DNA of 37,641 nt from a virus, in the IMG/VR virus record IMGVR_UViG_3300044951_000407, positions 1-37,641 of that record. The stretch is one strand, 5' to 3'. A model generated the notes under the pieces. That model saw only the letters and a program-made list of their open reading frames with translations. It made no database searches and had not been told where the DNA came from. The position numbers and the translations under genes are program-made. Within the stretch, counting starts at the first letter, position 1. Every line of letters starts with the position of its first letter. Positions 1 through 37,641 of the stretch are shown here, piece after piece.

Positions 1-262
1 TAGCCTCGACAAGCAACGGTTCTTTGAGTTCAGTCTTTTTGCTACTGATTGCACCAAGAATGACTTGCCGTGAATCCCAAGCAAAGTAACCAGCAAACGC
101 AACAAATGCAATTAGCACCACCGAGATCAGCTTGAACGGACTGTCTACCCACTTGATAAGATCAACAACCTTGTCTGTAAAGTCTGGGTTCCTAACAGGC
201 GCAGGTTTTGCAACCCGTTTGACTGGCGCTCGTTTAACCGCAGGTTTTTTAGCCGTTACCAT
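1..262 (-). CDS. Membrane-anchored lysis-block protein, N-terminal 87 residues only (runs off the left edge)
   Basis: This is the first 87 codons of a protein almost identical to the complete 220-residue protein at 36482-37144. It has a Lys/Pro/Ala-rich basic N-terminus (residues 1-25), then one membrane segment near residues 44-68, then the start of an exported domain. Its ATG shares one base with the stop of the holin-like gene (TAATG), which is the same junction as in the complete copy. The remaining codons lie outside the window. Across positions 1-260 only 8 bases differ from the right-hand copy. I do not recognise the family. A spanin-like or other lysis accessory role is inferred from position only. 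Confidence 0.8.
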   Translation of the reverse strand, partial: MVTAKKPAVKRAPVKRVAKPAPVRNPDFTDKVVDLIKWVDSPFKLISVVLIAFVAFAGYFAWDSRQVILGAISSKKTELKEPLLVEA

Positions 263-678
263 TACTTGTCGCTTTTATCGGGCGTTTTGCTTTTCATGTC
301 GATGATCTTCTCAAGCGTTCTGCCACCAAAGTAGAAGCTCATAATTAACATTCCCCATTGACCAAGCAGTTCAACGTACTTGCTGTTGGTGTCAAGATCA
401 AACGCTGACATCATGGCAAAGATAAAGTAGCCCGCTAGGATGGCTATGAGGGTCATAGGGCGAATGTTTTTGGAAAGCCAAGAGTCAGACCTCATGTCGT
501 TTTCTTGACGCTTGGTAAGCTCGCCTTGCTCTTGCATATCAGCTTGCATCTTGGCAAGTTCGCCATTCTGCTGCATCTGCATAAGTTCTAGCTGGGCTTT
601 GGCTTTCTGTTCGGGGTCAGGAAAAAACTTGTCCAGCACCTTCATGCCTACGCCAAGAATATCCATAATAGGGAACAT
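262..678 (-). CDS. Holin-like membrane protein (GTA_holin_3TM-like), left copy
   Basis: This 138-residue protein probably sits in the inner membrane and controls release of the endolysin. The N-terminus carries FFPDPEQKAKAQLEL followed by a Gln/Glu/Met-rich helix (residues about 20-65). Hydrophobic segments follow at about residues 73-94 and 103-121, and the tail is charged. The PDPEQKAKA start and the GQWG...GGRTLEK end resemble the 3-TM holin family seen in gene transfer agents and many phages (family knowledge, not searched). It overlaps its neighbours by one base on each side. It differs from the copy at 37144-37560 at 7 of 138 residues, although about 67 bases differ, so most changes are silent and both copies look functional. 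Confidence 0.7.
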   Translation of the reverse strand: MFPIMDILGVGMKVLDKFFPDPEQKAKAQLELMQMQQNGELAKMQADMQEQGELTKRQENDMRSDSWLSKNIRPMTLIAILAGYFIFAMMSAFDLDTNSKYVELLGQWGMLIMSFYFGGRTLEKIIDMKSKTPDKSDK

Positions 679-932
679 TATTTGTCTGCCTTGGCTTCAA
701 GTTTATCGAACAAGCGGTCGAGCAACATCTCAACGCGGTCAAAGCGTTTATCCATCTCGGACTTAATTGTGTCGATCTCGGATTTCTTGACGTAAGCGTC
801 GCTGACGTGCAACTTGAGGTCAGAGATGTCGGTCTTGAGTTCTTTCACCGAATCCCATAATTGACGACAAAACCATCCCCCGACTGCGAATACCAATCCT
901 ATGCCTATGTTGATGACGTTTTGCCAATCCAT
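678..932 (-). CDS. Membrane-anchored coiled-coil protein in the lysis block
   Basis: An 84-residue protein with one N-terminal membrane helix (residues about 6-24, NVINIGIGLVFAVGGWFC) and then a long charged heptad-like helix (residues 28-82). Small proteins with this shape are common next to phage holins and endolysins. A membrane-linked coiled coil would suit an inner-membrane spanin or a holin partner, but no outer-membrane partner is visible, so this is inference. The start ATG overlaps the stop of the upstream 844-residue gene (TAATG), and its own stop is followed directly by the holin-like ATG. At the right-hand copy of this locus the gene is absent and a different hydrophobic protein takes its place. 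Confidence 0.6.
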   Translation of the reverse strand: MDWQNVINIGIGLVFAVGGWFCRQLWDSVKELKTDISDLKLHVSDAYVKKSEIDTIKSEMDKRFDRVEMLLDRLFDKLEAKADK

Positions 933-3466
933 TAGTCTTCTCTCAGTTTGTTGCGATTTTGGTTAGCGGTCAGATTGTTACGAATTGCGCCTTGGGTTTT
1001 AGGGCCTTGGCGTTTGCCTGAAGCGTCAGCACGCAATTTTACCAATCGATCTTCCAGCAAGTCTAGAGTAGATTTCATTTGAAGACTAGCCTCTTCTGCT
1101 CGACGCGCTAACTCAGCGTTTTGAGCAGCACTAGCCCGAGCGTCCATCATCTCAGGGGTGCGTGAACGGATAGCCGCTTGATCAAATGCAAGTGATTTTT
1201 CACGCGCTTGAACCACCGCATCTTCAACCCACTTACGATCCATCATGCGATTGACAATTGCCTTGTCGCTTAACTTTTCAAAGCCTGGGCTTACTTCAGC
1301 AATGTAAAACTTGGTTTTATCAAATGCTACTTTTTCAGCGGCGGTCAAATTAAAGTTTTGTTTTAACGTTACCTTGTCTACTGCCGACCCTAGCGTTGAC
1401 ATATAATTTTGGAAAGTTTCAGGCGTAGCGCCTTTAATACCTTGGCTTACAGGCGTCAGTTTGCCGCTAATTGGGTCTAGATCAAACATCGTACCGCCGC
1501 CTGCTGGCGCCCGAGGCGCAGCCGACTCGGCAGCAAGCCCTTCAGCCTCTGCCATCCTTGCCATGCGTGTGCGACGCGCTTCTTCAGACGCAACAGCCGC
1601 AAGTGTGCTTTGCGGGCTAGGTGCTGGCAGTTGCGGTGGGCCACTAGGCATAGACGGTTGAACGTAAGGGTCGGGGCGACCAAACACAAAATTAGGACGG
1701 ATTTCAGGATCAAGCAATGCGTTGCGGGGATCAAACGGAACGATGTTGGATTGACCAGGCTCGACGGGGCGCAGCATATTAACTTGCGGCTCGGTGAACA
1801 TTGGCGGGTTAAGCCGATTTCTAAAATCAGGTGGCACAACGTTTGCTTTTTGAAATTCAGGCGACGTCATACGGTTAGCATATGCGCGTCGCAATATTTC
1901 GTTAACGCCGCCGCCAATAGCGGCGCCAGCAATTGCGCCTTCAATCCCCATTCCTGCGGTTCCAGCTATTCCAGCACCGACTAAACCTAAAGGAGAATTT
2001 CTTTTAAATTTTTGCGTAGTAGTTGCTTCGTATTTTGCGTTAATTTTTGATGCGTTTGGATTGTTCGCTGCAATCCTACCCATATCACCGGCAACACCAG
2101 TCATGTATTTGCCGTCGTTAATCATCTTGGCAAATACGTTGGGGTCTACAAGACCAGTTCCAAAGTTTGTGGCTGATTCAATAGCGTATGAATCTGCCAA
2201 CGCTGCTCTTGCTGGCAAGAATGCTTTCTTTGACGCATCGTCAGGCAAGTTGTAATAAATAATATCGTCTAACACATCAGCAGCAGCCATCTGAGCAGTA
2301 GCGCGCGCTTTTGCGCCTTGGTCAAGTTGACCACCGGCTTTCTCAGAATTAAAAACAGATTGCGCTTGTTGGCGCAAATCTTGGACGCTTTTTAATAATT
2401 TAGCGCCGCTACCGCCTTGAGCCAATTCAGATTTTAAATTGTCAATGTAAGCACTAACAAGCGCAGCGTCGTTAGGATCGTTAAAAGTTTTTGATGATTT
2501 GGCGTTATCTAATTTATTAAAAGTGTCTTGTGGCAGTTCAATATTAGTAACAGCTTGTATTTTGTTGTAAGGCTCAGAAAATTTAGGTTGCGCGCGCGCC
2601 TTGTTAAAAACATCGGGGCTGTTAAGCGGGGTTTCTCTTGTTAATCCCAATGCGTCTTGTGAAATTTCAACCCATCGATTTTGATTTTTAATAGACAGTC
2701 TATTGTTTAAATCTTCGTTTCCAACAAGTGCAGCACCAGCCCTGTTGCTAAAAGTTGGATTTTTTTCAGCAGGGTTTAAGTCAATTTCGTATTGTTTAGC
2801 TAGTTTTGTTGCATCAATATCAACGCCGCGTTCGTAACTTTTAGCAATCTTTGCTTTACGCGCGGCCTGTACCGCGGGAATTGCTTCAATGCCTTGTTTA
2901 ACTAACGGCGCAGCGGCTTGATAACCTTTTTTAACCCCAACTGGCGTCGCCACTAAAAGCGTACCAAGCATATTTTCTACGTCGGCTTCAGGAACGCCTG
3001 TTTTCTCAGAAATCCACTTTGAACCTTTTTGTGCGTTTTCTCCAATAAATTCCGTCAAACGTTGGCTTGCTTCGCCTTTGTACTCAGGGGTTTGTGTAAC
3101 GCCAAATGTGCGACCAAATGGTTTTTCAAATGGTGCAGCAGCCGCTTGCGAAGACACCGTTGCTTGAGCAGGGCTTGCGCCAAATGCTCTTGACCCTGCA
3201 TAGGTAATAGGCCCAATAATGCTAGGTGCAAGACCGCCTAGCGTTGTATCTGCAAGCCCTGCCAAACTTCTACCAAACGCATCCAACCTAGATGTTGGAA
3301 TAGCATCAGGTTGACGTACAACTTGACCTTGTTGGCTAAGTTGCGGCACGGCGCTGCTGTATGGAGAAGGTGCGGATTGCTCCAATGTAAAACCTTCAGG
3401 CAATGCCATGCGGGGCGGTGCTGTCGCAGCAGGTGTTTCAAGCGTAAAACCTTGTGGAAGCGCCAT
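932..3466 (-). CDS. Large internal virion / DNA ejection protein (P22 gp16-like position)
   Basis: About 844 residues, rich in Ala, Gln and Asn. The start is taken at 3466, where TAATG overlaps the stop of the upstream gene and a GTAGGAG ribosome site lies just before. An in-frame extension of 8 codons (to 3490) lies inside the previous gene and is unlikely. The N-terminus carries a short tandem repeat, MALPQGFTLE then MALPEGFTLE. A Gly/Ala-rich stretch at about residues 490-520 could be a membrane-active segment, the middle is Pro-rich, and the C-terminal 150 residues are charged and helical. Size and place, last of three large proteins after the tail genes, match the ejection proteins of P22-like phages. 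No catalytic lysozyme or transglycosylase motif is obvious. The function is inferred from context. Confidence 0.6.
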   Translation of the reverse strand: MALPQGFTLETPAATAPPRMALPEGFTLEQSAPSPYSSAVPQLSQQGQVVRQPDAIPTSRLDAFGRSLAGLADTTLGGLAPSIIGPITYAGSRAFGASPAQATVSSQAAAAPFEKPFGRTFGVTQTPEYKGEASQRLTEFIGENAQKGSKWISEKTGVPEADVENMLGTLLVATPVGVKKGYQAAAPLVKQGIEAIPAVQAARKAKIAKSYERGVDIDATKLAKQYEIDLNPAEKNPTFSNRAGAALVGNEDLNNRLSIKNQNRWVEISQDALGLTRETPLNSPDVFNKARAQPKFSEPYNKIQAVTNIELPQDTFNKLDNAKSSKTFNDPNDAALVSAYIDNLKSELAQGGSGAKLLKSVQDLRQQAQSVFNSEKAGGQLDQGAKARATAQMAAADVLDDIIYYNLPDDASKKAFLPARAALADSYAIESATNFGTGLVDPNVFAKMINDGKYMTGVAGDMGRIAANNPNASKINAKYEATTTQKFKRNSPLGLVGAGIAGTAGMGIEGAIAGAAIGGGVNEILRRAYANRMTSPEFQKANVVPPDFRNRLNPPMFTEPQVNMLRPVEPGQSNIVPFDPRNALLDPEIRPNFVFGRPDPYVQPSMPSGPPQLPAPSPQSTLAAVASEEARRTRMARMAEAEGLAAESAAPRAPAGGGTMFDLDPISGKLTPVSQGIKGATPETFQNYMSTLGSAVDKVTLKQNFNLTAAEKVAFDKTKFYIAEVSPGFEKLSDKAIVNRMMDRKWVEDAVVQAREKSLAFDQAAIRSRTPEMMDARASAAQNAELARRAEEASLQMKSTLDLLEDRLVKLRADASGKRQGPKTQGAIRNNLTANQNRNKLRED

Positions 3467-4920
3467 TATTTTGCTCCTACGGGAGTCCAAGTATTGCCGC
3501 CATCAGTCGACATGATGCGATCTTTACCGTTTGTAGCGTATATAGGCGGCGTTGTTGTTGCACTTCCACCACCGCCACCACCTTCTTGTCCTTTTATTTC
3601 AAACTGACCTTTTCTTTCTTTCATCAATTTAAGAATAATTTCAGCCGCACCTTTTCTGACATCATTTGGCAAACCAGTATCAGCCAATTTACCGGCTGCT
3701 GCTAAATATGAATCAACGTCTTTGTTAGATTGAGGGCCTTCAAAACGCGGAACCATTTTAAGAACCATGTCTGCAATAGGTGCAAGTTGCGCTCCAGCGA
3801 TTGCACCTTCTGTGCTTTGCCCAAAAAACGCTGCGCTTGCATCAAAAATACGACCTGCACCGCTGCCGGTTGATTTTTCAAGCAAACCGCCAGGTTTAAT
3901 AACTGCTTCAAGATTACGGATTGCAGTTTCTAACTCTCTATCTATCTTAGCTTTGGTTTCTGCTGTCTTTTCATTAAATGCTGTTGCGGGTTGTTTTCCA
4001 ACAGCTTGTTCTGGCTGGACAAGTATAGACTTTCCATCAGGGCCCATAATCGCAACAGGCTGACGAATTGGTTGCTTAGGTTTAAGAATACTAACCGGCG
4101 CATTAGCCACAGTCGGCGCGCCAGGCTGCGACTGCACAAGTGGCAACAATGAATTTGTGGGTGCGTTAACAATAGTGCTTGCCGTAGCAGGGTTTGCCAA
4201 CGCGTTAGTAACGGGAGGCTGCGGTTGCGGGGGTGGAGGCGCCATACCTACGGGGCGAGCAGAGTTAGGGTCAAATGGATTAATTGTATAAAACCCATTA
4301 TCACCAGTAACAATTTGAAGTTTTTCGCGTTCTCTTTTATCAAGTCGTAAGCTGTTATCTCTTGACACATTTGAGCCGTAATACGACGCACCAACAGTCG
4401 CAGCGTTATTAGCGCGCGACGTAGCGTCAGACATTTTATCTTTGGCGCTAATAGCCGAATCAATGCCTTGTTGTGCAAGTGCAGCAATTTGTTTAGGATC
4501 GCCGCCTGTAGCATCTATTTTAGCCCGCATAGCCGCAGCGGCTTGGCTAGGAATGATTCCCATCTGAACCGCAGTATCAAATATGCTGTACGCGTTGTCT
4601 AGAGTAGGATTTTTAACCAAACCGCTAAACGCAGCACCTAAATAATCAGCCCTTTTAAGGCCAATTTCAGTTTGTTTTTGTTGTTGGTCAAAAGTCTTAC
4701 CTCGCAATTCCAATGCAAGTCTAGGATCTTGCCGAGCAATACGATTAAATGTCGCGGGGTCGTTAATGTCCGTCCCTTGAGAAAATGCGTCGCGCAAATT
4801 GTTTTGTTGTTCGTATTGCTGTTGCGCGCCTCGCAACTGCATCATCTGCCCCATTTGGGCAAGCATATTGGGCTGCTCAATAGGTTTTACGCCTAGCGCA
4901 ATGTTGGTGTCGAGTGCCAT
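3466..4920 (-). CDS. Internal virion / ejection-associated protein
   Basis: 484 residues. The N-terminal third is Gln- and Met-rich and helical (residues about 15-100). A Pro/Ala/Asn linker follows (about 220-310), then a helical domain (about 320-445). A Gly run precedes a short C-terminal motif that ends TDGGNTWTPVGAK. It lies between two other presumed ejection proteins, three bases after the upstream stop, and shares one base with the next start. I do not recognise a named family. The low-complexity, soluble helical character fits a protein that is packed inside the head and ejected. A tail or scaffold-related role cannot be excluded. Confidence 0.5.
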   Translation of the reverse strand: MALDTNIALGVKPIEQPNMLAQMGQMMQLRGAQQQYEQQNNLRDAFSQGTDINDPATFNRIARQDPRLALELRGKTFDQQQKQTEIGLKRADYLGAAFSGLVKNPTLDNAYSIFDTAVQMGIIPSQAAAAMRAKIDATGGDPKQIAALAQQGIDSAISAKDKMSDATSRANNAATVGASYYGSNVSRDNSLRLDKREREKLQIVTGDNGFYTINPFDPNSARPVGMAPPPPQPQPPVTNALANPATASTIVNAPTNSLLPLVQSQPGAPTVANAPVSILKPKQPIRQPVAIMGPDGKSILVQPEQAVGKQPATAFNEKTAETKAKIDRELETAIRNLEAVIKPGGLLEKSTGSGAGRIFDASAAFFGQSTEGAIAGAQLAPIADMVLKMVPRFEGPQSNKDVDSYLAAAGKLADTGLPNDVRKGAAEIILKLMKERKGQFEIKGQEGGGGGGSATTTPPIYATNGKDRIMSTDGGNTWTPVGAK

Positions 4921-4923
4921 GAT

Positions 4924-6012
4924 TTATTCCGATCCAAAGTAACCGCTAGTTGGTATGGAAGGCTGATAATTAGCCGCGCCCGCACCGTACACATTATTAG
5001 CCCCATAAGTGCTATTTAACCCCGCAATAGTATTTGCTTGATTCCGGCCCTGTAGCAAACTATTAAGGTAGTAAGTGTTGGCAAGATTGCTGATGCCGCT
5101 CAACCCTTGGTTAAACGCATTGGCTTGTCCAACAATACCTGACGCTTGAGCGTTAGCACCGCCTAGCATTGCGTTTGTAGCGTTTGTGCCATAGGCACCC
5201 AACACACCTGTTGTGCCTTGACCGTAATTGCCATACGCCGTGTTCAAAGCGTTACCGGCGTTGCCGTAGATGCCTGATGCGCCTTGACCAAACTGCCCGA
5301 TAGCTTGTCCGCCCGCGCTACCGAAGTTAGCGTTGGCTTGACCTTGCATTGCCGCTGCACTTTGACCGGCGGCAGCGCCCACTTGAAATGGCTGAAGGGT
5401 GTTGCCACGGATGGTTTGAAAGCGATTAAACGCGGCGTTATATTCTTGGGATGCCAAATCACTAGAATAACCTGATGCAGCTTTTAATGCGTTACCTGAA
5501 ATTAACCCCCCACGCGCAGCAGCTTGACGATCAATAGCTTTTAAACCTTCACTAATACGAAACGCATACCCAGGGTCTTTGTTAGCGGTAAAATCAGCAG
5601 GCGTAAAATCAGCCGTAGCAAAACGACCGTAGTCTGCTGCGCCCGTGTTGCCACCAATGCCTAACAGCGTGTTGAGTTGGTTAAGGTTGGCAACGCCTGA
5701 CGCTCTGTACGGCGCAAAGTCTTCGCGCGTTTGGTCGTACATTCGTTGTTGAAAAGCCATCTGCTGATCAAGCGCGTCGCGTTGGGCAACAAGTTGCTTG
5801 TCAACGGTTGCGCCCGAGGCTGCAATTTGCCGGTCTAACGCTTCTTTTTGCGCTGCAAGTTGTTCTTGCGAGATTTTGTACGAAAGCTCGCCTGACTCTC
5901 TTGCGGCTTGGGCTTGTGTGTTAGCAGCGTCGCGAGAGGCGCGCGCGCTATTTGACGCGCCAATTAACCCCGCGCCCGCGCTAATTACCGATCCAACAAT
6001 AACTCCAGCCAT
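4924..6012 (-). CDS. DNA transfer / internal virion protein (P22 gp7-like place)
   Basis: 362 residues. It opens with a glycine-zipper hydrophobic segment (residues about 2-20, AGVIVGSVISAGAGLIGAS), the usual start of phage ejection proteins that enter the host membrane. A long Gln/Ala-rich coiled coil follows (about 25-105), with the near-repeat LAAQKEALDRQIA / LVAQRDALDQQMA. The remainder is Gly/Asn/Ala-rich and disordered-looking. It is the first of three ejection-type genes and starts one base after the stop of the cupin-like gene upstream. Assignment rests on composition and position, with moderate confidence. Confidence 0.55.
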   Translation of the reverse strand: MAGVIVGSVISAGAGLIGASNSARASRDAANTQAQAARESGELSYKISQEQLAAQKEALDRQIAASGATVDKQLVAQRDALDQQMAFQQRMYDQTREDFAPYRASGVANLNQLNTLLGIGGNTGAADYGRFATADFTPADFTANKDPGYAFRISEGLKAIDRQAAARGGLISGNALKAASGYSSDLASQEYNAAFNRFQTIRGNTLQPFQVGAAAGQSAAAMQGQANANFGSAGGQAIGQFGQGASGIYGNAGNALNTAYGNYGQGTTGVLGAYGTNATNAMLGGANAQASGIVGQANAFNQGLSGISNLANTYYLNSLLQGRNQANTIAGLNSTYGANNVYGAGAANYQPSIPTSGYFGSE

Positions 6013-6013
6013 G

Positions 6014-6490
6014 TTAATTCTCCGTTAATAGCATTCTAACGCCGTTGTTGTGCGCTAGGGCTAGTCTTTTATCCAACATTCCACACTCGGGGATAACGTA
6101 AATTCTGTCTTCAATTTCATCAATATCTTTGCAATTGTCGGGGTTGTCGTAAATGTCCACCCACACAACTTCATTTTCAAATGCGTGTGCAACACGTCGT
6201 TCGCCAATTGGCGCATCAAACGCTACTGGCGCGGTCAAAGTGTGGACTACGTCGCCAATATTAAATGCAACCGTGCCTTTTTCAATCCTGACTTTGTACG
6301 GCGTTTTATGCTTTGCACCAATCATTACTGTCCAAGCGGGAGCAATAATCTTGCGAATGTACTTGCCCTCCTCAAACGAATGAATTGTCTTAATGTCAGC
6401 CTGTGGCATTTTTAAAAGTTCGTCTTGCAGCACGTCAATCTTCTGCTGCAAGGTTGGCTTTAGAAAGTCGAGGTCAAAGGTTACTTTCAA
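6014..6490 (-). CDS. Conserved phage protein, cupin-like
   Basis: 158 residues, with a short helical N-terminus and then a beta-rich core. The central stretch (IRKIIAPAWTVMIGAKHKT, about residues 46-64) followed by a 'fdaPiGerRVahaFENEVVWVDIYDNPD' type pattern is familiar from proteins encoded near the tail and ejection genes of many podoviruses. The core looks like a small cupin barrel (inference), but the usual metal-binding histidine set is not clear, so no enzyme activity is claimed. It overlaps the upstream glycine-rich gene by four bases and is followed at once by the ejection proteins, so it is probably a virion or assembly protein. Confidence 0.45.
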   Translation of the reverse strand: MKVTFDLDFLKPTLQQKIDVLQDELLKMPQADIKTIHSFEEGKYIRKIIAPAWTVMIGAKHKTPYKVRIEKGTVAFNIGDVVHTLTAPVAFDAPIGERRVAHAFENEVVWVDIYDNPDNCKDIDEIEDRIYVIPECGMLDKRLALAHNNGVRMLLTEN

Positions 6491-7311
6491 GTCTGAAAAG
6501 TTCCTGACGTTGTAAAGACATGAATAGAGTAACCACCAACAAACGAATAAGTACCACCCGTTGCTTGTTGTGTGCCGAGATATTTAATAACTGCAATGCC
6601 CGAACCACCTGCGCCGCCCGTACTGCCAGGATCGGGGTTAAACGGGCCACCGCCACCGCCACCGCCCCGATTAACCGTGCCTGCACCGCCGCTGCTTGCG
6701 CTGTTTACGCTGCCCGCGCCACCACCACCTGAACCGCCCGCGCCGGTGCCAGGCGTGTAACCACCGCCCCCGCCGCCGCCGCCATAAGTGACACTTGATC
6801 CGGTAATAGACGATGCCGTTCCATTGCCGCCGCTACCGCCGCCGCCCACGCCATCGCCGTTACCTCCGGCGCTACTCGCACCGCCCCCGCCGCCGCCAGG
6901 TGAGCCAAACCCCCCGCCCCCGACGTTTCCTTGACCGGCTGTAGCTGCGCCGCCACCACCACTTACGTTTGCACCGCCGCCACCGCCCGAGCCACCGGCA
7001 CCGCCAACCGCGCCTTGCGGGCCACCGTAACCACCGCCAATTGCGGTGTTAACGCTGCTTATTAAACTATTTGATCCCGCAGTTGACACGCCCCCGCCCG
7101 CACCAATGGTGACGGTGTAAGCCACCCCCGTTACTATTGTTGCTGAACTAGATAGGAAGCCACCCGCACCACCTCCGCCGCCACCGGCGGGGCCGGGGGC
7201 GCCGCCCCCGCCACCACCTGCAACGATAAGGTAGTCAATAAGCAGACTGCCGCTTGTGCCAAAGCCAAACGCGCCCGCCGATGCTACACCGATGGTTGAT
7301 AAACGTGGCAT
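6487..7311 (-). CDS. Glycine-rich adhesin-like tail protein (third glycine-rich module)
   Basis: 274 residues with about 20 runs of three to six glycines. The module starts with YLIVAGGGGGG, then GGAGGFLSSSATIVTGVAYTV and TIGAGG, and ends with a small beta domain (GIAVIKYLGTQ...YSIHVFTTSG). The same plan occurs twice in the protein at 13814-15400. Glycine-rich repeats of this type can pack as polyglycine-II helices, as in the Gp38 adhesin at the fibre tip of Salmonella phage S16. A receptor-binding role is therefore plausible but inferred. The gene follows the tail-fibre gene at once. On the opposite strand the same DNA reads as proline-rich frames, which are shadows. Confidence 0.6.
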   Translation of the reverse strand: MPRLSTIGVASAGAFGFGTSGSLLIDYLIVAGGGGGGAPGPAGGGGGGAGGFLSSSATIVTGVAYTVTIGAGGGVSTAGSNSLISSVNTAIGGGYGGPQGAVGGAGGSGGGGGANVSGGGGAATAGQGNVGGGGFGSPGGGGGGASSAGGNGDGVGGGGSGGNGTASSITGSSVTYGGGGGGGGYTPGTGAGGSGGGGAGSVNSASSGGAGTVNRGGGGGGGPFNPDPGSTGGAGGSGIAVIKYLGTQQATGGTYSFVGGYSIHVFTTSGTFQT

Positions 7312-8277
7312 TTATGCGTACCTTGTTCTAGCAGCAAGCACGGTAAACGTAGCACTTGCAGTTTTAAGAATGGCGTAAGTGTAGGTATCTACCGAGTTAA
7401 CATTACCCGCAGTAGGTGCAACACCACCTTGCCATTTAGGCGTGACCGATACGCCATCAATAGTCAACGCGCTGTTGTAATAGGCGGTTGCACCTTGGGT
7501 TGCCATAAAGGTGACGGTAATGGTCTGCCCCGTAGACATCAAGCTGTTAAGCGTAGCCGCCGATGATGCGCGTAAATTTATTGTCCAGTTGGCAGTTGCG
7601 TTAGTTGTGTAGTACACAATGGATTGTGTTGCTACGTCGTAATTGATTGTGCCGGTAGCAGCGGTCGCCGATATAGTCGTAGTTTCAACAATGTTTTTAA
7701 AGGTATTGTTGGTGACGTTAAGCAATTGAAACCGTGTACCGTCGTATTCAATTAGCGTCAAAGCACCGGCTTGAATGTCGCCCGCCGCCAAAGCCACCGT
7801 GCCGAACTTGGTAATTGACTTAACCCCAAGCGTGTCGATGTCGATTGTGACGGCAGCGGTGTTGGCGTTCTGAGCAATAAAGCTGTATTGTGCGCCCGCA
7901 GCATATCCTGACAATGCGGGTGTAGCCAAGCCGGTTAGCGTGTTTGTACCGGCAACCGTAATTAGGTTGCTAAAGGTTGTCGTGTCGTTAATTGCCGGAA
8001 TATTGTCATACGACCCAATCTGAACGTAAGTCGAGGACTTCAGCACAAACTTGTACAGCACCCCGCCGTCTAGCCAAATCTCATTTGGTGTGCGCCCTGC
8101 CGCGTCCAACACAATCGGGTTGGTGTTGTTGGTCGTGCCGTCGCGGGTAGTGTAAGTTGTAACTGGCGTGGTAGTGCCCGACAGGTAGGTGTATATCAAG
8201 CCGCCGGTCAGAGGTGCGCCATTGGCATCTGAGAATTGCGCGCCCGCACCGGCAAAGGCTGAAAGATTGATGGACAT
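7312..8277 (-). CDS. Tail fibre / tailspike-like protein with a head-binding-type N-terminus
   Basis: 321 residues. Residues 1-100 have the layout of a podovirus fibre anchor domain: FSDANGAPLTGGLIYTYLSG, then TTPVTTYTTRDGTT, then a 'piVLDAAGR..EIWLDGG.YKFVL' segment. The rest is beta-rich, Thr/Ala-rich and ends in a compact Val/Tyr-rich strand pattern, typical of a receptor-binding or coat-surface domain. It overlaps its 66-residue upstream neighbour by one base and is followed without a gap by a glycine-rich adhesin-like gene. The three genes probably make the adsorption apparatus together. No enzymatic (polysaccharide-degrading) motif was seen. Confidence 0.6.
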   Translation of the reverse strand: MSINLSAFAGAGAQFSDANGAPLTGGLIYTYLSGTTTPVTTYTTRDGTTNNTNPIVLDAAGRTPNEIWLDGGVLYKFVLKSSTYVQIGSYDNIPAINDTTTFSNLITVAGTNTLTGLATPALSGYAAGAQYSFIAQNANTAAVTIDIDTLGVKSITKFGTVALAAGDIQAGALTLIEYDGTRFQLLNVTNNTFKNIVETTTISATAATGTINYDVATQSIVYYTTNATANWTINLRASSAATLNSLMSTGQTITVTFMATQGATAYYNSALTIDGVSVTPKWQGGVAPTAGNVNSVDTYTYAILKTASATFTVLAARTRYA

Positions 8278-8477
8278 TAGACTATCCCTGTAATGATGCC
8301 GTTGACGACCGTCACGGTTTTAGAATCGGTTGTTGTAAAAGTGCCTGAAGCCCCGCCCGCACCGCCGCCCAATTGTTCGTAGAGAGCATTAAAAAATCTA
8401 AACCATTCGCGTGACATGAGCCCCGTAGCTGGGTCTACAACAGGCACCCGAGGCGCGGGGATTTGAGTAATGTTCAT
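8277..8477 (-). CDS. Small conserved virion-associated protein
   Basis: 66 residues. The N-terminal part reads PAPRVPVVDPATGLMSREWF and is followed by an amphipathic FRFFNALYEQLGG helix, then a Gly linker and a short beta hairpin (TVTVVNGIITGIV). Small proteins with this 'v.d..TGl.s..W.rFf..l...lG' pattern commonly sit directly before tail fibre genes in P22-like and related phages. They may be fibre-attachment or tail accessory subunits (inference). It overlaps the gp10-like gene upstream by four bases (ATGA) and the fibre gene downstream by one base, so translation is probably coupled. Confidence 0.5.
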   Translation of the reverse strand: MNITQIPAPRVPVVDPATGLMSREWFRFFNALYEQLGGGAGGASGTFTTTDSKTVTVVNGIITGIV

Positions 8478-10003
8478 GCTTTGGTCGCCTCAACATCAAG
8501 TTCAGCCGCCATGATGGCAATCTTGACCGGATCGGTGCCTGAAATCTCATACACCCGATCCCGCAACTTTTCAGTCATGCCAAGGCGACGCCAAATGACG
8601 CGAGTGCCGTACGCGCCTATACCGCCCATTGATTTCCAATGTTCGTTTGACCAAGTGTGACCACCATCGTCTGACCAGCGCAGCATTACCAAAGGCTGCA
8701 CATAGTCGTCAACAGACATGATAATTTCAATTTCATCAACAATGCCGATTGAGCCCGATACGATCATAGGGCTCAAGTAGACGCGTCCTGGTATTTCGGT
8801 GCGGCCTTGCAGCCCCACGCCGGATTCGCAATTTAGTTGCAACGAATGTTGAGCGGTACGCTTAAAGTTATTGGTGCCGGTGGGCAACGCCCGCCAAGAG
8901 CGCAACCATTTTTGAGTGCGTGGGCCATCTGCGTAGACTTCCAAATCAAAGGCATACAAATTGCCGTTTTGAAAGTCGCCTACGATGACCTCGTTATTAA
9001 AAAACATTTGGCAATTGCTGCGGTGGCGACTAAAGTCGCCGTTACTAAAACTTGCCCGCTCATGCCATGCTTGCGCTGCCACGTCATACACCCAAGTCGC
9101 TTGCGCGGTAGGGAAGGTCAGGACGTAAAACGAATGACCGTCTTGCTGATAGGTGTAGGCAATGGCGTCCGAGATGTCACCGTACTGTTGAATCTGCCAC
9201 TCAATTGCGTGGGTGCTGATACGCACACCGGTGTAGCCTTGTGAGCGGTAGACAATGCCTTGCCCACGGTTATCTGCGCCTAGCCAAAACAAACCGTTGT
9301 CTAGTTTGGCAACCGAAAAGGTTGCAGCGCATCCAATTTCATTGAACGCGCCTTGGATTCTTTGTAAGGGAAAACCCGAACCTTGGGCTGCGTTGTACCA
9401 AACTTCAACCGAAGTTGTGCCAAACAACCAAATCTCAGAATGATCGGTAATGGATGACACTAAACCGTCAGGGTTGCCCTCGGCGCTTGCAAAATCAAGC
9501 GGGTCAACAGCAAGTGGGTTAAGCAAATCTGTTACCCACACGCGCTGGCTGTCGGGCTCGATAAACACAAAGTAGCCGTCAAGGTACGAAACCGTTAATG
9601 CGCCAGGGAAGTCTACGTCCGTAATCTGTGCAAACACGGTAGTTGTAGCGTTGTAGATAAAACTTGGGCCATTACAAGCCACAAACAAATGGTTGCCATC
9701 ATCAGCCATTGACACCGGCCCATCGTTGGCAACTACGCCGAGCGTTGTAATGGCGTATTGATTATCAATGCGGTAAAGCGTATTGCCCGACACAACGTAG
9801 CCGTAACCACCGTATTGCCACAAGCCCCGCACGGGGCCGGTGCCCACGGCGACTAATAACTGAAGCCCTGGCGCTCTATTTAGAAACGCAGGTTCTAGAC
9901 CGCCCTCGGCGACCACCTCGGGGAACAAGTTGATCATACGGTTGTCGGCAGCGTTGACGCTGCGAGCCGTGTATGCGGAGCCGAGGATAGGCGACTTCAT
10001 CAA
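8474..10003 (-). CDS. Tail hub / packaged-DNA stabilisation protein (P22 gp10-like)
   Basis: 509 residues. The N-terminus (SPILGSAYTARSVNAADNRM, then INLFPEVV, then a GG..paFLNRAPGL stretch) followed by repeated beta blades is the signature of the P22 gp10 tail hub family (Phage_stabilise). That ring closes the portal exit and holds the DNA after packaging. The repeated blade pattern gives a beta-propeller-like body (about residues 40-370), and the C-terminus has a WSDDGGHTWSNEHWKSMG segment. It overlaps the gp4-like gene by four bases, as expected for head-tail completion proteins that are made together. Confidence 0.8.
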   Translation of the reverse strand: MMKSPILGSAYTARSVNAADNRMINLFPEVVAEGGLEPAFLNRAPGLQLLVAVGTGPVRGLWQYGGYGYVVSGNTLYRIDNQYAITTLGVVANDGPVSMADDGNHLFVACNGPSFIYNATTTVFAQITDVDFPGALTVSYLDGYFVFIEPDSQRVWVTDLLNPLAVDPLDFASAEGNPDGLVSSITDHSEIWLFGTTSVEVWYNAAQGSGFPLQRIQGAFNEIGCAATFSVAKLDNGLFWLGADNRGQGIVYRSQGYTGVRISTHAIEWQIQQYGDISDAIAYTYQQDGHSFYVLTFPTAQATWVYDVAAQAWHERASFSNGDFSRHRSNCQMFFNNEVIVGDFQNGNLYAFDLEVYADGPRTQKWLRSWRALPTGTNNFKRTAQHSLQLNCESGVGLQGRTEIPGRVYLSPMIVSGSIGIVDEIEIIMSVDDYVQPLVMLRWSDDGGHTWSNEHWKSMGGIGAYGTRVIWRRLGMTEKLRDRVYEISGTDPVKIAIMAAELDVEATKA

Positions 10004-10716
10004 TAATTACCGGCAAAGATGTTGAACCGTTGACGCGTCGCAACAATCGAATAAGGCAACGACATAATATCGTCAGGGTTGTTGATGCGTTTCAAGTTGC
10101 GCTTAGAGTACATGGCGATGCGCGACACTTGGGGTGAAGGCTCGACACCAAACTCAGGTGCAATTTCACACGCCAAGTTGTAACGGAAAGCGCGAAGGTA
10201 GCCTGGCGGGAACGCCAAGGGCGTAGACAACAACGCGGGGGTAGTTAGTTCTTGCACCGACACAATGTGCCATTCCAATACCTTGGTGGGCACCGGATAG
10301 ACGGTCATCGTAATGTCGGGGTAAGTCATGTTGACAAACATGACTTGAGGGTAGGTAGACGTCACGGTCTTGACCGCAATGCCGTTGTACTGCTGTTGGT
10401 TGACTAGCTTAATGCCAAACGAAATGTTAGACGACGGATCACGAAAGTAAGTCGAGTCATCTACTAAAATAGGGCGGTTGCCCACAAAGTCGCCCGTGGG
10501 GCCGAGCGTGCGCGTAGCAAAGTTTGGTAACCAAGAGAAGACTTGGTCTTGGGTAGAAAACACCGACAAACGCTCGGTGTTCCATGAGTCAATCATCTGA
10601 TTAAGTGCGGCTAACGCGTCATTAGCGGTCGCAGCCGACGGTTCTTCACCTTCAGCCAGTTGACCGATTAGGCGTAACGCCCCATTGATTTGATCACCGG
10701 CTGTGGTTGTGGTCAT
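10000..10716 (-). CDS. Head-tail adaptor / tail accessory factor (P22 gp4-like)
   Basis: 238 residues. The N-terminal 65 residues (TAGDQINGALRLIGQLAEGE, then an 'alaaLNqMIDSWNTERLSVF' stretch) match the helical start of the P22 gp4 family, which binds under the portal ring and begins tail assembly. The middle is beta-rich and the C-terminus helical (residues about 180-230, with RYNLACEIAPEFG). It is longer than P22 gp4 itself (166 residues), as are many environmental members of the family. It lies directly before the gp10-like gene, with a four-base ATGA overlap, and two bases after a 54-residue gene. Confidence 0.75.
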   Translation of the reverse strand: MTTTTAGDQINGALRLIGQLAEGEEPSAATANDALAALNQMIDSWNTERLSVFSTQDQVFSWLPNFATRTLGPTGDFVGNRPILVDDSTYFRDPSSNISFGIKLVNQQQYNGIAVKTVTSTYPQVMFVNMTYPDITMTVYPVPTKVLEWHIVSVQELTTPALLSTPLAFPPGYLRAFRYNLACEIAPEFGVEPSPQVSRIAMYSKRNLKRINNPDDIMSLPYSIVATRQRFNIFAGNY

Positions 10717-10718
10717 GC

Positions 10719-10883
10719 CTACTCCGTTTTACGACGTCGTTTTAACTCATTCACAGGCGCAGCCTCTTCTACTGGCGCGTCTAAATTATATACTTCCCAC
10801 CCGTTTTTGACGTCAGCTTGGGCTTCCAAATCGGAAATTGCCACCTTGCTGCCGTGGATTGGGTGCTTTAGGTAAATGTGCAT
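10719..10883 (-). CDS. 54-residue conserved small protein between capsid and connector genes
   Basis: A short frame read directly from the sequence: ATG at 10883, TAG at 10719-10721, and the gp4-like ATG begins two bases later. The product starts MHIYLKHPIHGSKVAISDLE, has NGWEVY in the middle, and ends in a basic ELKRRRKTE tail. The spacing, the direction and the fit between two virion genes all support it as real. Small proteins with a 'YLkHP.HG.kVA' start and an 'NGW' centre occur in this position in other P22-like environmental phages (recollection, not searched). The function is unknown. The basic tail might touch DNA or the portal. Confidence 0.65.
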   Translation of the reverse strand: MHIYLKHPIHGSKVAISDLEAQADVKNGWEVYNLDAPVEEAAPVNELKRRRKTE

Positions 10884-10898
10884 TTGAAATCCCGTTGC

Positions 10899-10923
10899 GA
10901 GGGGCGAGGATCGCCCGCCCCTC
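10899..10923 (-). terminator. GC-rich hairpin between the 131- and 54-residue genes
   Basis: An 8-bp perfect stem, GAGGGGCG with CGCCCCTC, and a 9-base loop lie in the 46-base gap after the 131-residue gene. No clear T-run follows, so it is at best a weak terminator. Alternatively it is an mRNA-stabilising or processing hairpin that sets high capsid expression relative to downstream genes. Confidence 0.45.
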
Positions 10924-10929
10924 TACGCA

Positions 10930-11325
10930 TTAACCTGCGATGCGGTAAGCGACGTAAGTTGCGTCAGCGGTCTTGCGAACGCGCCAATTGCAAGCTGTAT
11001 TAGCCGAAACTGCTGCAACACCAACCAAAGTCACGCCGGTGTTAGCCGTAACCGTAGCGGCGTTTGTGCCACCGATGTTGATGATGTGAAAGTCAAACGA
11101 ACTGTTGACTTTCATGCTTGAGAACGCTGCGTCAAGATCAGTGCCCAAGGGCATGGTCAAGGCAACGGCTGCGCCAGTATAAGTGATGATACCGGTTGCC
11201 AATTCAGCGGCGGTCAGAGTGGCCGCTGCTGTTTTAGCTACTGGTGCTTGTTGAGTTCCGAGGATAACCTCGCCGAGATTGCCATCACCAATTTGATAGC
11301 CACCTGCGCCATTTGGAAGTGCCAT
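10930..11325 (-). CDS. Small beta-rich virion protein, possible capsid decoration protein
   Basis: 131 residues immediately downstream of the coat gene. It is rich in Ala, Thr, Gly and Val, with a predicted beta-strand pattern (LTAAELATGIITYTGAAVAL, then a DFHIINIGGTNAATVTANTG segment). That composition and the position straight after the coat gene suggest a head decoration or surface protein (inference). A good ribosome site (AAAGGAA) precedes the ATG. Hairpins flank it on both sides (11355-11370 and 10899-10923), so its mRNA may be protected or expressed at a separate level. The sequence resembles part of the 152-residue protein at 20275-20733 in composition only. Confidence 0.5.
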   Translation of the reverse strand: MALPNGAGGYQIGDGNLGEVILGTQQAPVAKTAAATLTAAELATGIITYTGAAVALTMPLGTDLDAAFSSMKVNSSFDFHIINIGGTNAATVTANTGVTLVGVAAVSANTACNWRVRKTADATYVAYRIAG

Positions 11326-11354
11326 GTTGAAATTCCTTTAAAAAGTTTAGAAGA

Positions 11355-11370
11355 GGGGGCTTGCGCCCCC
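11355..11370 (-). terminator. Hairpin with GNRA loop after the coat gene
   Basis: On the minus strand, GGGGGC and GCCCCC pair around a GCAA loop in the 52 bases between the coat gene and the next gene. A GCAA (GNRA) loop makes this a very stable RNA hairpin. The bases after it (TCTTCTAAAC) are only modestly T-rich, so it probably attenuates transcription or protects the coat mRNA 3' end rather than stopping all transcription. Confidence 0.55.
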
Positions 11371-11377
11371 ACTCTGT

Positions 11378-12586
11378 TTAGCCCCACATACGGACGGCTG
11401 TGACCGGACGAACCGCATTAAAGCCGTACAACACGTCAATACGGCAAGGCATACGGTCGTTGTTGATATCGTACTGACGTACGATACGCAACGAAATACC
11501 GTTATGCACTTGGCGCGAAGCCATGTCCACACCTTGTGGCAACAGCAAGTCAGCAGTCGCCAACGTGATCGCATCTTTGTGATAGATCAAGTTTTGCGGG
11601 TATGTTGTAGCTGATCCACCCAAGAACGTCAGCACAGCGCTAGCAGCGGGGAACGAATCCACGGTAGCCAAAGCGTTTGCAGGAGTGAAGATAGGTGGCT
11701 GAACTGTCAGCGTTGCGGTAGTTGTTGACGAAACAGTTACGTCAGCAGTTACGACAAATTGCTGCAAGGCGCCAGTTGATTGACGGGTTTGTGGGTTGAC
11801 TGCATACACGCCAGCAATGGTGAACACGTCACCGATCTTGAACGTGGGTGAGCCGCTTGTGAAGCTGATGGCAAGTGATGTTGCACCTTGGGTAGACACA
11901 GCAGTTGCCACGATTGGGGCAGTTGGTGTGACACCGGTTGTGTGCTGAACAATCGACTGCGACATATTGATCTCGTCTAAGCCCAATACGCCTTCGCCCA
12001 TCATACCGTTTTTGAACTGACGGCTGATAGTACCAGTTGGGTTAAACAGACCTTTTAAGCCCTCGACCAAACCGGCGTTGGCGGCTGGGTTAACAGTCGC
12101 ATAACGTGGGTTCATGGGTGTGGCAAACTCGTTCAGTTTTTGCTGTGCTTGGAGCAGAACCAGCGAAGTCGAAGGAGTTGTGCCAGGTGTGCCCACCGAG
12201 TTGTAAATGCCTTTGTAGGCAGTTGCGACGTCAGCGTCAACGCTTGATGCCAACTGTGAAACGCGAGGCTTGAGAACACGTTCTGCGAAGTCATCCAACT
12301 GCATAGTGAGTTCGGCAGAGGTGAAGTTCACGCCAATGTGCTTTTGACTTGCGACAGTCAAAGTTGTGAACTGTTCGTTGTCGTCTTGCACTTGCAAGGC
12401 GGCACCGTCAGTTACCAACGCGCGATCGGGTAAACGAATACGCAGGGTTGAACCAATTTTTGCGCCTTCAACGGCGAATGAATCGTCGTACTGACGATTG
12501 ACGTTGCGACTGATCACCAAGTTGTTCTCGAGGATTTCGAGGGATTTACGGGTGATCATGTCAATGGTTAGAATGCTATTTGCCAT
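11378..12586 (-). CDS. Major coat protein (P22 coat family)
   Basis: 402 residues that build the icosahedral shell. The C-terminal part, about residues 340-402, is the clearest mark: NLIYHKDAITLATADLLLPQ followed by a 'gis.RIVRQYDINNDRmPCRIDVLYGF' pattern, which is the conserved end of P22-type HK97-fold coat proteins. The N-terminal arm (about 1-60) and the helical spine (about 95-170, with AERVLKPRVSQLASSVDADV) also fit. The middle (about residues 215-320) is a Thr/Val-rich insertion, comparable in place to the P22 I-domain. The scaffold gene lies directly upstream and a ribosome site (AGGAAAT) precedes the ATG. Confidence 0.9.
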   Translation of the reverse strand: MANSILTIDMITRKSLEILENNLVISRNVNRQYDDSFAVEGAKIGSTLRIRLPDRALVTDGAALQVQDDNEQFTTLTVASQKHIGVNFTSAELTMQLDDFAERVLKPRVSQLASSVDADVATAYKGIYNSVGTPGTTPSTSLVLLQAQQKLNEFATPMNPRYATVNPAANAGLVEGLKGLFNPTGTISRQFKNGMMGEGVLGLDEINMSQSIVQHTTGVTPTAPIVATAVSTQGATSLAISFTSGSPTFKIGDVFTIAGVYAVNPQTRQSTGALQQFVVTADVTVSSTTTATLTVQPPIFTPANALATVDSFPAASAVLTFLGGSATTYPQNLIYHKDAITLATADLLLPQGVDMASRQVHNGISLRIVRQYDINNDRMPCRIDVLYGFNAVRPVTAVRMWG

Positions 12587-12605
12587 GATAATTTCCTAAA
12601 ATAAG

Positions 12606-13358
12606 TTAGCGGAGGCGCGCTTCGTGCTTCTTTACCTGACGCAATCTTTCTGCCTCAATCCACTCGGAAGTAGACATTGACTTGATAGAGCGTGGATCAG
12701 TCGTATCGTATGCCGGTGAGCCGGTCGTACGGGCTGAAACAGGTGAAATAGGCGCTGGCGCGTTTGAAGTCTTTTTAACCGGTGGGTTTGCGGCTAACTG
12801 AGCCTCAATCTTCCCGATCTCTTTGGCTTGCATGATAGGCGAAAGACGTGAAATCCGTTCCGCTTCTCGGGGGTTTGCACCTAAGTGGTAAGCCACTTCG
12901 GGGCCGTTGTCCGAGGCCTGAATGGTTTGGGCCATCACGGTAGTAATCGGCAAATTCGGGTTGTATGCGACTTGTTCAAAGTCCTCATACTTCGCACGAA
13001 CTTCCTCTTCCTTGTCGTGATAGGTTTCGAGTATTTCAGCTTGTTGCTTGCGTTGCTCGCGCTCCGCTAGTTTTTGCTCTGCACGTTGTTCTGCCAATGC
13101 TTCGACATAATCTTCGTTTGAGGCAAACTGCTCGGGCGTGACCGGTGCTTGAGGCGCAACAGGTTGAACTGCTCTTTCCCTTTCCCACTTTCGCTGCTCG
13201 CGTGCGAGCCGCTTGCCGATGGCTGCGTCTAATTCCTCTTGTGAGAAGGTCTTAGGTGCTGCTTCGGGTACTTCCGGCGCAGATACTTCAACTACCGGTT
13301 CTGCCGTAACTTCCGGTGTCGGCGCGGGCACTTCCGCTTGGCTTACTTCGTCTGACAT
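12606..13358 (-). CDS. Scaffolding protein
   Basis: 250 residues. It starts with an acidic Pro/Val/Glu-rich disordered segment (residues 1-35). A highly charged helical region follows (about 36-150, with FSQEELDAAIGKRLAREQRK and then many Glu/Arg/Gln residues). The C-terminus is basic (ERLRQVKKHEARLR), as expected for the helix-turn-helix end of P22-type scaffolds that docks on the coat protein. It lies 19 bases upstream of the coat gene. No protease signature is visible. A GGAG ribosome site precedes the ATG, and a possible promoter lies just upstream. Confidence 0.8.
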   Translation of the reverse strand: MSDEVSQAEVPAPTPEVTAEPVVEVSAPEVPEAAPKTFSQEELDAAIGKRLAREQRKWERERAVQPVAPQAPVTPEQFASNEDYVEALAEQRAEQKLAEREQRKQQAEILETYHDKEEEVRAKYEDFEQVAYNPNLPITTVMAQTIQASDNGPEVAYHLGANPREAERISRLSPIMQAKEIGKIEAQLAANPPVKKTSNAPAPISPVSARTTGSPAYDTTDPRSIKSMSTSEWIEAERLRQVKKHEARLR

Positions 13359-13400
13359 TTGTAACTCCGAGGAGTCCTGGTGGATCGCACCAGTACGATT

Positions 13401-13429
13401 AGTATATTACTTAGACTACACGGGCGCAA
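13401..13429 (-). promoter_or_regulatory. Possible promoter for scaffold and coat
   Basis: On the minus strand, TATACT (13401-13406) is a good -10 box. With a 17-base spacer the only -35 candidate is TTGCGC (13424-13429), which is weak. It lies about 45 bases before the scaffold ATG in the only real gap of this stretch, so an internal capsid promoter is possible but unproven. Confidence 0.35.
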
Positions 13430-13817
13430 GCACCCATGATTGTGTTGCTTCATCCCACATATAAGGCCCACCTGTTGAGGGGTAAGGCACAGGGGCTTCC
13501 CATGTGTAAGTTTGAGTGTTTAGAATCCATGATGGATAAGGTTGTGGCGCGTAAAACACACCAACTACACCGTCTTGAACAACGGTCGTGTCAAGCGTGT
13601 AGCCAAGTCCGGCATAGTTTGCGCGTAAGGCTACGCCGCCATCAGGCTGACCGTCAGGGCCGTAATGCACGTTGCCACGGGTGTTGTATGAGGTCTGCCA
13701 CCACCAACTTGGGTCACCTTCGGCACCCGAGTCAATAAACGATTGACTAGCCGCAATGACATTATCAACAATGCCTTTGCCGTCTGTAAGTGTGGGTACT
13801 CTTGCAAAATAACTCAT
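13416..13817 (-). CDS. Conserved phage protein with Trp/Tyr/Pro-rich repeats, virion candidate
   Basis: 133 residues. The N-terminal half has KGIVDNVIAASQSFIDSGAE and then DPSWWWQTSYNTRGNVHYGP. The C-terminal half carries two related 'psWiLN..tytWeaPvPyPs' and 'pYmWdeatqsWvlA' blocks. Proteins with this pattern are common in cyanophages and other aquatic phages, often beside fibre genes, and their function is not established (recollection). It overlaps the large glycine-rich protein upstream by four bases (ATGA), so it may be an accessory or tip protein for that fibre. Confidence 0.5.
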   Translation of the reverse strand: MSYFARVPTLTDGKGIVDNVIAASQSFIDSGAEGDPSWWWQTSYNTRGNVHYGPDGQPDGGVALRANYAGLGYTLDTTVVQDGVVGVFYAPQPYPSWILNTQTYTWEAPVPYPSTGGPYMWDEATQSWVLAPV

Positions 13818-15400
13818 GCTGTGTAACTCCCTGACGCCGTAAATTTCAATATTGTGTTTGCACCGCTAGTTGTAACTGTTGGTGAGCCTGTCGTTGTTCC
13901 GGTGTAATTTGCAGTTGGGACGGATAGGATGACTACGCCTGAACCACCAGATGCGCCAGCAAGGTTGGTGTTTGCACCACTACCGCCACCGCCACCACCT
14001 GTATTTACAGTACCGGCTGTGCCAAGCGTAAATCCGGTTCCACCGCCACCGCCACCACCCGTGCCGCCCGTTCCTGTTCCAGAACCCGCACCACCACCGC
14101 CCCCTGCGTAATTTACAGAAGAACCAGTAATAGACGATGCTGACCCTGCGCCACCTTGACTTCCAGTTGCGCCGCCCGTAGCACCGACAGCAGATGCGCC
14201 ACCGCCACCGCCGCCATAAGTTCCGCTACCCGCACCACCATTACTACCCTGACCAGAAGTACCCGCACCGCCTGTACCAGCATTACCCGCACCGCCGCCG
14301 CCTGAACCACCCGCTGCACCGGCAGTACCGTTTGTTTTACCGCCACCACCGCCAGTTGCCGTAATTGCAATGCTAGAAATGACGGAGTTAGAACCGTTAG
14401 CTTGGGATGCCCCGCCAGCACCAACCGTAATTGTGTAGGTTGTTCCTGAAACAAGAAAAGCAGTTGATGCTAACAAACCACCCGCACCGCCGCCACCACC
14501 GTTGTCAACAGAAAAAGTACCGTTACCGCCGCCACCGCCGCCCGCAACAACAAGATAAGAAATAGAATATGCAGGGACTAAAGAGCCTGATGAAGTAAAC
14601 GTATGGATTGTGTTTCCGCTTGCAGAGGTAACCGTACCACCGGAAAACACTTGCGATCCGGCGTAAGAAATAATGACAATACCTGAACCGCCTGAACCAC
14701 TTGTCCCATTTGCTGCGCCATCTCTAGCACCCGCAGCACCGCCACCACCACCGGTGTTTACCGTACCGTTAGTTCCGTTTGCATTGTTAGCGCCGCCTGC
14801 ACCGCCACCACCTACACCGCCTGCGCTTGATATTGCAGAGGCGCTACCTCCGGCACCGCCTCCTCCTCCATAAGTTACAGAAGAGCCGCTAATTGAAGAC
14901 GCTGTACCCGCACCCCCCCCGCCGCCGGTGTTGCCCGACGCGCTGCCGCCCGCAGCATTTGCGCCTCCGCCGCCGCCTGAACCATTAGACGCACCCGTTC
15001 CCCCCGAATTACCTTGTCCTGATGTTCCCGCACCACCGGCAAGCCCTGTTCCACCACCGCCGCCTGACCCGCCTGTTGCGCCCGCAATGGTGTATCCGCC
15101 GCCGCCGCCGCCTGTTGCAGTAGCAACGCTGCTTATGGATGAATTGCTGCCGTTAGCGCCATTATTGCCAGTAGTGTTAGTTGTACCCGCACCGCCCGCG
15201 CCAATAGTAATTGTGTATGTTGAAGTTGTAAGTAAAGCCGCTGTTGACGTTAATAATCCGCCCGCACCACCACCGCCTGCGCTGCCATTAAGGGCGATTG
15301 AGGCGTTGCCTCCCGCACCGCCGCCCGCCACAACAAGATACGTTGCAACAACTGGCGCGGGGCCAAATATGGCTTGAAAGAGGGTGTGGTAAGCAAACAT
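13814..15400 (-). CDS. Large glycine-rich protein with two tandem modules, adhesin candidate
   Basis: 528 residues made of two repeats of one plan. Each module opens with 'YLVVAGGG.GG', continues with 'ggaGGLL.Sta.l...tYTItvGAGG', has a long stretch of GGGG runs, and closes with a small beta unit (GSGIVIISYAGSQ...NTIHTFTSSG, then GVVILSVPTANY...LKFTASG). The first module spans about residues 20-275 and the second about 280-528. The single module at 6487-7311 is related. Polyglycine-II packing of such runs is known for the S16 phage Gp38 adhesin, so a receptor-binding role is a reasonable inference. Its start codon shares one base with the upstream fibre gene's stop. Confidence 0.6.
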   Translation of the reverse strand: MFAYHTLFQAIFGPAPVVATYLVVAGGGAGGNASIALNGSAGGGGAGGLLTSTAALLTTSTYTITIGAGGAGTTNTTGNNGANGSNSSISSVATATGGGGGGYTIAGATGGSGGGGGTGLAGGAGTSGQGNSGGTGASNGSGGGGGANAAGGSASGNTGGGGGAGTASSISGSSVTYGGGGGAGGSASAISSAGGVGGGGAGGANNANGTNGTVNTGGGGGAAGARDGAANGTSGSGGSGIVIISYAGSQVFSGGTVTSASGNTIHTFTSSGSLVPAYSISYLVVAGGGGGGNGTFSVDNGGGGGAGGLLASTAFLVSGTTYTITVGAGGASQANGSNSVISSIAITATGGGGGKTNGTAGAAGGSGGGGAGNAGTGGAGTSGQGSNGGAGSGTYGGGGGGASAVGATGGATGSQGGAGSASSITGSSVNYAGGGGGAGSGTGTGGTGGGGGGGTGFTLGTAGTVNTGGGGGGSGANTNLAGASGGSGVVILSVPTANYTGTTTGSPTVTTSGANTILKFTASGSYTA

Positions 15401-16821
15401 TAGTATGTGTAACCTTGTGAAGCTGTGCCGTACCAGTTTGTGCCATCTGCAATAAACGCAAGAATGTCTAGCTTACCGACCGTTGCGGTAATGGTTGGTG
15501 CGCCAATTGAACCCCACTTAACACCCGTAAACGTGGCAGTTGTAGCCGTGCCGGATGCGGGTTGTTTGAGCAGCAAGGTAAACGACTTACCGGCAGTAGC
15601 CGTGGGCATCGTAAACGTACAAGCCGTGGCAGAGGTCAACGTAGCCGTCAAGATCGTACCGGCAGTAATTGCCAGCGTAGCAGATGCGCCGACCGTGCCG
15701 CTTGCAACAATGGTTTCGGTGTAAGCGGTTGGTACAAAACTAGTTGATGATGTAAGGGTTGTAAAAGCACCCGTATTAGGCGTTGTAGACCCAATGGCTG
15801 GAGGGCTCACAAGGCTTAACGTGCCGCCTAGCGTCAAGTTGCCCGACGATGTGACCGTACCGGTCAGGGTCAAACCGTTGACCGTACCTGTACCGGCAAC
15901 AGAAGTCACCGTACCCGTAGCCGCTGTCGTCCATGTAGGCACAAAACCCGCACCGGCTGAAGTCAACACTTGGCCAGACGTGCCCGCCAAAGTGGCTAAA
16001 GTTAAGCCTGATGCAATGTCTAAAGTTGTGACGTTGGCTGACCCTGCGGTTGTAGCACCAAGGCTTGTACCGTTAATTGAGCCACCAGTAATGGCAACGC
16101 TACTAGCTGCTTGGACTGCCATTGTGCCAAGACCAAGGGCTGTGCGAGCCGCAGAATCAGTTGTGGCGCCCGTGCCGCCATTGGCAATAGCCAACGTACC
16201 GGCAAGAGTAATTGTGCCCGAGCCCGTGACCGGCCCGCCGGAAGTGGTTAAGCCTGTTGTGCCGCCCGACACATCAATGCTTGTGACCGTACCGGAACCG
16301 GCAATGTTCTGCCAGGTAGGCGCCGACGCACCGTTAGATGTCAACACCTGACCGGACGTACCAGTTGCACCGGCTAACGACAAGGTCGAATCAATGCGTA
16401 GCGTTGTAACTGTAGCGGCGGCAGCAGTAGTACCGCCAAGAATTAAGCTGTTGGCTGTACCGCCGGTAATGGTAACCGCCGAGGCATTCTGTACCGACAT
16501 CGTACCCAAGCCGGTAATGTCGGTGCTAGGGATGGTCGCCGAGGCAGTCATGGCTGCTGTGCCATTGCCCTTGACGTAACCCGTTAAAGTTACCGCACCT
16601 GTACCGCCGTAAGGCACCGTAATGGTTGAGCCATTCCAAGCACCGGCAAGTACCGCACCGGTCAACGTTAAGTTGCGAAAAGTTGCATCACCCGAGGCAT
16701 CTTTGATGGACATTGTGCCTGTAGCGGCGGGCACGGTAATCGTAAAGTTACCGACTGCATCAGCAGAAGATAAAGTGGTTGTGCCGCCTAGTGTATCGGC
16801 ATCAAAAATTAAGCGGCTCAT
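15400..16821 (-). CDS. Repetitive tail fibre-like protein
   Basis: 473 residues, very rich in Gly, Thr, Ala and Ser and almost without charged residues. Several internal repeats are visible. 'GLGTM.VQ.AS.V.ITGG' occurs twice (about residues 104 and 230). 'GTSGQVLTS.GA...PTW' occurs twice (about 153 and 280). The motif 'GGTGA.T' occurs in at least two places, as in lambda-type side fibres. The C-terminal 80 residues form a compact beta domain. It is probably a phage fibre or virion surface protein. It follows a small 88-residue beta protein and precedes the glycine-rich protein, so the three may form one external structure. Confidence 0.55.
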   Translation of the reverse strand: MSRLIFDADTLGGTTTLSSADAVGNFTITVPAATGTMSIKDASGDATFRNLTLTGAVLAGAWNGSTITVPYGGTGAVTLTGYVKGNGTAAMTASATIPSTDITGLGTMSVQNASAVTITGGTANSLILGGTTAAAATVTTLRIDSTLSLAGATGTSGQVLTSNGASAPTWQNIAGSGTVTSIDVSGGTTGLTTSGGPVTGSGTITLAGTLAIANGGTGATTDSAARTALGLGTMAVQAASSVAITGGSINGTSLGATTAGSANVTTLDIASGLTLATLAGTSGQVLTSAGAGFVPTWTTAATGTVTSVAGTGTVNGLTLTGTVTSSGNLTLGGTLSLVSPPAIGSTTPNTGAFTTLTSSTSFVPTAYTETIVASGTVGASATLAITAGTILTATLTSATACTFTMPTATAGKSFTLLLKQPASGTATTATFTGVKWGSIGAPTITATVGKLDILAFIADGTNWYGTASQGYTY

Positions 16822-16830
16822 GGCAACCCT

Positions 16831-17097
16831 TTATTCGTAGATGACAGTTGCAGCGACCGTACCACTAAGCACCACGTTCAACCCTTGGTTAAAAAATGCC
16901 CCGTCTAAAGAGCCAAAAGGGTAAAAGGTCGCGCCAACGGGTGTAAACACACCGACCATTGTGGTGGCGGTGCCGGTCTGCACGTCATAAATGGTGATTG
17001 TAGGCGTACTGGAAGCAGAACTTACAAAGATGCCCCTGAGTTTGCCAGCACCGACTTTGATCTGTTTAGACGCCGTGATGTAGGTGTAATTTGCCAT
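16831..17097 (-). CDS. Small beta-rich virion protein
   Basis: 88 residues, beginning MANYTYITASKQIKVGAGKL and rich in Thr, Val and Gly, with regular short strands and no catalytic motif. It sits eight bases after the DUF5856-like gene and ten bases before the fibre-like gene. A head fibre, decoration or fibre-base role is possible. Nothing more specific can be read from the sequence. Confidence 0.45.
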   Translation of the reverse strand: MANYTYITASKQIKVGAGKLRGIFVSSASSTPTITIYDVQTGTATTMVGVFTPVGATFYPFGSLDGAFFNQGLNVVLSGTVAATVIYE

Positions 17098-17105
17098 GAT
17101 ATGCC

Positions 17106-17468
17106 TTACGAAAGGAACTTCAATTTGTATAAAGTAGAAAGATACAATTCGACGATTCCGTCGATTAAATTCTGTAAAGCTGAATCATCTTTGCCGCAGA
17201 CTTCGTAGCGATATTTTTCAATGTCTTCAAGTTGATCTTCCAAAAACTCGGTGACATTAGCCGTTTTCTTAGATGATTGCAAAGTGATTGCACCAATCAT
17301 GCCGTGGCGGCCTTGATACGCCTCTGCAAACCCGTCAGCCAAGTCAATGATGTTTTCATAGAACTTTTGCAGCGCTTTGTGTTTAGCGTAGCTGCGAGTG
17401 TTCAAATGCACCGAATGGGTTACATCGCGCGCTAGGAAAAACATCCCTACGAAATCGTTGCACTTCAT
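17106..17468 (-). CDS. DUF5856-like, possibly ferritin-like helical protein
   Basis: 120 residues, nearly all helical. The segment ARDVTHSVHLNTRSYAKHKA (about residues 13-32), then FYENIIDLADGFAEAYQGRH, matches the pattern I associate with the phage family DUF5856. Repeated His and Glu residues at helix spacing, and a tail segment near EDQLEDIEKYRYEV, make a Dps/ferritin-like bundle plausible (inference). It overlaps the portal gene by four bases, so it is made together with the portal. Whether it binds metal, guards DNA from oxidation or is structural cannot be decided here. Confidence 0.55.
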   Translation of the reverse strand: MKCNDFVGMFFLARDVTHSVHLNTRSYAKHKALQKFYENIIDLADGFAEAYQGRHGMIGAITLQSSKKTANVTEFLEDQLEDIEKYRYEVCGKDDSALQNLIDGIVELYLSTLYKLKFLS

Positions 17469-19636
17469 TGTGGCTGCTCCATCATTGGGGGCGGTTGCAT
17501 TTGATCGGGTGGCATCATGCCTTGATCCATAGGTGGCTGCATCATGTCTTGTTCCATAGGTGGCATCTCAAACTGCTGGCGCTGCGGGGCGCCACCAATC
17601 AGATCACCCGTATCCATCGCGGCTGCAACCGTACCCATCACGATGTCTTGAATCTGCTCAAAAGTCATGCCCGCTTGGACTGCTGAGATACGTTTGGTTT
17701 CAGCATCAAAGGCTTTAATCTGCGCTTCATAGTTCTTGCGCTCAATGTCTTGGGCTTCCATAGACTTAGACACGTTTTGCAGCATGGTGTGCATCTGTTC
17801 CATCTCTTGCGCCATCGCTTGCATCTGCTGCTCGGCGGCTTGCAAGGCTGGGTCTTTGTCACCGTCATCCATCAACTTAGGATCAATGGTCTTGGCAAAA
17901 CGTTTGGCCATCTCTTGGGCGCCAGGCCAATCCATGTTCTTAATGAACAGATCGCCCGCAACCGACCACAATTGTGGGTTGCCTTGCAACAATTGACCCA
18001 TTGACTCCAACGCTTCTTGGCGTTTGGTCATGTAGCTTGGGCCGGTCGTGACCATCACGTCGTACGTTCCAACGCCAGGGTTGTAAATCTTGTCTATTTC
18101 TAACCCGTTTTGGTCAACTATTTTCTTGACCGGCTCGGCTTGCATAGGGTCGATCTTAGCTGAGTCAGGCTCACCGTCCTCGCCCATGATTCTAGCTACC
18201 CGCTGCGTGTCGTAAATCTTTGGCACTAAGCCAATGATTTGGCGTGTGATGTGCCGAATGGCGCGCGCTAAGTTGTCAACGTAGTGATAGGTGCCGGTGT
18301 CGGTCTGACGCTCACGCGCCATGATAGCCTTGCCTGAACGCTCATTAGACGTTGCACCAAGGCTAGAGTCATATTGCCCAGTAGTGGATTTAATATCGTC
18401 GCTAGCACCCGCTTTGGCTTGCAGCAAGCCGCTTGACGCCATAGGGGGTTGGGCGCGTTGGGGGAGTGGTAATGCACTACCCGCACCGTCGGTCACATCA
18501 GGGTTTACCTCTAGATATGGCCAGTTGGTCGTGTTAGCTGTTTTCCATTGCGTTTCGTAGCCCTCAAACTGCCCGCCGTAGCCGATAAACGGTGCTTTGG
18601 GCGCCAAAGCCAACATCTCAGCCTCTTGGCTTACCCAATAGTTGTACATCCGCTGTGCATCCTTGGCATTGCGAACAATGCCCGACACATGAATGCGCCC
18701 GTCAATCTCAAATTCGTTGCCAACCACCCGCACAACCGGAATCCAATCGCCCGCCCAATCGTTATGCTCAAGCACTTCAAAGCCGTTAATCTTGCAATGT
18801 TTGACCTTTTTGACATCCACAATACGGCTTTTGATCGGCTTCATGCCCATCTGAACCATTTGCTGGTCTTCAGGCGAGCCCTTCATGGCGCTTACGTTGC
18901 CGTAGTAAAGGTTTAGCGTAGCTTTTTCATGCTCGACGTAGTAATAATCGGCAATCCGAATGGTATCTACGCTTAACCACGGTGCGTAGGATTCGTTACC
19001 CACGCTTTGCGCTTGGAGCGAGGACACGGGTTGTGCGTCAGGAAACATACGCTCAAAGTCTTCGAGCATTAAGTCTTCGGTCACAAAACACCATTGGGCG
19101 TCTGAGCCGCACGGGTCTTGGATGGTCGGATCCATGTAGACTGAGAATGAGTTGCGAATACGCCCGATCTTGATGTTCTGATCAAACGAATTGGGGCTTT
19201 CGTACTCGGTCAGCAGCCGAATGTAGCCTTCGCCATACGCCACTTGGTTCTCACAAGCGGTGTCGTATGCCACATCCGCGTCGGACATATACTCAATGTG
19301 ACGCACCATGCCGTTGAAAATCTCGGCGACTTCAATGTCAGCTTTGTCGTCAGCGGGGATTACTTTTCCGCTTGGTCGATTTTGGCGTTGGTCGTTGGTG
19401 ACTTGTCGGACGTGCTGGGGGAGTTTGTTGATGGTAAGGCAGGGGCGCGCGTTGATGGTTTGGCCTTGAACCGAGCCCCGAGTAGCCAACACGTCGGCTG
19501 GCCATTGGAACTGATTGTCGGGGCTTGCTGCGTAGAATCGAAGATCATCAAGTTCATCCTCACGGCTATCAGAATAGGCAGATATCGCCATTGTCATGCG
19601 ATGCAATGCGGTTTCTATGATGTCTTTGTCTTTCAT
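17465..19636 (-). CDS. Portal protein (P22 type)
   Basis: 723 residues. The protein forms the dodecameric ring at the unique vertex through which DNA enters and leaves. Marks of the P22 portal family include the N-terminal helical segment, the stretch RPCLTINKLPQHVRQVTNDQ followed by RQNRPSGKVIPADD (about residues 62-96), and YDTACENQVAYGEGYIRLLT (about 123-142). The 'GKAIMARERQTDTGTYHYVDNLARAIRH' region near residue 440 carries the conserved stem and clip helices. The C-terminus, past about residue 600, is a Gln/Met/Pro-rich coiled-coil barrel and tail. The length is close to P22 gp1 (725). The ATG overlaps the GroES-like gene's stop by four bases. Confidence 0.92.
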   Translation of the reverse strand: MKDKDIIETALHRMTMAISAYSDSREDELDDLRFYAASPDNQFQWPADVLATRGSVQGQTINARPCLTINKLPQHVRQVTNDQRQNRPSGKVIPADDKADIEVAEIFNGMVRHIEYMSDADVAYDTACENQVAYGEGYIRLLTEYESPNSFDQNIKIGRIRNSFSVYMDPTIQDPCGSDAQWCFVTEDLMLEDFERMFPDAQPVSSLQAQSVGNESYAPWLSVDTIRIADYYYVEHEKATLNLYYGNVSAMKGSPEDQQMVQMGMKPIKSRIVDVKKVKHCKINGFEVLEHNDWAGDWIPVVRVVGNEFEIDGRIHVSGIVRNAKDAQRMYNYWVSQEAEMLALAPKAPFIGYGGQFEGYETQWKTANTTNWPYLEVNPDVTDGAGSALPLPQRAQPPMASSGLLQAKAGASDDIKSTTGQYDSSLGATSNERSGKAIMARERQTDTGTYHYVDNLARAIRHITRQIIGLVPKIYDTQRVARIMGEDGEPDSAKIDPMQAEPVKKIVDQNGLEIDKIYNPGVGTYDVMVTTGPSYMTKRQEALESMGQLLQGNPQLWSVAGDLFIKNMDWPGAQEMAKRFAKTIDPKLMDDGDKDPALQAAEQQMQAMAQEMEQMHTMLQNVSKSMEAQDIERKNYEAQIKAFDAETKRISAVQAGMTFEQIQDIVMGTVAAAMDTGDLIGGAPQRQQFEMPPMEQDMMQPPMDQGMMPPDQMQPPPMMEQPQ

Positions 19637-19878
19637 ACCAATCCGATTACGTCCTTGTCTTTCATCAGGATCAAATCTTCGTACTTGCGGTCAATTGTAC
19701 CGCTGTACATGACGTGATCACCTACGGCAACCATTAAGGGCCGTTTAGAGTCTTTCTTGCCTCGCCCGACTGCCACGACCACGCCTGTGCGGGTGTCTTC
19801 CTCGGGTAGGATTAGCAACCCGCTTTGCACAAACGGGTCAGGGCGTACCGCAATGTTGTCGTTTAATGGTCTGATCAT
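19633..19878 (-). CDS. GroES-like co-chaperonin (Cpn10)
   Basis: 81 residues with the Cpn10 order of motifs: an N-terminal IRPLNDNIAVRPDP strand (residues 2-15), a short mobile loop containing SGLLILPEEDTRTG (19-32), then VVVAVGRG (33-40), VAVGDHVMYSG (50-60) and a C-terminal 'YEDLILMKDKDVIGLV' (66-81). Cellular GroES is about 95-97 residues, and the loss is mostly between the VAVGRG and VGDHV motifs. The hydrophobic LLIL in the loop corresponds to the GroEL-binding tripeptide. It may replace host GroES and widen or redirect the GroEL cage for coat folding, as T4 gp31 does (family knowledge). It lies between the terminase block and the portal, joined to both by ATGA overlaps. Confidence 0.8.
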   Translation of the reverse strand: MIRPLNDNIAVRPDPFVQSGLLILPEEDTRTGVVVAVGRGKKDSKRPLMVAVGDHVMYSGTIDRKYEDLILMKDKDVIGLV

Positions 19879-20024
19879 TTCTTTTTTGCAGTTTTGGCTG
19901 ATTGTTTGAAATCTTTAGCGGTTGGGGCGTTTTTTGACCCGACTTTGTTCATTTTCTCGCCCGAGCCCTCTTTAATGCGCTCGCGTTTTGCGTGAATATT
20001 TGCGTAGAGTCCAGTTTTCAACAT
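19875..20024 (-). CDS. Small basic conserved phage protein
   Basis: 49 residues starting MLKTGLYANIHAKRERIKEG and ending in a basic KDFKQSAKTAKKK tail. The start at 20024 is preferred because AAGGTGG lies just before it and ATGTTGA overlaps the upstream stop. The longer in-frame form (to 20099) would lie inside the previous gene and has an unrelated Cys-rich start. Very similar short proteins ('tGLYANIHaKr.RI..GS.EkMrk.GskgaPt') are common near the terminase and portal genes of aquatic phages (recollection). The function is unknown. The charge suggests binding to nucleic acid or to packaged DNA. Confidence 0.7.
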   Translation of the reverse strand: MLKTGLYANIHAKRERIKEGSGEKMNKVGSKNAPTAKDFKQSAKTAKKK

Positions 20025-20275
20025 TTCCACCTTTTTAAAGATGCCTTTGCACGTTCGCCATCCTTGGCATGGGCTGCAACCGCACCCATTCTTGCACAAA
20101 AGGACGCCTTGCGCCCTTTATCTGCTTCGGTCTTAGGATTGGGGGCGGGTGCTTTTAGGTTTGAGCCCGTTTCCGCATTGTACTTGGCTCGGCCCTTGGC
20201 AGTTAACCCCGCGCCTTGAGAGGCGGGCAATTTCTCGCCACGCCCCACAGATAAAGATACGGATTTCTTAGCCAT
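20018..20275 (-). CDS. Conserved basic phage protein (DUF6321-like)
   Basis: 85 residues. The core reads GAGLTAKGRAKYNAETGSNL (residues 21-40), then KAPAPNPKT and RKASFCARMGAV, and the end is 'HAKDGERAKASLKRWKC'. I recall this pattern from many phage proteins near terminase or portal genes, annotated DUF6321, with unknown function. It is strongly basic, with about one Lys or Arg in five. It starts on the last base of the 152-residue gene and overlaps the next gene by 7 bases. A DNA-binding or packaging helper role is plausible, but inferred from charge and position only. Confidence 0.65.
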   Translation of the reverse strand: MAKKSVSLSVGRGEKLPASQGAGLTAKGRAKYNAETGSNLKAPAPNPKTEADKGRKASFCARMGAVAAHAKDGERAKASLKRWKC

Positions 20276-20733
20276 TATGCGCAGTGAATGATTGCAAAGT
20301 TAAGGACAACAGCTTCAGCGAGTGGGTTTGCGCTAATGTTACGCAAGGTGATGGTAGCCGAGCCCGCCGCCATGCTAGACACAAAAGCGTTGTAAGACGC
20401 TGACGTGCCGTTGGTCACATTTAAAAGCAACACGTCTTTGGCTGACAACACGCTGTTGGTCAGTGTAAAAGTTACGTTTGTGGTTGCAGCCAAGGAGGCT
20501 GCGTTCAAGGTAATCTGACCGGCAGAGGCGTTAAGCGTCACACCGGTAGATTTGCTTGTAAGTTGAGTGACCGCACCTTGTGCCGGAGCTCCATAACCAA
20601 TCTCTGTGTCTGCGTAAACAGTTGTACCTTCGATTGTGCTAGGTGTTGTTAGGCCAATAGGCGAATTGTCAACGGTACCGCCAGAGATAATTTGATCGCT
20701 AAAAGCGACACCGATTGCTTGTGTATTAGGCAT
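20275..20733 (-). CDS. Beta-rich virion protein candidate
   Basis: 152 residues starting MPNTQAIGVAFSDQIISGGT. The start at 20733 is chosen because the large terminase ends TGA at 20735-20737, giving TGAaATG with a GGGAG ribosome site. A 31-codon extension to 20826 would overlap the terminase in another frame. The protein is rich in Thr, Ala, Ser and Val, with strand-forming segments (ITLNAASLAATTNVTFTLTN) and a hydrophobic C-terminus. The composition suits a virion surface protein. The family is not recognised. Confidence 0.5.
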   Translation of the reverse strand: MPNTQAIGVAFSDQIISGGTVDNSPIGLTTPSTIEGTTVYADTEIGYGAPAQGAVTQLTSKSTGVTLNASAGQITLNAASLAATTNVTFTLTNSVLSAKDVLLLNVTNGTSASYNAFVSSMAAGSATITLRNISANPLAEAVVLNFAIIHCA

Positions 20734-20734
20734 T

Positions 20735-22255
20735 TCAAGCTCCCATCCAAGAAGTTTGTAAACTATTAGTTGATTGACTACGACGTTTAGGTTCTGCGTA
20801 CTCACGGTGCGCGACGGGGAATGCAAACGTCACGCATATAGCATCTGCTGCATCAGGCGAGGCTAGGCCCCGCGCTTTCATGTCCTTCTTAGACTCTAAA
20901 AAGATCGTACCTTTAGAGTCGGGCTTCATTATGGGTGATATTAAATCAGTTTTAAGCACTCTGTCACTAGGAATCGATGCAGTTTTGAGCCATTGACGCA
21001 TATCACCCCACATCTGAGCCCTTAAATTACCATACATCAGCGGATTTTTTGATTTATTGCCAAAATTGACACCCCTAATCTTGTACCGCTGCTCTTTTAG
21101 ACGATCCACAACGCCCCCGCCCACGCCACCTTCGTCAATCACGACCAACGCGGGCTTATATTCCTCAATACACTCAATGACATGGCCCACCACGGTCATC
21201 GTATCGTCGCCTTTGAAGCGTTTGATGCCAATAATGTCACGCCCTTGGCGTATGGCGATCACGGTTGAGTCAGAACCGAACCGTGCAGGGTCAACGCCCA
21301 CGATAATGGGGGCGGACAGGTCTTTGAGCCGTGGCCGACGCATGGCTTCATCAACGATTGATGACGATATAAACTGATCATCCCCCGCTGACGGGAAGTC
21401 ACCGTAGACTTCGACTGCCGCTTGAGATGAATCTGCACCATACTCGTCGATGATCTGCTGGTACACCGCCTTGTCCGTACCCTCGACCGTTCTAGCGTCC
21501 ACAATCTTAGTGTTCCAAAAGTCACGCTTAGAGTTGTGGCATTCGTAGAAGTAGCCGGTGTTGCGACGCGGGTTCGAGAACGCCAACCAAAAACGGTTAG
21601 GCGTGTTTTCGGTAAAGAAGCCAGCGGTGACCGCCCAAATAGCGTCGTCAATACCGGACGCCTCGTCAAAGATTACCATTACGCCGTCGTAGTTGTGAAC
21701 CCCCGCGTACGCGTCAGGGTTCTCGCTTGACCACAAGCGCCCTTCCACCGACCAATAGCGTGTGCCTTTCTTTAGATCACGCTCAACCAGTTCTGTAATC
21801 CACTTGGCGGGCATGAGCCGTGTGGCGCTGACTTCAAACCAATGGCTGTTGAGTGACATGGCTAACCACTTGGTAATCTCGGCCCAGGTGACGCTTCTGA
21901 GCTGTGACTCAGAGTTTGCCGAGATGATGGTAGTCGAGCCAATCCGTGTGGAGAGCATCCATAAGGTAAGCCAACTGACTAGCGCCGACTTGCCAATCCC
22001 GCGACCGGATGACGTTGCCATCCTGAAAGTGTCAAAGTCAATCTTGCCGCCGTTCTGCTTAATGTGGGCAGTCAAGTCAGACAGCACTTCGCGCTGCCAC
22101 CGGCGTGGGCCGGTGAAGTTTTCAAGCGGGGTGCCTTTCTGACCCCAAGGGAACGCGTACAAGACAAAGGAGAGGGGATCGTCTTTGATCTTAGGCGCCC
22201 AGAGGCGGCTCATTAGAGCCATCTCTTCGTCTGGGGAGTAGAGGGGGGTTTGCAT
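20735..22255 (-). CDS. terL: Terminase large subunit (packaging ATPase/nuclease)
   Basis: 506 residues. The N-terminal ATPase has a Walker A SGRGIGKSAL (about residues 83-92) and a Walker B VMVIFDEAS (about 192-200, Asp197-Glu198). The C-terminal RNase-H-like nuclease has VGVDPARFGSDS (about 319-330, Asp322), VVIDEGGVGGG (about 371-381) and SPDAADA (about 466-472), which supply the acidic metal ligands. It powers DNA entry through the portal and cuts the concatemer. It is the first gene of the leftward late operon and starts at the repeat-rich control region. Unusually, the likely small subunit is on the opposite strand, about 1.7 kb away (23930-24421). Confidence 0.93.
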   Translation of the reverse strand: MQTPLYSPDEEMALMSRLWAPKIKDDPLSFVLYAFPWGQKGTPLENFTGPRRWQREVLSDLTAHIKQNGGKIDFDTFRMATSSGRGIGKSALVSWLTLWMLSTRIGSTTIISANSESQLRSVTWAEITKWLAMSLNSHWFEVSATRLMPAKWITELVERDLKKGTRYWSVEGRLWSSENPDAYAGVHNYDGVMVIFDEASGIDDAIWAVTAGFFTENTPNRFWLAFSNPRRNTGYFYECHNSKRDFWNTKIVDARTVEGTDKAVYQQIIDEYGADSSQAAVEVYGDFPSAGDDQFISSSIVDEAMRRPRLKDLSAPIIVGVDPARFGSDSTVIAIRQGRDIIGIKRFKGDDTMTVVGHVIECIEEYKPALVVIDEGGVGGGVVDRLKEQRYKIRGVNFGNKSKNPLMYGNLRAQMWGDMRQWLKTASIPSDRVLKTDLISPIMKPDSKGTIFLESKKDMKARGLASPDAADAICVTFAFPVAHREYAEPKRRSQSTNSLQTSWMGA

Positions 22256-22642
22256 AAGGCTGATTGTAAATGAAGAAATAATAATAAAAAATAAATTTTT
22301 GGGGTGAACCCTCCGCTAGCTAGGGCTCCTCGCAGGGCCCTCCCCCCCCCACCCCTGGCTGTTGCGCTGCAACATTGCTGCACTGCGGCATAGGGTTGTT
22401 GGACAACTTACATCTCTAGTTGTTGGACATCTGTCATCTAGTTTTCCAACGACTAGATGTCCAATGTCTGACAACGTACTTGTTGCGTTGCAACATGACA
22501 TGATGCATTGCAACATTCACAGCTCGAGCATTGTGCAATGCAGCATAAATATATTTGATTATTGTGAGCTTTTGTGAGCATTGTAAGTATTTGTGTGTTA
22601 TACTATGTATTCCTAATCTGATTTATCACACAAGGAAATAAC
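22256..22642. promoter_or_regulatory. Divergent control region rich in short repeats
   Basis: 387 bases without a credible gene, between terL (leftward) and the early genes (rightward). TGCAACAT occurs three times (22368-22375, 22489-22496, 22509-22516). There is an 8-bp inverted repeat, CATCTAGT (22435-22442) with ACTAGATG (22452-22459). TTGGACAT (22423-22430) is matched by its complement ATGTCCAA (22457-22464). The stretch 22268-22300 is an A/T tract just upstream of terL. The layout fits operators for a divergent promoter pair. A replication or packaging site is an alternative. Confidence 0.55.
22596..22604 (+). promoter_or_regulatory. Extended -10 promoter element
   Basis: TGTTATACT at 22596-22604 is a good extended -10 box (TGnTATACT), 38 bases before the ATG at 22643. 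No good -35 is seen at 17 bases, which extended -10 promoters can do without. It would drive the first rightward genes. Confidence 0.5.
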
Positions 22643-22843
22643 ATGGCAAAGTACAAGCTAGATGTAAAGCGCGATGTCGACACAGACGAGTCAGGCTCTT
22701 TCATATTGAACCTAGTCTATGGCTGGAGGTTCTATGACGACCTAGTGCACGTGCGTGGTTACGATTCAATGAAAGAGCTGCGCGATGCGGTTAAAACTGA
22801 CGTTATACCCTGTACATGTCGCGAGTGTATTGAGCAAAAATAG
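22643..22843 (+). CDS. Small acidic/basic protein of unknown function
   Basis: 66 residues. It starts MAKYKLDVKRDVDTDESGSF, has a beta-rich middle (ILNLVYGWRFYDDLVHVRGY) and ends with a CTCRECIEQK segment whose three cysteines could hold a metal. The leader ACAAGGAAATAAC gives a good ribosome site and recurs almost unchanged before the next gene. It is the first rightward gene after the control region, a place where phages often put host-takeover proteins. The family is not recognised. Confidence 0.55.
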   Translation: MAKYKLDVKRDVDTDESGSFILNLVYGWRFYDDLVHVRGYDSMKELRDAVKTDVIPCTCRECIEQK

Positions 22844-22904
22844 TCCGGCTGCAGAGCCCTTTCTCGCTGCCACCTAACCCGATTTAATCGAACAAGGAAA
22901 TAAA

Positions 22905-23642
22905 ATGCTATCAATATCATCCGATGCAAAAACAGTAAAAGGCCTCAAGCTTGGTTTTCTAACAGGCATACTGTATCTCACACCTAGCGATCTCTCAGGC
23001 CAACAGGTTTGCCCTATGGCCAAGCTTGCAGAATGCGAGGCGCCATGCTTGTTTAGTGCCGGCCGTGGCGCGTTTACTAGCGTACAAATTGCGCGCCTAT
23101 CAAAAACAGATTGGTTTTTTAACGATCGTGAATCGTTTATGGCCGAATTGATCGATAGTGTTTTTGCTTTAATCCGTCAAGCCATGCGGCAAAGTTTAAC
23201 GCCAGTGGTACGCCTAAACGGCACTAGCGATATCAGATGGGAAAGCATACCGGTTACATATAAAGGTATTACATACACAAGTATTTTTGCCCTATTTCCA
23301 CAAGTACAGTTTTATGACTATACCAAGCTTGCTAACCGTAAAAACGTACCAAGCAATTACGATCTGACATTTTCCTATAGTGGCGCGCTGGCATACCAAA
23401 AGTATGTACAGCAAGCCATTGCTAGCAAAATGCGTATTGCTGTGGTGTTTAGAACCGTGGCCGATATCCCCAAAAGCTTTTTGGGTTTGCGCGTGATACC
23501 TGGCGATAACTCGGATATCCGTCACGTAGAACCCAAAAATCGTATTGTGGCCTTATATGCTAAAGGCCAAGCCAAAAAGGATACAGGCCCTTTTGTAGTT
23601 GATACCCTTCGTAAAATTATCCCCATCAAGCTTGCAGCATAA
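22905..23642 (+). CDS. Gp88-family phage protein
   Basis: 245 residues. The order of motifs (LSISSDAKTVKGLKLGFLTG, 'ILYLtPsdLSGqqVCP', 'SAGRGAF..VQ.AR', 'tpVvRLNGTSDIRWES', 'fYDYTK.anRk', then 'vaLyAKGQAKKDTGPFVVDT') matches the widespread phage family 'gene product 88' as I recall it. Its biochemical role is not established. Cysteines at about residues 36, 44 and 48 are conserved-looking, and the Arg-Leu-Asn-Gly-Thr-Ser-Asp-Ile motif looks like an active-site loop, so an enzyme with a barrel fold is possible (inference). The leader ACAAGGAAATAAA gives the ribosome site. Confidence 0.65.
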   Translation: MLSISSDAKTVKGLKLGFLTGILYLTPSDLSGQQVCPMAKLAECEAPCLFSAGRGAFTSVQIARLSKTDWFFNDRESFMAELIDSVFALIRQAMRQSLTPVVRLNGTSDIRWESIPVTYKGITYTSIFALFPQVQFYDYTKLANRKNVPSNYDLTFSYSGALAYQKYVQQAIASKMRIAVVFRTVADIPKSFLGLRVIPGDNSDIRHVEPKNRIVALYAKGQAKKDTGPFVVDTLRKIIPIKLAA

Positions 23643-23684
23643 ACCCCACGGCCACGCGAGTGGCCATCACTTGGAGCAATAACT

Positions 23685-23759
23685 ATGTCAGAGAAAATCC
23701 ACGCCACGCTAGCAGCAATACTTATGAGTATTGCTTTCTTACTCTCACTCTATCTTTAG
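23685..23759 (+). CDS. 24-residue single-helix membrane peptide
   Basis: A short frame read directly: ATG at 23685, TAG at 23757-23759, product MSEKIHATLAAILMSIAFLL plus SLYL. A charged start (SEKIH) is followed by one hydrophobic helix to the end. A GGAG ribosome site (TTGGAGCAATAACT) precedes it by nine bases. It is the first of two such peptides in a row and both lie before a strong terminator. Holin-like, membrane-sealing or host-inhibiting peptides can be this small. The role is unknown. Confidence 0.5.
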   Translation: MSEKIHATLAAILMSIAFLLSLYL

Positions 23760-23766
23760 GTTCAAA

Positions 23767-23829
23767 ATGACCATTTCCCTAATCGCAGCGGCACTAGTCA
23801 TCATCACAATACTAGTCTTTGATTTATAA
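23767..23829 (+). CDS. 20-residue single-helix membrane peptide
   Basis: ATG at 23767, TAA at 23827-23829, product MTISLIAAALVIITILVFDL, which is almost wholly hydrophobic. It begins seven bases after the stop of the 24-residue peptide and ends 13 bases before a terminator. The ribosome site is weak (AGGTTC), so translation may be coupled to the first peptide. The pair may act together in the membrane. It could also be chance, since so short a frame has no statistical weight of its own. Confidence 0.4.
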   Translation: MTISLIAAALVIITILVFDL

Positions 23830-23842
23830 CCCCTCTAAAACG

Positions 23843-23865
23843 AACCCGCTCAGGCGGGTTTTTTT
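23843..23865 (+). terminator. Rho-independent terminator
   Basis: AACCCGC (23843-23849) pairs with GCGGGTT (23854-23860) around a TCAG loop, followed by five more T's. This is a classic intrinsic terminator. It ends the first rightward transcript (22643-23829) and separates it from terS. Confidence 0.85.
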
Positions 23866-23929
23866 ATGCCACCTATACATTCACCCCTAATTAACCATAA
23901 AATGCGCTAACGTGTATCAGGGAGAAACC

Positions 23930-24421
23930 ATGGCACAAGTAATTGAAAAGAAAAGAAGAGGATTGCATAATCTTGCTTACACCGAGCGCGAGATATGGCC
24001 TCAGATCCTTGAGCGCATCTCAAGCGGTCAAAGCTTAGTGGGTGCCGCTAAATCGCTCCAGATCCCCTATGCTCAAGCCAAGTATCACTTGCGACAAAAC
24101 GAAGATTTAAAAAAGAAGTATTACTTAGCCATAGAAGAGCGTGGCGACTACCTAGCGGATGAGCTAGTTGATCTTGCCGATGAGATGCCACCACCAGACC
24201 TTGATCCATCCCTGATAAACACCTGGGTGAATCGCCAGAGGCTTAGGATCGATGCACGGAAATGGTCGGCATCAAAGCTTCGACCAAAACAATGGGGCGA
24301 CAAAATTGACGTAAGCGTTACACACACACAAATATCCATTGTCCAGGCACTTGAACAAGCTGAGGCTCGGCTTTTGGATGTCACGGACATCACCCCAAAC
24401 GAACCTAAAACTCTAGATTAG
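23930..24421 (+). CDS. terS: Terminase small subunit-like protein (Sf6/HTH type)
   Basis: 163 residues. The start at 23930 is chosen because AGGGAGAAACC lies directly before it. An upstream GTG at 23912 would put that site inside the gene. The N-terminal half is a helix-turn-helix: TEREIWPQILERISSGQSLV, then AAKSLQIPYAQAKYHLRQN. A charged helical middle follows. The 'WVNRQRLRIDARKWSASKLRPKQWGDKIDV' segment (about residues 103-132) is typical of Sf6-like small terminases. The product would recognise the pac site and guide the large subunit. The gene is on the opposite strand to terL and ends in the repeat array. Confidence 0.7.
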   Translation: MAQVIEKKRRGLHNLAYTEREIWPQILERISSGQSLVGAAKSLQIPYAQAKYHLRQNEDLKKKYYLAIEERGDYLADELVDLADEMPPPDLDPSLINTWVNRQRLRIDARKWSASKLRPKQWGDKIDVSVTHTQISIVQALEQAEARLLDVTDITPNEPKTLD

Positions 24422-24585
24422 CGGTACAGCGGTACTAGCGGTACATAGCGGTACAATCGATATCTGTATATGTACTGCTAACCCCCCAAGGTTAGCGGTA
24501 CAGGGTATGTATCCTTAAGGAGTACCAGTACCGCAGTACTGCTAATTTTGCTCACTTTTTGAGCAAATTATGGATTTAGCGGTAC
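24420..24585. repeat. AGCGGTAC repeat array with hairpins, candidate replication origin
   Basis: AGCGGTAC occurs six times in direct orientation at 24420, 24428, 24437, 24447, 24494 and 24578 (first four at 8-10 base intervals). The inverse GTACCGC is at 24528-24534, and one-mismatch inverse copies are at 24472-24479 and 24536-24543. GTACTGCTAACC (24472-24483) pairs with GGTTAGCGGTAC (24490-24501) around a six-base loop, with one G-T pair. A second hairpin, TTTGCTCA with TGAGCAAA, lies at 24547-24567. The array sits between convergent terS and the PrimPol-helicase gene and has no gene of its own. Confidence 0.7.
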
Positions 24586-24593
24586 AAGCACCC

Positions 24594-26570
24594 TCAATCA
24601 CCATCCGACTCTTTTTTGTACGATTTCGGCATAACATACCCTACTTCATGTCGCCCTGGGCGCTTCTCAATGGGGGCTTCAAATGGCGTATAAATGGCGT
24701 TAATCATGCCACGCGCAACCATGGCATCGATTACCTCAAGGGCTTGATTCTTGTTGCCACCGATACGCTCGGCGAGTTCAGTTTTAGTGCGGTATTCAGT
24801 TTTATTGAGTAAATTCAGCGCCGATATAACCGCCTCCTCCTTTTGTTTTAACAATAATTGTCGGGCTGCTAAATCGGCATCCTTTCGGTTCTTTTCTTTA
24901 ACCTTTGCTATCTCACTTTTACCACCAGCTTCAACGATTTCAGGCACCCCATGGATTAGGGTTTCGGTTATTTTGTTGCCCAAGATGTCATGTGTCTGAA
25001 TCACGTTAACACTTGCGCCAAACAGGATTCCGTCCGCACGGGCAAAGAATCGATGCTTGGCTGACACAATCTCAAGCCACCGTTTGCCATCATCTTCTTT
25101 AATCATGTACATGACTTGGTTAGCGTCAGCTTCCCATGCACCGGCACCGCGGGCGCTGAAATCGACCACATCGGCGCGTTTGAGTGCTTTGGCAATATGG
25201 CCAACCAACACAAGTGGGATGCCCCTGAACTTCTGTTTTAAGACTGCCATGGCGCGTCCGACCTCGCTGTTGTCGGACTCATTTTCGAGATCAAATACGC
25301 TGTTGTTGGTATCAAACACCACAACGGGGTTAGTGCGGTATACCTCACCGTCTGCACTGATGTTATCAACTGCCATGGTTTCATAGAATGGTGCGACTTG
25401 GGCGACTATCTCGGGGGCTAACCGTGCTGCGGCAACCACCTTGATCCATTCGGACACCTCTTTGGCGGTACGCACCCCAAAATGCCCTGCTTCACGCATC
25501 GATCGCAATATACGCAATGCTTGTTTAGGATCCTCGGATACCCAGATCAACTTACGCCTAAGTAGTGGTTTAAGGGGATCGTCTGGGTCACATAGATGGG
25601 TGACACGGGTAAGGAGGGGCAACAATTGGGTGGTCTTGCCCGATGCTGCTGAGCCAACCACCAAAACCACGCCTGCTTCCATCATGCCGTCTAACACGTA
25701 CTCGGTAGGGGGGATATTGTCTAGATCGTAATGCACGAAGGTAGACAAAGGGTGGGGCAATTGCTCACGGATCAAGTTCTCGGCTGCGGCGTCCCCAAGT
25801 GCTGCGGAGGCGCCGATGTCATGCTCGGGAGCGTAGCGGGCAATACTTTCGGCAATACGCTTAACATCGGACGCGGGTAACGGAATATCGCACCGCTCGG
25901 CGTTTGCTGCGCTAATGGCTGCAAATATTTCGCTGCTTGAGAAGCCATTACGACGCATAGAACCCGCCATAGACGCCAATCCCGCATTACGATTACCGGT
26001 GATCAACTCACCATCTGTTGCCGTCACGATGACTTTGCGTACTGCCATCGCTGCTAACCACGTTTCTGGTATCGCAAAGGGGCTAATCCCGTCTGTAGGA
26101 TCGCCGGACGCTTCCCATGCGTACTCGCGGTCATTCACGCTTGAGGGGGTAACAACGAAATACCGACCATTTGCCAAAAAGTCCACACCTCGGCGCAACT
26201 CACAACTTTTTAAACCCTCGCGCGACTGTGCAATGTAATGCTGCCCGCCACCTGCGGTCAGTTGGCATATACCATCAGGTACGGCGCCGTGCTCTGCTAT
26301 GAAATCATCCCAAGATTCGCTGCCACCATTGCGCGGATCGATGTCAAACACCACAATGCCGCTCTTTTCACCTGCTGCAATACCGATATTAAAACTAGGG
26401 TTCTGCGCCCACCAGGCTTTGATCTGCTCGGGGTCGGTGGTCGCATCATGCACCCCATGGGCTGACGCTGGTCGCTTATCGTTTGGTATTAACGGTAAGA
26501 CGTGCCAACCCCAAGATGCGTACTGCAAAGCCGCATCTAGCTTGCTTGTTGTGGTCATAAGGAGGCTCAT
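24594..26570 (-). CDS. Primase-polymerase / helicase replication protein
   Basis: 658 residues. The N-terminal bifunctional primase-polymerase domain (about residues 11-175) has GWHVLPLIPNDKRP, a catalytic VVFDIDPR (Asp76 and Asp78), a GGGQHY histidine (about 111) and RGVDF...RYFVVTPSS. A RecA/RepA-like helicase follows, with Walker A GSAASGKTT (about 306-314), 'LIWVSEDPKQAL', Walker B-like VVVFDTNNS (about 408-416) and 'PLVLVGHIAKALKRAD'. The C-terminal 90 residues look like a winged helix (ALNLLNKTEYRTKTELAERI). It probably makes primers and unwinds DNA to start phage replication. The start overlaps the HTH gene's stop by four bases (ATGA). Confidence 0.85.
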   Translation of the reverse strand: MSLLMTTTSKLDAALQYASWGWHVLPLIPNDKRPASAHGVHDATTDPEQIKAWWAQNPSFNIGIAAGEKSGIVVFDIDPRNGGSESWDDFIAEHGAVPDGICQLTAGGGQHYIAQSREGLKSCELRRGVDFLANGRYFVVTPSSVNDREYAWEASGDPTDGISPFAIPETWLAAMAVRKVIVTATDGELITGNRNAGLASMAGSMRRNGFSSSEIFAAISAANAERCDIPLPASDVKRIAESIARYAPEHDIGASAALGDAAAENLIREQLPHPLSTFVHYDLDNIPPTEYVLDGMMEAGVVLVVGSAASGKTTQLLPLLTRVTHLCDPDDPLKPLLRRKLIWVSEDPKQALRILRSMREAGHFGVRTAKEVSEWIKVVAAARLAPEIVAQVAPFYETMAVDNISADGEVYRTNPVVVFDTNNSVFDLENESDNSEVGRAMAVLKQKFRGIPLVLVGHIAKALKRADVVDFSARGAGAWEADANQVMYMIKEDDGKRWLEIVSAKHRFFARADGILFGASVNVIQTHDILGNKITETLIHGVPEIVEAGGKSEIAKVKEKNRKDADLAARQLLLKQKEEAVISALNLLNKTEYRTKTELAERIGGNKNQALEVIDAMVARGMINAIYTPFEAPIEKRPGRHEVGYVMPKSYKKESDGD

Positions 26571-26740
26571 GGTTTGGGGTCAAAATACTCAGACAATTTC
26601 TTGATCACTTCATAAGAAGGATTCTTGTTTGCACCGTTTTTGATGTTTAACAAAGTGTTGTAATGCACCCCCGCCAACTCCGCAACAATAGGCACCGACC
26701 TATCGTGCATCAACTCCCTGATTTGCTCAATCGTCAACAT
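26567..26740 (-). CDS. Small helix-turn-helix regulator
   Basis: 57 residues from the ATG at 26740, with AAAGGTG six bases upstream. A GTG nine bases earlier lies in that ribosome site and is unlikely. The product has an HTH: SVPIVAELAGVHYNTLLNIK, then NGANKNPSYEVIKKLSEYFD, typical of Cro/CI-like or XRE-type folds of minimal length. It is translationally joined to the PrimPol gene by ATGA and faces a divergent rightward promoter flanked by a 10-bp inverted repeat. It probably represses or times that promoter and its own. No integrase is present to suggest true lysogeny. Confidence 0.75.
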   Translation of the reverse strand: MLTIEQIRELMHDRSVPIVAELAGVHYNTLLNIKNGANKNPSYEVIKKLSEYFDPKP

Positions 26741-26762
26741 TTTTTGCACCTTTTTAAATTAA

Positions 26763-26811
26763 ATTGAATTATCTTGTTGACACAATAACATTGATCGTGC
26801 AATAATTCAAT
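26763..26811 (+). promoter_or_regulatory. Rightward promoter with inverted-repeat operator
   Basis: TTGACA (26777-26782, a perfect -35) and AATAAT (26801-26806) with an 18-base spacer form a strong rightward promoter. ATTGAATTAT (26763-26772) and its complement ATAATTCAAT (26802-26811) flank it at a distance of 29 bases, and the second half overlaps the -10. This is a likely operator for the HTH protein encoded divergently. It drives the recombination operon from 26860. Confidence 0.65.
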
Positions 26812-26859
26812 CAATCGCTAAACGGATACCCCAACAAGCGATCAACTTAGGAGAGCCAC

Positions 26860-27531
26860 ATGGCTATCAATCTTAGAAGCACGAAAGGTCTACACGCCAA
26901 TGGTGTGAAGCTTTTAGTTTACGCACAAGCAGGTGCTGGCAAAACAAGCTTGATCCCCACCCTGCCAAACCCTGTTGTGTTATCGGCTGAAGGTGGGTTG
27001 TTATCAATTGTCGATGCAGACCTACCTTTTGTCGAAGTGTCATCTTACGACACGCTGATGGAAGCGTATCGTTGGTTGATTGAATCAGACGAAGCAAAAC
27101 AGTTTGAGTCAATTGCATTAGATTCAATCAGCGAGATTGCCGAGGTGGTGTTAAACCATGAGAAGAAAATTGCAAAGGATCCTCGCCAAGCTTATGGTTC
27201 CATGCAAGAGCAGATGTATGACATTATTCGCGCGTTTCGCGATATTGATGGCAAACATATATATTTCACAGCGAAGTGTGAGAAGACTGCTGATGAGTCG
27301 GGGCGCATTCTCTACGCACCGAGTATGCCAGGCAACAAAACTGGTCAGGCGCTGCCTTACTTTTTTGACGAAGTGTTGGCACTACGCGTTGAGAAAGATG
27401 CTGAGGGCGTGGCACAACGTGCGTTGATGTGCGACTCGGATGGGATCTGGCAAGCTAAGGATCGCTCGGGCAAGCTTGACACTTGGGAAGCGCCGGATTT
27501 GGGTGCCATTATTTCTAAGATTGGGGGTTGA
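26860..27531 (+). CDS. Sak4-like RecA-fold recombinase/ATPase (AAA_24)
   Basis: 223 residues. Walker A is AQAGAGKTS (about residues 22-30). A VVLSAEGGLLS strand and the Walker B-like 'ESIALDSISEIAEVV' (about 83-97) follow, with 'HIYFTAKCEKT' further on. This pattern fits the AAA_24/Sak4 family of short RecA-like phage proteins, which anneal single strands with an SSB partner (family knowledge). The DUF669/SSB-like gene three genes downstream supports that. It starts 49 bases after the operator, with a GGAGAG ribosome site, and leads the recombination operon. Confidence 0.8.
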   Translation: MAINLRSTKGLHANGVKLLVYAQAGAGKTSLIPTLPNPVVLSAEGGLLSIVDADLPFVEVSSYDTLMEAYRWLIESDEAKQFESIALDSISEIAEVVLNHEKKIAKDPRQAYGSMQEQMYDIIRAFRDIDGKHIYFTAKCEKTADESGRILYAPSMPGNKTGQALPYFFDEVLALRVEKDAEGVAQRALMCDSDGIWQAKDRSGKLDTWEAPDLGAIISKIGG

Positions 27532-27532
27532 T

Positions 27533-27745
27533 ATGAGAAATGACCAAAATGCATTTCCAGTTACTTACGGTAGCGACGGAGTAGAACATGGCATGACATT
27601 ACGTGACTATTTTGCGGCGGCTGCAATACAAGGCATTTTTGCTAGCACTGAATGGTCTGACGTTAGTTGGGATAGATGTAAAGCAATGGTTGAGGATTCA
27701 TTCAATATAGCTGACGAAATGCTTAAAGCAAGGGAGAAATCATGA
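27533..27745 (+). CDS. Small conserved phage protein
   Basis: 70 residues from the ATG at 27533, one base after the recombinase stop and following a GGGGG ribosome site. An in-frame upstream start at 27440 would lie inside the recombinase gene. The motif MTLRDYFAAAAIQGIFASTE (residues 21-40) and a 'CKAMVEDSFNIADEMLKARE' helix are typical of short phage proteins whose function is unknown. It is joined to the next gene by an ATGA overlap. Confidence 0.6.
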   Translation: MRNDQNAFPVTYGSDGVEHGMTLRDYFAAAAIQGIFASTEWSDVSWDRCKAMVEDSFNIADEMLKAREKS

Positions 27746-28113
27746 TCCTCTATCAACAATGGCTCGACGCCAAAGCAGCAGAAAAGAAAGCGATGGATGA
27801 TCGTCGCACGATCGAAGACCAACTAGTCGCAGACTTGGGCATTGCCAAAACCTTGGACGGCACCCAAAACGTCGAGGTTGAGGGCTACAAGGTCAAGATC
27901 GTTGGTCGCCTCGACCGTAAAGTGAATTCAGACAAGTTGCAAGACTTGGCTGCTGAGTATGGCCTAACTGAACACCTGTCTTCTTTATTCAGGTGGAAGC
28001 CTGAAATTAACGCAAGCGCATGGAAAAGCGCTGACCCTCGCATTACCGACCCTTTGCAAGACGCTATTACGACCACCAACGGTCGCCCCTCTTTCACAAT
28101 CATCAAGGAATAA
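27742..28113 (+). CDS. Conserved phage protein (DUF7173-like), recombination operon
   Basis: 123 residues: a helical start (WLDAKAAEKKAMDDRRTIED), a middle with VEVEGYKVKIVGRLDRKVNS and a C-terminal LFRWKPEINASAWKSADPRI followed by a 'TtngRPSFTI' end. I recall this pattern from phage proteins encoded between Sak4-like and SSB-like genes (DUF7173, family name from memory). It may be an accessory of the annealing machinery (inference). The ATG overlaps the previous stop, and the next gene starts five bases after its own stop. Confidence 0.6.
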   Translation: MILYQQWLDAKAAEKKAMDDRRTIEDQLVADLGIAKTLDGTQNVEVEGYKVKIVGRLDRKVNSDKLQDLAAEYGLTEHLSSLFRWKPEINASAWKSADPRITDPLQDAITTTNGRPSFTIIKE

Positions 28114-28118
28114 ACATC

Positions 28119-28589
28119 ATGGCACAGTTAGACGAAACCTTTAGCGCTGACACACTTCCCGTATCAGACCGCAATTTTGAGCCTTTGCCTGCGGGTTGGT
28201 ATACCGCTGTGGTAAACGGTGCTGATATCAAAATGACCAAGGCTGGTACTGGCAAGTACATTGCCGTGCGTTACGACATCACTGGCCCAACGCATCAAGG
28301 GCGTGTGGTGTTTGGCAACTTGAACATTAAGAACCCAAACCCGACCGCTGAGAAGATTGGTCGCGAGCAATTAGGCGAGATTATGCGCGCCATTGGGTTA
28401 GCCACGGTTCAGGACACGGATCAATTGATCGGCGGTCAGTTGATGATTAAGCTGGACGTGCGCGAGAGTGAGCAGTATGGCGCATCGAACGACGTTAAAG
28501 GGTTTAAATCTACTGGTTCGGCACCACCGTCAGCAAAGGCAGCGCAAGCAGCACCCGCCAAGGCCGCGCCGCCTTGGGTTAAGAAGTAA
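28119..28589 (+). CDS. DUF669-like single-stranded-DNA-binding protein
   Basis: 156 residues. A beta-barrel-like N-terminal domain (FEPLPAGWYTAVVNGADIKM, then 'GTGKYIAVRYDITGPTHQGRVVF' with 'NLNIKNPN', about residues 21-75) is followed by a helical 'EKIGREQLGEIMRAIG'. The C-terminal Ala/Pro tail (about 130-156) resembles the flexible tail of SSB proteins, although it ends in basic rather than acidic residues. The DUF669 family is associated with the Sak4 recombinase and acts as its SSB-like partner (family knowledge). No acidic SSB tip is present. Confidence 0.7.
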   Translation: MAQLDETFSADTLPVSDRNFEPLPAGWYTAVVNGADIKMTKAGTGKYIAVRYDITGPTHQGRVVFGNLNIKNPNPTAEKIGREQLGEIMRAIGLATVQDTDQLIGGQLMIKLDVRESEQYGASNDVKGFKSTGSAPPSAKAAQAAPAKAAPPWVKK

Positions 28590-28654
28590 CACCATCAAAA
28601 ACGCACCGAACCATAAGGTTTGGTGCAAATTTATCAACTTTGAAGGATTTAAAA

Positions 28655-28909
28655 ATGTACAGACAAGACCTGATTAATGCCGGACGCGCAGCGCGCGCTT
28701 TTAGAAATCCTGATTTATCGATTGATCAAGAAGATGAAGAAGCCCATTTTAAGGCAGTCGAAAAGATTGACGAAATAGTTGTAAAAATGAAAGCCAAAAA
28801 CCCAAATGATTTTTGGGTAGATGGTTCTCCCGAGTACCGAAAACTGACCGATGTTTGGGCAGCAGACCGTGCAGCACGTTTTTTTAACAGCACTAGGAGC
28901 TTAAAGTGA
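28655..28909 (+). CDS. Small helical protein of unknown function
   Basis: 84 residues from the ATG at 28655, with GAAGGATT nine bases before. A TTG at 28640 is a less likely start because it overlaps that site. The product, MYRQDLINAGRAARAFRNPD followed by an acidic helix and a basic 'KMKAKNPNDFW' segment, is charged and soluble. It overlaps the next small gene (GTGA at 28906-28909), so the two are likely translated together. The family is not recognised. Confidence 0.5.
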   Translation: MYRQDLINAGRAARAFRNPDLSIDQEDEEAHFKAVEKIDEIVVKMKAKNPNDFWVDGSPEYRKLTDVWAADRAARFFNSTRSLK

Positions 28910-29046
28910 TTGATTTAAATTTAACCGTAGCAGAAATTAATTCGATTATGACAATGTTAGGTCGCCAACCTTACGAACAGGTTGAGGGTTTGATTGCAAA
29001 AATCCGCGCGCAAGCGTTGCCGCAGTTGCCAAAGGCAGCAGAGTAA
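28906..29046 (+). CDS. 46-residue helical protein with GTG start
   Basis: A short frame read directly: GTG at 28906 overlapping the upstream TGA, preceded by TAGGAGC, and TAA at 29044-29046. The product reads MIDLNLTVAEINSIMTMLGR, then QPYEQVEGLIAKIRAQ and a short Pro/Ala tail. The LTVAE...LG..PYE.V..LI.KIR pattern is a common theme in tiny phage proteins of T4-like and podovirus genomes (recollection). It was likely missed by automated calling because of its length and GTG start. Confidence 0.6.
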   Translation: MIDLNLTVAEINSIMTMLGRQPYEQVEGLIAKIRAQALPQLPKAAE

Positions 29047-29159
29047 AAAAAGCAGGGGTGGTTAGGCAAGCATTCAAGGATGTCGTAGGTGCGTGTTTTT
29101 CTTGCCTTCCAACGCACAAGTAGTCACGGCCAAATTGACACCCCGCCCCCTAAAAAAAT

Positions 29160-29183
29160 GCCCCTGACCTTGCGGTTGGGGGC
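29160..29183. other. GC-rich hairpin in the 5' leader of the nuclease gene
   Basis: GCCCC-TG-ACC (29160-29169), TTGC loop and GGT-TG-GGGGC (29174-29183) pair with a symmetric two-base interior bulge. It lies inside the 158-base gap before the 29205 ATG. A T-run follows on the minus strand but A's follow on the plus strand, so it is no plus-strand terminator. It may be a leader or processing structure. Nothing else is evident in the gap. Confidence 0.4.
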
Positions 29184-29204
29184 AAAAAACTAAGGAGAGG
29201 TATC

Positions 29205-30224
29205 ATGAAAATACCAGAGTCAGAATACACCATTTCAGCTTTGATTGACAAGCACCATGAGTCAATTCAGAGCGAGCCACGCCCCCACATGGGTGCCTCG
29301 GTGTTGGGCCACGTCTGCGACAGGTGGTTATGGCTATCGTTTCGTATGGCTGTTGTCGAGCGCTTCCCTGGGCGCATCTTGCGCCTGTTCAGACGGGGAC
29401 AAGACGAAGAAGCCAAGGTTGTGTATGACTTGCGCGCAATCGGCATCAACGTGCAAAAGACGGGCGAGAACCAAAGCAGGGTTGACTTTGGTTGCCACGT
29501 TGGCGGTAGCGTGGACGGAATTATTGAATCAGGCGTACCTGAGTCACCCAACGCCCGCCACGTCTTGGAGATCAAGACGCACGGCAAGAAATCGTTTGAT
29601 GATCTTGAAAAGAATGGGGTTGAGAAAGCAAAGCCTCAGCACTTTGTCCAGATGCAGGCTTATATGCTTGGGCTAAAGCTTGACCGCGCTTTGTATTACG
29701 CCGTCTGCAAAGATGACGATAGGATATACACCGAGCGAGTCAAGCTAGATAAGGCCGTGGCACAAAAGGCGATCGACCGGGGTTATCGCTTGGTCAAAGC
29801 CGATCGTATGCCACCACCCATCAGCACCGACCCCACTTGGTTTGAGTGCCGGTTCTGCGCGGCGCATGAGTTTTGCCACAAGACCAAGCTAACCAAAGAA
29901 GTGAACTGCCGCACTTGTACCAACAGTACTGCGCGCGAGGACGGCACTTGGCATTGTGAAGAGTATGACGTGAATCTTGACTTTACTCAGCAAAAATGGG
30001 GTTGCGAGGCGCACGTCTTGCACCCTGACCTAGTGCCGTGGGGATACAAAGTTAAGGACAAAGCGGTCATTTGGATAACGCCCGACGGTGACATCAAGAA
30101 TGGCGTGAGCGACTGGGAAACTTTCACAAGCCGTGAGATTGTGGCAAACCCCAAAGCCTGTGCTGCTGACGATAAATTTATTGGCGAGGCGCGTGAGATA
30201 TTTGGTGCGAAGGTGGTGGGGTAA
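29205..30224 (+). CDS. Cas4/RecB-like PD-(D/E)XK nuclease with iron-sulfur cysteines
   Basis: 339 residues. The nuclease core has GGSVDGIIE (Asp104), VLEIKTHGKKS (Glu122, Lys124) and a QMQAYMLGL motif (about residues 149-157). Cys38, then Cys215-x2-Cys218-x5-Cys224 (WFECRFCAAHEFC), match the split four-cysteine iron-sulfur signature of Cas4 and AddB nucleases. A further Cys cluster (C235, C238, C251, C267) could bind zinc. It is probably an exonuclease for end processing in recombination or replication. It is the fifth clear DNA-metabolism gene of the rightward block, with its own hairpin-bearing leader and a GGAGAGG ribosome site. Confidence 0.8.
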   Translation: MKIPESEYTISALIDKHHESIQSEPRPHMGASVLGHVCDRWLWLSFRMAVVERFPGRILRLFRRGQDEEAKVVYDLRAIGINVQKTGENQSRVDFGCHVGGSVDGIIESGVPESPNARHVLEIKTHGKKSFDDLEKNGVEKAKPQHFVQMQAYMLGLKLDRALYYAVCKDDDRIYTERVKLDKAVAQKAIDRGYRLVKADRMPPPISTDPTWFECRFCAAHEFCHKTKLTKEVNCRTCTNSTAREDGTWHCEEYDVNLDFTQQKWGCEAHVLHPDLVPWGYKVKDKAVIWITPDGDIKNGVSDWETFTSREIVANPKACAADDKFIGEAREIFGAKVVG

Positions 30225-30227
30225 TGC

Positions 30228-30256
30228 TTGATATGTGTCTGTCATTCCTATAAAAT
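30228..30256 (+). promoter_or_regulatory. Promoter before the HNH gene
   Basis: TTGATA (30228-30233) and TAAAAT (30251-30256) with a 17-base spacer lie in the 58-base gap before the HNH gene. This fits a free-standing endonuclease gene that brings its own promoter. Confidence 0.5.
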
Positions 30257-30282
30257 GGACTGACTGACACAAGGGGAATAAC

Positions 30283-30858
30283 ATGAAATGTGCATTTGAT
30301 GAATGTGATCGTAACTCAAAATCAAAAGGTTATTGCGATATGCATTACCGAAGATTGCTGAAACGCGGCAATGTTAACGATTATGGAAGTAAAAAAGTTG
30401 ACATTGGGAATGCAACTGAACGTTTTAATAAAAAATATCAAATTCAAGAAAATGGCTGTTGGTTGTGGACTGGCGGAACCAGATTAAATGGCAAAGGGGT
30501 GCCTTATCCGCGTCATTGGACTGATGATCTTAAATCAATAGGCGCACATAGATTTGCCTATGAATTAACGCATGGGGCGATACCAAAAGGAATGTACGTT
30601 TGTCATAAGTGCGATACGCCTTTTTGCGTAAACCCAGATCATCTTTTTGTTGGCACTCACTACGACAATATGCGCGATATGGTCCAAAAAAACCGATCGT
30701 TTACTGGCCGTGGCGAAAACAAAATTGGTCGATCAAAATTAACCAATGAACAAGCGCAACAAATAAGACTTATGCAAATTTCACAATCAAAAATTGCCGC
30801 ATTGTTTGGGGTTAGCCAAACAACTATTGGGCGAATAAAGCGCAAAGAGAGTTACTAA
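30283..30858 (+). CDS. HNH homing endonuclease-like protein with zinc knuckle and HTH
   Basis: 191 residues. The N-terminus has CAFDECDRNSKSKGYCDMHY (about residues 3-22), a Cys/His zinc motif. The HNH core runs from GAHRFAYELTHGAIPKG (87-103) to 'VCHKCDTPFCVNPDHLFVGT' (106-125), with His108, Asn117 and His120 as key residues and paired cysteines 107, 110 and 115. The C-terminal 45 residues form an HTH (IAALFGVSQTTIGRIKRK). It is probably a mobile, free-standing endonuclease. Its A/T-rich codon use and separate promoter set it apart from the flanking nuclease and helicase genes. Its stop overlaps the helicase ATG (TAATG). Confidence 0.85.
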   Translation: MKCAFDECDRNSKSKGYCDMHYRRLLKRGNVNDYGSKKVDIGNATERFNKKYQIQENGCWLWTGGTRLNGKGVPYPRHWTDDLKSIGAHRFAYELTHGAIPKGMYVCHKCDTPFCVNPDHLFVGTHYDNMRDMVQKNRSFTGRGENKIGRSKLTNEQAQQIRLMQISQSKIAALFGVSQTTIGRIKRKESY

Positions 30859-32468
30859 TGCAGCTTCGTGATTATCAATCTAGAAGTATTGAAATGCTTT
30901 ACGATTGGATGGGAAAGAACCAAGGCCATCCATGTATTGTCATGCCTACAGGGTCTGGGAAAAGCCATGTCATTGCGGCGTTTTGCAAAAACGCGCTACA
31001 AGAATGGCCAGAAACGCGCATCTTAATGCTTACGCATATCAAAGAATTAATCCAACAGAATGCAGAAAAGATGTGTTTACATTGGCCAGGCGCACCGCTA
31101 GGTATTTATAGCGCAGGAATCGGCAAGCGTGAATTAGGGCAACCCATTACCTTTGCGGGGATCCAGTCTGTTAGAAATAGAGCAGAACAAATTGGCCATA
31201 CCGATATCATTTTAATAGACGAATGCCATCTCGTGTCCCACAAGGACGAAGGTGGCTATAGGGGGCTAATTGCAGACCTTACGGCGATTAATCCTTATGT
31301 TCGCATAGTCGGGTATAGCGCCACGCCTTATCGCTTGGGGCACGGTTTAATCACGGATAAGCCCGCATTGTTCGATGCCCTGATTGAACCGGTCAGCATA
31401 GAGGAGTTGGTACATAAAAAATTTCTAGCAACCCTGCGTAGCAAACTGACATCTGAACGCTTGGACGTGAGCGGTGTGCATAAGCGCGGCGGCGAGTATA
31501 TCGACTCAGAGTTGCAAGCAGCGGTTGATAACGCTGACAAGAACATTGCCGTGGTGCGCGAGGTGATTAGGCTAGCGGGTGATAGGCGCGCCTGGTTATT
31601 CTTTTGCGCTGGCGTCAAACACGCGCAGCACGTTTGCGTTGAGCTCACCCATCAAGGTGTCACGGCTGCGTGTGTGACCGGCGACACACCGAAAGCCGAG
31701 CGCGATCGGATCCTGACAGAGTTTAAAGCGGGGCGTATCCGTGCGCTGACTAACGCCAACGTGCTAACAACTGGATTTGATTATCCCGACATTGATCTGA
31801 TTGCCATGCTGCGCCCAACCATGTCAGCGTCACTCTATGTGCAAATGGCAGGGCGTGGGATGCGCCCCAAGAGCCACACCGATCATTGCTTGGTCTTAGA
31901 CTTTGCGGGCGTAGTCGAGATGCACGGGCCAATCACCAACGTGCAACCACCAAAGAAAGGTGGGTCAGGTGAGGGCGAGGCACCAGTCAAGATTTGCGAC
32001 GTGTGCCATGAGATTGTTCACATCTCGGCGCACACTTGCCCCAATTGCGGCACACCGTTCCCCCCGGCGCCTGAGAAAAAATTGGTGTTGCGCCACGACG
32101 ACATCATGGGCTTGGATGGCGTGGATATGCCGATCACAGACTGGCATTGGCGTAAGCACGTCAGTCGCGCTTCAGGCAACGAAATGATCGCCTTAACTTA
32201 CTACGGTGGCTTAACTGACCCACCCATTACAGAGTACTTGCCAATTCTGAATCAGGGTTATGCCGGCAACAAAGCTATGACGCTGCTCCATGACATAGCA
32301 CAACGATCGAACGCCACGCTATCGGGCATTAATCAAGCCGCAGAGCCATTGCACTATTTGGTGCAACAAATGAATCAGTCTAACCCGCCAGCCATGATTT
32401 CGTATAAACGTGATGGCAAATTTTATAAGGTGGTGAAGCGACTATGGCAACAACCTCAGAACACCTAG
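30858..32468 (+). CDS. SF2 DEAH-type helicase with zinc finger
   Basis: 536 residues. Motif Q/I: LRDYQ at residue 3 and MPTGSGKS (about 29-36). Motif II: DECH (121-124). Motif III: SATPYR (about 154-159). Motif VI: QMAGRGMRPK near residue 330. After the helicase core, CDVCHEIVHISAHTCPNCG (about residues 380-398) forms a four-cysteine zinc finger, and a helical C-terminus follows. It unwinds or remodels nucleic acid, probably in replication or recombination. It directly follows the HNH gene by a TAATG overlap and overlaps the VRR-NUC gene by 25 bases, so the pair is likely co-translated. Confidence 0.85.
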   Translation: MQLRDYQSRSIEMLYDWMGKNQGHPCIVMPTGSGKSHVIAAFCKNALQEWPETRILMLTHIKELIQQNAEKMCLHWPGAPLGIYSAGIGKRELGQPITFAGIQSVRNRAEQIGHTDIILIDECHLVSHKDEGGYRGLIADLTAINPYVRIVGYSATPYRLGHGLITDKPALFDALIEPVSIEELVHKKFLATLRSKLTSERLDVSGVHKRGGEYIDSELQAAVDNADKNIAVVREVIRLAGDRRAWLFFCAGVKHAQHVCVELTHQGVTAACVTGDTPKAERDRILTEFKAGRIRALTNANVLTTGFDYPDIDLIAMLRPTMSASLYVQMAGRGMRPKSHTDHCLVLDFAGVVEMHGPITNVQPPKKGGSGEGEAPVKICDVCHEIVHISAHTCPNCGTPFPPAPEKKLVLRHDDIMGLDGVDMPITDWHWRKHVSRASGNEMIALTYYGGLTDPPITEYLPILNQGYAGNKAMTLLHDIAQRSNATLSGINQAAEPLHYLVQQMNQSNPPAMISYKRDGKFYKVVKRLWQQPQNT

Positions 32469-32803
32469 AACAAGCCCGAGTTGTGATGTGGTTTAGGCGC
32501 ACATATCCGGATACATTAATCTTTGCAATTCCAAATGGCGGGCTGCGCTCTAAGACGCAAGGCATGAAGCTTAAAGTCGAGGGCGTTGTGCCTGGCGTAC
32601 CCGACCTTTTCATTCCCGCATGGCGCGTATGGGTGGAGATGAAGAAAGCAAAAGGTGGGAAATTGTCACAAGAACAACAAATTATGATTAAATACCTACA
32701 AAGTGTGAATTATTGTGTTATTGTGGGTCATGGTGCAGAAGACGCCATCAATCAACTAACGGAGAAATGCCATGAAATTATGCAAAGACTGCAAGCACTT
32801 TGA
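32444..32803 (+). CDS. VRR-NUC domain nuclease
   Basis: 119 residues. The order 'EHLEQARVVMWFRR' (6-19), 'LIFAIPNGG' (25-33), 'EGVVPGVPDLFIPAW' (46-60, Asp54), 'VWVEMKKAKGGKLS' (62-75, Glu65, Lys67), then 'GHGAEDAINQL' is the compact PD-(D/E)XK fold of virus-type replication-repair nucleases (VRR-NUC). Such phage enzymes cut branched or replication structures. The gene overlaps the helicase by 25 bases and the next gene by 32, which supports a helicase-nuclease pair. Confidence 0.85.
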   Translation: MATTSEHLEQARVVMWFRRTYPDTLIFAIPNGGLRSKTQGMKLKVEGVVPGVPDLFIPAWRVWVEMKKAKGGKLSQEQQIMIKYLQSVNYCVIVGHGAEDAINQLTEKCHEIMQRLQAL

Positions 32804-33065
32804 CAACAGCAAGCTAGGGTTAGAGTGCAAACGCCCTATGGGTATCAGCCTGGTGACAGGCTTACCTAAATTCCGCAAAACACCTGCTGAACTTGAGCGT
32901 ACTTTAAACACTACTGGCTGCGGTACTGACGCCAAGTACTTTGAGGTAAAGGATGAGGACTACGACATAGTAGACCCGCCCGTTGATTTTCATTACGAAG
33001 CATACAAAAAAAACCACGATTGCAAACGCAGCGGCTGCACCGTTTGCGTAGCTTTTGAACATTAA
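32772..33065 (+). CDS. Small cysteine-rich, zinc-binding-like protein
   Basis: 97 residues. The N-terminus MKLCKDCKHFDNSKLGLECK (1-20) has a C-x2-C pair, with a later C (Cys50 in TGCGTD). The C-terminus 'DCKRSGCTVCVAFEH' adds further cysteines. This type of 'CKdCkhF.....lekC' start is common in small phage proteins of unknown function. It overlaps the nuclease gene by 32 bases and is followed by a UUCG hairpin. A zinc-ribbon accessory or host-interaction role is open. Confidence 0.55.
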   Translation: MKLCKDCKHFDNSKLGLECKRPMGISLVTGLPKFRKTPAELERTLNTTGCGTDAKYFEVKDEDYDIVDPPVDFHYEAYKKNHDCKRSGCTVCVAFEH

Positions 33066-33072
33066 TTTAACC

Positions 33073-33086
33073 GCCCCTTCGGGGGC
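33073..33086 (+). other. UUCG-capped RNA hairpin
   Basis: GCCCC (33073-33077), TTCG loop, GGGGC (33082-33086). C(UUCG)G is an unusually stable tetraloop. There is no T-run, so it is not an intrinsic terminator. It ends 14 bases before the ATG at 33101 and just before that gene's AAGGAG site, so it could protect or separate mRNA segments. Confidence 0.5.
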
Positions 33087-33100
33087 ATAAGGAGATCGAC

Positions 33101-33229
33101 ATGGCATTACAAGAATGGAGTATGGAATTACTGTCAGCCGTCTTAGCACTTTTGCGTGACGCTGACCCAGAGTCTGAGGCAGCAATCAAAGCGCGTAAGT
33201 TGTTAGCTACCAAGATCACTAGCAATTAA
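33101..33229 (+). CDS. 42-residue helical protein
   Basis: A short frame read directly: ATG at 33101 after TAAGGAGATCGAC (strong ribosome site), TAA at 33227-33229. The product has MALQEWSMELLSAVLALLRD, then ADPESEAAIKARKLLATKIT. It is an amphipathic helical pair. It lies between the Cys-rich gene and the 70-residue gene (nine bases on). The family is not recognised. Confidence 0.6.
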   Translation: MALQEWSMELLSAVLALLRDADPESEAAIKARKLLATKITSN

Positions 33230-33238
33230 GGATCCGAC

Positions 33239-33451
33239 ATGAAACAACAAAACCTACAAGGCGCCACAGTTTTTGACTGTCGGTTGAAAAACATTCCCTG
33301 CCAAATTGCGTACTGGAACCGCGAGCTGTACTCGGTGCTTGACCGCAAAGGCTATCACGCCCCCTGGCTTGAAGCCAAGGTTGAGTCGTGGGAAATTGCA
33401 GAACTTATTGCCGAAGATCGGCGTGACCGTAGGGAGATGTGTGATGAATAA
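33239..33451 (+). CDS. Small protein of unknown function
   Basis: 70 residues. It starts MKQQNLQGATVFDCRLKNIP, has a 'CQIAYWNRELYSVLDRKGYHAPW' core with alternating strand-like residues, and ends in a charged helix (AELIAEDRRDRREMCDE). It begins nine bases after the 42-residue gene and overlaps the ribbon-helix-helix gene by 8 bases. The family is not recognised. Confidence 0.5.
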   Translation: MKQQNLQGATVFDCRLKNIPCQIAYWNRELYSVLDRKGYHAPWLEAKVESWEIAELIAEDRRDRREMCDE

Positions 33452-33590
33452 AGAACCTAAAGACCGCTTTGTAACCATCCGTATGCCAATTGAGTTGTTT
33501 AAAATTGTTAAAACCCAGGCTGATGGCCAGACGCGCTCGGTTAGCCGTCAGATTATTCATTTAATTAAGACTGCGATGGAGGCGAAATGA
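33444..33590 (+). CDS. Arc-like ribbon-helix-helix protein
   Basis: 48 residues from the ATG at 33444, with AGGGAG upstream. A longer frame from 33306 runs inside the neighbouring gene and is rejected. A basic start (MNKEPKDRF) leads to a beta strand VTIRMPIELF (residues 10-19), then two helices ('KIVKTQADGQT' and 'SVSRQIIHLIKTAMEAK'). This matches the ribbon-helix-helix plan of Arc/MetJ repressors. It is probably a small phage transcription regulator that binds as a dimer. It is joined by ATGA to the next gene. Confidence 0.65.
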   Translation: MNKEPKDRFVTIRMPIELFKIVKTQADGQTRSVSRQIIHLIKTAMEAK

Positions 33591-33886
33591 AACACAAACA
33601 CGCAGAAATAATTAAAGCTTGGGCTGACGGGGCTGAAATTGAAACCAAATGGAAAAACGCTGATAGCGATTGGTATCCGCAAGAAGATTTTTTATGGTTT
33701 ATAAGGTCAGAATTTGCGGATAAAGCAGATTTTCGCATCAAGCTTGAGCCTAAGCCTGATGTGGTGAAGTATTTAATCTGTGGTTTGAAGTCGTGGGTAG
33801 AGGTTGACGATCAGGTCGGGCATGATTGCATCAAAATTGTTATTGATAGCAAGGGCAGACTTAAATCAGCGGAGGTGTTGAAATGA
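33587..33886 (+). CDS. Conserved phage protein with repeated Trp-rich core
   Basis: 99 residues. The start HAEIIKAWADGAEIETKWKN (4-23) followed by 'DSDWYPQEDFLWFIRSEFADKADFRIKLEPKP' is a common pattern in small phage proteins ('haevIkAWAdGa.Iq.....g.W.d...p.w....yRikpe'), whose function is not established (recollection). The C-terminus is beta-rich. It is joined by ATGA on both sides to its neighbours. Confidence 0.6.
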   Translation: MKHKHAEIIKAWADGAEIETKWKNADSDWYPQEDFLWFIRSEFADKADFRIKLEPKPDVVKYLICGLKSWVEVDDQVGHDCIKIVIDSKGRLKSAEVLK

Positions 33887-34077
33887 CCCCCTACGAAAAA
33901 GGTTTTGAAGATTGTAAAAAGCAAGTCAAGGTTGCAATGGTTGCGGCTGTTGAAAATGCCATCTTGATGGAGCGTGAGGCTTGCGCGCGGTTGGTAGAAG
34001 AATTTGAATCTGAATCATTTTATCTTGGTCAATTAAAGAATGCTGCCGCAGCAATCCGCGCAAGGTGGCAGAAATGA
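33883..34077 (+). CDS. Small helical protein with EREACARLVEE motif
   Basis: 64 residues, almost all helical: MTPYEKGFEDCKKQVKVAMV, then 'AAVENAILMEREACARLVEE' and an 'AAAAIRARWQK' end. The EREACA and AIRAR segments are typical of many tiny phage proteins with unknown function. ATGA overlap with both neighbours supports that it is expressed. Confidence 0.55.
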   Translation: MTPYEKGFEDCKKQVKVAMVAAVENAILMEREACARLVEEFESESFYLGQLKNAAAAIRARWQK

Positions 34078-34349
34078 CAAGAGAAGATACCTTTGACGCC
34101 ATCGAACGCTTTTGCGTCACACCTAAAACATCTCGCGCCATTGCTGAACACTTGGGGCTTCACCCATCGTCCGTCTATGGCTATCTAAGCGGTTTGCAGC
34201 GCCGTAAACGCCTTGAGAAGAAGGGTGATGACAAACGCAATGGCGTACAGGCCACGTTCGTTACGCTGCGCCCAGCGCCTGTTGTGTTGTCAGACAACGC
34301 CAACCTTGTTATTGCCCACGCTCACAACCCATTTGGATTAAGACCATGA
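34074..34349 (+). CDS. Winged helix-turn-helix regulator
   Basis: 91 residues from the ATG at 34074, which overlaps the upstream stop. An upstream GTG nine bases earlier would lie in the previous gene. The HTH reads 'TFDAIERFCVTPKTSRAIAEHLGLHPSSVYGYLSGLQRRKRLEKKG' (residues about 6-51), with the recognition helix at 'HPSSVYGYLSGL'. A beta wing follows ('GVQATFVTLRP'). It is probably a DNA-binding regulator of phage or host genes. The C-terminal 20 residues are Ala/Asn/His-rich and of unknown role. Confidence 0.65.
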   Translation: MTREDTFDAIERFCVTPKTSRAIAEHLGLHPSSVYGYLSGLQRRKRLEKKGDDKRNGVQATFVTLRPAPVVLSDNANLVIAHAHNPFGLRP

Positions 34350-34930
34350 GAGAAGCCAGGGAGTTACAAACGCACATTGATGAACTTGTAAAACACATTG
34401 CACACTTAGATAAGCAATTGCAAGATGTTGTGCTTGCTAAACCTGAAATGCCAACAAAAATCATTGGCCCAAATTTTGAGGAAATTCTTAACGCAGCTGG
34501 GTTTTATCGGGGTGACGCCGTGTGCTGCAATGATTACGAAAAATGCATTAAGCCTTGTACGCCAAAAGGTCGATGGTTAGCAGAGAAAGAGTTAGCCAGA
34601 CCTGAGCATACTTTTGATACGCCTAAGTCACACATTGTTAAATGGTCAATACCTGTTGACCCAAATAATTTTGGTGAACCACTCGCACAGTTTGAGCAAG
34701 AGCCTGTTGCTAGGTTTAATTGGAACGAAGCAAAGTTTGAATGGTTGACCGAGTATAGCTTTGACAAACACCACATGAAGCCTCTGTATCTCGCACCACA
34801 ACGCAAAGAATGGGTCGGGCTGACGGAAGATGACCATGAAGATTTTGCTAATAGAACTAAGCTGTTACCAATACTTGCAAAAACAATGGCCGAATTTATC
34901 GAAGCTAAACTTAAAAAGAAGAACACATGA
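34346..34930 (+). CDS. Conserved phage protein with 'PLYLAPQ..WVGLT' motif
   Basis: 194 residues: a coiled-coil start (REARELQTHIDELVKHIAHL, residues 2-21), then a Cys-containing part (CCNDYEKCIKPC), and 'EPVARFNWNEAKFEWLTEYS' followed by 'PLYLAPQRKEWVGLTEDDHE'. The 'EPVA....PLY.aP..r.WvGLT' pattern recurs in many phage proteins of unknown function. It overlaps its neighbours by ATGA. No enzymatic motif can be read. Confidence 0.55.
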   Translation: MREARELQTHIDELVKHIAHLDKQLQDVVLAKPEMPTKIIGPNFEEILNAAGFYRGDAVCCNDYEKCIKPCTPKGRWLAEKELARPEHTFDTPKSHIVKWSIPVDPNNFGEPLAQFEQEPVARFNWNEAKFEWLTEYSFDKHHMKPLYLAPQRKEWVGLTEDDHEDFANRTKLLPILAKTMAEFIEAKLKKKNT

Positions 34931-35559
34931 GCTACATCGTCGCATCTCTGCCCCCGCTCAAGTGTTTCGTACGCCGAGAGTTTCTGTACAACTTCACCAA
35001 AGGCCACGGAGAATACGAACCGGCTATTTGGGTGAGCATTAAGGCACTTAGGGGTCAAGTGTTTCGCATTGAGAGCCTTCTGCCGGCCTATGGCGCGCTT
35101 TACGACAAGTTGCCCATCCACGCCTATGTGTGGCACACCGATAGCCCTGCGTCGCTTCCTATTGACGTCCTACAGCTTTGGGATTGTATGGGCTACAAGT
35201 TTACAGTCATTGAGAAGATCGGGCTGCGTAACCTAGGCGTTAAGTTTATGTCTAAAGACAAGACGTGGGTGTACGGCAAGTACTTGTTTACGGTGGACTT
35301 CTGCGCGGATGGTCAGGACGTGGATACTGGCTTTACCGAGCAGGCCGAGGAGCATAAGAGTTTTAACTTCATCAGGCTTGACAATGGTCAGTTTGCTTGT
35401 CAGCCGAACAATAGGTGCCTGTGGTACGACCAAAGCCTAATCCCGTCTGATACCAAGCACCCTGATTTTCAAGCAGCACAAACGTTTTGGACGGTGGACG
35501 GCACACGCAAGTGGACAACCGGCACCGATTGGTTTTATAACATTGAGGAGAGGACATGA
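34927..35559 (+). CDS. Conserved phage protein of unknown function
   Basis: 210 residues beginning MSYIVASLPPLKCFVRREFL, with 'GHGEYEPAIWVSIKALRGQVFRIESLLPAYGALYDKLPIHAYVWH' and a beta-rich C-terminus. I recall close relatives in many aquatic podovirus and siphovirus genomes, with no known role. The Trp- and Tyr-rich beta pattern suggests a compact single domain. It overlaps the neighbouring genes by four bases each (ATGA), in a train of at least seven ATGA-linked genes from 33587 on. Confidence 0.6.
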   Translation: MSYIVASLPPLKCFVRREFLYNFTKGHGEYEPAIWVSIKALRGQVFRIESLLPAYGALYDKLPIHAYVWHTDSPASLPIDVLQLWDCMGYKFTVIEKIGLRNLGVKFMSKDKTWVYGKYLFTVDFCADGQDVDTGFTEQAEEHKSFNFIRLDNGQFACQPNNRCLWYDQSLIPSDTKHPDFQAAQTFWTVDGTRKWTTGTDWFYNIEERT

Positions 35560-35756
35560 CCGAGAGCCAGGTGTACAAACAGATTATCGAGAACCTTGCA
35601 CAGATCGACGATGACATTGCACGGCTGCGCCACCAGCACTTGATGCTACGCGTGGACATTCAAATTTTATTGGAGAAACGAAATGGTATACGACATAATA
35701 ATGTGGTTCTACGCGTCGATGGCCCTGATGGTAGCGGCGCTTTTGTGGCTGTTTAA
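35556..35756 (+). CDS. Small coiled-coil protein
   Basis: 66 residues. An ATGA overlap with the upstream gene gives the start. The first 45 residues form a coiled coil (VYKQIIENLAQIDDDIARLR, then HQHLMLRVDIQILLEKRNGI). The rest is short and Gly-rich and overlaps the next gene by 74 bases in another frame, so only the N-terminal part looks strongly constrained. A Rz-like or membrane-partner role is possible, but no membrane helix is present in this protein. Confidence 0.45.
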   Translation: MTESQVYKQIIENLAQIDDDIARLRHQHLMLRVDIQILLEKRNGIRHNNVVLRVDGPDGSGAFVAV

Positions 35757-35877
35757 CACACGCGAGAAACCCCCTCCACCATTTCCCCGCGAGTTAATCT
35801 GCGACGGGTGTGGTCAAGTCTGTAGTGATCTTTTAGGAGGGTACTGTGAATACTGCGTCAAAAAACTGGCCCAATAA
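35683..35877 (+). CDS. Membrane protein with zinc-ribbon-like tail
   Basis: 64 residues with one membrane helix (residues about 5-24, IIMWFYASMALMVAALLWLF), a Pro-rich basic turn (REKPPPPFPREL) and a C-terminal C-x2-C-x3-C ... C-x2-C segment (CDGCGQVC..., then YCEYC). Its start follows GGAGAAACG and is inside the upstream gene. The cysteines would bind zinc or form disulfides on the other side of the membrane. It may belong to the lysis or host-interaction functions. The family is not recognised. Confidence 0.5.
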   Translation: MVYDIIMWFYASMALMVAALLWLFNTREKPPPPFPRELICDGCGQVCSDLLGGYCEYCVKKLAQ

Positions 35878-35998
35878 TGTTGACCGAAGCGGGGCCAACT
35901 GGACAGGGCGAGTTGAGCGCAGACTTAAAGACTGCTACTCGCCCCCGTACATCCCTCTGTGGCGTCGGGTGCTTATGCGAGCATTGAATTGGCTTTGA
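35846..35998 (+). CDS. 50-residue basic protein with GTG start
   Basis: A short frame read directly: GTG at 35846, preceded by AGGAGGGTACT (a near-perfect ribosome site), and TGA at 35996-35998. The product MNTASKNWPNNVDRSGANWT, then GRVERRLKDCYSPPYIPLWR and RVLMRALNWL, is basic and Trp-rich. It overlaps the previous gene by 32 bases. Its end overlaps the endolysin gene on the other strand by 26 bases. The strong ribosome site argues for real translation. The role is unknown. Confidence 0.55.
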   Translation: MNTASKNWPNNVDRSGANWTGRVERRLKDCYSPPYIPLWRRVLMRALNWL

Positions 35999-36485
35999 CT
36001 TTAACGTCAGCCACACGGTTTAGCCAGCCTTTGCCAAAAGTTGCAAAGGTGCCAAGGGAGCGGTAGAAGTCTTCCTTGGCTTGGCTAAACTTCTCAATCA
36101 GTTCAACAGGGTCGATGGCTTGCACAGCGGCAAGCGTCATGGGGCCGAACCCACCGTCTGGTGTAACCCCAACTGCGGTTTGCAACGTCTTAATTGCTCT
36201 GCCTGCGCCGGCATTAACGGCAAAATCAAACATTAGGTAATCAAGACCCATTGGCAGCTCATCGCCACGCACAGCGTCGAAATACTTCTTTTTGTACAAA
36301 GGCTCAACCTTTTCCGGTGTCAGCCCACGCATCTCAACCTCGTCTGACTCACGGCCCACCCAGTTTTCCCACGTTGCTTTGGTTACGCCAAGGTTTGTCA
36401 TGCCACCAGGGTCATTTGGATGGTTTACAAACCCGCCTTCCGACTTCAGCATCAATTTAAAAGCATTATCCCAATTACTAATCAT
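35973..36485 (-). CDS. Endolysin, GH108 lysozyme
   Basis: 170 residues. The active-site motif SEGGFVNHPNDPGGMTNLG (residues 15-33, catalytic Glu16) is the mark of glycoside hydrolase family 108 (phage muramidases). The C-terminal half ('VGVTPDGGFGPMTLAAVQ', residues about 104-121) is a PG-binding-3-type domain. It cuts peptidoglycan from the cytoplasm after holin action. No signal peptide is seen. The gene follows the membrane protein at 36482-37144 by a four-base ATGA overlap and ends the leftward lysis block. No clear terminator separates it from the convergent genes. Confidence 0.9.
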   Translation of the reverse strand: MISNWDNAFKLMLKSEGGFVNHPNDPGGMTNLGVTKATWENWVGRESDEVEMRGLTPEKVEPLYKKKYFDAVRGDELPMGLDYLMFDFAVNAGAGRAIKTLQTAVGVTPDGGFGPMTLAAVQAIDPVELIEKFSQAKEDFYRSLGTFATFGKGWLNRVADVKVKANSMLA

Positions 36486-37144
36486 TTACTCATCTCCGTG
36501 CTTGCTAAGTTAATGCGAGTCTTCGCTTGAATAATATCTTTAGGTGGTATCTTAAAACCCACCGCAATGTAGCCTACAAACCTGCCTTGCTCTGGTGGTA
36601 TAGCGCCACGGCACATATACGTTACACCATGCTTGACAACGTACTCACCGATCTTTGAGCTTGGTGCAAACGGATCGCAAGCTACTTCGCCCTGAAACAT
36701 CGTGATGACCGCACGGTTGCGTTCGGGCGAACTGGTAAACAAAGCGTTGATTACGCCTTCAAGCGATTTTTCACGACCCTGATTGCTCATTGCCAAGATG
36801 GTTGTGCGGCTATTTGACTGAAGATTGACAGAGTTAACAACCACCACATCTGCGCTCAGATCGTAAATTAAAGACTTGGCAATAGCCTCGACAAGCAACG
36901 GTTCTTTGAGTTCAGTCTTTTTGCTACTGATTGCACCCAAAATGACCTGCCGTGAGTCCCAAGCAAAGTAGCCAGCAAACGCAACAAACGCAATCAGCAC
37001 CACCGAGATCAGCTTGAACGGACTGTCTACCCACTTGATAAGATCAACAACCTTGTCTGTAAAGTCTGGGTTCCTAACAGGCGCAGGTTTTGCAACCCGT
37101 TTTACTGGCGCTCGTTTAACCGCAGGTTTTTTAGCCGTTACCAT
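36482..37144 (-). CDS. Membrane-anchored protein of the lysis block (complete copy)
   Basis: 220 residues. A basic Lys/Ala/Pro-rich N-terminus (1-25) and a membrane helix (about 44-68, KLISVVLIAFVAFAGYFAWD) lead to an exported-looking domain (about 75-220) of mixed strands and helices. That domain contains VVVVNSVNLQSNSRTTILAM, then 'CDPFAPSSKIGEYVVKHGVTYMCRGAIP' with two cysteines. The family is not recognised. The place, between holin-like and endolysin genes, suggests a lysis accessory. The left edge of the window carries the start of a near-identical copy. Confidence 0.65.
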   Translation of the reverse strand: MVTAKKPAVKRAPVKRVAKPAPVRNPDFTDKVVDLIKWVDSPFKLISVVLIAFVAFAGYFAWDSRQVILGAISSKKTELKEPLLVEAIAKSLIYDLSADVVVVNSVNLQSNSRTTILAMSNQGREKSLEGVINALFTSSPERNRAVITMFQGEVACDPFAPSSKIGEYVVKHGVTYMCRGAIPPEQGRFVGYIAVGFKIPPKDIIQAKTRINLASTEMSK

Positions 37145-37560
37145 TACTTCTCGCTCTTGTCGCCGCTTTTGTTCTTCATGTCGATGATCTTTTCAAGGGT
37201 GCGACCACCGAAATAGAAGCTCATTATTAACATGCCCCACTGACCAAGCAACTCGACATACTTCTCGTTAGTGTCAAGATCAAACGCTGACATCATTGCA
37301 AAGATAAAGTACCCGCTCAGAATCGCTATAAGGGTCATGGGGCGTATGTTTTTGCTCAGCCAAGAGTCTGACCGCATGTCATTTTCTTGACGCTTGGTAA
37401 GCTCGCCTTGCTCTTGCATGTCAGCCTGCATTTTTGCAAGCTCACCGTTTTGCTGCATCTGCATGAGTTCAAGTTGCGCTTTGGCTTTTTGCTCAGGGTC
37501 TGGAAAAAACTTATCCAAGACCTTCATGCCAATGCCAAGAATATCCATGATGGGGAACAT
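36883..37560. repeat. Right copy of the diverged terminal repeat
   Basis: Partner of 1-678. It covers the 5' part of the membrane-protein gene and the whole holin-like gene. Beyond 37560 the sequence has no match to the left copy. Confidence 0.9.
37144..37560 (-). CDS. Holin-like membrane protein, right copy
   Basis: 138 residues, a variant of the protein at 262-678. It has the same PDPEQKAKA start, helical Gln-rich middle, two hydrophobic segments (about residues 73-94 and 103-121) and charged tail. It differs at seven residues (including Val10Ile, Ala82Ser, Ser99Glu), clustered mostly in the tail. It overlaps the downstream 220-residue gene by one base (TAATG). The gene upstream differs from that of the left copy, so this locus is a variant of the same lysis cassette. 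Confidence 0.7.
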   Translation of the reverse strand: MFPIMDILGIGMKVLDKFFPDPEQKAKAQLELMQMQQNGELAKMQADMQEQGELTKRQENDMRSDSWLSKNIRPMTLIAILSGYFIFAMMSAFDLDTNEKYVELLGQWGMLIMSFYFGGRTLEKIIDMKNKSGDKSEK

Positions 37561-37563
37561 AGC

Positions 37564-37641
37564 TTACCTCTTAAATATGGCGAAGATAGCCCACGGTATG
37601 AGCCACAAACTACACAGCAGCATTAACGGTAAAGTTAGCAC
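37564..37641 (-). CDS. C-terminus of a small hydrophobic membrane protein (runs off the right edge)
   Basis: An open frame of 25 codons plus a TAA stop (37564-37566). The visible end reads VLTLPLMLLCSLWLIPWAIF followed by AIFKR, a long hydrophobic segment closing with a positively charged tail. It ends three bases before the holin-like ATG, where the left copy has the coiled-coil gene of 678-932. It may be a second holin or an anti-holin. The N-terminus is outside the window. Confidence 0.45.
   Translation of the reverse strand: MLTLPLMLLCSLWLIPWAIFAIFKR

Follow-up and report, generated by a model that had tools for sequence, protein, structure and literature searches.

A repeat array in the 37,641-nucleotide stretch of viral DNA analysed here (the window, from IMGVR_UViG_3300044951_000407), lying just after a PrimPol-helicase gene, is very probably the replication origin of this phage, or the initiator-binding part of it, read by the winged helix of the phage's own PrimPol-helicase. 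We base this reading on the position of the array 3' of the gene, its conserved plan, a repeated word that follows the winged helix only, a relative with an inserted gene (L166), cultivated phages and precedents among known systems. Recognition of the array by the protein is supported by sequence comparison, and we infer that the protein binds there, that the DNA melts at the core and that priming and replication start at the array. The original prediction had proposed a candidate origin at this place, and its proposal is strengthened by the observation that the word changes along with the C-terminal winged helix of the PrimPol-helicase.

The array lies between two convergent genes, that of the terminase small subunit (TerS), ending at 24421 on the + strand, and that of the PrimPol-helicase, ending at 24594 on the − strand:

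23912–24421, + strand: terminase small subunit, Sf6-type (PF20901), neighbour of the array, whose word is independent of TerS
24419–24454, + strand: four direct repeats TAGCGGTAC / AGCGGTAC, 8, 9 and 10 nt from start to start
24471–24502, no strand assigned: inverted pair TGTACTGCTAACC-CCCCAA-GGTTAGCGGTACA, 13-bp stem with one G.T
24512–24521, no strand assigned: core palindrome TCCTTAAGGA, flanked by repeats of opposite orientation
24523–24544, − strand: inverse sites GTACCGC and GTACTGCTA, also foldable into a 6-bp hairpin
24547–24567, no strand assigned: TTTGCTCA/TGAGCAAA hairpin with A/T runs on both flanks
24577–24585, + strand: outlying sixth direct copy TAGCGGTAC, the copy closest to the PrimPol stop
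24594–26570, − strand: PrimPol (PF09250), PriCT_1 (PF08708), AAA_25 (PF13481) and C-terminal winged helix in one protein of 658 aa, the proposed initiator
24594–24935, − strand: C-terminal winged helix (aa 546–658), with a recognition helix beginning NKNQ, the proposed repeat reader
26567–26749, − strand: Cro-like HTH regulator of 60 aa, directly upstream of PrimPol; the array word is independent of it

All the repeats announced by the original prediction were located at 24420–24585, and the gene-free gap between convergent genes was recovered as well, with the first repeat overlapping the TerS stop: TAG, the opening three bases of the first TAGCGGTAC, is the stop codon. Six exact + strand copies of AGCGGTAC start at 24420, 24428, 24437, 24447, 24494 and 24578, the exact inverse heptamer GTACCGC lies at 24528, and the two near-inverse copies, GTACTGCT(A) / GTACTGCTA, are found at 24472 and 24536. 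Across the 37,641-base contig the word TAGC(G/A)GTAC (TAGCRGTAC) has seven occurrences, every one within 24419–24585; no second array of it exists elsewhere in the 37.6 kb, and three further single copies of AGCGGTAC (at 8852, 19697 and 21083) all fall inside genes. The array is confirmed, and chance falls far short of accounting for it: across 25 dinucleotide shuffles the count of any single 8-mer in a 170-nt window never exceeded three, against six in the array and five in sampled real windows. An origin of the array by chance or as a coding repeat was rejected. In other contigs, pairs of AGCGGTAC belonged mostly to arrays with a 9-nt period that lacked this PrimPol and are probably coding repeats; these were set aside. 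As in iteron-type origins beside an initiator-helicase (SaPI/P4-like), a short site is repeated in the non-coding DNA adjoining the proposed initiator gene. The unit is a 9-bp word in steps of 8–10 nt and not the classical plasmid iteron (~17–22 bp, phased near two helical turns), as had been remarked of the spacing from the start.

The hairpin built from the repeat, predicted to have 12 bp, exists with a slightly longer stem: 24471–24483 pairs with 24490–24502 over 13 bp, namely 12 Watson-Crick pairs and one G.T. Folded as DNA, the + strand gave −11.2 kcal/mol (z = −4.2) and the − strand, where the G.T turns into a C.A mismatch, −9.4 kcal/mol. On a larger scale, the 39-nt arms 24417–24455 and 24508–24546 are 72% complementary. 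Only short hairpins were found after PrimPol, and no stem-loop of ~100 nt of the pRN1 type.

The protein encoded next to the array combines PF09250, PriCT_1 and a helicase domain, as expected of a phage PrimPol replication protein. Its helicase domain corresponds to Pfam AAA_25 and matched RecA/RAD51/DnaB-type folds in Foldseek; no SF3 (D5-type) helicase domain, as in SaPI Rep or P4 alpha, was found in it. The full-length AlphaFold model being poor (mean pLDDT 58), the winged helix is described from the C-terminal domain folded separately with AlphaFold2, which gave a mean pLDDT of 79.5, ~90 over the core, and an H-H-H-beta-beta arrangement, a winged helix predicted with good confidence. Foldseek matched this domain to winged helices of the MarR/Fur/ArsR type with weak E-values, and a sequence search of solved structures gave no match. 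The variable residues linked to the word map to the start of the predicted recognition helix.

Relatives were collected from IMG/VR with the PrimPol protein (18 loci) and with an alignment (279 loci, 80 of them kept), the PrimPol proteins of related loci forming 43 clusters at 97% identity. Of the 69 loci, window included, that extend 250 bases or more 3' of the gene, 66 had a 7-mer at least four times 3' of the PrimPol gene, and in 56 of the 69 no other stretch of the locus was richer in repeats than the post-PrimPol array; upstream of the gene, nothing comparable was seen in related loci. Of the three exceptions, L166 has a gene inserted between PrimPol and array (at 6895–7850), so that the array, with the word expected from the C-terminus, lies ~850 bp further along. 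In L135, unrelated coding sequence comes straight after PrimPol and the record ends before a possible array, and L123 encodes a shortened protein. In all window-class relatives with enough downstream DNA the array has kept its location and the succession of its parts, which runs from one or more outlying copies through the terminator-like hairpin, the inverse copies, the core and the inverted pair to the four direct copies; the absence of the array from close relatives that keep PrimPol, named by the original prediction as evidence against its own reading, was thus not observed. Most of them also preserve the steps of 8, 9 or 10, and 10 nt, the 47-nt step to the next copy and the TTTGCTCA/TGAGCAAA hairpin. 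A CTWWAG core was present in 36 of 41 representative loci, which are related within classes and do not amount to 36 independent events, versus 179 of 1467 control windows (12%). The central stem persists in relatives through the word changes, seven of its 12 pairs being changed on both sides; we did not use this co-variation as proof of a cruciform because it is largely forced, both arms carrying the same binding word. The stem pairs beyond the word (columns 10–12) give a hint, from their sequence, of a selected stem.

The word itself differs between lineages. The class of the window has GTACCGCTA and others have ATACCGCTA, ATACCACATG, ACCCCCT, CCGTCACA, AACGTAGCA, CCGTACTA, TGGGACA, CGGGACA or CCGTAACA, at least ten words across lineages, all within one shared layout of direct and inverse copies around a core. 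Within each array most copies switch word together, the pattern shown by sites that share a single reader protein; L003–L006, where the central hairpin retains G-type words and the remaining copies are A-type, speak against the reading. The recognition helix NKNQ goes with GTACCGCTA, and SKNT, DRNK and DKAK go with ATACCGCTA. This pairing holds whether the primase domain is 60 or 96% identical and the helicase 74 or 98%, at TerS identities of 52–97% and with any Cro-like protein. Loci with ~96% identical PrimPol domains, 98% identical helicases and an identical Cro-like protein have the G- or the A-type word according to whether they have NKNQ or SKNT, and a primase domain only 60% identical, combined with the same recognition helix, comes with the same word. 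Conversely, L127, L128 and L132 resemble the window in primase domain (82–85% identity) and TerS (69–76%) but have another helicase and C-terminus, and an unrelated array (ACCCCCT).

Pairwise comparison gave the same picture: loci with an N-terminus at least 80% and a C-terminus at most 30% identical shared no array word (mean similarity 0.0, 70 pairs), and array words were common to those with an N-terminus at most 65% and a C-terminus at least 80% identical (mean similarity 0.50, 41 pairs), the Spearman p-values being set aside since pairs are not independent. As far as sequences can tell, these natural chimaeras show that the word tracks only the C-terminal winged helix, and not the primase domain, the helicase, the terminase or the Cro-like regulator; by this comparison, it appears to be the C-terminal domain of the helicase protein that determines site specificity. 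Because the adjacent array and C-terminus can recombine as one block, joint recombination alone would yield part of the linkage, which is thus weaker evidence than the concerted change of copies and L166; these two observations argue against joint recombination as its whole cause.

Since the word follows only the winged helix, a pac or cos packaging site whose repeats are bound by the neighbouring TerS is very unlikely. Pac sites bound by small terminases lie within or close to the small-terminase gene itself, and the array begins exactly at the end of a gene for an Sf6-type small terminase, but the site does not co-vary with TerS: it is wholly different in L127, L128 and L132, the word is the same in L007–L009 with TerS only 52–54% identical, and the groups of L014, L015, L114–L118 and L121 have a post-PrimPol array and no match to the window-type TerS. 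For the same reason we give very little credit to an operator array, be it for the upstream Cro-like regulator or for autoregulation of PrimPol. The conserved Cro-like gene directly upstream of PrimPol would suit such a role; its product, however, is 100% identical over 58 aa between L001 (G-type) and L003, L004 and L006 (A-type), and is 95% identical in L128, which nevertheless has ACCCCCT, and only 42–46% identical in L011 and L013, which have the same word. Both flanking genes also have their 3' ends towards the array, and no promoter-like site was found in this stretch; the original prediction, too, considered an operator less likely.

Our findings concern recognition by the protein and not initiation, and the hairpin pairs fully (with its one G.T) only on the + strand. 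These observations would fit an array that is not itself the start but serves copy control or secondary binding of the initiator, in the manner of P4 crr, or is used by the primase-helicase for initiation on a single strand. We regard this as unlikely: in a contig without a second word array any specific binding by the protein would be here, and opposed repeats around a core resemble duplex origins. As for the possibility that the convergent genes are separated by a terminator or RNA element in which the repeats are incidental, a single terminator-like stem was called, at 24526–24541, and the TTTGCTCA/TGAGCAAA hairpin resembles, and probably is, a terminator that stops transcription from both of these genes. 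This accounts for one hairpin but not for the repeated word or its concerted change; arrays also occur where the next gene is not convergent, and an Rfam search gave no match above chance, which leaves this explanation a negligible probability.

If the array is the origin, the winged helix of the PrimPol-helicase would bind the 9-bp TAGC(G/A)GTAC at the direct repeats and also at the oppositely oriented copies around the CCTTAAGG core (CTWWAG-centred). Once bound, it would bring in or assemble the RecA-fold helicase ring at the array, the core or hairpin region would melt and open the duplex, and the PrimPol domain would lay the first primers. Binding, helicase loading, opening and priming probably proceed in this manner by analogy with SaPI Rep, SCCmec Cch2, pRN1 ORF904 and P4 alpha. 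Cumulative GC skew, put forward in the original prediction as a check on the origin, was rejected as evidence: its minimum falls 2.5 kb from the array, at a divergent promoter (2–3 kb away), as also seen in contigs with clear skew, so that it tracks transcription or gene orientation and is uninformative on the origin.

The Cro-like gene overlaps the start of PrimPol and is kept upstream of most relatives, L128 with its different array included; its product is probably a repressor of the replication gene. A block on the + strand (26860–32468) encodes a Sak4-like annealing ATPase, a DUF669 SSB-like protein, a Cas4-type exonuclease, an HNH endonuclease and a DEAD-type helicase, and may serve the handover of replication to a recombination-dependent mode. 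Elsewhere in the contig, a gene shortly before that of the small terminase (22905–23642, +) encodes a homologue of phage 'Gene product 88' (PF17338); we also observed a match to PHROG 3704 'ferredoxin' (34927–35559, +; E 1e-73), possibly an auxiliary metabolic gene, and an 852-aa protein without PHROG match (932–3490, −). There was no match in E. coli genomes, and one scan of GTDB species genomes found no relative.

Two follow-up scans used queries from other branches, p101 of Rhizobium phage 16-3 and the TOPRIM protein of an Alteromonas phage. Relatives of p101 (PrimPol and AAA_25) had an array 3' of the gene in 8/8 cases, with the words CGTGACA, CCAGACA, GGGACAA and CCATACA. Among the TOPRIM relatives, 29 of 70 had an array directly after the gene, the rest being mostly of other C-terminal types, and a rule that the array always directly follows the gene was rejected for them. 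Eight of 13 annotated phage records carried an array and five did not; the former include Idiomarinaceae 1N2-2, Salicola CGphi29, Alteromonas XX1924 and PB15, Rhizobium 16-3 and RHph_X2_25, and Roseobacter CRP-823. The five records, like the TOPRIM loci with no array directly after the gene, speak against the reading. Carriers of the arrangement with a TOPRIM primase include phages of Alteromonas and Idiomarinaceae. Four cultivated phages (L191–L194) have TOPRIM in place of PrimPol and retain the kind of helicase, the C-terminal domain and the array arrangement. From these sequences, almost all of the PrimPol clade has the arrangement, and outside that clade only a part of the phages do. A 7-mer found 11 times in one 250-base window of L226, away from the primase-helicase gene, is possibly a displaced array or another repeat.

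We lean towards the view that these loci represent a wide class of phage origins, with an AAA_25-helicase/winged-helix initiator, an interchangeable primase domain (PrimPol or TOPRIM) and, just after its own gene, an array of 7–9-bp words around a CCTTWAGG-like core, the at least ten word/recognition-helix pairs forming a natural specificity code that possibly bars co-infecting phages from each other's origin. To our knowledge, only a minority of tailed phages have a known origin of replication. If our reading is true, origins could be read from the sequence just after the primase-helicase gene in several hundred uncultivated and some cultivated phages, and the way in which word and recognition helix change in pairs would supply natural data on a code of protein-DNA specificity, as well as material for testing origin diversification against cross-use or origin-directed attack. 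Tests could start at once in cultivated phages such as Rhizobium 16-3, Alteromonas PB15 and Roseobacter CRP-823. In a literature search with most subscription papers outside it, neither this arrangement in PrimPol-AAA_25 phages nor the word/recognition-helix series was found described.

What is already known is that origins lie just after the initiator-helicase gene in SaPIs, and this has been proposed for SCCmec and pRN1. The alpha protein of phage P4 unites primase, helicase and C-terminal repeat binding in one polypeptide, as proposed here, and P4 has short repeats at ori and crr; its primase and helicase belong to other families and its repeats form two separate regions. According to the account in PMC7581432 (citing Ubeda et al. 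2007), SaPI origins and the proposed SCCmec (Cch2) origin have iterons directly after the helicase gene, read by the C-terminal domain, as we propose for the window; their helicases are of the D5/SF3 kind, whereas here a RecA-fold AAA_25 is fused to PrimPol on a contig with virion genes. Plasmid pRN1 has an essential region within 166 bp after the gene of its PrimPol-helicase, which carries a winged-helix domain, with a stem-loop as proposed origin and a terminator hairpin, but this stem-loop has 100 nt and no iterons and the helicase is SF3, whereas short repeats dominate here (PMC4234260). A C-terminal winged helix has been suggested to recognise the origin in the primase PolpTN2 of a plasmid (Kazlauskas et al. 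2018, PMC5862659). The PrimPol-helicase of phage NrS-1 has an 8-nt recognition sequence in its own genome, although in two copies only, mid-genome and needed as priming template, and its helicase is of superfamily III (PMC7102993). Finally, RepA of PLE is a RepA_N initiator without primase or helicase domain, acting with ~30-bp semi-palindromic iterons, but there too the origin varies along with its initiator, and relatives have exchanged the two as one module (PMC8263062).
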